Shown here in pieces: positions 1 through 64,000 of a DNA stretch of 64,000 nt. The notes under the pieces are model-generated. The model saw nothing but the letters and a program-made list of their open reading frames with translations, ran no database searches and had not been told where the DNA came from. A program made the position numbers and the translations under genes. This stretch comes from Owenia fusiformis (taxonomy: Eukaryota > Annelida > Polychaeta > Sabellida > Oweniidae): positions 39,637,671 through 39,701,670 of the forward strand of contig CAIIXF020000007.1 in NCBI GenBank assembly GCA_903813345.2, given 5' to 3'. Every line of letters starts with the position of its first letter. Position 1 is the first letter of the stretch.

Positions 1-252
1 AAAAATACTCGGTTACACCGTGTCTTTTTACAGAATGTTTTCAGTAATTGGAAAAACATTGTTGAATTCAGTTCGCCATATCGATACCTATCCTTCTTTT
101 GGAAGAGGGGTTCGTAATTCGGTCAGTTTGTATGTAACGCCGCATGCATTAAAATATTTTGGACCAAAGGCCATTTTGAAACAGTATATAATCTGCATGC
201 ATATTTCCGTTAGATCAAGATAAAATTATTTCCTTTTTGTTCCATATATGTT

Positions 253-1290
253 TCAAGTTATATTTGATTGTTCGAGAGAGCTGCGTTCTGGATGTACCTG
301 TATGGGCGAACTCGTGCATTTGTGCACACACAAGAGCCTTTTCACCTGCTCTTTCACTACCGGGGTCCTAATCGCAAACACAATCGGGTTGATGCCCGAT
401 ATCAGCAACGCAAGGCAAGATGACATCGGAATAATTGTAATGTAAATATTCACACTACATCTATCTATAATACACATTGCCATTAGTTGAAACACAATGA
501 TAAACTGGATCCAACAAATGCAAAACAAACTTGATATGACAAAAGCTGTCTTCGCTGCTTTGGAAAATCTGCCGATTTTTTTACGTTCTTTTGAAGATGC
601 GTCTTCACTTGCACTCTTAGTCTTCACTTCTACTTCAAGCGCTATGATTTGTTGGTTGTGTCCCTTGGCGATATGGTATATGACACTGTAAATAACAATA
701 ATGCAAACGAGTGGAATGGCCACAGATGTGATGATATACCACCATAAGTAGATCCTTCCGTAATTATAGCTGCCTGTGCATTGGGCAATGACCTCGTGGT
801 GTTCACCATGGAAGGTCGGCAACCCAAAGGCTGGAAAACAAGAGTCGATCAACGAAAACATCCAGATAAATGACAATGCGACGTACGTGCGTCGATTTGT
901 AACGATTTCTCTGTATCGAAATGGTTTTAAGATGGAAATAAGACGATCGAGAGATAGAGCAACGACGCTATACGTAGCGACTTTTGTCATTAGTGGCAGC
1001 CATATGGAGGCGACCACACAAAACTGTTTTCCTACAACGTAATTTGTCCCTGTGGTTTCTTCTTTAAAGGCAGCCAGGGGTACGCTTATTAATCCATTGT
1101 GAAAGTCCACGACCACTAGGTTGAACAAAAACGTACTTGTAACCTGACGCACACGCCTGCTGATCACGTAGGAAATGATGACAAGTCCGTTTGTGATGAC
1201 AATAAAGAGGGCCAGAAGAAAAAAGGTTCCCACTATAGGGGCACCAAACCCAGTTGGTCTTGAACCCTGTGTTTCTGTTTCATTCGACAT
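253..1290 (-). CDS. Rhodopsin-family (class A) GPCR, intronless, orphan
   Basis: Single open frame of 345 residues from the ATG at 1290-1288 to the stop at 255-253. Seven hydrophobic segments are visible: TM1 near residues 17-41 with the conserved Asn (TNGLVI), TM2 with LVVVD, TM3 starting at the disulphide Cys (QFCVV) and ending in an intact DRL (DRY-type) motif, TM4 with FIWMF, TM5 with the usual Pro (SVAIPLVC), TM6 with CWIQ, and TM7 with NPIVF (NPxxY type). Asn-Glu-Thr at residue 3 is a possible N-glycosylation site. The third loop (about residues 215-245) is charged and Lys/Ser-rich. The C-tail is about 40 residues with Cys residues that could be palmitoylated. It should couple an extracellular ligand to G proteins at the plasma membrane. 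The ligand cannot be told; overall similarity is to amine/melatonin-like invertebrate orphans. Odd point: the TM6 CWxP proline is Gln. No neighbour suggests a function. Confidence 0.93.
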   Translation of the reverse strand: MSNETETQGSRPTGFGAPIVGTFFLLALFIVITNGLVIISYVISRRVRQVTSTFLFNLVVVDFHNGLISVPLAAFKEETTGTNYVVGKQFCVVASIWLPLMTKVATYSVVALSLDRLISILKPFRYREIVTNRRTYVALSFIWMFSLIDSCFPAFGLPTFHGEHHEVIAQCTGSYNYGRIYLWWYIITSVAIPLVCIIVIYSVIYHIAKGHNQQIIALEVEVKTKSASEDASSKERKKIGRFSKAAKTAFVISSLFCICWIQFIIVFQLMAMCIIDRCSVNIYITIIPMSSCLALLISGINPIVFAIRTPVVKEQVKRLLCVHKCTSSPIQVHPERSSLEQSNIT

Positions 1291-4200
1291 TCCGATCTGT
1301 ATCTAAAGCAAGCTTTTGTATTGAATAAACCTTAATTTGTATGTCCTGTTTGATTCAGATTCTTAAACAAATATAATCTTATCTCCCATTGTTTTGCCAT
1401 TCTTCACGTTCAAACATCTGTGACGACAGCAACCATTAACTGATTACATAACTATTGATCTGCTCACAGCGAGGAAAACATCCGAAGTGTTTTTAAATTG
1501 ACTCAGTTATGCGGATTAGATAAATATTCATCATCTTAAGTACAGGATATTACCAGCTCGTCATCCACAAATTACAATATACTCCACTGTGTGTTAAAGT
1601 CACTGAATTACTTCTGTTCTTTTAAACCCCGACTTGTGTCAATAACAACTCATGGTCACGTGGTATGGACCATTTCGATTTTGACGTGGGTTAACTGGCG
1701 AGAAAAGTCATATCCCGGAAAGATATAAGCCTACCAAATGACCATTTTATTTTCGGTGAATACATGTTTGTCTTTGTGAAAATAGAATCGAATATTCGAG
1801 TTCTTATATCATCGAAATTCCTTTTTATTGTCTTTATCCTCTTTAGTCAATGTCTCAAGGTGATTAATTCCTAAGATATTAAATTCAGTCCCACTGATAT
1901 TGTCACAGAGTCGTACAATCCTTGGAAATTAATAAATCTTTAGAGACTGTGATTTATAGTGTTCTTCCTTTCCTTTCAAAAAAAGGTTAAAAAGGTAAAA
2001 AGGTATTTTTCAGCTTGCTTCAAATTGACAAAATTTTTTCATCTACAAGTTCTCAGAAATTCAAATCTGATTTAAGGTTGAACTCATGATATTGTGAGCA
2101 ACTAGGTGGAGACATTTTGTCAGATCATGTTAATGCCTTTGTTTCATTCTTGCAGCCAATCCATAAACATCTTGACACCATTCTTCGCTGCTTTTATTCT
2201 TTCCCGAACGTACACTTCCTGGAATACGAGTTTTTATCAATATCAAGGTATTTTCCTTTTATCCGTTTTGTTCGCACAGTGTGTTAAACACTTAATAAAT
2301 ACTTGTTCATCGATTTGTCCATAGTTCACACAAATTACCCTTTTGCACTTCCGTTTGAAACCCTTCTTCGGGAATGCATTTCTGTTTTGGCTGTCTATCT
2401 GCGTCGTGCTTAGCTTGTAGACGTTCCTCGCCATTAGTATCATTACGGCGGGCGGTTTGATAATAATTATTTTGACTTTCATTTTTCTGTGTATATAAAC
2501 TAACCTTTTCTAATTTGTTTGAAAGGGCTCCACATTTGTGTTTTATACATCAAAATTACATAATCACATTATTTAGTACATCGAAATTACATAATTATTT
2601 TATTGCATCGAAATTAAATTACATAATAACATAATAGTCCAATCACACGAATTCATACCATAACCAGTCTACCGAGACATAAAAACACTAGCATTAGTAT
2701 GCAACAAGATCCATTTCAAACTATATGGAATGAGCAATCTGCATATTTTCCAACGTAAAACACGTACGGTATTTGTCCAATACTCGTAAATTAAGGATTT
2801 AAGCCCTGGACTCAGTGCATTGCGTGCTGAATAATTCCATTAAAGGTGTTGTTTCCTAACCTTGGCATGACCACACAGCGCAGTTAAGGAAACAAAATCT
2901 GAGTTGAACGAAGCAACCACAGTTGGTTGAATCTTGGAATTCACCTAAAAGATACAAAATCAATAAAAGAACATAATTATTTTTCAAAGAAACTTTTTGG
3001 GAGGATCAAATCTACAAAGCATCAATTTCAATTTCCTCACCTTGACAACCATACAGCAAATACATAAAATTATGGTTATATAATGGAATGCAATTACGTG
3101 GGCGACAAACAAATCACATCGAGGGGATTGATTTTTGTCGCCCATTTCATTTGGTACCTTGTTATCAATATGCTCTCAGCCCAATAACAATAAGTTACTG
3201 CATATTTATTCCTTAACTCTGTTATTATTCGTACATCTCTGCTTTCTATTGGACATACTGAATTGCGTGTCTGTCCTGATGTCTCTTAACAACAAACTTC
3301 TTTTCGAGGATTCAAGAAATCGTTGTTAAGTGATACCCTATCGGTTTCTGATAGTTCCCTTTGTTCTAAATGTCTCAATATAAAATACAAGACACTTTAA
3401 TAACCGTTCTAACAAACTCATTTAATGGAATTCGATGAGAAGTATTCCTCGAAAAGCAATTATCTTCAATTATTGTATTAGGTAAGGTAAGTGCTATGGA
3501 TTATTGTCATCACTGGTAAATAAAGAAAATGGGATAAACAGAAAGTACGGTTTGCAAACATTATGTTACTTTGTTTTTTTATTCAATTATCCGTTAAATT
3601 CTAATCTTGACGCCAGTTTCACACCGGAATAGCCTGACAACGGTATACCGTTGTCACAAATTAAAACCCCATTATATAAAATAATGGTCTGATATATAGA
3701 ACCAAGAATATTACAGTTCAAAAACGAAACCACAAGACTAAGGGACACTTGATTCATATCAGAGTCATTACAATACAATGTCAAATAACTGATTTCTTAT
3801 TTCAAACTTTCAGGGTGTTTGAACATCTTAGGCCACCATCTGTGTTTGTTTAATAAACTTTACGTCCACTTACACCTTTAATCTCAACTCAAAACATATA
3901 AAACTACAGTATATTTTAATTCATGGCTTGTGAACCAGGCACACCTGGAGACAATAGGGAGTTAAGCTTGCATATAAAATCGAAACGCCAACCTATACGT
4001 ATGATCACGCCCATACAAATGCATCGCTTAAATATTTCCGTTCACGTTTAGGTTGTGAAACACATTGCTTAACTCTTTATTACCGATTACACAACACGAC
4101 TGGGTACAATTGGATATTTCAACGAATCTGATACAATATGCTGCTCAACCATCATAACATAATCGTAACAAACCTCATATGGAATATACCCAACCAAACT

Positions 4201-7200
4201 ACTTAACTGAATGACTACAAAATGCATTGACACGTCGCAAATATTTTTCGCTTTTAACACGACAGAATGTGACGTTTTTGAGAAAAATGTACACATTTGG
4301 AAATCCTTTCGTCCTCCACATTTGCCTCTATATCTCAAAATATTCAAGACGAATTACGCTGATATCGTATACATATTAACAATGGGTTAGGAGCATCATA
4401 AAACACGAATCAATTGATATTTTAAGTGAAATAAATATATGCGCTGCTATGTTTGAAAATAGGTGAATGGCCTAAATTCACCCTATTTAAATGAATTTTG
4501 TAAACCTTTCGTCCGCCACTTTTCCACATACAACAGAAAACATATACTTTTGTGAACAAAATCAACTATTTATTAATAAACTACAGTTTAGGAGCAAAAT
4601 AATCATGTATAATTTATTTAAAATCGGTGTCGTATTTTTTGTTTAATGTACACTTAAAAAGCTGAAGGTATCAAAAAATGAGCAAAAAGGTCGCTGTCAA
4701 CAGATTCTATTTTTCAAACTATATGACGTCACAATATGGGACGCTTACTAGATTCAATTCTTTGAAATAATACTTCCATCTATCTTTTATCAAGACAGAA
4801 ATAAAGTATTCTTGTTTAAGTTATGAGCGTTTAAAGACTAAAAATTATCCAAAATGTAACGTGTCGACAGCGGATATTTACCAGATTTTTGGGTAAAAGG
4901 ATCTTTTTTAAAAAGGAACACGCAAGAATTGCGAATGGAGTGTACTTGATTTGAAAACTTCATTAAAGCAGCTTTAAAATGATATATAACTTTAATGAGA
5001 ATATTCACTAATATTCCGAAGAATTAAAGTTACATTCATGCGAAACCCTAAACACAAAGTGCGCCACCTTTTTGCGACGTGTCATTGTTAAACAATATTT
5101 TGTAACTATCTTTCAAACTAGTTTATTCCTTTTCCAAATAGCTCCCAACTTTGATTGAAAAGTAACATTAGTACAATTTGAAATCGTGGAAATGGCGTTT
5201 ATTTCAGTTTAACATCATTTCAACATCATCATTTCAAAACTACGGTTGTAATAATATTGGAGTTAATGAAGATGTTGGTGTTCGTGCAGTAGTTGATATC
5301 ACAAAACGAGTATAGTATACACGGACCCTGCACTTATACTTTACACGTATCTTCGGATGATTAAAACGAGACATTTAGAATCGAGCAAATGGTTCAATCT
5401 TGTACCCAACTTAACATCCTTGGATTGGATTTATTAACAGATAGTCCGAGGCAGTATGTTGCTCAGACAGCCAGATTTTGCTAGACAATTGCAGATTTCC
5501 AGAGACAAATATGCCAATTAAATATAAAATATGTTTATATGACCTTACCAACAATAACAATCAGAAAACGCATCACATGACACACAAACAAATTGACGAC
5601 CTCGATCTGATTCGCACTGAACATTCATTAAATAATTTTCGAACTAATTCCCAAGTTCAAACGTGATAGAAAATACATTATTTGTCGGTATAACCACCAC
5701 CATCACTTTCAATAGATGTCAGGCTTAAACGCATCTGTGTTTAGTTAATTATCCAGTGTAAAACTTCCCTCGGGTCAACATAACCTTTCGTTGGATATCA
5801 TTAGAAGCCTTTTGTTTTGAGCTGTGCTATACAAGTGCCACAAGTATTTGTTTTAGACGATTCCACATCATTTCGGAAATCGTATCTAAGTGTACGGCTA
5901 TGAAAAAAGAGTTCTCATTTATTTGGACATAATTTCGAAGAACTTTCAAGTCGTTAGCAGAACAAGCAAAGAAGTTGCTGAGCAAGCTGATGTTATACAG
6001 TATGAATTATAATTTGCAACGGTGTGAATTATTCCTGGTCATATATATATCACACTAGGGGTAAGTATAACATCTAAATAACATCATGGCTTCAACTATA
6101 CTATTCTACAGTTAACATTCCACCAAATGTGAACAATTCTTCGCTGCCCCGGTATTGATGTTGACGCCCAACTGTTCTGGCTAAACCATTGGAGTGTTCG
6201 GACTCTCGCCCAACTATTCCCACTACCCCTAGTGAGTATTTCGAGTTCACTTATTTCATTAGATCTGAAAATCCATAAGGGATATTGTCAAAAAAAGTTT
6301 TTTTCTGGGCAAAAATGTAGGGTTAAAAATGTTAGCCCCTTTTTCAATAGGACTCAATTTTTGTAAATGTGAAATGGAACCCATTATCTATTTAAATTGA
6401 GGTCTCAATGAAGGGCCTTTTGTGCACCAGGCAGCCAAATGAATTTATCAATATAAGTAGTTTCGTTAATTTAATTTTAGCATTCATCTCTTGGAGAAAC
6501 ATGAAATTAAATGGCAAATAATAAATTAACGTATGAAGTGTATTCGATAAGCAGGCAAAGAAAAGAATACTACCGCAAGAGTCGGAACATTCGGGCTTCA
6601 CATCCGGGTTATTTGGATGACTTCACTATACCTATCTTTCATTAGTCGGGGCAATTCTACACATACACATTACATTTCGCTGGACTTCACTTCCTAAAAG
6701 ACAGCTTCGAGACCTTCGACTAACCGGGGTTAGCAATTAGCATTGATGGGAAAGTTAAGATTTTAAGAGAACCTGTAAGTAAACATGTGGAGTTATGGTC
6801 TTCCAAGTAATAGTTCTTTCCTTCGTAGTAGTTATTTTTCCGATGTAGTGTCAAACGGTGTAAAAAGGTCCCTGGGAAAACCAATAAAGCGAGGATGGAA
6901 ATCTCTGGGGTCATGTGATATTTACACCTTTAACGTAAAGGTTCCCTTAAATTCGTGTAACTAAAACTCTGTATCATCAAGATAATTGGTTTTGTGAAAA
7001 AATGTTGTATTACTACTTTTTAGTTCAGCTTCTATTGGCTGTTTCAAAACCAGGAAGTAGACTAACTGACCTTGAATGACACATTTCCACTTGTTTACAA
7101 AAATCTGTGATAAGATCTCTGTCACAACATGGAAGTCCGTGATTTACAACAATCGATCCTAATGTTATTGAGATGTAGTTCCCAATTTTGTGTTAATCTA

Positions 7201-10200
7201 AGGGGTCCTTTTTATCAAAATAATAGCTTACTGATTATATTTGTAATTTATCTTGTTTAAGTTATACACAGTTATATAAGATACAACGCGAGATTTTGGG
7301 TTGTTTTACATTAAATCGATAGAGTACCCAAAACGACTTTTTCAATGGCAATTTTAAATGGCTTGGGCATCACTGCTCAGTATATTTATAGATTTAACGA
7401 GTAATTATTGTATGGAAGGATCAAGTATCATCCCTTATATTTCCTAATGAGGGTTCGGTTATTGGCATTCAATAGTATACTATGATACTAAAATATATAG
7501 GTACGTGATTTTAATTTAGAAACATGAACCCCTTAAAATGACACTATTCTCTTAATTGGTTACCGTCAACATACTGTACCATCGTGATGAGTGTGCTATC
7601 ATTACTCTGTTGATTAATCTCGTGGTATGGGGAAAGTAGTTCTATTAAACCTGTTTGGGGACTTCAATGGTATACTAGTCTACAGCACCATCTTTGGATA
7701 GACTACTCTCATTTGCTGGCATATAATGCCCAGAATAACTGGGAAACATGTGATCATAACAGTGAACGGTAAAATATTTTGGATTATTTCCTGCGGATGG
7801 ATGGTAGTGGTGAATTGGTCAATGTACATAAATATGATGACGTTTTGGTACTCGTATTATGTAAGAGAGCAGAACTTTTGATTTTCGTGGGACATTTTTG
7901 TTGACATTTTTCCGACATGGAGGTGAGATGCTTGGCTGTATTTTTCTGAAATTCTTTGACTCGATGGGCTGCGATTTGAGAAATTCTAATTCGAACTTTG
8001 TCAATTTAACATGCATCCCAATGGTACAAAAAGTAAAGAAAGTTCTACCGATAAACCATGGCATCTACGATTTAATACCATAAAAGCCATGAGTTTCTTA
8101 AGAAAATGAAGATGTGATGAGTGTCAGAATGGAAAATGCCAGAATAATTAAATCGGATTGAACTTTGTGATTGCACTTTTCTCCGAGTTAATATAATCTA
8201 GAATCTTTATTATGACGGTGTAATGACATTAGATAGTTGGCTTTGAATGAACGAAAATGTTAAGTCAATATTTAATTTATTTAATTTATATCAAATGATT
8301 TGGGCAATGTATGTTGTGGTAGGCTTGGTACATTGTAGTATAATATTACTACAATATCTGGCAATTTGTTGGTTAGTTTTTTCACAAGTGCATGAATATT
8401 GGGGGCGTTGATTTTTTACTAAGTTATACTAACTACAGAATTCAAAGATTGGGATTCCCATCATTTCTATATTATTCAAACATACATTAGCTGTGCGATT
8501 TCAAGAAGGATATGACAATGTGTAAATATCACATCATATGTCAGTGTGTTCTCATTAAACATTCTTGTTTTATAGTCACATCCCGTTGACCAAAATGATC
8601 TAGAATACATCAGGTGGCGGTAAAACACCATATAAAGACGCTATCAGGGGAAAACTTGGTTGTTTGAAATAATGAAGTGGTAAGTTTTTACATGATACTT
8701 AACATAGTCATAAACATCAAGTATCTACTCTGTAATTCGAATGCAGACAAATATCATTAGTAACTTGGGTTCTGGCAATGATGACTATTTAAAAGATGTT
8801 CTTATTAATTATGACCACTCGATATCAATGAACTCTTTACCAGTCATGCCAATACTAGTATAAGATACAGATCTTCTATTCATTTTGTCTATGTGTTTTT
8901 ATTGCCAACAATTTCATTATATTTGTTCATATATTTTATTTTAACAAACGCGGTTATTCTATATTGAACCGTCAATATATATTTGTATTTGTATTGTATT
9001 TATTATTTATTATATTTATTATTATTTCCATATATAACTAACATATAACATGCACATGTCTGCGGCTTTGCAGAACTGCATTATAAGCCACAAGTAAACA
9101 CGTTTGTAAGAAGAAAGTTGGCAAAAGAATATTAGTGTATATACAAGAAAATAGACATAATTTTAATTTCGTATTGATGCTATGAAACGATTCTTAGCTT
9201 AATGAAATGGCTTGTTATATTATACACAAGGGCATTTCACGATAACTGATATATTTTATTTTGATGTTCTATTAAACATTGCGTTAAACATTAGCGATAT
9301 CAACTTTATTTTCTCTAAACAACAACAACAACACAATACTAGATAATAATAACTAGTAGGTTTATTTTGAAAATAATACTTATTTTCTATAAGATGGACA
9401 TTTTTGGGCCTAATATCATCGCTTAATATTGACTCCTTAAGAGATAATTTATTATTTGTGATATTTTTGATAATATGCTTAAATGCTTTATATGATATTT
9501 CCCGGTATAAAAGTAGATTTATATGCACGTTTTCTTTTATCATACTTATACGATAGAATCGTTTGACTACACAATTATGTGACTATATAAATAACCGTTA
9601 ATTGTTGAAAGTTGAATACGCATACTTATTTTTACCTGAAATCAATAACCTATGACAATGTTTTGTTGTTGCTATTTTAGGCACAAAATGGTTATATAAG
9701 GACGCATCTTGCCGTCTTAGTTCAATGCGATAAATTTTGACTCATTAATGATACTCGACGGACAAAAGTTGTTTGTGAATAGAATATATTCGATAAAAAT
9801 AAACACTTTACGAACATTCGACCTAACCGATATGCAACCAAGGAACACTTATTTCAAAGAAAATAACAATTTTGATTAATTGACTGACAAAAATAATAAA
9901 GTTGACAAATCTAAGAGAACATAGTGACTGACTCATTTTTATCTTATTTACTAACTATCCAAACAAGACATATCCCCATCATCGTAAACAAAATCATACA
10001 TCCGAACAATGCTTCCTTGTATCCTTCATATAATTACAGACCCCCGCCGATCCCTGGGATAACATACACTGGTAGTACGAGGCTATTTTTCCAATCTTGA
10101 TATGCTCCTGTTTATCATTAAAGAATGCCGCCGATGTTTTATGAAATTTTGATATATGGTTTTTATAAATGCCTTTTGCGTATCATTTTATGAAATTGTT

Positions 10201-10276
10201 ATATAAAGTCGGTTTCTTTCAGGAGCTCTTCATTTTAAATTTTATTGAGGACGCAGAACATATTACGTTACTGATA
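1291..10276. other. Long intergenic region without a supported gene
   Basis: About 9 kb of AT-rich DNA. The open frames here are short (under about 100 codons), lack domain motifs and are not joined by convincing splice signals, so I call none of them. The GPCR promoter should lie just above 1290 and that of the giant gene below 10277, but I see no core-promoter motif that I would defend. Microsatellite-like TATTTAT runs occur near 8990-9030. Confidence 0.6.
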
Positions 10277-10349
10277 ATGTCGGTTCAGTGTCTTTCTATT
10301 CTCATTGTGCTATTGGCCTGTTCTCAACGCTTTGTGGATACCGAGTCAG
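10277..10349 (+). CDS. Exon 1: start codon and signal peptide
   Basis: The ATG at 10277 opens a typical signal peptide: a short polar start, the hydrophobic core [10 protein letters not shown], then SQRFVDTES, with the donor GTAAGT at 10350. A pyrimidine-rich acceptor (TTTCTTTCAG) ends at 10222, 55 bp before the ATG, so a non-coding 5' exon probably splices in there. The same frame is open further upstream, but an earlier start would bury the signal peptide. The exon ends in phase 1. Confidence 0.75.
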
Positions 10350-13300
10350 GTAAGTATTTCTTGTCTAAGTTTTGTTTGATTGCAAAGCTTTATAAGTAAT
10401 TAAAGTACGAATCGCATTTTCACTGATCTTATAAACATTGGCAAATTTTAAACCAATGTGCACCTTAATAGAAAATGTGCCGCTGGCTCATAATGTTTGT
10501 TTTTATTTCTCCGAAATACAATAATATTATAGAGTAATGAGTTGAAAACAATACTGATTTAGAAAGATACTCATATTACTTTATTTTAAAACACCGCAGC
10601 CTCAGGGAAGAGTTCGCTAAATGGGGATTGTTCATTTAGGGTATAATTGTGTTACTTTGCAGATGGGTGATTTTATCTGGGAAATATGTAAATGGTTTAT
10701 AACTCAAATAGAAAAATCAAGAAAAAATACAACCCATACATATTAGTCTTTAAAAATTCGTTTATTTTGGTTGAGCACTTATGACTGTGCTATTTGTTGA
10801 TTTTATGCCGAACAAACAGGATTATTCTTTATCAATCAACGTTTCATAAAGTATTTGCAAATAAATTATGTCACATCACTTCGGGGCGTCTCCGGGATAT
10901 CAAGATCTTGTCTGCGAATATTCATTCTTGAGTGTTTTGGTTTGATTCTATTATCTGATTGTTGTTCCAATAGGGATATTGAAGCCATTCGGAATCTGAA
11001 AGTTAGCTTACAGAGAAACTGAAAGTCAGATTTCAGGTGTCATATCATGAGTTCAGAAGGATTAAAACTTTATTATATTTAAAAATAATATAATTGATAA
11101 ATCGATAGTTTCAAAGCTAAAAAACACTTTGAACTCTTTAGAGAAAAGCAATATTAAAACATATTATCTGAAGACAATTTAACCAAAACAAACATTTTAA
11201 CCAAAATAACTTTCAAGATGCTTTCAACATCCCCGATACACGTAATCTTACGTTTAGTTCAACTTATGCCCGACTCTCCTGTTTTACATCGTTTAACGGT
11301 AAAGTATAAGATAGTCACCGAGGGGGATATAGAGGATAAGGTCGATTTTAACGACGCAATCCTATACTTGAGAAATGAGAAAAATTATGTATTATTCCAT
11401 AAAAATATCTGTAAAATTATACATACGTTGCTATGAATTTTGTATAATTTCTCTAATTATAACATTTAGGAACCTCAGAGACGCTCACTATATTAACACA
11501 AGATGAAAATTACGTCCCCATTGAACAGATAGATCTAACTGGAAAGCTTGGACTAACGTTCCAAGTAAAGGCATGCACATCAGCTTACGTAGCGCTGTCG
11601 GCCATTTTTGGTGTTACCAACTCTCGAATGTACGAGATCGTGATATCAGGATGGTCAAACACAAAATCAGTGATACGAGATTGTAGACAAAGGTGGTGTA
11701 ATAGAGCTGAATCACCGACTGGAGGTCTTTTGAAGTGTAACGAGTCTGTGTCGCTGTGGGTCGGATGGACAAATGGTGAGTTGACACAATCCAAACGCAC
11801 TTTTTATATTTACGGGTTGACTTTTGTAAAATCGTTAATTGTGTTTGTTTGTTTGTTTGTTTTCGTCTTTGAGGTTTTTACGTTTTTTGTTGTGTTAGGA
11901 CACATTGTTCTTGGAAGAGGTCGTTTTTTGGGACTCGAGCCGCTACTAGAATGGGAGGATAGTAGTCCTGAATACATCACTTCGTTAGCTGTTAGTACTG
12001 CAAATGGTGTCAATGGAACCTGGACATTTACACCCGATGAGAGTAAGTTTTCAGCGTTAATCCATGGCAAGGATAATGAATAACAATCTCCATTTATAAT
12101 TTTACATCAAAATTGAATCCTATCCGTGTCTTTGAACTAACATTGGCCCAATATATATTATTCCAGCATGTTTGGGACCCGATTCTATGGTCACGTAACC
12201 AACATTCCTTAATGTCCGAGTCACATTTTCTCCGATTCGTCGATCAGCACCCGGCCGATTCAGTATTTGATTTTGTTCAAAACTGAATACAATTTTGAAA
12301 AAATACTCAATCGGACAGTAAAAAGATATCGAGGAAGGACCACGACGTTTACCGAAACGTCAATTAGCAAGTTTTTAAGGTTGAGACAAGAAGTAACTTA
12401 TTCATATAAAGATGGACCTCTTGTAACATGTCATACATCGTATATCGTGCTTACCTAGACGAAAATACGTTTTACCTAGACTAACACTATCACTACATTT
12501 GGATTATTGTTTCATTCTGTTTCAGACTGCGGCCTACCATTGGAAAGACGTAAAATAGCTAGTGACCAGATAACGCATTCGACTTCCTCGAGAGGTCTTC
12601 CGAGATTTAATCAACGCAGTACGTTTCAATTTTTTACACAAACGCATCAGATTTCTGCAATGGTCTGTAATTACACCGTTTTATAAGTACATATTAACAT
12701 AAAATCAAATTACTATAACTATGAACCAACTAAAAGGACGAGTATCATTGAGAGCCCATTTAAGCCCCCACAGATATCTCATAATATTGCATATCATATT
12801 GAAGATAAATCATTTGCGCTTTATGAAAAATATAATTTTAGCTAATTCAGACCGTTGGCTTTAAAATACAGTCAAGTTAATACATATTTTCACAAAATGT
12901 CGTTATTAATTGTTGTCTTAGTTAATAATGATATAAAGAAGTTTGAATATAGTTAGATGTTTGTCCTTATTTTATGCAATACTGAAGAACACTATGACCA
13001 ACATTATTTTGTAACTCAAAGTACGTTAATGCCCTCTTTTAAGTATCAACATGACTGTTCGTTCGTATGTTTTTATGATGACGTCTCATATTATTCTAAA
13101 TATATTTGCTTTACAATGCCCCAATCTCTCATGCTATACGAAATATACAGAATACAGAATATACAAATTTTATTTATACTTTGGAGTTACTTGTCCTTTA
13201 TTTCCCATGATTTAGAGGTTGACTATTTACATTTACCAAAATGTTACAATTCATTGTCTGAATATCTATAATGATGATATTCGTTCACAATTTGCATTGT

Positions 13301-16300
13301 GTTAACTCTAGGTGGATGGTATCATTATGGTTCAAATACTCCATGGCTTCAATTCAATCTGCTACGTTCACACAAAATAACAAAGATGGCGCTACAGGGG
13401 TATGCTCCAGGACATTCATATTGGATGAAAACATTCCAAATACTCTACAGTATTGATGGAACCGATTGGTTGTACTACAATGACAAGGAAACGTTAACGG
13501 GAAATACCAATGGAAACGATGTTGCAATAATTAATATAGACCAGAACATAGAAGTAAGTATGTTGCATTATGTCAAGATGAAACGAGATCTCGACAAAAC
13601 GAGAAAAGCTATATGAACAAGTGTTGTCAACAATTTGTCATTCTTGAAAATCACATATATAGAGTCAAACTAGTGGCATGATACACTATTATGGTATTTT
13701 TTATTGTTATTTGACATATTGAATAGTTTAGCTAATATGCATAATGAAAGCTCTATATTTTTATTTATATACTGTAAATCGTAATTTAACTGATGCTAGG
13801 CATTGGGTGTCATCAATGAATGATTTTCTAATACAACTGACCTCAAGCCTAAGGTCTTATAATTATCGATATAACATTTTAATTGTAAATTAACTGACCT
13901 TGGGACTAAGGTCCCATTAATAAATGGTTACCTCATACACTCGACCTTAGTCCTAAGGTCTCGTCAATATACCGTTTTGCAAGAAACATGGCCTTAGGCC
14001 TAAGGTCTAATCAATGAATGGTTTCCTTATACACCCGACCTTAGGCCTAAGATCTCGTCGATGTATATATATATACCGTTTCGTGATTTACATGACCTTA
14101 GGCCTAAGGTCTCATCAATGAATGGTTTGTTCATATACCTAACCTTAAGCCTAAGGTCTCATCATTGAAAACTTCAATACACTGACCTTAGGCCCAAGGT
14201 TTAAATGACATATTACAGACCTTAGGGGGGTTAGCTGAGAATGTGATTATTATAGTTAACACAGAATACTGCTTTTCTTCATAGGCGCGTTATCTTCTCA
14301 TCCTTCCAATCACATGGAACAATCAGCCAGGTATACGGATGGAACTCTTTGGCTGTCCAAAGGAAGTACCAGCAAATGAATACACTATGATCGAGAATGA
14401 TATTGTTGTAAGTCGTTAATAGGTCCTATCTTAATTACAGAGGGGAGAGGGGGGTGGATGACTATAATCGATTCATTTTGTAAATTCCTATTCGTGGATA
14501 CCATCCCCAAAAGGGGGTCTTTCACTTCATGTAATGTAATTTGTATAATATTCTTTAAGGAATAATAAATCTAAAAAAAATAAATTAAGATATACGGTTA
14601 TTTGACAGTTTAATTATGAAATTAAGATAAAAAGTGTACACGATTTACCTTGTTATTTTCTTTCTCCGATTCTCCGATTCTTGGAGTTTTTCCATCCCTG
14701 TTGTATATGATTGAACAATGTATACTTAAGGGGGGGGTATATTATGAAAAATTAAGCTATACTATGAATGGTACTTGCATTTATAGGACGATGAGAGTCT
14801 ATTCTTACATCTAAGTCCCTATGTTGTGTCAAAACAAATTGTGATCCGACCAAGCGGGGCCCTTACCATTAAAGCAGGCGTTAGGGTTCTGTTTACGACG
14901 GCCGATGCTGGTATTATAGTTCATGGTACGTATTGTTGCGTATTCTTTTCTGCTACAGAATCATTGCATAAATTGACAATTTTATGAATTTGGTAAATTT
15001 CCGCTTCAGGTAATCTGAATATACAGGGGATAGAAAACCTTCCTGTTGTGTTCACAGCCGATGAACCAGTCAGAGACATGTCATCACTTTGGTCCGGACT
15101 GAGTTTTGTATCTGGACGTGAGTTTAATCTTTCGTTGTTCTTAATTGGTCAACATTTAAACTACACTACATATCTACATAAATTGACAAGATCATTGTAT
15201 GCAAGAGTACAAAATGACTGTTGATATTTCAAAAGTGTATCATAAACTGAATCTCTTAAGCAAATTTTGGACAAAGTAAAATATGTCATTATCCCAATGA
15301 ACGAACTTCTGTAGGGATATAGCGGAGCCCTTCGTAAGCCCGTCCGTCTGGAAGATAACTTGAATACAAGTTGACAAAATTTCTTCATATTTTGTGGAAA
15401 GATGTATGTTCGTGATTAGTTTTACACAAATTTCTTATTCAAGATGGCCGCTTTAGAAATGGTGGGAATTTTTCATTTCATTCAGTTTTTCATTTTAAAC
15501 CAGAGTAAGAAATATTATTGTTTGAAAAGGAGCACATGGGTTATCGCAAACCATTTCAGAAGGTTATATCTTGGATTATGACTATTTTCTGACAATGAAG
15601 ACAAGTTTGTCTTTTAGATCAATTTCATTATCTCAAAGAAAATTATGCACAGTAAGAATAAAGTCAAACAAACTCGGAGATATTTAACTAGCAATCAACC
15701 CATCAACACACTTTTTCAAAGATGTTGACCCCATTTTCACCAAATATGCAATCATTTCTACAACGTTTAATGCATTACTATTCTTTATTTTGATGTATCA
15801 AATAGTTTTTGAAAGAAAAACTTCATTGCTTTAAGGTAAGTGTTCCCCATGTTATTTCTCCATTGAAAAATCTCATGCTATCCATTGGTTTTAGTTCATT
15901 TTGGTCATCCAAATTCAGTATGTTTAAAGTCCCTGGAGCAATCAACTTTTCCTTTAATGGAAATCGAACAAAGCACATTCTAATTATGCATTCAACAATA
16001 TAATAAAAGATTGCACTTTTCGTGAAAATTAGGTAAACTGATAAATTTAATTATCATTATATATACTTTTCTTGAAAATAATGAATGGCTCTAAAAGATA
16101 CACCCATGTTCATGATCAGAAAATATTCATAATTCATGTTAGAATCGTTTGAAATTGTTTGCGATAACCTGCGTGCTCCTTTTGAATAATATTCACAACA
16201 TCTAACTACAGTATTTCACACATATTCTGTGCTTTTCACCATGACCCCAAATATAAAAGGGCCGTGAAGGAGGAGGGGTATCCGGAAAACAGGAATTTGC

Positions 16301-19300
16301 ATTGATTTTGACATCCTTCTCAATTTAGAGTACATTGCAAATATTGTATCTTTCTCTGATTTGGGCCTTGTAAAATTCAAAATTGCCAACTTATATGGGA
16401 TTGCGCAATAATTTTTTAATCTCTTCAAAGTATGGCTTTATTATACTCAAATTAAAGGAATTTTAGAGTAGCTCACAATTATGGTATTGTTTTCTGATTT
16501 ATGTCTAAGAAAATTCAAAATGGCTACCTAGCTAGCAGTGTATGGGGGGGGGGGTCGGGAAAACAGCAATTTGCGTTTTAATATTGTGATCTTCTTCAAG
16601 TATAGCTTTATTATACTCAACTGGAAGGCAGTTTATAGTAGATTGCAAATATAATATCTTTTTTCTGATTCGCGCCTTTCAAAATACAAAAGTGCCGCCT
16701 AATGTGGGATTACGCAATAATTGTCCGATCCCCTAAAAGTATATTTGGCTATATTATAAATATATAAATTGAAGGAATTTTAGAGTAGATCACAATTATG
16801 GTATTGTTTTTTTCCGATTTGTGCCTCAGAAAATTCAAATGGCTGCCTTGCAGGAATTTGCAATTCTAAAGTCTAAATGTTTCATTTTTTAACCAAAGTA
16901 ATGAATATTACTGATTGGAATTTTGGTAATTGATAAATTGTTCATTGGGATTTGCTACTCCTTGGAATTGCCGTTTTCTAGTTATAAACGGTTGTGAAAT
17001 TGTGCAGTTAATAATAAATCAGTGTTTACATATGTATAATCAAAATAAAATGATCCTTAAAAACTAATAATGAATAATAAATTCCCATTTCTTTGAACAT
17101 CGAATTTGACATATCGAGGGTGTATGTTAGAGCTTCACCATTAAAACGACATCTTATCAGATTAGCTTAATAATTCACATCCAAGATATCTACCAATGCT
17201 AGTGGGAAATATTTGAACATCTAACGCCCCAGTCACATTTGTCGCACGGCGGCCGTGCGTCGACCGCGGATCAATTAAATCAGTGAATTTCTGCGGCGAG
17301 CGTAGAAAAACTACACTCGCCTTGCGGCCTCCGTACGGCGTATCCAGTTTTTTACAGGCCGCAGGGTCGCCGTAGAGATTATAACTCGGAGTTATAATAT
17401 TAGTTCATTTCTGAGGTCCTCGTAGAAATCAACTGGCTCAACAAGATTGAATCATTATTTGTCAATGTTTGTCAAAATTTAAAATTCACCGTGTGGCTGC
17501 CGTGGGAAATGTGACTGCAAAAGTATGAGAGCGCAGAAATTCTACGGCGAGCGTAGAAAAGCTACTGGCCGCAGAAATGATAGACCGCACGGCGGTCGTG
17601 CGAAATGTGACTGGGGTGTAAATGAGTGGCATAGATATATATTTCGAGGATTTCAATTCCTCTAAATATATCAATCACGTTTTTTCTAACAGTAATATTC
17701 CTAAACTTTACAAAAAATTATATTCAAACAACTTTGGACAGTAAGGTATACCTTATGATCTTAATAAAAAAACATATATTGTAGAATCATCATTGCAACA
17801 CGCTTATGTAGAAGGGGCCAGTGTGGGTATCCAAGCAACAGGCTACTCTGTAACTTTAGATCACGTGACCATCACAAAATGCTCAGCTGGGATCAAATTC
17901 ACCAATGGCGCATCATCTCCTAACCACACAATAATTTCTGATTCACACATTTTGAATAACGGCGGGCATGGTATTGAATTCAAGGGAAGCACTGTTAACC
18001 CATTTTTAACAATTTTCCGGACTGTTGTAAAGGGAAACAGAGGATCTGGGTTATTTTGTAAAGACACACACGCAAATATTTCTGTGCAGAATTCAGAGTT
18101 GTCATATAACGCCAAATCTGGTGTTGATATACACCAAGTAGAGGGAAGTATCAATGTACTTGGAGCAAAGGTCCTGCGAAATAGAAATGATGGCGTTCGG
18201 ATTAACGGAATAAGAGGTGAAAGTACTATCAACTCCACAGAGCTTGCATATAATCATTATCGTGTAGTGTACTATTCCGATGTAGGTAACTACAGAGGGG
18301 GGCTTATCAGGCTCACAAACAATTCTTTCATAAAAGGAATGAACACCGCCTATGGGTACAATATTTATTTTGACAATTGGTACTTCAACGGAAATGCAAT
18401 ATTTATCGAAAACAACTGGTTTAATGATATAGTAACGTCCTCAACATCTTTACTTATGATAAATAGATTCAGCTCAAAATTATATATATCAATTAGAAAT
18501 AACGTGTTTTACAACTGCTATCAATCAATGTATATAAGGACTTACGATGGTACGGAAGTCCTTGTCAAAAATAATGAGATGAAAAACAGCAGAGCTAATG
18601 ACCAGCACTACGATGTGAAAGTAATAAGTGAGGGCACTAACGGAATATTCAATATCATCAGGAACAGATTCAGTAACTTATCTGCATCATCTTGGTTATG
18701 GATTGACACCGACGCATTCACAATGGAAAATAATTCTTTTGAATTGTTTAAAAGTGCCGATCAATGTGCATTCTACGTTGATGTTTCAAAGCCGGATATC
18801 TTCTTAAATGCATCGTATTCATATTGGGGTTCGTCTGACCCAGGCGATGTGAAACAAAGAGTATGTGGGAATAGCCGGATTATGGAGCTAGCTCACATTA
18901 ACGTGTCACCCTTTTACACCGACAGCAGTCTAACCATCTTGAACGTTGATGAGGAAGTAGATTTCTTCTTTACGGATACAAAAGATGCTATAGGTGGCGT
19001 TATTGTGGAGAATGAAACAATCCCACACATTTACAACCATACGTACCACGTGAGACGCAACATATTTATACTTCCAAATGCAACACTCACTGTAGAATCT
19101 GGAGTCCAACTCGAGTTCGATCAAGGGATTGGAATCCACATACTTGGTAAGTTGTCTGACATAAAAAAGCCAATCTGTTTTGATACATCATAAAATAAGT
19201 TGCTATAGTTTGATTATATCTAATCACTAGGAAAACAAAACAAAAATTGAAATTCGAACAACTTTTAAGTTCAAATTTAATCCATAAAGCAACTATTCCA

Positions 19301-22300
19301 TCACATGGGTTAAACATGATGTGATGAACGTTGTATAGAATAGAATCAATGTTTCATTCAAAAAAAAGAGTTTGATTCTGTGGTTTTCCCCCGCGTTTAT
19401 TGGACACATACGTACATACATGTACATATATACTCCTCAAAAAAAAGTTAAGAAACTCATAGGTTTACATGTTAACCCCCATATTTGTTTAACGACTGTT
19501 TTTTAGGTGGGGAACAACTTAAGAAATCCCAATAAAGAAAATAAATCTATATCTTGATTCTATTCACTATAAATTCCGCAACGTTTCAATGTTATATCTC
19601 CATTACATTGGGTCAAAATTTGATGTCAAAATTGATGAATTTCATGAAATTTAACAAAAATGGCAGATCCCATGTTAAACAAATGGGGAATGGTTGGGTT
19701 GCCATAAGTCATATGAGGAACGACCCATCCATCCGATTGCTCTCAAAATTGAGATTGTAAGAGATAATTATAATTTGCTAAATTGTCTACTCGACAAAAA
19801 TATGATTTCATTGTCCAGGCTTTACAAAAGTTAATGGTTTCAAATTCAATAATTTTTTAATGAACCTCTTATTGAAATAACACAGGTGGTTCAGTGAGGT
19901 GGTCAAAATTACTTTAACGATCCGTATCGCTAATTTTAACAACATAAGCGAGACATTTAGCATGTAAAATGTAAAATCATTCAATTTTCTACTTAGAAAG
20001 TATTTTTAATAAATGTTTTGCTGAATAGATATTCCAAAAGCTGAGTTGCCCTTAAGCGACCATTCCCCATTTGTTTAACATGGGATCTGCCATTTTTGTT
20101 ACATTTCATGAAATTTATCAATTTTGACATCAAATTTTGACTAAATGTAATTGAGATATAACATTGAAACGTTGCGGACTTTATAGGGAATAGAATCAAG
20201 ATACAGATTTATTTACTTTATTGGGATTTCTTTTGTTCCCCGCTGAGAAAACAGTCGTTAAACAAATATGGGGATTAACATGTAAACCTATGAGGTCCTT
20301 AACTTTTTTGAGGAGTATATATATATAACGTAACTAATTTATATCCAAGTATTTTCAATGAATTCGCACTTCAGGGAAAATATTTGCAAAGCGAGACAAT
20401 ATATAAGTTATGTACAGGTTATGTATAGGTTAATCAGCCTCTTACAATCATTTATTTCAGGCCAATTGTTCATCAGAGAGGGAAAAAATGGGGACATTAT
20501 TATGTCAGGAAAGAAATGGGGAGGAGTTTACGTTGCATCTCTTTCATCTGAAGGTATGTCATTGAAAATAAACACAGCTTTGCGTTCGTCATTTCAAATA
20601 TTATTTATTTATTAAATACGATTCGTTTATAATATTAATTTAGATTAATATCAATTGCATTATTTAATTTTCAGGCTTGGCTCTCAATGGTGTCCAAATA
20701 GACGGCTCGACTTATGGTATCCATGGGTCTGGCAGGGACATTGCTTTGAATAATGTAACGATCTCAAACACAGAACACGCAATGTATATTTATGACACCC
20801 CAAGCAAATATATTAACATTGCTATAACTGATAGTTTCGTCAATACAACTTCTGGATCTGGTATCCATATTGAGACGCCATCAAGTGTGATAGAAAGATT
20901 CGACTTAAAAATTGAAAGAGTGATAATGCAAAGGTCAGGCGGCGTTGGATACATTTATGTAAAAGGTAGAAGTGGGAAAGTAGAGTCGACGTTTGCTGAG
21001 CGTTCATTTATATCCATTGTGAATAACACATTTTATTCCACGGATACAGAAGATACATCTGCAATAGAGCTAACAGATTTGAGCCATTTTTCTTCAATCG
21101 TTATCAAAGATAACACAATAAATGGTACGAGTCGTACAGCGTGTGTCCTTGGACTCAATTCGGGCATTGGAACCGTTGATATCATTGGTAACGTTATCTC
21201 CGAAAGTAACGGAGCTTTATCCCTGACATCTACTCTCACAAGTGGCACAAAAATCATGAATAATCGATTCATCTCTAACTTTGGAAGCGACAATGTCATA
21301 ATTAATCCAACCACAGTGAATAACTGTACTATCAGTTACAACGTCTTCTTGAATAACAGCAACAACGCACTGACCCTACAAGAATTCCAATCCGGCACAT
21401 TGTTGAACTACAACTTGTTTGATAACCTCAAAGGAGAAAATAATTACAATTTAAAGGTATTACAATTTTGTTTTTAAATTATGCAATGTTTTTTATTAAA
21501 CGTAATCATATCGTTCAATGTTTTCAATCAACACAGCTCTTTCTAACCTTTAAAGAGTTTTACATAAGGTTAGAAATTTAATTTATAAATCAAAACTTTC
21601 ATTAAACAACCCAATATTGAGTTGGATCACAATTTCTTACTACAACTAAACTTTTTGATAAACTCACAATCATTCCACTATTTACTTAACTTACATGCAA
21701 AGCCTGGGTAACCATGGCAAAGGATTTATCTACCTAGCCGAAATTTCAAAATCCCCGCCCAGTTAATATTATGAACCATATGACCGTTCAATTCTCATAC
21801 TTAATCCCTTTCTCATAATAATTTTTGAAGGTAACTTCCCCAAATGGCGGCCCTGATATAAATGCAAAGTTCAACTGGTGGGGCAGTAAAGAGCGAACAC
21901 AAATACTAGTCAGTATATATGACAACAAGAGAGACCCTTCCGTTGGTGTATTAGATATTTTCCCCTACCTACTTTCCCATAATTACTCAGATGTGTCAAC
22001 TGAAGACAACTTTTTCCGGCCTGGTGGTAGCATCGGAGGTGAAATTAAGGGAAACGTAACTCTCAGATGTGATGACAGTCCATACGACGTCATGTCAGAC
22101 ATTGTAGTTATTGAGGATGCGTTGCTACTTATTGAACAATGTGTTGTGCTCAAATTTGATGAGAATATAGGCATTCGAGTTAAAGGTAATTATTTAAAGC
22201 GTGTCGACCTCATTCATCAGGTAGATATACATATATTTTTGTAAGGTTTTACCATGCGGTACTTCCTCTGGTATTAATTACAAGATAAAGTTTGTGGATA

Positions 22301-25300
22301 AGGACATTTTAATACCATTCTGTTTCTCAGAAGAGTTTAACCATGATTTATTGTAACTTCCAAAGCTGATTTTTGGTTTTTTGTTGCTCTTAAAACTGTG
22401 TTACGTGGGCGAGGGTTTTAAACACTATTTGTTCAATTTTTAGATTGATCTTTGAAATATTGGATGGTATGTTCTCCTTGTAAAGTTTCGTGATTTTTTC
22501 TTGATGAGTTTTGACAAATGTGTTAACATATTTATTTCGATTTTCTACTGTTTTTGTTTTGAATATTTTTTTTCAAGATTCTCTCTCTAATATTCCTTGC
22601 TTTTGTTACCTATTTCAACGAGTAGTCATCTCTTTTTAGGTGAAATACATATGAATGGAACAGCAGAAAAGCAAATTCAATGTATCCCTAAAACACCTGA
22701 CGTCAAATGGACTGGTATAAGCATTGTGACTGGTAAGCTAAATTATCAAAGTTTGAAAGGCGTGAATTGCAGACAAATACAGTCCTAAATTGCACTATTA
22801 TCTTAATCAAGTCTTGGTCACATTTGCTCACATTTTCACTACGGCACCCGGCCAATTGAGTATTTTGTTTAAAATTTAAAACACCTTTGAACAAAATACT
22901 CAATCAGCCAGGCGCCTGTCGATGAATCGGAGCACATGTGACTCGATCATTACACAATTATATCTTCTTAACGCACCAGAAACGAAAATGTCTTGGTGTG
23001 CATTAAGCCGACACTCATAAGGCATAAGCCTATGAAATTTTCATCTGAACCATCTGTATACTGTATTTAAGTTTACACCTGGACAGACCAACCAAAAATG
23101 GATGGACTACATATTGTATACAATATAAACATGAGCATGATATTCTTGCCACCCTGAAGGGGCATAGTGTAGATCGAAATAATGAATTTTTGCAGAGGAT
23201 CGTGCCAATATTGACGGAAGACTTCGCTTGGTAGGTGATACTACATCGGGAAGACTTGAGGTATTCTATGATGGTCAATGGGGCTCTGTTTGTGACGATG
23301 GATTTGATATGAAGGATGCTATGGTTGCCTGCAGACATCTCGGTATAGTTTTTTTTATGGATAATACACTTTTGAAATTTTAGATTGAACTTAAGGCCAG
23401 TTTAGGTCATATTTATAATCATCATATTTATCACGTTGGGTGGTCCAGAGAGAGGCAACAGGCGTATGCCCGAAATCCATCTACATTTTTATATTATTTG
23501 TACGGTTTTCATTGACTAGGTATGAAGTTTGAGGGGGCTACGTTTAGAACAGTTGGTGGTGGTACAGGACCTATATGGTTGGATGACATGGCTTGTGAAG
23601 GAAGTGAAAAATCTTTATTTACATGTAGACACAATGGTTGGGGACGTGAAAACTGTGGTCATAATGAAGATGTTGGTATAACTTGCGGTGGTTTATTAAG
23701 AACACCAAGTAGATTACAGATGTCTTCGATGAGACATGTCAAATTAGTGAATTCAACTATTGGCCTTCACATCACAGGAATTATGCCTTCAGCAATGGAA
23801 TATATAGAATCATTTAGTTCCGATCAAAATGGAATTACCTTCGACAATCCTTATATATTAAACATATCCACTACTGTGTTGAAAAATATAAAGACATTGG
23901 ACAATAAGAAAAATGGGTTGCTATGGAAAGAAGGCATAGGGTACAACATGTCTAAAATAGAACTTGTTAACGTAAATTCCAAGGGTAATCGAGAATATGG
24001 ACTACATTTCACAGGGACACACCAGGTCATAAAAGTTATGGACAGCTTGTTAAAAGAAAACATATATGGTGCAGTTTTCTCATCTCTCTTAACATCATCT
24101 TTGCATTTAGAGTCGACAGAAATATCAAGAAACACGCATGGAGCTCTCTACTCAAAAGCAGTAGCGGAGTTTAACTTCACTATGGCAAATTGCAATATTG
24201 TCAACAATGGAATTTCTTCAGACACTTCAAATAGTACATTTCATTTCAGCTCAAATGGTGATGAATATTACAGTTTACATTTTTTAAACAACACATTCAT
24301 TCAAAACTTTGGGCGAATGATGATTCGTTATAATGAAGATGACACACAATACACGTATGTTCTGTTCAGAAATAATACTGTCATCGACAATACAGGTATC
24401 GCACTGCATATGACAAAAATTGATCATGAGGCGAAAGTTGTGTTCATTGACAACCATATTGAAGGGAATACAGTGAAAACTGAAACATCAGGAAATGGTG
24501 CTTGTCTGTTTTCTGCCACGTTCTACAGAGGAGAATCATTGAATTTTGATTTTGAGAGAAATATTGTGGCTAACAACACAGGATCCAGTCTTTTGCATAT
24601 CACGCCATATTACAGCTGGTATGATGGCCGTTATTTGAAAATATTGCTGATGCAGAATGTATTCGAGGACAACCAAGTAACAACCTCGATTGATGTAAGT
24701 GAAAAAGCTTACGATGTAGATGCACACTATAATATATTTCACAACCCCATGGCAACTTATGAAGTTAGGTCATCTGAAAGAATACCATTAATGGGATATC
24801 ATTTTGAACGAAACTACTGGGGCCCAAGAAATCTTAGTGAAATAGAGACGGTATTATGGAACCATCACAACAATATTAATTTGAATCGGATATATATTCA
24901 CCCTTATGCGACCAACCCTGACTTAACTGAATTCAGTGATGATGATCAGGATGTTCAGTTTTTAATGACTTCATTTTTTGGAGGTGATGTGATTCAGGAT
25001 ATCGTTGTTGAAGCAAGAACCGAACCTTACATTGTACAAAGATCTATATACATAAGGTAATACATGCAAAGGGAAATACAAGTAAAATAACTCTCTGTGG
25101 TAATAATTTGTCGGATCCTTTACCAATGACAGTTTGTTAGATAAACTGTCCTTAAGACGCAAGTTTAGAGTAAATGTCCTTCATTTGATTACGCAATAAG
25201 GTGTACGTGTATTTTATCATATTTATCATTAAAACTGTTTTTTTGTTTTGTATTTCAGAGATGGTGGCATGCTGACATTAAATGCTGGTGTACATCTGAT

Positions 25301-28300
25301 GTTTAGAGGAATGCATGGGATTTTTGTTGAAGTTAAGTATTTCTTGGGAATTCCAAGTAAATGCAAATCACATATCTTAAACGGCTTTAATTTCGTAATG
25401 TAGTTAAACCATATAACTTTTTTGTCTTAATAAATCATGCTTTGTGTGAAAATATCACTAGCTTTCTAATCAAAATAACGAAGATAATAAGATATTCTGA
25501 CAATTGTTTTAGTACATCTTTAAGGAAGTACAACGAGCAACACTGAAATGGGACAATAGTTTTATAACTCGTCAGTCAAATGTGATTATTTAAAATGCAT
25601 AAGTATAAGTATCTAGTTTAATTTTCAATTTAAGGTCGCCTTGTGATCAATGGCAGTGCCGAAAGTAATGTAATCCTTTCAAGAAAAGAAAGAGACGCTC
25701 AATGGGAAGGAATTGTGTTCCAGAAGCCTAAACCGGGGGGTAAATAATAGTAAATTATTTTAAGTAAAATCTATTTTATAAAAATTTTAAATCAACTCAT
25801 ATGTTCCGTCTGAATTAACATTGATATTTTGTTATTTTCAATATTTCATTTCAGCTTGTAAAAATGGTACACACTTTTCACTGATGAGGCATTTTGCCAT
25901 CAAAGAAAATAACAGAGAGATCAACTCAAACTGGGACAGATGGTACTGTATACATCGCTGTAGAACTGCAACCTATGTATGCAAGTCAATAGAGTACAGG
26001 GCTTTGGATGGTCGCTGTCAACTGAGTGACAAATCAAAAGAAGATATCAATCCCAGCATGTGGAGCAACTTTACGGAAGAATGGGATTTCTACGAACGAG
26101 CAGATTGTATTGGTAAGCTAATGTCTATTTTACTCAAATATATACTAGTTAAATCGTCAAAAGCCAAGTATGCAGTCATGAAAGGTACTTTACATTATAT
26201 ATACTGACTAAAAAGTTGTTTCGACATGTTTATGAAAGGTTAGATTAAAATGTATTTTAGTTGGATAAGAATTAACTGAGAAATGGTTAAAATTGTTCCC
26301 TGCGTTGTAAGCAAAATTAAAAGTTAGTAGAAGAATTAGAAGGAAGACATTTTAGGTGTTAATCTTAATTCCGTGTCGATAACATCACCTTTACTGTTAT
26401 ACCTTTTAAGATGACATTCTAATTTGCTTATTATTTTGGACCTTAATCATCATTCAAGCAAGATAATTTCACACTATCTGTGTACATTATCTGAAATCAT
26501 ATCAAATGTGTTTTGAATACTTACTTTTTGGATATGTTTGACACCTTGTTTTGTTTTTTAATTAAATATAACCATTAGCGTGTACCTTCGAGATTCATAT
26601 TACTATTCTCTTCATATGAATCGATTCCAAAATGTATTACAGATCCCGAAGCATCTGTTGTTCGCCATGCTAACATAACAGGATCGAAATATGGAATGCT
26701 GATATATGATGTCCCTATCAAGGTTTATGATGCACGCATTGAGTATGTGGAAAATGGATTGATCTTTCACAAAAATAGTTTTGGCACAAACATGACATTT
26801 CGGGATAGTCAGATAAGTCAAAGCACTGGCAGTGGAATAGTCATGACGTCATCTGCTCTACGATATATTGATATGACGGGGAGTGTGGTTGACAGGGCTC
26901 GATACCATGGTATACTTTTGGATGGAGACAACCCGATATTGAATTTGATAAATGGAACAGTATCTCAAAGTGAAAAACATGGAATCTATAAATCATCGAG
27001 TGTTAGTGCGGCGTCTGTATCACTTGATGGCGTAACATTTGATTCCAATAGACAAAATGATCTGAATATCAAATATCCAAAATATATATCCGTTTTAAAC
27101 TGCGCATTCATGAAATCTATCCAGTCAAATTACCATGCAATATATATCAGTAAAATGGGACAGTATTATGACAAGACTTCTCGTTTGACTATGGATATCA
27201 AGAACTCTGTATTTGAAGAAAACGTGGGACCTGTTGTAAAGGTGACAACCAATACGCATAATCACCATTTGAAAGCGTTAATCAACATACAGAATAATGT
27301 ATTTCGAAATAATAGTAACAGTCTGGTGGAAATTGCGCCCTCAACAGGTACTGATGTATTGATTCAAGATAATCTAATGGAATATAACGTTGGAACAGCT
27401 CACCTAATAGACATACATGCAATTTATTACCAATATGGAAAGCAATGGCTCAACAATGACGTCCATATTATTCGAAATAAGTTGTTAAGCAATGAAGGTC
27501 TAACAATGGTTCACCTTAACCCAGATGACAACGCGAAAAGCAGTGGGATGTTAACTGATAATGTTTTCAGTGGTAACTCTGCATCACAGGGCATCATTAG
27601 GACGACATCCGGAAATTATTCATTTCATTACAATATACTTGAGAACCCTTCCATTGCTTTTGAACTATATGTAGAGTATAACGGCGACGACGTCGTAGAC
27701 GCCACTTATAACTGGTGGGGAAGCACAACTGAAGCGTATGCAAAGGACCGTATATTTGATAAAGAAGATGCAATAAACTCTGCAGTCGTTGTGTACATCC
27801 CAATTTTACAAGGAAAGGTGTTTACATGCTTTGCTGTAAATAATTGTTCTGGCCACGGGGAATGCATCAGACCTGATAGATGTCGCTGTGATGATGGATG
27901 GAAGGGTACTGAGTGTAACCAAGTCTCTTGTCAACAGGTATCATTTATTTAATGTGTTCATTATATCATATCATTCGCTCTGTACGCTAACTTTTGTTGT
28001 TGCTCTCCTTAATTGTACTTATGACGTGCACGGACCTGGGGACAATTCGGGAAATACGGGCTAATCTCAGCTTTAAGCGTTAATATCTGCCTTATTTAAA
28101 AAGCAAACTACATGCATTATATATCATTTTGAAGTATTTCTTATTCGCATTTCACTGAAATTATTTTTCCTTGAAAAGTGTGATGGGATCTACCATATTT
28201 TTTAAGTTAAATGTACTCCGACATCGTCAAATACGCTGTAAGGCGTAACATTTCACGCTTACACGGTTCGTTGAAATCGGGATAACTTTTGAAATACTGA

Positions 28301-31300
28301 TCAGAATTTTACTAAAATTTCACATTTTATTCATTGAAACATGTGCTTTTATGACGTCACAATAGTCTAGCGGCTACAGTTCAAATCGTCTTATATGAAC
28401 GCTTTTAAGATTTTCAAAATTGTGTAAGGTTTTGAAGGCGAGGGAGACTAGCAATAAGTTTACCTTTATTTAACCTACTAATTTAGGTCTGATTTCAAAA
28501 AAAATTTAACTGCACAATATTGTCATGGCGAAATTTACAAAACAATAACCGATTTCTTTATTTTTCAAATAATAAGAGAATAAGAGTTGCTTTTAGAGAC
28601 TTGAAAAAATGTAACGCATCGATTTTTTACCACAAATCCCATACATATCAATTTTTACTAACGCCCCGAGTGGATTTCCTGACCGTTTTTCAAAAATCAA
28701 AAACATTTTAGAAATATTGTCCTCGAGATCTTCTTGCTCTGTGAATTTCACCAGGATTGAATAAGAATAAAGCATCTTATTTTTAGGTTGACTAAACTTG
28801 ACAAAATGTAACGCTTGTCGTTTTTGACGTTATAATGCTGATTGCGCCCTATACTGGCCATTGTATTGTTTTGGTATTTTGACGCCATAATGTTACTCTA
28901 ATTGTCCCCAGTTTCGTGCGACGTGTAACTGCCATTAATGAGCTCACGTTATCATTTAGAACAGACACACTTTATATTTGTGTACCCTCAAACAATATGT
29001 TTTTCAAGAATGGTCTCATAGTATTAACTTATTCGAAGGTCTCCAACTGCTATGGTAATGGCAACTGTGTAGGACCAAATGTTTGTGAATGCATTGGGAG
29101 TTGGACAGGGAAAACGTGTGCAGATGCAACCTGTTACAGTGTCAACAACTGTTCGAGCAGAGGGTATTGTTTGCAACCGGACACGTGTTCTTGCTTTTCT
29201 TCCTACGCTGGGACCGACTGTTCACAATGTGAAGATTTGTATTGGGGTCAGGATTGCGAGCCATGCCCACCATGTATCAATGGATACTGCAACAAATTAA
29301 CAGGTGATTTACAGAAACAGAAATGTATGCGTCGGTATACCATCACACTTATGGAAACTACAAGCAATAGCTTGACGATTTTGGGCTTTTTTAGTACTAT
29401 ATTTTTGCAATTGATATATTTCAGGTGAATGTACATGTTCCACAATAAATTGGGCTGGTGAGCTTTGCAATGTGTGCAACAGAACATTCTATGGACCATA
29501 CTGTCTGCCTATTCCAACAGTTCTCCTTGTTGCCCCGTCAACAGGACCTGATATAGGTGGCACTGTTGTCAACGTAATCGGGCACAACTTTGAGAACAGT
29601 AGTGATGGTCATTATATATGTCGTTTTGGAAATATAGACACGATTGGTCTGTGGTTATCACGTGAACAAATACAATGCATTAGTCCAAAGCAAACTGGCG
29701 AAGTGTCTGTAAATGTTGCAAAAGATGGAAGCGGATTTACAAAGGAACATGTGAGTTAATTTAGGAATTTATATAATATTGTATAACATCGCGGTCGACT
29801 TCTGTAAAACGGTGAACATAACTTGCAAGGGTACTGAAATCTCAATTCAAAATACTTTGCCTTAACGACAACTTTTGATATTATATCATTGAATAGACGG
29901 CGACTACCTCCCCGCCCAACATTTTGTTAATAGATCGTAAGAATGTGATAATGTGATATTACCCTCTTCGGATATATATTGACAATTCACATAACTATGA
30001 CAATTAAATGTAAGTCAAACCGCATTTCGTTTATGTTTTCTAACCTTACAATATTTTTACTACTTTAAGGTCAAATTCAAATACCACCCCACATGTCCTA
30101 GTATTGCCTGCGGAAGAAATGAAACACCACCTCATGGGATTTGTATGTTTGGCCAATGTTCATGCATCTTACCCTGGGAAGGAGAGTCCTGTCAAGATAT
30201 TGTTATTGCGCCATTGTTTAAGGAGATCAATTTCACATACGCCAATGAAGGAGAGAGATATGAAGTTCAAATGGAAATAATTCAGGTTATATATGATATA
30301 ATTCAGTTTTAAGATGAAAGCAAAAACACATCCTTTATTTTTGATGACTATTGTCTAGCGCTATTTCAATTAACACTATCTTTACCACTTTCGTTTGATT
30401 TTTTTTAAATAGTGTCGGTTGTTAGTGAAATGTCGAAATATTTGCATAATTTATGGAATGAATGAGCATTGTGACAATGAATTAATATTTAAACTTTTTC
30501 AGGGAACTACACCAGTAACGTGGCAGCTGTTGAACGGGCCTCAAGGACTGTCTCTTGATCCAAGGTCCGGTCTATTAATTTGGCCAAGAACCGTAGCTCA
30601 AAAATATCCTTATGTAAGTTATGTTTATCCTTGATAACTCTTAATTGCACTACTTCTTGAAAAAATGGTATGACTGTTTTTCATTGTCTAGATTTAATTA
30701 CTGTAATTGTTATTAAAGGTTGTTCAATTGAGAGTAGAAAATGCGGTTGGCTCAGATGAGAACACATTTACGCTAAGCGTTCCATTAAGCTACAACGCAA
30801 CAGTGACGTCATTGTCTGTCACTGGAGTTCTATCACATCCGGTGGAAGTCTACATTTATGGACATGTCAGCCTCTTTAAGGGCGGATGGGAGGATAAAAG
30901 AGGGGCGGTGATGGTGCATATTTGGTAATGGTTTCGTGCGTTTCAATACTATTTGAATACATTTTGTTTGAGACATGCAAAATAGATGCTGTATTTCTGC
31001 CTTGATAGATTTACCAAAATGTGAAATATTAAATTGCGTTTTCATAGCTTTAAACATCATTATTTACCAAGCCAAACATTGTTTTAACAAGTCCACTTGA
31101 TCTCGCCAATATTTCAAACATCCAAAACAAAACGCATATACGTTGAATTTATTCAGAGTAATTCTAATTATACCCAAATCTATTAATCGGTCGTTGTTAA
31201 TCATGAATATTTGAGGGCTCATGATCTTAAAATTAAGTGACGATATTTGGCTGATGAAATTTGTTTTCATTATAGTGTTAAGAACAAAGATACAGTACGT

Positions 31301-34300
31301 AAACTGACAGCAATCACTAATTCGCAAGATGGCGGGCGTTTTGAAGCCATCTACTACCCAAACCCAGCGGACAGTGGTTTATTTGAAGTGGTAAGTGAAT
31401 TACCAACGTACCTCTATTCACCTACCTCTTTACATGTCATGCATGCACACAATTTCGTTGTATTCAATAATGATCGTTTAACTGGTTAACTAATCATGCA
31501 TTATTTTTAATGGTAGGATGCAAGGCACCCGTCCGATGATTATTGTGGCTCGCAGGCACAATGGACAGTACTTGGAATGCAAGTGCGGCCTGCAAATGGA
31601 TTCCATAGACTATTTCTAGATGACAGCAAGTTGCCTCAAGTGGCCAAGCTGATTAATACAGGATCAATGCCTTTATATAACATTTCAGTTCAGGTATGTA
31701 TACGTATACAGTGCATATAAAAAAAACGCAACAGATTGTTATCTCGGAAAAGCACAAAACCAATGATAACAGCATTAATTTCATGCAATGCACCATAAAG
31801 CCATGTGTTTCCTCTTTACAATGATATATCATTCATTGATATTTGGTCATGGTTGGGTGAGTAATCATTCTATTTGCAAAGTGGGCCAAAATTAGCTTTT
31901 GGCCAAGTTATAAACATCGCAAAAGTCAGTGTACGGAGCCTGATGCAATATTGGAAAAAAACATAAAACCAATGCTGACTACATCCTTTTCATTCAATGT
32001 ACCAAAAAGCCAAATTACTCCTCTTTGCAATGGAATATCATTCATTCACAGGGAGTCATGACTGGCCGAATAATCACTAATTTTGCAAAGTGGGGCAAAA
32101 TTCAGCTCGGTCCCAAGTTTTAAAAATTGCAAAAGCCAGTACAAAGGGCATAGGGGCTATTGGAAGAAGGTGTGAGAGGTGTGGCATAGACAGTAAAGTG
32201 TCCATACTCATACTCTTGCAAGAATACATCCTATACCTCTCCAAATTGCCACCACTTCCTTGCACATAAAGATGCGCTCATCTGCCCACGTCATGCGTGG
32301 TTCAGCCCTGAGTCATCTGTGGGTTAAAGCAGAGAAAAGCAGCCCTTGGGCAATTCTTTCTCGAGGTTTTGCAATATCTGGTGGAGGAATTGTGAGCACA
32401 GATGTTCCTGAGATAGATCCAAAAGAAAAAGTCACAACAATTCAATTCAGAGGAACTTCCATTGGCACTTAGCCTTTGCACTGATTTTTGCAATATCTAA
32501 GACTTGGCCAAGAGCCGATTTTGACCCACTGTGTAAACGGAAGGATTTCTCACCCAACTATTATCACATGTGAATGATAGACACTAGGCTTTATGATACA
32601 TTAAATTAAATTGATGTAGTCATCACTAGTTTTGTGATTTTACAAGATAACTACTTGTTGCGTTTTTTGATACACCCTGTATTTACATAAAACCATTTGC
32701 ACGAAAATTAATTGATGTTTTTAAGAATTGTGTATTTTCATAAATATTTGTTTATCATTTTAACTAGTGTTCATGTAGCTAACGTTCTTTCAATCGTGTT
32801 AGTATGAGCCGAAACTGCAAACCTCTTTTAGAATAACTTAAATGGAATATTCTTGTGCAGACGATTAGATTATTGCTCTTTTACATTGTATTCATAGTAA
32901 GCAGCTCATTTTAAAATTCATACGACTTTATTAAGTGATCAATTTAAAAAAAATATGTAATATGTAAATATGCAATGTAAGATGACAGATATTGGAGCTC
33001 AGCAGATAAACTAAAAGGACATTTGTATGATACTTGGTATTATTATATATATTGTATTTGTATTATAGAAGATCATCAAGGTGATTTGTAAACTAAACTC
33101 TGCATTTTCTATTTAGCTGATAGGATTTGGGCCACCTCTTAAGAGACTCGAAGTCAAACCGAGCAACGGTACCATTGTCAATAGAATATTCCTATCTTCG
33201 CTAGCCCCTGGTGAAAATATACCATTTGATATTGAACTAGATGCCAATAGCTCTCTTCGAGGGAACATTGGTATTGTATTTACATCCGACACTGGGACAG
33301 TTGCCGTTTTCTGGTTAAATTTAAGACTTGATGTTAGAACGCCATTGCTTAGGGCAACTCCAAACTTCCTCTCTGCAAGTGTGAATAGAGGCGAGCAAAG
33401 GATTTTCGAGGTATAATTTTGATTAATTAAACCGATGCCTCTTTTTTAGAATCAATGAATTCTGTAAATCACATTTTGCCTTTAGGACTTTTTTGTTTTG
33501 GTAATATTATTATACGTGTTATTGTTACATAAGTGTACTATTTTTTCATGACAGATTGGTGTCAGTAATGAAGGAACCATTCCTGCTCGTGACGTAAGCG
33601 TCGAACTAAGTGGTGATCCTATAATTACCTTAATTTCTTTTTCGCCCGAATCAGGTATGGGGTATAATTTACAGTCGATCATCTTGTAAATTTATGTGAT
33701 ACTGTACTGTATATAATCAACTCATATTCGTGTTTTCTGAGGAGTTTACTGGAAACATATTTATGTAAATCAATTTTTCAATCCAAAGCTTGTTGACGTC
33801 GCTATTTGATTTGATTAGTTTCTCATTTTGCAGATAATTTAACCATGAACTCGGATGGCACTTTCACCTTGCCTGCATCATCAAAAGCAATATTGTCTTT
33901 AGCAATAACCGTACCTCCTACGGAATCACTTGGAGACAGACGTGGTTCAATGATTGTTCGATCAAAACTCACAGAGGTCGTGATTCGATATAAAATAATT
34001 ATTACTTCAAGTAATATAGTTGATTTGAGGATACGAGTAGAAGATGAATATACATATTACACTGATGGCGACCCGTTGGTCGTTGGAGCTAAAGTAAAGT
34101 TAAGAAATCCACAAAAACGAAACGTTGTTGAAACTTACACGACCTCAAACAGCACAGGTATACCGACCTTACAGTTCTGTATTGAGTCATTATTTTTGCA
34201 TAGCTTTATTCCACTTCTTTTTTCATCTTCATTTTTCACTTTATTTTGACTAATTTAAAATGTGTTCAATATATTTATTTCAAGGACTACACTGAAAATC

Positions 34301-37300
34301 TTAATATAAATATTTTGCACTAGAACTGCTGTTTGACGATCTTGAAGAGGCATACTACAATTTAGAAGTGAGTGCAGACAGGCATACTTCATACAGTGCT
34401 GTAATTCTGGCATCTCCAGCCAACCCAAATGTAACAGTCTTCCTACAGAGAACGGCAGTGAAGTATAGCTGGACTGTTACACCTGTTACATACCAGGACA
34501 AATACATTGTCACCTTAGATTCAACATTTGAAACCTGGGTAAGATTAAACGATCGAGATATGGATTCAAATCCACTATGTTGCTGCCCAAAGTTAACCAC
34601 AGAGCGACAGGTTTTTATGTGGTGCAAATTGTCAATAAAATTCTTATTTCGAAATCTCATATTTGAGTGACATCCATTTTGTGGCCATATTATTTTTCAA
34701 ATAGATTGTAGTATTTGACATTTTTGGTAACTGTATGTGCCGTATTTTGTTTTACTTTAATAATATAAGTGTTACTACTTTATCTTTATCTTTGAGGAAA
34801 TCATATGCATTATTTTTAGAAGTGATCATTTTATAGATATCGTTTGTATTTAGGTACCAATGCCAGTTGTTACAATAGAACCTCGACAAATTGACCTTAC
34901 TGCATTAGAAGAGCGTGAAAAGAATGAAATTGTATTCACAATCACAAACCATGGTCTGATAAGAGCACAAAACCTTAGATTTGCTCTTCCTACAAACCAC
35001 CCTACACTAGAATTTGTACAGGTAAATTATCAGCGAATCTCCAATAATGCTATAGGTGAACACAGGGGTCGACCAGATGTTCTGAAAAAGTGGACCTCAA
35101 AATCCCTTTCCGCATCATCTTAAGAGGGAAACTCGGAAAGACATAATTTTAAAATGTCCGAAACATGCGTTTTTGACTCGTTTTCTTTTATTTTGGTCCC
35201 ATGAATGGAAATCTTAATGGATTAATCTGAAATTTGGTCGGCATGATGGCATTTGATTGTTCAAATGACAAATAATCTATCAACCCATCAGATGTATATT
35301 ATATCATTTGTCTTTGAAAGTCTTTGAATTGGTTAATCAGTCCAATATCAACTCCAAGAATATGACTGATCCACCCCAATCAGTTCTCAAGAGCACTTCG
35401 GTTTTGTTTCAGACGGTTCCGACCATCGGCGACATCGAGGCCAACACAACTATAATCGTTCCTGTAAAAGTAAATGAGCAAGCAAGACAGAAAAGAAGCG
35501 GGTCTGCATGTAGATCATACAATATTGTATTGATTTGGTACTACTTATGTGGGGTTCTTAGGTCGAACTCTGTTGGAGTAATACTTCAACGTCGAGAAAT
35601 GATGTCTCGGATCCCTTCAAATACATGTGGTATTGTATACGGTAGGCAGTTTTAAATAGTATAAGGATCGAGACACTGGTAAAAACTAGTGGCATGCAGC
35701 TATAATATTGTATAATCAATCGCAGCATAATGTCTCTACTTTATTTTTAAAGTCTCCGAATGGGTAAATTTCCATTTAGTAAAAAATCTCAAATTTAGTA
35801 AGAATCGTGATATTTCCGAAAATTAGTAGAATGTAGCTACATTCGACATATTCAATAATGACAATAATGATGTTGTACATAGAAATCGCAGCATAATGTC
35901 GCTTCTTCTTTTAAATCAGTATTTGGATAATATTTTTGAAATATTTTATTTTATTTCACATTTTGACTTTATCAGACGAAACATGGCCTCTTCGACGATG
36001 CATCTAAAGCTGGAAATATAATTTGGCTTCTTTATATTTAGCTTCATTGACATAATTTATTGAATTTATTAAATAATGCAAGGTCACATGTCATATATTC
36101 GAACTTCTAAATAGGATCTTTAACTGCATCTGGATCTGCATACGGGCATATTCGTTACTATGGTGCTGTGACACCGATGTCATGTGACTGTGCCAAGAAA
36201 CTAATCCTTGACTGCCTCCTACCCATGATACCAGGGTTCGGACCCGTATATTCACTGGCACGTAAAGCGTATGCATTATCACAAGCAATTGCCAATACGA
36301 AGTAAGTTAATTGTCATATAATATGTTTTATATGAGGTCTTAACGGATCATACAAGGTATCAAAATCGAACTTCCTCGTTGTCTTCCGATAAAAACACCA
36401 TTAAGACAAATAACGTGTAAAAGAACAATAAACAGTTAACTGCCTGAAAAAAAATGAGAAAAGAAAAAAATGGTCATGGACCTTTTTCTTGAGTGGTATA
36501 TATTCGTTTAATAGTTTATCAATATTTCAGACGAAAACGGCGTGATCTTTACGACAACACAAATAATTTACTCAAGCCTGACTACCCCTTAGTGCAAGCA
36601 AATATAAGACGTCGAAAACGTGGGGTGGACAAGGTAGTTGATGCCGCTTTGTCGTTTAATCCAAAATATGAATGTGCCAAAGCAATCGCAGAAGCAGCTG
36701 GTAAGATGATCGCATAATACTACGTCAAATGTGACGTGCCTGTCTTAGTATTTTTGTACATAATTAAATGAAATTCGATTAAGAACTCGATGACCGTCAT
36801 TATTTATAATAATTTTTTTGAAAATCTAAATTATGTATTCTTAATTAAGTAGCCATTATTGATAATCATTCTAATGCTACCTGGTCTTTTGTGCGTTTCC
36901 AATATAAGCCCTACTTGCAATGATCAATAAAAAAAAGTTTCCAGATTTATTATTTGCTAGCTTACATGTATGTCTTTCAAATGCATCATAGGTGACAATG
37001 CAGCAGGGGAAAGCAAAGCAAACAGTGCTCTAAAGATTGGTGGTAGTTGCTTACCGGGTCCTTTGGGACCGATAGTAAAGTATGTTCGCTATTCAGTACA
37101 CCAAATTAACAGAATAAATTCACAAAGTTTTATTGGTTACCAACTAAATAACAGCAAGGTTATAACTACTATATAAATTAAACATGACGAAATGTGAGAT
37201 CTATTTTTTTAGACCCATATTATTGATATTTATGATATTGTACGATTGTCATTATGTTTCATAATGTAAATAAAAACTGTTGTAGCTGTTTATATATCGC

Positions 37301-40300
37301 CTTGGTGGAGTGTCCAAAATTAAATGCTGCCGGGGCTAGAAGAAGAGCGGATCGTAAACGGCGTTCAACAATACAGGATGTGTATACCAATATGGCGACT
37401 GTAAATTCCATAGTTTACGACATGTATCAACTGTCCTATCATATGTATGGAAATGAACAAATGTGAGTATCATTTTTTTTCTTTAAATACAAAAGTTGTG
37501 TTTTTTCTTGACATTCTGTCAATCAATTATTTAGCTAGTATATATAGCAATAGATATTTATATCATCTTCACAAAACGTTTAATATTTATATTGATCGAT
37601 GGATTTATATGATTACCTCTTGAATTTAGTTTATTGGTGAGGAGGGGATGATATTTTTGTAATTATAAAAAAACATGATCTAAACACCTCAATTTAAAGG
37701 AGTTATGTTTGTTTTAAGAAAATCCCCACTTTTCCAATTTCCTATATTAAAACCATAACTCATGTAATAATCAGATGAAGTATGACTTTAAAACGAAACT
37801 GAATTTATTCTAGGTTCAACCTTGGCCTAGGGCTATGGTATCTCGAGTTTGAAATGAGCATATCTGACACCAGCGACCTAGGAACATCTTTATCATTAAA
37901 CGAATCAGCAAATGTGCTGGAGTACATCAATGAAACAGATCGTGCACTTGTTTCTGCTTTCCTCCAACGATGGAACAACTCCGTTAACGCCTGGAGGAAC
38001 GGTGTGACAGAACCCTCGCCAAGCATTGACATTATATCAAAATCAATGCTTGAAACGACCATGAGTAAATTTAAAGAGGAACACCTAAACTCTGTAGAGG
38101 TGCGCTTGATTTTATCAGTTATTGGAAGGTGTTGTTATCAGGTTAACAAATTATGTAGGGTTGTGTAATGTTATGTTATGTTGTGTAATGTCATGTGATG
38201 TTAGGTTATATTCTGTAATGGTATTTAGCTCATTTTATGATGCAATACATTTTTACGACTCCAAACACTCTGGTTTACTTGTTTATATTATTTAACTGTT
38301 GTGTATAGTTTGTTTGCGTACCTACTTGCTTATATCTGTCTGTTTGAATTGGTTTGATATTGACATAATTTGTTTCAGAGGGGTTTTGATGATGTCTTTG
38401 CTGAGTTCGATAACGCCTATGTAGCAGTACGGGATAAGTTTGAAAATGAAAAGGTAAGCTTTATTAACTGTGAACTATTTAGCGTTGATAGAATCTTCAA
38501 TCTTGCAGAAAATGACCGTTGTGTCAACACTGGTGTGTTCGGGCATTAACACCCGCTGCCTCTAGTCAGTTCGACTAACAAAAAAAAGTTACCTTTTTTG
38601 TGGATAGGAATTGAACGCCAGCACTTTCGAATTAGGCGTTTTGGTGCCGAAACCACGAGGTTGAAAGTTCCAGACGCATGTGCACCTTGTGTTTTTTCAA
38701 TTATTTATCCTATTAATATATAACGTTTTATAAAATCTATGTTTTTTATCATATAACTAGAAAGAAAAAGGAGTATGCGCTAGAGTGAGAATAAGAATCG
38801 TCCAAGAGGCAGTTCTTACACGAGATGCATTCAATGGTAAACTGGAGATTGAAAATGGTGAAAATTCAGCCCTAACAAATATTAAAGTTGATCTTCATAT
38901 ATGGAAATCAGAGGATGTGACACAGGAACATACGATGGATCATTTTTCAATAGGTATTGTTTATGCATTTTAGCCCATTTGAACACCTGTGTACTTTTTG
39001 ATTTATTGAACAGGAATTTAGTCTTCGAGATTTAGGCTAGCATATACTTCCGATAAATCCTACCATAGTTATGATAGTTTTTCTAATATATCAGCGGGTG
39101 ACAAGCTTTTTCAAACGATCTATTGAATGAAATACATCATCAATACCTAACTGAGCAAAAAGATTTAGGTACATGTAGTTCGAATTCCTTGATCAGTGAC
39201 TGTCATTCTGTCGCTGTCGGGTACACATAGTCGATTCCGTGCGTGGCTTTCAATTTTCAGTTTTGACAAAAAGTACAAAAACGATTAAGAGATGGTTATT
39301 TTTAGCAATGTATGAAACTTCAGAAACTTCAGCGCCCCGTTTTAAAATAATGTAGGTCCTTGGGTTTCCCTTTGATTTTCCCTTTCCCTTCGATTTTCCA
39401 TTTACATCTCTGACATGTTGATATATTTTATTTTATTATGTCCATCCAGAAAATTGCTTGTTGAACAATATTTGAAAAATAATTGAATTTCACCTAAAAC
39501 TCTTAATACTCGTATACCCCTTTGTATTTAATTTTTTCAATTACACTTGCATTGGCAGGGGATCCAGATTTGAGTGGCATCAGTTCTGTAGATGGTTTGG
39601 GAAGTCTAGAAAAGGGGAAGACCGGTGCTGCTGAATGGTTGATCATACCTTACTCTACAGCTGCACCGTCAGAAGATATCGTGTACGCCATTGGTGGTGT
39701 ACTCACTTACTATGTTGACGAGGCTAAATTTACCGTCCCACTTCTTGCTGATAGTGTAACTGTAAAACCTGACCCACGACTTCATATTCATTACTTCCAT
39801 GAGAAATATGTTGAAGCTGATGATCCCTTTACAAAGGATGTGGTTGAGCCCTCTGTTCCATTTAGTTTGGCTATTATGATTACAAATGCAGGTAATGGGA
39901 TCGCAAGGGGGCTTAAGATAACTTCAGCTCAACCCAAAATAATAGAAAATGAAAAAGGACTATTGGTGTCATTCAGGATTATTGCGGCACAAATAGGAAA
40001 TGAAGCAATATCACCATCCTTGGCGATTGACTTTGGGGATATTGAACCTCATCAAACAAAAACTGCCCGATGGCTTCTCGAATGTACCCTGAAAGGGAAA
40101 TTTTTTAACTACACGGCCACGTTTGAGAACATAAATCCTCTGGGTGACCCTGAACTCTCAGTGTTAGATGTTCTAGAGTACCATGACTTGATTCATCTGG
40201 TTCGAATGCGAAGTAATATAACCCAGTCTGATGATGGCTTCAGTGATTTCCTGGTAAATGATAGAATAGATGGGCTAGATATGCCTGATGTTGTATATAA

Positions 40301-43300
40301 TAGCAAGGACCAATCCAAAGAGCCAGTGTTTGTTAGTCTTAATGTGACATATGAGAAAACAAATAAAAATTGGTCGGGGAAAAAGTACAGTTACCTGGAA
40401 GTCAATGTTCCTCTTGGCTGGACTTGCACTGATTGGGTGTACGCACGTTTTGAACATGACATTGAACTTGATGCTGACAAACATTTACTCCAGGTCCTGA
40501 GACACAACGGTAAGGAACTTATAAGACCTGAAAATGCCTGGATGACGTGGCATATAGAAGAATCCCTATTCGGGCATTTGTTTGACCATTGTCCATGGAA
40601 CCTGAACCAGTTGTTTTACAACTACACATTCATTGTTGGTCCCCTCAATAATTACGATCCGAAAGTGAATGATTTCATCGTATCACTTGTAGTTAAACTG
40701 CCACTTTATAAAACACAATATGTCACAACCATTATTGCTACTGATAGAGATGGTGACGGCATCAGATACAGTTTTGTTGAACCGTCTGATTACTTCAATA
40801 TTGACAGTGATTCGGGCGTCATTCGAGCAATTCACGACATTACTGTGTTGATTGGTGAACAAAGTATTCACGTTGGAGTTGAAGATGATGGGATTCCACC
40901 AAGGAAAAGTATAAGTGTCCTGAAGTTAATATTTGAAGCTGCTGATTCAAAAACAGTGTCTCCAGATTACACAGATCATACGACGGAGATGACCAATACA
41001 GTGACTAGTACTACTGATACATACGATCATGCAGCTAATACAACAGTGGTGAACCCATTTACTACCGTTGATGATAAATTTACGAAAACATCTGGTATAA
41101 CGACTTCCACACCATCTATTGTGACTTCTGGAGCAACACTCCCTTCCAAAAACTGTAAGTAACATTGTCACTGATATTTGCACACTACCTTTGTATTCAA
41201 AGTTCAGAGATAAATTATTAAGACTTTATGTACTTGTGGATGGATAGTTATACAGTACCACATTTACTAGGATGCCTCGATTAGAAATTATGTTACAGAA
41301 AATGGCCTTTGTATTCAAAGATTAAAATATAAAGTATAATGATTAAATTAAAGAAAGGTAACATTAGGAAAATTAAAAAAATCTTAAAGAACAAAATGTG
41401 TTTCTTATTTGTGGAAAATGCAAACCCACCCTTTCTAAAATGTCACAACAAGAAAGTAAACTAAAAATGCGTCACTTGGAAATGTATATGTATTACACAA
41501 GAATTTTAGCGAAGTGATCTTGATAACTCGGTAGATGTATTTGAAATGATGATGATTTTCTTATTAAAGTTCCAGGGAATAACGACGAACGGTGGAACCT
41601 CGATCAATAATCACATGCATTTCAAAAAGTGGATACACTTGTGACGTTTCAGTCAATATTAACTTCATATACAGTCCATGACGTATGCATTCACCAACCA
41701 ATTGTTAATCCTGAATGACAAATATCATTATTTAATACACAATGTATGATTTCAGCTGGCTTACTCTCTCTTTTGTTGACCCTGAAAATGTTGTGGAAGG
41801 CTGTTTTTAATGATGTTGATGCCAATGAAACAAGAGGGTTATATCAGTCAATCTTATTGATAGTAGGTTTTACATTTCAATATATTATGCATCTACTGTG
41901 AAATCAATGATTTTCGCCTGAATATTCATAAATCATAACCTCAACTAGACAATGTAGATTATATATCGTGTTCAAAGCATGCTGAATATCAATAGGGTCA
42001 TGCTTGAATGATGTATTATCATTATTAATGCTTTAATATATTCCCATTATTATTTCAGTTGCGAGATGCGTTTAAAGGAATGTCAAATATTCTCAAGGTC
42101 ACCCTAGACGGTTTAAGGTTAGTATAATTATTTATCTCAAAATCGAATAGTTAACGTTTGATACGAGTAGAGAACTACTGAGACGTTTTTCATTTGTCTA
42201 ACGAGATCCTGCTACCAATCGAATAACGGTTAATTAATATAATTTCATTTTGTAAAATATTTGTTATTATTTTTAGTCCGGGGAGTGTTGTTGTTAAATT
42301 GGGTGTGTTGCTATCTGAGAAGGCAACAAATAAAACGGCAAATGAAACCCTTAATGTATTGAGAAAATACTTAGAGACCGTTAACTACACAGTCCTAACT
42401 GACAAGGAAAATATCACGATTAAAGAGGATAGTCTAATTGTCAGTAAGTCTGTGTAAACAGTACCAAATACGATTTACAATTGATTCTTTGTCGTCAATA
42501 AACAACTAGGTGTCATTTAGTATTACGTTATGATTAATTTCCGTTTTACTTTATATTAATTATTTTCCACATCAAATACGGTCTGCTCCGTTCATTAATT
42601 CTAATGATATCTTTTTATATCAGAAAAGGGGTCAAAATGGTGTCTGAACTGGGGTAAACGAGCAATCAAAATATAAAACCACAATGTCTATCAATACAAT
42701 ATATGTAACTTTGAAATATTTAAAATAGGCTGCTATATAATGTTATGAATTATTTTTCATTATTATATTGATCAGATACGCATACTTTAATTTTAGATGT
42801 AGATCCTTGCCAAAATGTCAACTGTGGTGAAAATGGCGAATGTGTATATCGCGATCAGCACACGGCATGCAGGTACACTGTTTCCTTGAGATCTGAAGTC
42901 GAATTTGGATCGTTTGTTAGAGACTGTTTGACGATATAAAAGAACAAATAATATGAAATATGAAATATTTTGCTGAAGGAATATGATAAATATATGCAAA
43001 CGATAACAGGCTCTAAGGCGCTCTTCGGTAACCCTACTATCACACCAAACTAGTTCTCACTACGTTCTCGAAAACGGGCTTCAACTGTGTACGAACGGAC
43101 TGGACGTACTTAGAACCGTTTGGGGTATATTTACAAACTTCATCGAACGTACTTGAACGGGTAGGTCCTCTAGAACTTAGAACATACTCAAAATGCTCTC
43201 GTGTGGTCGTCACGTTCTACAATTAGAACGAGTGACAACGTACTAACGACGAGCTGGACGTACTACGAACGGAACCGTCGTACTTCAATCCTACCAGGGA

Positions 43301-46300
43301 CGTTTTTAAAACGAGTTGAACTGTCTTAGGACGTATCGAGAACATGTTAGAACTAATTGCAAACGGGTTTAAACTGATAAAGAACGTATTAAAGACTGCT
43401 TATGAACGAGTTAGCAAAAATAAAGCTATCACACCAAACAAGTTGCCACTGCGTTCTTCAAAACTGGTTTTAAACTGTGTGCGAACGGAATGAACGTAGC
43501 TGCAACTTTCTAAGGACTATTTACGATCTTCATGAACGTCCTCAGACGGGAAGGTGATTTTAGAATTTTGAATCGATTCAAAATTCGATGGCGACCATAC
43601 CGTTCTGTAATCAGGTCATGATGACCTTCTAGACTAAGGGACGCGTTAACAACGTTGCACACCGACGTGGTGCGACCTGTACGAACTGCGAATGAGATGG
43701 ACGTATTGAAGACTGTTTATGAACGAAGTAGCTAATTATTTTAGACATATTTTCCGACCACAGCCAGATTGAGCCCGTTTTACGACGTTTTCGTAGGACT
43801 GGCAAGAACGGGTAAGAACTAGTTTGGTGTGATAGGGGGGTTACCCTACTATCACATCAAACTAGTTCTCACTATGTTCTCGAAAACGGGCTTCAACTGT
43901 GTACGAACGGACTGGACGTACTTAGAACCGTTTGGGGTATATTTACAAACTTCATCGAACGTACTCGAACGAGTAGGTCCTATAGAACTTAGAACTTGCT
44001 CAAAATGTTCTCGTTGTCATCATGTTCTAAAATCAGATCGAGTGACAACGTACTAACGACGAGCTGGACGTACTACGAACGGAACCGTCGTACTTAAATC
44101 CTACCAGGGACGTTTTTAAAACGAGTTGAACTGTCTTAGGACGTATCGAAAACATGTTAGAACTAATTGCAAACGGGTTTAAACTGGTCAAGAACGTATT
44201 AAAGACTGCTTATGAACGAGTTAGCTAAAATATAGCTATCACACCAAACAAGTTGCCACTGCGTTCTTCAAAACGGGAAAGTGATTCTAGAATTTTAAAA
44301 TGATTCAAAATTCGATGGCGACCATACCGTTCTGTAATCAGATCGTGTGATAACTTCAAACGAGATGACCTACTAGACCAGGAACGTAATTGCCGTATTT
44401 AAACCCTAGGGACGCGTTATAAAACGTTGTGCAATCGGATATCAATTGCAATACATGTGCACACCGACATGGTGCGATCTGAACGAACTGCAAATGATAT
44501 GGACGTATTGAAGATTGTCTAAGAACGAAGTGGCTAATTATTTTAGACATACTTCCCGACCACAGTGTGATAGGGGGTTGCCAAACATTTATCACTTGTA
44601 TTCCACTTACTATATGTTTCATAATTCACTTTGTATAAATTATGTTTATATTTGTCATATGTTAAACCATGCCATGGACTATATATAATTGTAAACTTAA
44701 ATCATTTCCTAACAAAATGACACCATCAAATTGAAAAACCTTTGTTTTCTCGTGGAGTAAGAGATTAAAATTGACACCAGGAGTGCCGTAAGCTACCATA
44801 AATTAAAAAAATTAAAATTCCCAAATTTCCCTCCATGTTGCAGTCACAGTTGACTGAATCTGCTTGACTGAATCATGATAAATTTAAGAGTAGTACACAA
44901 TTGATAAGTAATTAAAAATATATAAGTATAATTGCTGAATTTTGCGCTATACTTGTATAAATGTACCTCTTTTGAAGGGGCCAAAGTTCAAATTTCCCTC
45001 AATTTCCCTCAATTTGGAAATCCGAAGTGAATATATTTGGTCGCTCATGACACCCCTGGTGTCATGCTAGCTCTAACTCCAACAGAAAATAACGGTTTTT
45101 CAATCAGCTGGTGTCATATTGTTAGGAAACGATTTATGTTTAAAATGATATACAAATACATGGCATGGTTCAGCGTAATATCATAGTGATATTCATCCTT
45201 AAATTTGGGTATTGTTTTTTGGCCCACCCTGTATATTGCTAGAATTTTAATAATGTTAGAGTTACAATCGTTTCACTTTACAATGAGAAATGCTATTTCA
45301 CAATGCATACCTGCGTATATGTATGTATATATGTATGTAGGTGTTATTCGGGCTACGAAGGTCCTGATTGTAGTGACTCTACGAATGGAGAATCGACTAA
45401 CACACTAGTGATAATAATTTGTGTGACAGTTGGTGCCATAAGTATCATAGGGATCGTCGCTGTATGCTACTGTGTCATGCAGAGGGGGAAGAGGGGCAAA
45501 TCGTCTACTAACACAGATGATAAGGATATGTCTGTGTTAGGATACAACTCTACAATGCTCGCGAAACAACAAGGACAAAGGTATGTATATGCATTTGTCG
45601 AGCATGTCTTCTTTATTAAGTATATGTCGAACATCACTTTCATTACCATGTTTATAAGCACTATTTCAAGGAATTCCTGATATAAAGACACATATAGGGT
45701 AGCAAAGATTTCTTATGAAAGGCAATTTCAACAATACATAATACCTTACGTTTTAACACTAATGATATATAACACGAGTGGCAATTCAAAAGTAATGATC
45801 AAAAACTTTATAGACGCAATTACTCCCACTCAACTTGAAGGACACTTGTAACTTACTATGAAGATCAACCAATTATCAAGGACTTGTAAAAACTGCATGA
45901 CATAGATAGAGATACATTTCAACATATGGCACCTTCAGGATGATGGTGCATACTCCCGAAATAAATTATGTCAACATGGGTCGCAAAGGGTCACAGCAGC
46001 CCCCAGGGTTTTAAACCTCCAAATACTTAAATATTGACCTTTGAATGACCGTTACCACAGGTCACCCAATTATGGGTCGCCAAATACTTTGATATTGACA
46101 TTTGACCTTGGAATGACCTTGACTAATGTACATTGACCTGAAACTCACATAATCATGGGTCGCCAAAGGTCACAAAAGCCCCAAGAGTCTCTCAACTCCA
46201 AATACTTAGAAATTGACAGTTGACCTTAGAATGACATTGACCTCAGATCACCTAATCGTGGATTGCCAAGGGTCACAGAGGCCCCAAAGGTAGTTTAAAA

Positions 46301-46929
46301 CGCTAAATACTTAGATATCGACTTTTGATATTGAGATGACCAATGAACATTGACCTTGACTCAAGGTCACCTAACCAATGGTCATAGTAGACCCTAAGGC
46401 CCTTAAACACCTAATACCTACATACTTACTTACTTACATACTTAGATATTAACTTTTTACCATGAGATGACCAATACATATTGACCTTTGCCTCAGGACT
46501 CAAGGTTGCCTAATGATGGCCAAGTGTCAAAACAGCCCCAACACTGAGACACTTGACACTGAGAAGGTTATTGAATGATCTAAGTCTTTAAAAATGTTCA
46601 GTTTGTCTATAAGACATATAAGGCATTACTTTTGAATCATCCCTCGTATGTGTATTTCTTCCTGTGATATATAAATGACTTCCTGTTGAAATGTGTCTCT
46701 GGTATACATTCGACTTGGCAGATGTCCCATCGTTCGTTTGTGTGCCGCAATACACAATAAATTATGCTTTGAGAAAACATCGAACAGACATTATGTTTTA
46801 ATTGCGTAGACCTACTTATTTTTAAATAGAGAAAAGATATGATGAATTCATGCAATGTCTACATTTTTATGTTGCAGGTCAACAATAGGTCGTACCGAGT
46901 CGAGATCAAGCTGGATGGGGGGTTTATAG
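10277..46929 (+). CDS. Giant mosaic type I membrane protein, 46 coding exons (about 4,515 aa)
   Basis: Hand-built model with continuous phase: 10277-10349, 11470-11775, 11899-12042, 12526-12618, 13312-13553, 14285-14407, 14787-14925, 15010-15117, 17785-19146, 20461-20553, 20675-21456, 21831-22185, 22640-22732, 23196-23342, 23520-25056, 25259-25332, 25635-25739, 25855-26112, 26643-27937, 29039-29303, 29425-29750, 30070-30285, 30503-30613, 30719-30924, 31276-31390, 31517-31693, 33117-33410, 33555-33654, 33834-34157, 34324-34538, 34854-35021, 35413-35641, 36115-36301, 36531-36700, 36992-37079, 37286-37462, 37814-38099, 38379-38453, 38761-38953, 39559-41154, 41756-41862, 42059-42117, 42277-42443, 42797-42872, 45341-45580, 46878-46929 (stop TAG). 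The lengths sum to 13,548 nt, a multiple of three. The product is a cell-surface mosaic: signal peptide, FAMeT, discoidin, PbH1 modules with SRCR and PAN, EGF, IPT, conserved beta-rich region, cadherin-like, Thr-rich, SEA, EGF, TM. An adhesion or matrix role is inferred from the domains. The N-terminal two fifths resemble Bark beetle/Anakonda in combining SRCR with PbH1. The weakest borders are 25332, 35413 and 41862. Confidence 0.85.
10350..11469. other. Introns over 300 bp with nothing recognisable
   Basis: Intron 1 (10350-11469), most of intron 4 (12619-13311), intron 11 (21457-21830), intron 18 (26113-26642), intron 19 (27938-29038), intron 21 (29751-30069), intron 24 (30925-31275), intron 31 (35022-35412), intron 32 (35642-36114), introns 36, 37, 39 and 40 (37463-37813, 38100-38378, 38954-39558, 41155-41755) hold only AT-rich sequence to my reading. 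Confidence 0.5.
11470..12042 (+). CDS. Exons 2-3: FAMeT / Methyltransf_FA-like domain (aa about 25-174)
   Basis: Exons 11470-11775 and 11899-12042, both phase 1 at each end, encode one compact domain. Visible family marks are the opening beta strand [16 protein letters not shown], the [16 protein letters not shown] core, the Cys pair in [16 protein letters not shown] and the closing [11 protein letters not shown]. This matches the farnesoic acid O-methyltransferase-like domain (Pfam Methyltransf_FA). Despite the name, the domain occurs in many secreted invertebrate mosaics as a probable binding module, and methyltransferase activity should not be assumed. It follows the signal peptide directly, so it is the exposed N-terminus. 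Confidence 0.82.
12215..12316. repeat. Palindromic MITE copy A1 (intron 3)
   Basis: Carries CGATTCGTCGATCAGCACCC, GGCCGATTCAGTATTTGATT and the inverse AAAATACTCAATCGG. The same sequences recur at 22817-22948 in intron 13, so this is one dispersed inverted-repeat family. Confidence 0.65.
12526..14407 (+). CDS. Exons 4-6: F5/8C discoidin domain (aa about 175-327)
   Basis: Exons 12526-12618, 13312-13553 and 14285-14407. The domain opens with [20 protein letters not shown], continues with [17 protein letters not shown] and [11 protein letters not shown] (strand leading to the ligand-binding spikes), then [19 protein letters not shown], and closes with [13 protein letters not shown] and RMELFGC. 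The first Cys and last Cys bracket the domain as in coagulation factor V/VIII C domains, and the length of about 150 residues is normal. Such domains bind lipid, glycan or collagen at the cell surface; the ligand here is unknown. Intron 5 (13554-14284) carries a palindromic minisatellite. Confidence 0.9.
13838..14230 (+). repeat. Palindromic minisatellite in intron 5
   Basis: Nine units at about 13838, 13895, 13942, 13990, 14036, 14092, 14140, 14182 and 14218 (spacing 36-57 bp), each built round GACCTTAGGCCTAAGGTC, a perfect 18-bp palindrome in the best units, followed by a looser TCATCAATGAATGGTTT spacer. Confidence 0.92.
14787..19146 (+). CDS. Exons 7-9: PbH1 module 1 (aa about 328-863)
   Basis: Exon 7 (14787-14925) gives a helix cap: a [18 protein letters not shown] strand pair. 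Exon 8 (15010-15117) gives LNIQG...WSGLSFVSG. Exon 9 (17785-19146, 454 codons) is a parallel beta-helix solenoid with many rungs of about 22-25 residues bearing IxNNxF/IxxSxIxxN patterns. The solenoid ends at a [13 protein letters not shown] motif, the usual exit sequence of such helices, and the exon then supplies the cap of the next module ([14 protein letters not shown]...GIGIHILG). Several NxS/T sequons are present. Right-handed beta-helices of this type bind or process glycans in enzymes; no catalytic residues are recognisable here, so a structural or binding role is more likely. Confidence 0.82.
15511..16196. repeat. Foldback element in intron 8
   Basis: Inverted arms at about 15511-15562 and 16142-16196 (AAAGGAGCAC, GGTTATCGCAAAC, ATTTCA in both, reversed). 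The sequence between them has no coding potential. Confidence 0.75.
16270..16860. repeat. Tandem array of about 140-170-bp units in intron 8
   Basis: About four diverged units, marked by AAATTCAAAATGGC-like tails at about 16371, 16510, 16681 and 16829 and by TTTATTATACTCAA / GAATTTTAGAGTAG motifs between them. A G-run (about 16543-16552) lies inside. Confidence 0.7.
17224..17620. mobile_element. GC-rich MITE with terminal inverted repeats (intron 8)
   Basis: Ends ACGCCCCAGTCACATT and AATGTGACTGGGGTGT are inverse repeats; inside them GCACGGCGGCCGTGCG / CGCACGGCGGTCGTGCG and GAATTTCTGCGGCGAGCG / AAATTCTACGGCGAGCG repeat. Flanked by TA. It is about 400 bp and non-coding, and much richer in GC than its surroundings. 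A decayed end of the same family lies at 53308-53366. Confidence 0.88.
19430..20318. mobile_element. Foldback MITE with ~300-bp arms, Tc1/mariner-like TA ends (intron 9)
   Basis: Outer ends TACTCCTCAAAAAAAAGTTAAG and CTTAACTTTTTTGAGGAGTA are inverse and flanked by TA. The arms run to about 19740 and from about 20009 inward, with near-identical inverse stretches (e.g. ATGGCAGATCCCATGTTAAA, CCGCAACGTTTCAATGTTAT). No transposase is encoded. Confidence 0.9.
20461..22185 (+). CDS. Exons 10-12: PbH1 module 2 (aa about 864-1273)
   Basis: Exon 10 (20461-20553, 93 nt) reads [20 protein letters not shown] and repeats the exon-8 unit. Exons 11 (20675-21456) and 12 (21831-22185) form a shorter solenoid with rungs such as [19 protein letters not shown], closing at [11 protein letters not shown] and FPYL. 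The end of exon 12 is the cap of module 3 ([20 protein letters not shown]). Exon 11 to 12 joins in phase 0 with acceptor TTTTTGAAG, which is less pyrimidine-rich than its neighbours but preserves the solenoid. Confidence 0.8.
22640..25056 (+). CDS. Exons 13-15: SRCR domain inside PbH1 module 3 (aa about 1274-1865)
   Basis: Exon 13 (22640-22732, 93 nt) carries the short W-x-GI unit ([11 protein letters not shown]). Exon 14 (23196-23342) and the first 175 nt of exon 15 form an SRCR domain: [38 protein letters not shown], then [35 protein letters not shown]. The six group-B-style cysteines can be placed (VCDD, VACR, MACEG, FTCRH, NCGH, ITC). SRCR domains mediate protein or pattern-ligand binding. 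The rest of exon 15 is a long solenoid ending in the [13 protein letters not shown] exit motif, followed by the next cap ([15 protein letters not shown], continuing into exon 16). Confidence 0.87.
22817..22948. repeat. Palindromic MITE copy A2 (intron 13)
   Basis: Arms GTCACATTTGCTCAC...GGCACCCGGCCAATTGAGT and CTCAATCAGCCAGGCGCCTG...GAGCACATGTGAC are inverse repeats of each other. Related to 12215-12316. Confidence 0.7.
25259..27937 (+). CDS. Exons 16-19: PAN/Apple domain inside PbH1 module 4, then first EGF (aa about 1866-2443)
   Basis: Exon 16 (25259-25332) completes the cap ([20 protein letters not shown]). Exon 17 (25635-25739) is the W-x-GI unit ([11 protein letters not shown]). Exon 18 (25855-26112) is a PAN/Apple-like domain: [53 protein letters not shown], with the six expected Cys. 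Exon 19 (26643-27937) is the fourth solenoid, ending in [16 protein letters not shown] and VYIPIL, after which an EGF-like domain starts ([25 protein letters not shown]). Exon 16 has no canonical GT at the phase-correct end: homologous modules require one extra G before the junction, but the sequence there is GAAG/TTAAGT. Confidence 0.8.
29039..29303 (+). CDS. Exon 20: EGF-like repeats (aa about 2444-2531)
   Basis: Reads on in phase 0 from SCQQ of exon 19 into [25 protein letters not shown], then [23 protein letters not shown] and a laminin-type [17 protein letters not shown]. About two and a half EGF/EGF-laminin repeats are present. No calcium-binding EGF signature (D-x-D/N-E) is visible. 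The 1.1-kb intron before it (27938-29038) holds nothing recognisable. Confidence 0.88.
29425..30285 (+). CDS. Exons 21-22: EGF end, IPT/TIG domain and a further EGF-like segment (aa about 2532-2712)
   Basis: Exon 21 (29425-29750) finishes a laminin-EGF-like repeat ([17 protein letters not shown]) and then enters an IPT/TIG immunoglobulin-like fold: [55 protein letters not shown]. The G-P-x-x-GG-T and Y-x-C-x-F / I-x-C-x-SP pattern is typical of plexin/Met/PKHD1-type IPT domains. Exon 22 (30070-30285) gives [31 protein letters not shown], an EGF-like unit, and then a linker beta strand. Both introns are phase 0. Confidence 0.85.
30503..31693 (+). CDS. Exons 23-26: conserved Ig/cadherin-like beta segments (aa about 2713-2915)
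   Basis: Exons 30503-30613, 30719-30924, 31276-31390 and 31517-31693. Exon 23 ([20 protein letters not shown]...LLIWP) and exon 24 ([20 protein letters not shown]) together read as a putative-Ig/cadherin-like repeat. Exons 24-26 carry a carboxypeptidase-regulatory-like strand pattern ([61 protein letters not shown]). I recall this stretch only from uncharacterised large metazoan proteins, so no function is given. The exon 24/25 codon becomes Cys (TG/T), and the exon 24 end is among the less certain borders. Confidence 0.72.
31707..32681. mobile_element. Mariner-like non-autonomous element (intron 26)
   Basis: The left end (TACA..GTAT..AAAAAACGCAACA, AAGCACAAAACCAATGAT) is the inverse of the right end (ATCACTAGTTTTGTGATTTT, GTTGCGTTTTTTGATACACC). 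Inside, two direct copies of about 200 bp (from about 31755 and 31967) share TTTGCAAAGTGGG and CAAAAGCCAGT-like motifs. No transposase frame. Confidence 0.82.
33117..35641 (+). CDS. Exons 27-32: conserved uncharacterised beta-rich region (aa about 2916-3358)
   Basis: Exons 33117-33410, 33555-33654, 33834-34157, 34324-34538, 34854-35021 and 35413-35641. Recognisable stretches shared with uncharacterised giant proteins are [18 protein letters not shown], a CARDB-like repeat (FEIGVSNEG / [17 protein letters not shown]), [16 protein letters not shown] and [20 protein letters not shown]. The fold is probably a chain of Ig-like/CARDB beta sandwiches. Exon 32 uses the strong acceptor TTTTGTTTCAG at 35412; an open frame upstream of it is intron. 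Exon 32 contains RQKRSGSAC, a furin-type site. The intron before exon 27 (31694-33116) holds a mariner-like MITE. Confidence 0.72.
36115..38453 (+). CDS. Exons 33-38: Cys-containing region with clustered dibasic sites (aa about 3359-3686)
   Basis: Exons 36115-36301, 36531-36700, 36992-37079, 37286-37462, 37814-38099 and 38379-38453. Exon 33 has [15 protein letters not shown] and a hydrophobic stretch. Exon 34 opens with KRKRRDLY and soon has RRRKRGVDK. Exon 36 has [15 protein letters not shown], and exon 37 is a helical Ser/Asn-rich segment (about 96 residues). These clusters fit R-x-K/R-R proprotein-convertase sites. No named domain is recognised. Phases 2, 1, 2, 2, 0, 0 join without a break. 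Confidence 0.7.
38761..41154 (+). CDS. Exons 39-40: conserved core, cadherin-like repeat and Thr-rich stalk (aa about 3687-4282)
   Basis: Exon 39 (38761-38953, 193 nt) encodes [20 protein letters not shown] and a beta-sandwich strand. Exon 40 (39559-41154) continues with [52 protein letters not shown], and later a cadherin-like repeat ([43 protein letters not shown]) with only part of the calcium ligands. It ends in about 75 residues rich in Thr/Ser, a likely O-glycosylated stalk. The conserved core is known to me from uncharacterised giant metazoan proteins. A close paralogue of both exons lies inverted at 51124-53574. Confidence 0.9.
41756..42443 (+). CDS. Exons 41-43: SEA domain with GSVVV autoproteolysis motif (aa about 4283-4393)
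   Basis: Exons 41756-41862, 42059-42117 and 42277-42443. The order [66 protein letters not shown] is that of a SEA (sperm protein, enterokinase, agrin) domain. The GSVVV motif (Gly codon 42281-42283, Ser 42284-42286) is the classical site where SEA folds cleave themselves between Gly and Ser, leaving two chains held noncovalently. It sits between the Thr-rich stalk and the EGF-TM, exactly where mucin-like SEA domains lie. Exon 41 is the least certain: its donor GTAGGT at 41863 was chosen because phase 0 is needed for exon 42. Confidence 0.78.
42797..46929 (+). CDS. Exons 44-46: membrane-proximal EGF, transmembrane helix, cytoplasmic tail
   Basis: Exon 44 (42797-42872) and exon 45 (45341-45580) form one [18 protein letters not shown], then [12 protein letters not shown]. 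Exon 45 goes on to a short Ser/Thr spacer and a transmembrane helix ([20 protein letters not shown]), followed by basic RGKRGK stop-transfer residues. The tail continues through [17 protein letters not shown] into exon 46 (46878-46929), which ends [16 protein letters not shown] and TAG. The tail is about 50 residues with many Ser/Thr and one Tyr; the last residues (GGL) are not a PDZ ligand. Intron 44 (2.5 kb) is filled by a MITE pair and a foldback repeat. Confidence 0.9.
43028..43845. mobile_element. MITE copy 1 of an abutting pair (intron 44)
   Basis: Starts GGTAACCCTACTATCACACC, AAACTAGTTCTCAC and ends with the inverse GTAAGAACTAGTTTGGTGTG, ATAGGGGGGTTACC. Rich in GAACG/CGTTC motifs. Sub-repeats (TATCACACCAAACAAGTTGC) lie inside. 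Confidence 0.87.
43841..44582. mobile_element. MITE copy 2 of an abutting pair (intron 44)
   Basis: Begins TTACCCTACTATCACATCAA immediately at the end of copy 1 and ends CAGTGTGATAGGGGGTTGCC. It is a shortened relative of copy 1; the ACGAACGGACTGGACGTACT segment occurs in both. A related fragment may lie at about 62100-62180 (GGACGTATTGGGAACG, TTCTTATGAACGAGT). Confidence 0.85.
44660..45175. repeat. Foldback element (intron 44)
   Basis: The left arm (ACCATGCCATGGAC, TTTCCTAACAAAATGACACC, AAATTGAAAAACC) is inverse to the right arm (GGTTTTTCAATCAGCTGGTG, TCATATTGTTAGGAAACGAT, CATGGCATGGTT). No coding sequence inside. Confidence 0.78.
45960..46560. repeat. Diverged minisatellite in the last intron
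   Basis: About five units of 100-130 bp with AAATACTTAGATATTGACCT, TGACCTTGGAATGACC, AAGGTCACCTAAT and GGTCGCCAAAGGTCACA motifs; unit marks at about 46032, 46092, 46211, 46313 and 46444. The intron is spliced out between exons 45 and 46. Confidence 0.8.
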
Positions 46930-48838
46930 ACAAGGAGGGGTACTAAATTCACACTGTTAAAACGGAATGATTATCCTCATATTTAGTATATATTTAAACG
47001 GAATGCTTTTTTATTTTTGTATACTTGAACTATATATATTGCAATTTTTGTATAAACATATTTAAACGGAATGCTTATTTTCATCTTTCGTATGCCTCCT
47101 AAACGTTCTTGTGTATATTTATGACCCAGATGGAGAAACTAGAAAGGACGAAATGCAATGGTCACACTACGTTCTTGTTGGCAAACATATAATCTGCTCA
47201 AGATTGAGACAAGTGTCATTTTGAATGTATGATCGAAATAGATCTACACTTCGTCATATTGTTAGAAAATTGACATCATCTGAATAAGTTGACGATGTGC
47301 TCAATTTTATTTTCAATTTGCTTTATTGACCATTGACTTTTGTCTCCTCGAATACATGAATATTATTAAGTATATAAATATTAATCAAAAGCAGAAGTTC
47401 AATTCTACAATAATTCATGGAGAATTTCAAGCATGCAGACTTAAGCTATGTTGAGGAAGCATCTCTATTGATTATGAGCCGACAACGAATAGTTGTAGCT
47501 ACATTCTATTATTGATAAGTGGACAGAGGGACTATAGTAATCAGCTACATTTAGAGCTGCTTTGAACGTGAAGGGAGAATCAAATCTCTATCTAAATAAG
47601 AATAAGAATAAAGCAAGAGGAGGGAAAACCCCATGAATCGATTGATGACATACGATTTCCTCCTTAGCGCACCTCCTTCCCCGGAAGTACTTAACCTCCA
47701 TCTTGGTTTTCAAAATTTTCAAATTGACCTAGTTTTAAACCAAATCAACGATCGACTCGCTAAACCAATCAGCGACGATGTCATCTCAATACAGATTTAC
47801 ATTATAAGCGTATGTCATCTTTGAACCCTGGGGTTTCACCTCTCTTAAATTGGGCTTTTAAATGTAAATCGGATTACGACAGGTTAGTTGAATATTTTGA
47901 TGTAATGTAAACTATTGTAATTAAATATGTTAATAATAATGTATACACATTCGTGCTGTAAAATACCTATCGTGTTATTCATCACCAAACTATTTCAATA
48001 TTCATAGTTTCCGAATATTTATTAATCATCTTAGGTTGTACAGTATACGATGTTGATATTTAAAGATCGTATCAGACGTGGCGACCAAAAACGGCCATTT
48101 CATATTTAAACTAGTGTATTGTTTTTAGCCTACTCTGTATACGAGTATATTTGAGAAAGGAATAAAAAACGTATTAAAAATATGTCAATCCTACAATTTA
48201 CTTGCAAATGTGTCACGCAATGGAACTGTTTTTGCGTTGATAGCGTTTGATAATTTGATACATGATAGATTAACTTGAAATGACATTTAATATACAGCAA
48301 CGAGACAAACGGTTACTTCCAATAGGTGAATAAATATCGATTTTTCATCCTGAATTCAAAAAAATTGAAAAAACAACACAGGGTGTCCCGAAAGTATGTT
48401 TTTTAGAAATATTGAGATTATTGAAAAACAGGGAGTGTATAATGTTACTCAAACACCATGTCACTATATTTCAATTTCTGACTTTATCTCGAAAAGGATT
48501 TGGAATATATGATCAAATAGTTATAGAAGAGATGGGGCATCTTAATTAATCAAAACTGCGATGGTATCTCCCCTCTTAATTTTCGTCAAATTACCTTAAA
48601 AATTAAAGGATAGCCCTAAAATAAATTCAAAAATGTTCGACCCTTTAGAAAGAAGGCACAAATTCAAATGAGTAATTGTGGCAATTCTTTTACACTCGCT
48701 CTTAACCGTTGTGTATTTCCTTAAGTCGATACTAAATTGTAACACTTATAAGGCTATCAGTTATGAACAACACCTAAGTTGATGACCTGTACATCGATCC
48801 CAATACAATGTTTTTGATTTTAAGTTCGATATCACTAT
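46930..48838. other. Convergent intergenic spacer between the two paralogues
   Basis: About 1.9 kb between the stop codons of the two tail-to-tail genes. It must hold both 3' ends. I see no clear AATAAA close to either stop; AATAAAG occurs at about 47609 on the plus strand. The sequence around 48382-48398 (CAGGGTGTCCCGAAAGT) looks like one terminal repeat of a Tc1/mariner element; I did not find its partner. Confidence 0.55.
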
Positions 48839-49509
48839 TTATCGCCCTCTTGCACACATCCTAAGGGAAAGCTCCTCCATAAACGGAATTAGCTCATCAA
48901 AGTGTCCAAAGACCTTGTAATGGGTATGATATGGTTCAGAGGAAATTGATTCCCATTCTTTCTCAACATTTTTCCGAGCTTTGCCACGTTCACTGGGAAG
49001 GCCGAGGAGAAAGATTGCCACTTTCTCTGTTCCATTTCTCGCCTTTAGGGCATTAGCAGCTCTGAGTGTATTCTTCTGATATTTAGCCTTCATCGTGCGT
49101 CCAACTGTCACAATGATAATAATATTGTAGGCCGCAGGTCGATCACCCGCAGCTGGTGTGAACACAACACTATTTGCGAATTCAAGTGCGAGATCCGTTC
49201 GTCTTCGTTTGCCAAGTGTCATTGATTCATTTCCGATGATCCCCAATGTTGCCGCTTTTGTACTAGACGCAGTCTCGTTAAACAGCATCTGAGACATAAC
49301 TCTATCATTGTACGTTAAAAGTGCAAATTTCACAGATTTATTACCATCTCCGACATCATTGAATGTTTCAACTAATGCTTTCATTGCATCCCGAACAACT
49401 GTCCGATGGTCTGTTTTGAGACTTTTTGAATTGTCGAGGATAATAAGGACATCTAGCGGGACATCTTGGACACATTGGATCGTACTATTTCCATTTATCT
49501 CGTTAGATC
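48839..49509 (-). CDS. Paralogue vWA domain 2 and C-terminus
   Basis: Second vWA domain: PLDVLIILDNSKSLKTDHRT carries DxSxS, the GKRRRTDLALEFANSVVF Thr loop is present, but the usual Asp in the third loop is replaced (IIIIVTVGRTM instead of TDG). The domain ends FDELIPFMEELSLRMC and the protein stops after CARGR at 48839-48841. There is no hydrophobic anchor after it. The acceptor is TTTTGATTTCAG. Confidence 0.9.
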
Positions 49510-52500
49510 CTGAAATCAAAAGTACGATAATGCACCAAAGCTATAACTGATCTATCTGAGGAATGTTTGCATTAAGCATGACTAATAAGAATAGAATGTT
49601 CTAATTAAGGAATAAATAATGAAAATCCATTCAATATGGTGAAATTCAGCACGAGTTGGACAGAATGTTGTACAAAGCACGAACAGAAGGTGAGTGCATT
49701 TGTACTAACATTCTGTCCAACGAGTGCTGAATTTCACCATATTGAATGGCCTATCATTATTTATTCCGATTCAAACATAAAAATTAGTAAAAGCCGTGTC
49801 TGTGAAACGGGCATGAAGGAAGAATACGCATGCTGTCAAGATTCTGAAGTCGGCCGGAAAAATTCTAGAATTTGTTTGGGCTGTTCTATTTTACTCCCCG
49901 TTTTAGATTCTAACGGTGTATGCAAACATGGGGTATTGATAAAATAAATAGTTACAGTAGTTACGGAGGGAGTAAAAAAGAACAGCTTTCCCCGGACAGA
50001 GCCCCAGATGTGCAGCTGAGATGTGTCGTCACTCAAAACAACGCAAATTTCAGATTGAATAGAGCATGGTCGTGCATCTATGGAGAATTGGAGAACGTTC
50101 TATATTGGCTATGCTGCATTCTGATTGGTTGAGAAATTCGAATAGAGCACGGTCATGTTTGAATCCCTTATAACAAATAACCAGTAAATTTTTAATCATT
50201 CTGACCTGGATAGTGTTTGAGATTTTGCATTGTAAAGTTAAGACGAGCGTATACAATTTCTGCTAGACTCTTAGAATCACTTGAGTATTGGAATATGTTA
50301 TCTTGCTCAGCGAGACCATTAACCTGCTCCTTCGTGTCATTGAACGCCGTCTTACCATCTTTGTTAGGTAATTGAACCAAGAAAACATACGCATTGCTTT
50401 TGGTACGCAGTCGTTTCATCGATGTCATCGTCTTTTTTATGAATTTCTTTGGATGCGTACGACCATCAGTCAAAAGAATCAAAACATTAGAATTGTGATC
50501 ATCCTGCTCACCAGATTCGAAGAAATCTTCAATTAACATTTTAAGAGCTTTACTGAAGATTGTTTTACAACCTACAGCAGCATAATCAAAGTTTTTAGTA
50601 GCATTGATAACATCAGCTTGCGTTTCTCCATCCCCAAATCCAAACACTTTACGGGAGATTTGATCAAATGCTAGCATTCCAAACTTGATGTCTCGTGGTC
50701 TCTTGTTATCAGAGATGGGTACTAAATCAAACTTTCTGACAAATTCCTCGATGAATCTCTTTGTGCCATTTTTGATATCATCTGAGGTACTACACGAGGT
50801 GTCAAACGCAAATACTATATTTGCTCCAACTGAAATCAGAAAAATACACAAATGAGTTATTTCTCATGAGAAAGTGTACCCTACTCAAACTTTATATTAA
50901 AGTTGAAGAAAGATGGAGCATGAACATGAAATACAATATTTGCTTGATTAGGTATGTCTGTCCGTATACATATATCCGCTTGTCTGATATCTGATATGAC
51001 TTCCTATGGTATAATGTCTTCTAACTTTTACCTTAAGATTTCATATTTGTACAACATACTCCCGACTATCATCGCTCTGCAGCAGACATTTGCAAATACG
51101 AATTAATAATAATATATGCTTACACTTATTTGAAGGTCTTTTGACAACTGAAGTAGCGGTATGTGTGGCGGGTGTTGTTCCATTTGAAGTTATATTCCCA
51201 AAGATTGGGTTACTTGTCATTTGGTGGGTGATGTTGCTATAGAAATCATGCACTGTACTAAGAGTCTTAACCGTATTGTAAGATGTGTCAGTGGTGGCAC
51301 CCTCAGGTTTAGTAGAGCTTATACTTGTTGTTCTATATGCTGTTATCTCAGTGACAACTCTTGTGTCATTTGACACCGCAGTTCCTTGTAATGTGTTTGC
51401 ATCAGTAGACATTTGAGTAACATTTGCACCCATCACTTCAGTGGTTTTGAATGTGTTTTGGGATGTAGTTGTATCTATTATAGTTGTATTCAAAGCAGTT
51501 GTCACTGGAGTGAACTCCGTCACGTTCGTGGATGCACTTGTTTGGTGGGAAGTAGACTTCCCCGGTGTTGTGTCCGCAGCTTCGAATATTACATCAACAA
51601 CACTGACACTTTTCCTCTGCGGAATCCCATCATCTTGGACTTCTATATGAACGCTTTGCTTGCCGAGCGAAATGATTGTTTCAGCTAATGTGACAACACC
51701 AGAGTCGCTATCAATCTGGAAGTGATCTGAAGGTCCAAGCAACTTAAACTTGATACCATCTCGGTCTTCGTCAATGGCACCAATGGTTGTAATGTATTGT
51801 GTTTTATAAGCGGGGAGTTTAATGATTATTTTCGCTATAGATTCATTCACCTTTGGATCATACGTATTCATAGGACCAATGGCAAACGTATAATTATGAA
51901 ACATCTGACCCAGGGTCCATGGACAATGGTCAAACAAATGCCCATAAAGCGAATCCTCTACGTGCCAAGTCATCCAGGCATTATCGGGTTTCATTAGTTC
52001 CTTTCCGTCGTGTCTTTTGACTTGAAGCAACTGGTTATTAGCATCAAGTTCAACATCATGCTCGAAACGTGCATACAGCCAATCTGTACAATTCGAATTA
52101 AGAGGGACATCTACGTGCAAAATTGTATACTCTTTACCAGACCAATGTTTATTCAATTTTTCATAGGTCACATTCTGACTAACAAACACTGGCTTTTTGG
52201 ATTGATACTTGCTATTGTATACAACATCAGGCATGTCCAATCCATCAAGTTCATCATTAACAAGGAAATCCCGGAACCCATCATCAGACTGTGTGATATT
52301 ACTTCGCATTCGAACCAAGTGAATCAAGTCATGGTACTCAAGAACATCTAACACTGAAAGTTCAGGGTCACCAAGAGGATTTATGTTCTCAAACGTCGCA
52401 GTGTAGTTGAGGAATTTCCCTTTTAGAGAACATTCGAGAAGCCATCGGGCAGTTTTCGTTTGATGTGGTTCTATATCACCAAAGTCTATTCTCAAAGAAC

Positions 52501-53574
52501 GCGAAACATTATCATTTCCAAGTTGTGCTGCTATAATCTTGAAAGATACTAACAGACCCTTTTCATTTTCAATTATTTCAGGTTGAGCTGATGTTATCTT
52601 AAACTTTTTCGCCATGCCATTGCCCGTATTTGTTATCATTACAGCCAAACTAAATGGAATAGATGGCTCAACAACATCTTTTGTGAATGGATCATCAGCT
52701 TCAACGTACTTCTCATGGAAGTAATGAATATGCAGTCGTGGGTCTGGTTTCACAGTTACGCTATCAGCAAGCAGTGGGGCAGTAAAATTAGCCCCATCAA
52801 CAAAGTAGGTGAGCACACCTCCGATGTCGTATAGGACGTCCTCAGTTGGCGCAGCTGTTGAATAAGGGATGATCAACCACTCAGCAGTTCCAGTATGTCC
52901 TTTTGATAGACTCCCTGTACCATCCACGGAACTAATACCTTTCAAATCTGCATCACCTGTCAACATAGATTTGGAGTTCTAGATGAGATCCTGGTTAAAT
53001 AAAGCATATAGAATTAGTTCTCTAATATACAAAAGCTACAAAGAGACAAATTGTACAGAAAGTAAGTCCATTTTTAAGAAACGGAACATGTCTGAAAATG
53101 TCTGATAACTTGTTTTAGAGGATAAACAAGTAATGCATTTTAACATTGTTGAAATAGGGTGTTTTTCGCAACAAAAAGAAATCGCTTTATCTTGGAAAAT
53201 ACTAAAAATCAATTGTGTTCGTTTTCAGTAAAGAAGCAGAGACGTTAAATATAGAACTCGTGTAGTTAGTTTAAAAAAGGTTCTAGGATGTTACTGAAAG
53301 TGAATGTTACTGGCCGCAGAAATAATAGACCCCACGATCGCGGTACCAAATATGACTGAGGGTTAAGTTAATAAAAAATACCTATTGCAAAATGTTCCAT
53401 CATATGTTTTTGGGTTACATCCTCCGACTTCCAAATGTGAATCTCCACCTTAATATTTGTTAGGGAAGATCCCTCGCCGTTTTCAATTTCAAGTTGTCCA
53501 TTAAATGCATCTCGTGTTAAAACTGCTTCTTGTACTATTCGTATTCTCACTCTGGCACATACACCTTCCTCTTT
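48839..53574 (-). CDS. Inverted partial paralogue: conserved core, cadherin-like, Thr-rich stalk, two vWA domains (5' end missing)
   Basis: Four exons on the minus strand: complement(53382..53574), (51124..52956), (50206..50829), (48839..49509), 3,321 nt or 1,106 codons plus stop. Phases run through without a break (0/1/1/1). The first two are homologues of exons 39 and 40 of the plus-strand gene; the first is exactly the same length (193 nt). After the Thr-rich stalk the protein differs completely: two vWA domains and a stop replace SEA, EGF and TM, so this product should be secreted or extracellular. Upstream exons (homologues of exons 1-38) are not visible up to the window end, so this is either a truncated duplicate or a gene with a very long intron running off the window. 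The reading frames are intact, which argues against an old pseudogene. Confidence 0.78.
49628..49747. repeat. Hairpin repeat in a paralogue intron
   Basis: Inverted arms of about 45 bp: ATTCAATATGGTGAAATTCA, GCAC, TTGGACAGAATGTT at 49630-49671 and the reverse at about 49700-49746, with a loop of about 30 bp. Confidence 0.85.
50206..50829 (-). CDS. Paralogue vWA domain 1
   Basis: von Willebrand factor A domain: ANIVFAFDTSCSTSDDI supplies the DxSxS metal-ion (MIDAS) motif, GCKTIFSKALKMLIEDFF the Thr loop and LILLTDGRTHPKKF the Asp loop, so the MIDAS looks complete. It ends ARLNFTMQNLKHYPG. The acceptor TCTGATTTCAG and the donor GTCAGA agree in phase with both neighbours. vWA domains of this kind bind matrix or other extracellular proteins. 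Confidence 0.9.
51124..52956 (-). CDS. Paralogue exon homologous to exon 40, with enlarged Thr-rich stalk
   Basis: Begins GDADLKGISSVDGTGSLSKG and tracks exon 40 with roughly four of five residues identical by eye over the first 480 or so, including [32 protein letters not shown] and the cadherin-like SDSGVVTL / VEVQDDGIPQRKSVS region. The Thr/Ser-rich tail is about 150 residues, twice that of the plus-strand copy, and hardly alignable, as expected for a mucin-like linker. It ends in phase 1 at the donor GTAAGC. Confidence 0.92.
53308..53366. mobile_element. Decayed end of the 17224-17620 MITE family
   Basis: TACTGGCCGCAGAAATAATA, GACC and TATGACTGAGGGTTAA match the right end of the element in intron 8 of the plus-strand gene. 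It lies in the paralogue intron just after its exon-39 homologue. Confidence 0.72.
53382..53574 (-). CDS. Paralogue exon homologous to exon 39
   Basis: Reads [40 protein letters not shown] and ends HFAIG across the junction, closely matching exon 39. The acceptor is ATTGTGCAG and the donor GTATTT. It starts in phase 0, so it needs an upstream exon; the Met-like codons before it lie in the intron or splice site and are not a start. Confidence 0.88.
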
Positions 53575-54773
53575 CTGCACAATGAATAAATATCTGCATT
53601 AGGTAACCAATTTCCCGATTTTTTCAATATTTCGAACCAAAACAATCACTTTGAGACTTATATTTTCAAGTGATATAATTTGATAAAACTTGATAAGACA
53701 TCAAGAAAGAGTAAACTAGTTTAAATTTTCTTTGGAATTTAGACAATAAATTATTTGATATGTTTTCTAGGGATGAAATATTGGTACATTATGTTAAGCA
53801 CTTATTTGGTGATCACTTAAATTGCCAATATTAAAATACAACACATCTTAAGCTTTAATTATGAATGATTAAAGTCCCAATGTATAGTTTGAAAATATAT
53901 TTTTATCACGCATTTACTATTTGTCTTGACTTTAAAAATTATATTGAGAATTTTGAAAATATATTTTTTAAATCTTATAATCATTAACTCTTTTTAACAT
54001 CAATGCAACGCTATTTCAATTATAAAATGCCATATCTAATGTGCAACTTCAATGTTTTAGCATATCAAAAATATTTTGCAACCTATGTTATGTCATCATG
54101 ACATCACTCTGGTTGCAAAAAAACATTAAGAAAATATTAGAAATCTTCTTCTATGTCGATCCTTTCTAGATATGCTAAACTTGAAAAATAAGTCAATGTA
54201 GATTGTCTAACCAGGTTTAAAGGAAGAATATATTATGTTTCAAATTTTATTGTACCATAGGTTTCAATGAGAACTAAAATTTTGAAACGCATTTTGCTCT
54301 GAACAATTGTCATGCATGAATGAGTTCATTTCTCTTATTTTATAATGAACAAATTTTCTCGATTCTTCCAGCAAAATGCACATGATTACGAATGTTACGC
54401 ATTGGTGTGAATAGTTGCCTTTTAAAAGATATGTGTGATCTCTAAAAATGGTTCTAAATGATTTCACGATTCCTCTAAAAAAAGTCCTTCATAACAACTT
54501 TTTAGATTAAATTAGTTTCACATATCACACTTTGAAAACATTCGGTAGGACTTCAATATAAGAAAGAGTGGTTCGAATTTTAAATGGGGGCTTAATGGCT
54601 TACTCAAGTTCGAAAATCGAGATAACCGGATGTTATATCCTTGAAAGTGAGAAATATAATTTGGATTACATAAAAAAGTTTCATAGTGTGTCGATATTTT
54701 TGCGATGTAAAAAAATAAACAAAATGTCAAGAAAAACTCTCTCACAAAAATTCCTAACATTCTACATACAACT
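53575..54773. other. Region upstream of the visible paralogue exons; no exon found
   Basis: On the minus strand this is where homologues of exons 38, 37 and 36 would be expected if the paralogue were complete with introns of ordinary size. I looked for their motifs ([26 protein letters not shown]) in the sequence and saw none. The DNA is AT-rich and featureless. Confidence 0.55.
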
Positions 54774-55062
54774 CAGGGGCGGATCTGGGAACCAACAAGG
54801 GGGGGGGGCCCAAATTTCAGGTCAGAGAAAAAAACTGATTTGGGCCCCTAAAACGCAAAAGTGGGCCCAAATTTTGAATAATGAGGCCCATTTTCTTCAA
54901 AATTTGGCCTGAATTTAAAAAATAAGGCCTTAAAAGGCCCAGTAATGACCAAAAAGGCCGACTTTTTGGGGCCTTAAGGCCTTTTTTGGGCCCAATTTTT
55001 TTCTGGGCCCACCCAAGGGGGGGGCGGGCCCCCAGCCCCCCCCCCCCCCTAATCCGCCAGTG
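54774..55062. mobile_element. GC-rich MITE with 5-bp target site duplication
   Basis: Ends CAGGGGCGGAT and ATCCGCCAGTG are imperfect inverse repeats; CAACT is duplicated on both sides (54769-54773 and 55063-55067). The interior is a ladder of GGCCCAAATTT/AAATTTGGCC-type palindromes with G and C runs next to the ends. No transposase. The terminal motif resembles those of hAT-like elements; the family is not certain. Confidence 0.83.
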
Positions 55063-55559
55063 CAACTCATGGTCTTTATATTGAGTAGAAAAAATGAATC
55101 ATCAACAAGTCTTATATATTGATTTTGTAGGCTGAAGAATTACAATAGGGGTAATCCAGGCCTATCTGGAGGCTACCAAAGGTCTAATTTAATATCCGGG
55201 GCTTTAAGTTGTGTACCAAACAAAACTCAACTTTGCAACATCCAGGGCTTTGTATGGTCTTGGTTAGACAATGTTGGATAAGGGGTAAGTTTTTCTCAGA
55301 CATGGGAACCTTCTTTTTGTACCGTTTTGCGGTTATTTTACTCTATGGCATTGCAATCCGTTCACATCATAAGCTACATAATTGATTAACTTAAATATAT
55401 GATATATGTAAATTAGGGGTAATACTAACACAAGGCATTAACATGGCAAAATGTTGCCACCCAGTTGCTCACAATATTATGAGGTCAATCTAAAGTCAGA
55501 CTTGAACTTCTGAGAACTTATAGATGAAACAGGATCTTAAGAGGTTCTGGACAAATCAT

Positions 55560-56060
55560 TTGATTCTGGACTTGACATATTTTTTTTCCAACGAAATCAC
55601 ATCCAAGGGTTGAATTTTTATTGGATATTTAGAGAGCGAGTCCTGTATTGATTTCAATAAAAAGGTTAAAATAGAACGCTATTTGAGAGTTAATCTTATA
55701 CTTTCATTACATTGATAAATTAAGGCAAATTCTGAAAAATTTTAAAGTGCATTTTTTATGAAATATTATCCAAGTATTTAGATGAAACGGTCTTATTTAA
55801 ATACAAATCATAACATGATGATATTTTTTCATAAAATATTTCTTCAAGAAATTCAATTGAAGGCTCAAGATAAAACGAGCTAATTTAGGTGAAAACCCTT
55901 ACATGATGATGTGTTTTCATGACTTCTTTCATAAAATTCCATCAAGGGGTGAAAATAAAATGATCGAATTTAAGTGATTTAAGGATCACGAGGATAGGTT
56001 TTCTTGGATATTTTCTATGAAATCCCATCCAGTGGTCAAGGTAAAATTTTTATTTGGTAT
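55560..56060. repeat. Diverged tandem array, left part
   Basis: Units of roughly 100 bp with TTTCATGAAATCCCATCCAAGGG, TGAAGATAAAACGATC and TACATGATGATGTGTTTTCA motifs in varying states. The array resumes at 57060-57205. Confidence 0.65.
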
Positions 56061-56099
56061 ATTTGGTCACGTGTTCGAACCCATAGAACCATATAGGAA

Positions 56100-56963
56100 C
56101 GTCATTTTGAATGTTACGTGATAAATCCATATAAGGCTTTTAGAACAATGTGGGGAAAGATGAGGGGAAACCCCTGACACCTGTTCACGATTTTATCCGA
56201 ACGTTCATCGGATCATTTCGGTTTTTATGCACTTCATTATTTTACCGAAGTTTGCCGATTCGATTCGTCGTATTTCGGAATATTGGGGACAATTTTATAC
56301 TCCATTGGGAGTATTTTTAATCTACTTCTTATTACGAAGATTCCCGAACCTTGTTCGGATTAATCCGGATTTTCTGACCTACTTCATCTACCGAGATTTA
56401 ACGAGTTTACATTCGGCTCATTTCGGAATCCTGGTGACAATTTTATACTCCATTGGAGTATTTTTGATCTACTTCTTATGACGAAGATTTCCGAACCTTG
56501 TTCGGATTAATCCGGATTTTCTGACCTACTTCATCTACCGAGATTTAACGAGTTTACATTCGTCTCATTTCGGAATCCTGGTGACAATTTTATACTCCAT
56601 TGGAGTATTTTTGATCTACTTTTTCTGGATTTTGCCCTACTTATTATATCTTTACAACAAGCAAATCAAAAAATTCGCCATGAACGGGTCTCGATCGACT
56701 AACCTAGAGCATGGAAGCTAGGCACGTTAGCCATGAGGCTAACGTGCAACCGATACGAAAGGATAAAAGTATTATATATTTATACCGAGCGTCAATTCAA
56801 AATGATCTTCACTTTTGACTGCACGTAAATACAACTCGTCAGTTGTATCCAGAATAGATGAACGCCTATGGTACTAGTGAATAACCAAGTCCCAGGCGAG
56901 TGGTTCGCACCCCACCGTGATATGTTATTTTTGCTTTTTTAATACGACAGAAAGGAGCAAGGT
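56100..56963 (+). mobile_element. Helitron/SINE-like interspersed element with 148-bp tandem core, copy 1
   Basis: Tandem units (GACAATTTTATACTCCATTG at 56288, 56436 and 56583, period 147-148 bp) lead into a unique segment with an 11-bp perfect hairpin (GCACGTTAGCC, loop ATGA, GGCTAACGTGC, 56722-56747) and a B-box-like GTGGTTCGCACCCCACC near 56900. It ends near GAAAGGAGCAAGGT. The left border is uncertain. The inverse copy is at 63377-64000. The layout resembles molluscan pearl/HINE elements; this is inference. Confidence 0.6.
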
Positions 56964-57059
56964 CACTGGCATGTAGCGGTCCTGATATCGATACATTCTA
57001 CACGCAATAAAACCAGATACCTGCGTGTGATTAAAACTACATGTTAGAGCGTCGATATC

Positions 57060-57205
57060 CTACAAATCCTATTTTTTCATAAAAATATTTTTTCATGAAA
57101 TCCAATCGAAGGGTGAAGATAAAACGATCTTTTAGGTAAAACAGCTTTACATGATCTGGTGATGTGTTTTCATAACTTTTTTCATAAAAGACCATTCTCG
57201 GTTTG
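57060..57205. repeat. Tandem array, right part, after the inserted element
   Basis: TTTTTCATGAAATCCAATCG, AAGGGTGAAGATAAAACGAT and GGTGATGTGTTTTCATAACT match the units before 56060, showing one array split by an insertion. Confidence 0.65.
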
Positions 57206-59960
57206 GAGAACAAAGTTCGTCACTCTAATTGAGCGTTATCCCTGCTTCGGACAAATTTGATTTTTTTACATAATATAGATTTGAATGTCTTCTTTTGAAT
57301 AGTCATAGTTTAATTTGGGTAATATTTCTAGATTTTTCATATAAAAATTACTAGTGAAACACCCAACGTCGCTTTTATGATTCGTACCACTTTTTTAACT
57401 TGGTGTATTGCATATTTCCGTGGGTTGATTTGAAAAAAAGACAAACAACGTATACATGAATATGTCATAAGCATATAGTGAGATAATTGTTAGATTAGGT
57501 TTGCTATAAGTGACTTTAAAACAAAAAAATAAAAAACATTAGTTCACGTGTTAAAGTCCCATTGACCACGACATCAAGGAAAATTGAGCTTTTTGTCATC
57601 AGACATCTGAACATCTAAGATGTTATTTTTATTGATGAAAAGATTCTTACATACTAAAGTTACATTAAAATATCAATTGCAATAGCCACCTGTTTTTAAC
57701 ATCCCTTTGTCACTCATCCCTTAATTATCTCTGTGTATCTTAAACGTGTGTGTGTTCGATGTTGATAGCACCCGAGTGCAACCTAAGGAGCACATACAAT
57801 ACATTTTGTGTATGCCCAGTCTGGCCGCCTTATATCTGCCTGCACCGAGAAATGGGCGCAGCTTTGACAATTAACGAATCATATAACGATATCACGGATT
57901 TCACCGAATGTTATTCATCCCTAAATAGCTTTTTTATTTAGTCTTATGATCCGACTGATGTTTCAATTTTTTGCAGTGACTCTGAAATTGCTGCGCCAGA
58001 TATGACATCACAGCGACTCATTTTCCTACATTTAAATCACTAAACTAAATCAATTGAAACATATTCATTAAAGAATGAGGACCTTGTATTTTACTTTGGA
58101 CGAGGGTAGTGGCCATGTCTTGGCATGGCTAGTTGTGCATTAACGTTTGATACTGTTGTGCGGATAAAAATAATGAATATATGTTAAAGTAGCACTAAAC
58201 AGATACTTTTAAAGTTAAAAGAATATAGTTACATTTAAAGAATGGGCCCAACGAATAGATATTGAATATAGGACTCGTTTGATGAAACGTTCGTTCTTTT
58301 AATTCTAATAAACCTAGAAATCAATCAACGATTAAGTAAATTGACAAGACTTCATGTTCAAGTTGGCTGAATTTCGTGTAACTTAACTCTGTTATGTTTC
58401 TAGATTTTACATATGGAGAACAGAATTCGAAATCATAATCACAATCGTATTTTAAGGCAAATAGGCCATGAATATGCTTTTAGTTACACGGTGGATGATC
58501 AAATTAACACATTTTGGATGTTGAATTTCATTTCAAGTTCATTCGAATTTACGCATTATCGTGGGAAAGCCCATGGCATTATCCAATAAAATTGATATAT
58601 ATACTGTCTAGGCTGAGACTAACATATATAATGTTATTTAATGTATTTAATATACAGGATATATCTGAGAAAGTTATGCAATATATCTACACGAGAAATA
58701 GTAGGGACCGAGGGTTGATATATTACCTTTACCTGTCGAAAATCGAGTATAAACTATGAGGATTAGATACGCATTGAATGTAATGGAACCGTCATGTAAT
58801 AATTAGAAATGATAATCACAATCAAATCATGAATATTTTATCTAGATTTAAAGTGCTTAAGATTTATTTTTAAAACTCAACCGAACTATTAACATTTAAA
58901 AGCACCGAACGAATTTTCTGGGGATTGCTGATGAGCGGGTGGGATGGGATGGGAGGGATAAAATGAAATACTAGATAAAATATTGATACCTTTACGCATG
59001 TCAATCTCAAATTAGAATGCATATATCATTATCTCTTTTATTCTTCTGTATTGTAATACGATAGTCTGATTATTGTCAATATCCTATACATGAAATAATG
59101 TACAACGTGTATTCTACATTGAATAACAAACGAAATAAAACTCATCTTTGTACGAATTTATTTTTCATATGACACAAAGTAACATAACATTGTTATATGT
59201 TGCATTTACGACTACTACAGCAAATCAGAAAATTCGTACAATATCAAACGTAAGAGTTGTTCACAAATACATTGGTATTTTGATATGAGTATCATGTAGT
59301 ATTAAAATATTAAAATCATATGATCAGCAAGTTTATAAGCTTAATATTGTATTGTTTTTTTATTTAAGTGTTGCATGCTTAATTTCATACATATACATCT
59401 GTACAATCATCCAAAAAGCCTCGAGCCACCAATGGCTTATGAGACACTGCTAATCAAAATAAATCATATAATATTATATAATAAGATGCATAATATGAGT
59501 CAGTTGCAGAAATAGGATTATGAATAAAGCAAAGTTCATGACCTCTATTACGAACATTGTTTGATGAACTCGATCACTCAGTCAGTTGTTGAACATATGC
59601 AAATGTGGTCAGGTTATAAATATAAGTACAATTTAAGTCCATGATATTTTCACATATTGAACATAACACTCAGTTCACAAAGAGATGTATACAAATCTAA
59701 TCCACAAGTAGAAATGATTGTTTCATGCTGTTTATGCATTGTGTATAAACTGTAATCCAAAACATGAATAAAGTGGGCAAGAGGTGGTTGTATGATGGCC
59801 CATAAAATCACATTATGTAACACCGGCACCCTGGTTCAATATAGTGCAGTGGCCCATGTTTGATATACGTACATCAAAACTCATGTTTTTTCAAGGAAAG
59901 AAGCTAGATTAGTGATATATTGAAAAATCAAACTACTATACCCCAATACTGTAGCCCGTA

Positions 59961-60165
59961 TTTCTTTAAAAGGAATACAGGCTACAGTGAAGTTGCAAAT
60001 GGAGGACCTTTGTTTATTTCCATAGTTCTGGAGGAATACTAGATTTTACATTGTATAGATTCATCGAGCAGTTTGCAACGCACTATCACCAGAAAAGTCC
60101 TATGGAAAAGGACAAAGAATACCCGCTCTATTTGCAACTTAACTGTACCCTGTATTCTTTTTAAA
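59961..60165. repeat. Foldback repeat
   Basis: Inverted arms TTTCTTTAAAAGGAATACAG, GCTACAGTGAAGTTGCAAAT, GGACCTTTG and their reverse (CAAAG, ATTTGCAACTTAACTGTACC, CTGTATTCTTTTTAAA) enclose about 70 bp. Confidence 0.82.
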
Positions 60166-60993
60166 TGTGTTCACGTGGTAGGGTAGTGTGATACTCCCTC
60201 TGCCTATGCCTACATCGTTCAATCTTTTTTTCATAGTATAACGCCTTATTAATACAACAGTTATTGAGCTGTTAAGAAAACATACTAACAAACAAACCAC
60301 CGAGTTTAGAGTAAGACATATACATGTATTGTTCTATTATCAAATCATATATTGTGTCCCAATTCTAAAACGTTAACAGTTTATGGTGTACAATAAAACT
60401 ATTACTATTAACCACTTTAATATATTTAGACATAAAATATCAAGTTACTCATCAGCCAACAAATCTCAAAATATCGAAAAATGAAAAATACGAGGTACTT
60501 GTTCACTCAAATCTAGGAGTCAATTGGTAATGTGTACCTATAGATAGTTCTCAAAGTAAATGAGCAAAAGCGTAACATTTGTATGTAGCATGCTTCATAA
60601 AACACTAAACTTAGCCCAAAAAGTAAGCGTGCATTTTGTTCCTGGCACTGATTGGTTAATAAGTGAATACAATTCGTTGAATGCACGATGCACTCAAAAG
60701 ATTAGCAGCTGGGAAAGGCTATTGAACAAAAAGTACGCTTTCGTACTCAAAAAAGGATTACCCTTTTACAACTTTGACAACTTTGAAGCATGAACTTCGG
60801 AAGATCTAACGAAATGTACTTACTGTTACCCTGTGGATCCCAGGGTTTTGATATGTTCTACAAAGTCATGCAAAGACAGAGCATATATGCACTAAAAATA
60901 TCTGTGACACTTGTATGATATGTATTCCACTTTGAACCACCATCTATTTCAATATTGTGAAAATATATATTTCCCAAATTATGAAATAAAGGA

Positions 60994-61412
60994 GCTTGTA
61001 TTCGCGAATGCCGCTAACGCCTGTCGGCTACCGGATAAACCTACTTTATATTTTATGGGCAATTCATTAAAATATTAATGGAATATTGTCAGGTTCTTTT
61101 CATATTTAAATGAGTCGCCCATAGAATGGTAGGTTAATCCGGAAGCTGAAATCTTCCATTCCCAAATCATAGTCTTAGCTTGTATTCGCAAATGCAACTA
61201 ACGCCTGTCGGCTACCGGATTAACCTATTATTTTACTGGAAACTCATGTCAATACGAATAGTACCTGCCACTATTCCATTCATATTTAAATGACTTGGTC
61301 ATATTATACTTGGTTAATCAGGTAGCCGGAAGGCGTTAGTTGCATTCGCGAATATAAGGTTAGCTTGTATTCAATAATGCAAGAAACGCCTGTCGGCTAC
61401 CGGATTAAACTA
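60994..61412. mobile_element. Clustered TIR element family (three partial or full copies)
   Basis: The motif CTTGTATTCGCGAATGC, AACTAACGCCTGTCGGCTAC, CGGATTAACCTA occurs at 60994, 61178 and 61361. The middle copy (61178-61359) is complete, ending in the inverse (GTAGCCGGAAGGCGTTAGTT, GCATTCGCGAATATAAGGT), with about 50-bp TIRs and an AT-rich core with CATATTTAAATGA. Confidence 0.82.
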
Positions 61413-63376
61413 CCTCTGGAGACATCGGGATTTTAAAGCGGCGTGCAAAGCGTAATCGGGTACACCCCAGTTGTCCGAAACCCAGTTGTCCGAAACCCAT
61501 TACTCCGAAAAATAAAGTCATAATTTACCAGAGAAAGCGGGGGGCGTAGCTTACTTAAACTTACGTCAGTTTCATGCCATGTATTTGGCCAAATTAATGG
61601 CATGGACGCATTCTGTTATTCATAGATCTCTCTCTCACTTTGAATTGCATCCATTGCATGGCGTTACCAGAATGGCAGGAACGGGAGATTTATTTTACAT
61701 TGTGATTCTAAAAAAAAGGTTATTAAAACACAATATATATTACGGAACAGTTTATCTTATCTTCTTCAATCTCTTTTATATAGGCAAAATAAAATGAAAC
61801 ATTTTGAAACAGATAAAATAATTTATCGCATAGAACTTTAAGAATAAAACAGTATACAAATTACGTTGTCAAAATATTTCGTCGCATTTAATTTCTTAGT
61901 CTCGGTCTCTTATCAAATCGTAAAAGAATAAAACATTCTATACTTAATCACTTGGGATTTATGTTTCGGCATTCGTTTCAGGCATTTGTTTTTTATGTTC
62001 TTCTCCTGAAATGTATTTGTTTGACAATAATCAGAGAAAGTGCGTATACGTATAAATATGCCACGCAAACAAACGGGTGTGACTTCAATTTCTTGTCTGT
62101 CTGAGGACGTATTGGGAACGAGGTAGAATTAAAGAATTCTTATGAACGAGTCATGCAAGATACTAGAACTAGTAAAGTAATGTAAATGGATAAGTTAATT
62201 TCTGATGGATCTGGATATAATATATTTCAAAACTTTGTAAACACTAGATAACTTCATTTAGGCAGATATAGTATCTTGATATATTTGGCTATCATGCGTT
62301 TAAAATACGTTCCTAAAACTATGAAGACGTTAGGTGAGAAATATTGCTATTGTACGTTCGAAAAGTATTTGGTTGTATTTTGTAGTTCTCAAGTTACCCA
62401 TGAACTTTCGTGGGCTAATTAACGTCTTGACTTAGCATATTTAGCCTAATTTTGCAATGATGTCAACGTGATTCAAATGTTATGCTGTCGTGATTCGCAG
62501 AGGTTGCGACAAGATTCGTTTTACAACAGATGTAACTATGAGAACATGAAAGCTCATAATCCTGATTATGCAACCTTATACAATCGTTATCTTTGGGACA
62601 AGAGCCCAAAAACAAGGTACTCGTGAACGAGAGTTGAATTTGCTCCGTGAACGATAGGATACGCTGTTCCCCACCAACAAAATACAGACATATGCTTCAG
62701 TGTCCTCAACGCAGATTGTAGAGAACAAGAGAAAAAATGAAATATACTTTGCCATAACAGAATACTGTTAAAGTATTGTTTATTAAGTTTATTAAGTTTC
62801 ACAAATAACTTTTAAATGCCTTCTTTACCGTCAACGGACACTCAAATAAATACACAATACAATGCAATGCAATGTAATACAACGCATTACAATACAAACT
62901 AAATTAGAGTATTTGTGCATAGCATTTTCCCCTTTTGTTTGAAGGATATTTTAAGAATAATTCCAGCGTTCGTACACACCTGGAAATGTCAGGGTTTTGA
63001 TTTAATTTTCCAAGTGCCTGAAATGTCAGAGAATTTTAAAATAAGGTCAAAAAGGGCCAAAGAGTCCGGGAATTTTGAAACTGTAGACATGTCATGGAAA
63101 TGTCAGGGAAATTTGTATCAGTGTTGAAAAAATGATGTTCCAGAAAAATAAATTTTAGGACTATGACAGGATCTCAATGAAATCCAAAATGTAACATTTA
63201 GTTGATTCCACACGGGGCGTGTACATTGTCTAACATATATCTAAAAGGTTTACACTGTCTTGATTAATGAACTTCTTAGATCTAGTCGCGCTTCAGAAGT
63301 GGAAATCCTTCAATTATCAGAGGTTAATGTTTCTAAAACTGTATTGAAATAAACGTACGTCTTGTTTTCAAACCTA

Positions 63377-64000
63377 CACCTTGCTCCTTTCTGTCGTATT
63401 AATAAAGCAAAAATAACATATCACGGTGGGATACGAACCACTCGCCTGGGATTTGGTTATTCACTAACACCATAGGCGTTCACCTATTCTGGATACAACT
63501 GACGAGTTGTATCTAAGTGGAGTCAAAAGCGAAGATCATTCTAAATTGACGCTCGGTATAAATATATGATACTTTTATCATCTCACACAGGTGAACGTTA
63601 GCCTCATGGCTAGCGTGTTTAGCTTCCACTCCTTAGGTTAGTCGATCGAAACCCGTTCATGGCGAACTTTTTGATTTGCTTGCTGTCAACTTATAATAAG
63701 TAGGGCAAAATCCAGAAAAAGTAGATCAAAAATACTCCAATGGAGTATAAAATTGTCACCAGGATTCCGAAATGAGACGAATGTTAACTCGTTAAATCTC
63801 GGTAGATAAAGTAGGTCAGAAAATCCGGATTAATCCGAACTGATTCGGGAATCTTCGTCATAAGAAGTAGATCAAAAATCCAGAGAAGTAGATCAAAAAT
63901 ACTCCAATGGAGTATAAAATTGTCACCAGGATTCCGAAATGAGCCGAATGTAAACTCGTTAAATCTCGGTAGATGAAGTAGGTCAGAAAATCCGGATTAA
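63377..64000 (-). mobile_element. Helitron/SINE-like element, copy 2, inverted and cut by the window end
   Basis: Reverse complement of 56250-56963: ACCTTGCTCCTTTCTGTCGT, the box region (GGTGGGATACGAACCACTCG), a decayed hairpin (AACGTTAGCCTCATGGCTAG) and two tandem core units (ACTCCAATGGAGTATAAAAT at 63734 and 63901, 167 bp apart owing to a short internal duplication). Continues beyond 64000. Confidence 0.8.

Follow-up and report, generated by a model that had tools for sequence, protein, structure and literature searches.

A minus-strand gene of Owenia fusiformis that appears to have exchanged its membrane tail for two PTMP1-like vWA domains

Two minus-strand exons in a 64,000-nucleotide stretch of the Owenia fusiformis genome (contig CAIIXF020000007.1; hereafter the window) closely resemble plus-strand exons that lead into a transmembrane (TM) tail, and they are followed by two vWA domains (Table 1). 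Do these pieces form one gene, and if so, which C-terminus came first? The best explanation, in which we place considerable confidence, is a lineage-specific chimeric gene that arose by 3' exon shuffling, losing its membrane tail and receiving PTMP1-like double-vWA exons in its place. All results derive from a single genome assembly.

Table 1. Window coordinates of the minus-strand 3' exons and of their plus-strand counterparts
Feature	Position	Strand	Remarks
Shared minus exon	53382..53574	-	in 7/7 copies; homologue of plus 38761-38953; lies before the core exon, with a phase-1 donor
Core exon	51124..52956	-	ectodomain region of no assigned class, then weak cadherin-like repeat, then Ser/Thr-rich linker; phase-1 donor
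Intron at putative fusion junction	50830..51123	-	294 nt, phase 1
vWA1 exon	50206..50829	-	symmetrical phase 1-1
vWA2 exon and stop	48839..49509	-	last exon
Plus homologue of shared exon	38761..38953	+	
Plus core exon, homologue of 51124-52956	39559..41154	+	
Plus SEA-like segment with PGSVVV	41756..42443	+	exons 41756-41862, 42059-42117, 42277-42443
Plus EGF-like repeat, TM helix, short cytoplasmic tail, stop	42797..46929	+	exons 42797-42872, 45341-45580, 46878-46929

The four minus-strand exons have canonical splice sites (CAG acceptors at 53575, 52957, 50830, and 49510; donors GTATTT, GTAAGC, and GTCAGA), and their phase-1 joins yield a single frame of 1,106 codons whose only stop is the terminal one. 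The original prediction that two of them are homologues of plus-strand exons, joined in compatible phase to a different C-terminus, holds: nucleotide identity to the plus copy is 80.6% for the shared exon (206 nt) and 77.2% for the core exon (1,402 nt). The predicted ending of two vWA domains and a stop is likewise found. Pfam VWA (PF00092) matches the tandem domains with 63.1 bits (4.9e-17) for vWA1 and 75.7 bits (6.6e-21) for vWA2, against a curated cut-off of 23.8. No TM segment is present in the 1,106-residue C-terminus, where the top 19-residue hydropathy mean is 1.1, compared with 3.0 in the plus tail. The core donor, after ...PSNK, reads T/gtaagc (the slash marks the exon end); the plus gene and four of the five other copies have a matching T/gtaag or T/gtgag, and the copy at C7:35.43 has A/gtaagt at the equivalent position. 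On the other side of the intron, the vWA1 acceptor falls at the same residue and in phase 1 in all six copies checked, including the one in the window (C7).

The gene had been placed at 48839-53574. Its last four exons are indeed there, but it also extends about 36 kb beyond the window, where collinear upstream exons continue to about window-equivalent position 100,268. Between plus positions 9000 and 41000, all 46 plus/minus matches scoring 35 bits or more are collinear over about 50 kb, with 68% amino acid identity; the minus gene is a collinear paralogue of the plus gene, about 50 kb long. A duplication limited to two exons, as a self-comparison of the window would have it, is discarded, since the 44 kb to the right of the window contain further collinear exons. 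We note that two EGF matches to the right of window positions 48,001-64,000 sit where the ectodomain EGF exons are.

Within the core itself, a seven-row profile of 456 positions matches cadherin-23 at 7.7e-06 over roughly its final 90 positions, and Pfam Cadherin reaches 0.0019 on the minus core, under its cut-off, with no match in the plus core. The linker comprises 150 residues, 39% of them Ser or Thr. NCBIfam gives no match for the core, a single-sequence search of the PDB gives none at E<=1, and an AlphaFold model from one sequence is unusable (pLDDT 31). In the plus tail, the EGF-like repeat yields Pfam matches under the cut-off. The segment preceding it had been labeled SEA (PF01390); neither Pfam (0 families at E<=10) nor the PDB returns a SEA match. 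The label reflects position and the PGSVVV motif only, and we write SEA-like. The PGSV motif recurs in all six TM tails, as PGSV[VI]V in five and PGSVKV in one.

The genome contains seven copies of the core exon. In the stretches read, the other six cores are each followed by a SEA-like/EGF/TM tail and none by vWA exons, which occur in the minus copy alone. A local tail-to-tail duplication, as originally proposed for the two window copies, is not supported. With 77% nucleotide identity and a dS of 1.18, they are the least similar of the 21 pairs, which disposes of a recent local duplication as a simple account; the best codon tree does not pair them as sisters, although the AU test does not reject such a pairing (p = 0.093). 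The Thr-rich linker was excluded from the core trees and from dN/dS, and the seven-copy trees are poorly resolved. One exon of 73 residues is 96% identical between the window copies and might suggest local gene conversion; compared with the plus copy, however, all six other copies show 89-96% identity here, so the 96% is no sign of such an event.

The closest relatives of the vWA pair lie elsewhere in the genome and resemble mussel proximal thread matrix protein 1 (PTMP1). PTMP1 (PDB 4cn8) is the sole PDB match of vWA1 (2.8e-09) and the second best of vWA2 (3.8e-10); these are whole-sequence E-values, and no single stretch falls under 0.001 alone. In a tree with midpoint rooting only, the C7 cassette falls within the vWA family, and the pairs that group with it are on other chromosomes with no core alongside. 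The vWA1 of the C3 relative at 11.469 Mb, which contains internal stops, was excluded from the vWA1 motif table and from the concatenated tree; C8, for which vWA1 was not found, was excluded from the latter. Taking the MIDAS positions to be DxSxS, T, and D, vWA1 is complete (DTSCS, T, TDG); in vWA2 the third motif is TVG rather than TDG and the third MIDAS aspartate is missing. A complete MIDAS is not required for the vWA fold. The C7 vWA1 also lacks both cysteines of a flanking pair that its relatives retain, the N-terminal one being absent from it alone among 13 vWA1 exons compared; vWA2 retains its own pair.

By a simple rule, a likely signal-peptide exon with a phase-1 donor precedes four of the eight other vWA pairs (C3:11.464, C3:11.469, C3:11.475, and C6), and C8 and C4:0.44 offer candidates by eye. 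The rule finds none at C3:11.418, C3:11.457, and C3:25.55, and its sole match at C3:11.443 overlaps the vWA1 exon itself; for two of these four pairs less than 1.4 kb of upstream sequence was scanned. Some of the pairs, but not necessarily every potential donor, are likely to be free-standing. At six dispersed loci (two on C4, C10, C11, C8, and C3:25.55; 4-9 kb each), neither a core nor a TM tail was detected, and the upstream ORFs are short or without identification. No fusion to some other gene, as would be expected had dispersed vWA copies been pasted elsewhere too, is seen at the six loci, though the uninformative upstream ORFs could still hide one. For the C7 pair, the same rule finds no signal-peptide exon candidate within 3.5 kb upstream, which argues that the cassette now forms the 3' end of a different gene. 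It would derive from the PTMP1-like double-vWA kind, yet is not a free-standing member itself.

This bears directly on whether the window holds two adjacent genes, a core gene that ends by intron retention or in an unseen tail and a vWA1-vWA2 gene that stands alone like some of its relatives. Half of the other pairs do have their own likely signal-peptide exon, and readthrough past the core donor meets a stop after 27 codons. However, within the 294-nt gap no ATG follows the last in-frame stop before vWA1 begins, the C7 pair has no candidate of its own over the distance searched, and the vWA1 acceptor requires a phase-1 donor, which the core exon supplies at a conserved site. Nor is a relic of a SEA-like/EGF/TM tail found near the minus copy (window 48,001-64,000, E<=1), and we regard two genes as improbable. 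Less probable still is that the copy is silent, a decaying pseudogene with compatible phases left over by descent only. The lost MIDAS residue of vWA2, the stops in the C3 relative at 11.469 Mb, and the partly modeled upstream exon boundaries of the minus gene would fit decay, but the exons are collinear, and both cysteines of the vWA1 pair have gone together while the remainder of the domain is retained. Eight upstream matches contain stops; in the seven inspected, the stops fall mostly at alignment edges, at shared positions, or in matches of low score. Among good matches, the stops confined to the minus copy (22630 and 23204) are near alignment ends and were taken as exon edges, and a pseudogene was not called from them. 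The dN/dS of the shared exons, minus against the six others, is 0.115-0.159, and that of the vWA exons is 0.13-0.22, with dS near saturation. The constraint on the shared exons (0.12-0.16) and the lack of clear frame damage speak against reading the copy as a pseudogene.

Alternatively, the vWA tail could be ancestral to the core family, the TM tail having been gained once by the other six. The poor resolution of the seven-copy trees leaves room for this, since the family could then be rooted on the minus branch, but six of the seven copies share the TM tail, and the midpoint-rooted tree groups the cassette with core-less pairs on other chromosomes, which makes a secondary union with the core more likely. 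We rate an ancestral vWA tail about as unlikely as two genes. The TM tail is probably the ancestral C-terminus, as far as one genome allows; this draws on the six copies and the cassette grouping rather than on a core outgroup.

A 3' exon-shuffling fusion is what the locus looks like, because vWA exons follow only this core, the six other copies are TM-tailed, and the vWA kin are elsewhere. One of seven giant multidomain membrane-protein genes would have lost its juxtamembrane SEA-like/EGF/TM/cytoplasmic tail exons, and two vWA exons of a PTMP1-like gene, presumably free-standing and secreted, would have joined the core through phase-1 introns and been spliced to it. Shuffling of phase-1 modules among extracellular proteins is a well-known principle, and this appears to be a clean case at a 3' end, for which a single genome reveals the kind of donor, the recipient family, the junction, and the phase. 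None of the titles found among open-licence papers describes the gene.

The minus copy is likely to make a soluble, matrix-binding version of the protein. Its secretion is predicted on the grounds of family membership and of the absence of a TM segment from the C-terminus. With its complete MIDAS, vWA1 may bind a collagen-type matrix ligand, and the ectodomain would then be held in the extracellular matrix, where the six relatives would hold theirs at the cell surface. Such a fusion would shift the protein's place from membrane to matrix and would let six membrane-bound forms be compared readily with a soluble one. Capture of a matrix-protein 3' end may have created a receptor/matrix pair, one paralogue membrane-held and possibly SEA-releasable, the other matrix-held, competing for or presenting the same ligands; this we put forward tentatively, as somewhat doubtful. 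A decoy or co-receptor role, as originally suggested, is speculation.

Several known systems share parts of this design. PTMP1, like the minus tail, has two vWA domains; PMC4754843 reports a ~49-kDa, collagen-binding protein with two vWF-A-like domains. The minus pair differs in its degenerate vWA2 MIDAS and in its place at the C-terminal end of a giant, multidomain ectodomain. Among integrin alpha-1/alpha-2 I domains, vWA2 matches that of alpha-1 (best 3.2e-07, single stretch), and it matches collagen VI alpha-3, a protein with vWA domains, at 8.9e-30 over the chain as a whole, where no stretch passes by itself, but the exons scanned contain no integrin or collagen domain. The plus gene shares with SEA-domain membrane mucins of the MUC1 type a Ser/Thr-rich linker, a PGSVVV segment, and then EGF/TM; it differs in the missing Pfam or PDB SEA match, and its PGSVVV cleavage site is putative. 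MUC1 cleavage is placed between G and S of GSVVV in PMC9564314. By domain content, the plus gene is also reminiscent of Bark beetle/Anakonda, the Drosophila tricellular junction protein. That fly protein is giant and membrane-bound, and combines beta-helix with SRCR domains; exons for both domains are present in the plus gene, which adds Methyltransf_FA, F5/8C, PAN, EGF, and TIG exons.

Splice-site reading of the four minus-strand exons gives a CAG acceptor for each, with GT donors and joints in phase 1; together they form a 1,106-codon frame whose sole stop is terminal, as expected of the real, phase-compatible exons originally predicted. The two exons shared with the plus-strand paralogue are 80.6% (206 nt) and 77.2% (1,402 nt) identical to it, confirming the proposed homology. 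The final two exons encode vWA domains (Pfam VWA, 4.9e-17 and 6.6e-21). No TM helix is present in this C-terminus, which has a 19-residue hydropathy maximum of 1.1 versus 3.0 in the plus tail. The predicted ending of two vWA domains and a stop stands.

Coordinates of gene exons and other features in the window
Feature	Position	Strand	Remarks
Minus gene, shared exon	53382-53574	minus	
Minus gene, core exon	51124-52956	minus	
Minus gene, vWA1 exon	50206-50829	minus	
Minus gene, vWA2 exon	48839-49509	minus	ends in stop
Plus gene, shared exon	38761-38953	plus	
Plus gene, core exon	39559-41154	plus	
Direct repeat, two copies	43027-44565		intron between EGF exons of plus gene; 90-95% identical, about 810 nt apart
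Intronless rhodopsin-type GPCR frame	253-1302	minus	Pfam 7tm_1, 6e-36; left of plus gene

The window occupies C7:39,637,671-39,701,670 of a 498-Mb genome, and 44 kb were additionally read to its right. No homologues of plus-gene exons were found at 53,574-64,000; the minus gene has a ~12-kb intron from 53574 to about 65554, whereas its plus counterpart measures ~0.3 kb. Within plus 9000-41000, 46 plus/minus matches reach 35 bits or more, and all 46 are collinear, totaling 3,980 aa at 68% identity and spanning ~51,569-100,268 on the minus copy in window-equivalent coordinates. Stops occur in one or both rows of eight matches, and the alignments of seven were inspected. Five of these have the stop close to the alignment ends or at a position common to both copies; match 25622 has a stop in the plus row only, near its start, and the low-scoring match 20648 contains several. 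The eighth, 24490, scores low and does not share the frame of the long surrounding plus ORF. Given this collinearity and distribution of stops, the minus gene is a collinear paralogue that extends out of the window. The 108 kb of window and added sequence contain zero N, and the contig ends (39,776,147) no more than about 140 kb from the pair.

The core exon occurs seven times in the genome: once on C4 and six times on the window's contig, C7 (35.4-39.7 Mb). For the five copies beyond the window, the 20 kb surrounding each were read. All five carry the SEA-like/EGF/TM tail, as does the plus copy in the window, and no vWA was found in the stretches read around these six. The tails carry PGSV[VI]V (5/6) or PGSVKV (1/6), resembling the MUC1 cleavage motif described in PMC9564314; no SEA match was obtained in Pfam or PDB. 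Two upstream beta-helix exons are present at six of the seven core loci, with none found at the 37.45-Mb locus, and further plus-gene exons match Methyltransf_FA, F5/8C, SRCR, PAN, EGF, and TIG.

The original prediction derived the window copies from a local tail-to-tail duplication. Over 520 codons, leaving out the Ser/Thr-rich linker, the plus/minus pair ranks last of the 21 pairs among seven copies in nucleotide identity (77.3%) and first in dS (1.18), and the C4 copy is nearer to each (minus 83.4%, plus 80.6%) than they are to one another. The minus copy falls in a polytomy in the protein tree; the codon tree places it beside the plus copy plus the 35.43-Mb copy (support 84.8/77), so that the window copies are not sisters. 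Forcing sisterhood costs 6.4 log units and is not rejected (AU p=0.093). A recent tail-to-tail duplication is thus unsupported; an old one may have occurred.

Genome searches with the vWA1 and vWA2 exons returned at least 76 and 86 related places, respectively. The nearest among the matches listed, which are 45-62% identical, comprise a C3 tandem cluster (11.42-11.48 Mb) and single loci on C6, C3:25.55, and C8. In midpoint-rooted trees, the concatenated C7 pair shares a group with C3:11.475, C3:25.55, and C6 that is separated at 100/99 from the remaining four C3 copies (vWA2 only, n=10, 90/97). In all six vWA1 exons checked, C7 included, a phase-1 AG acceptor falls at one shared residue. Candidate signal-peptide exons with phase-1 donors lie upstream at four of eight other loci (C3:11.464, C3:11.469, C3:11.475, and C6); none was found at the other four, two of which had <1.4 kb of upstream sequence, nor in the 3.5 kb preceding the C7 pair. 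Visual reading showed comparable hydrophobic ORFs in C8 and C4:0.44. Given the phase-1 symmetry of the modules, intron recombination could have replaced a signal-peptide exon with receptor-gene exons.

The relative of vWA1 at C3:11468808-11469392, which has one TGA and one TAA inside and adjoins an open vWA2, is probably a decaying member of the C3 cluster. The vWA1-type exons at C4:441363, C4:448712, C4:9532460, C10:31868140, and C11:29942181 (39-41% identity), for which the genome search gave no close vWA2 neighbor, are perhaps a single-vWA subfamily.

The shared exons of the minus copy have dN/dS of 0.115-0.159 against the six other copies; for the vWA exons dN is 0.26-0.33, with dS near saturation (1.2-2.4). 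Minus-gene vWA1 retains DTSCS/T/TDG, and vWA2 has TVG in place of TDG. A Cys precedes the first strand in 12/12 other vWA1 exons compared and a CP Cys ends all 11 readable ones, probably forming a disulfide; in the C7 copy these are Gly and Tyr, respectively. This joint loss, a single observation, is compatible with adaptation of a coding exon to an internal position. The product is most likely secreted and would be held through vWA1 on a collagen-type ligand, as suggested by the collagen binding reported for PTMP1 in PMC4754843. PTMP1 matches to the minus-gene vWA are whole-sequence scores, with no single stretch passing alone.

On visual inspection, the ends of the direct repeat resemble the short inverted termini of a non-autonomous DNA transposon; the repeat search found no inverted pair of at least 60 nt there. 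On the unplaced contig C496, where no core exon was found, the same beta-helix exons occur twice with equal scores (12187-23244 and 42115-53171, 29.9 kb apart), possibly as a tandem or an assembly duplicate.
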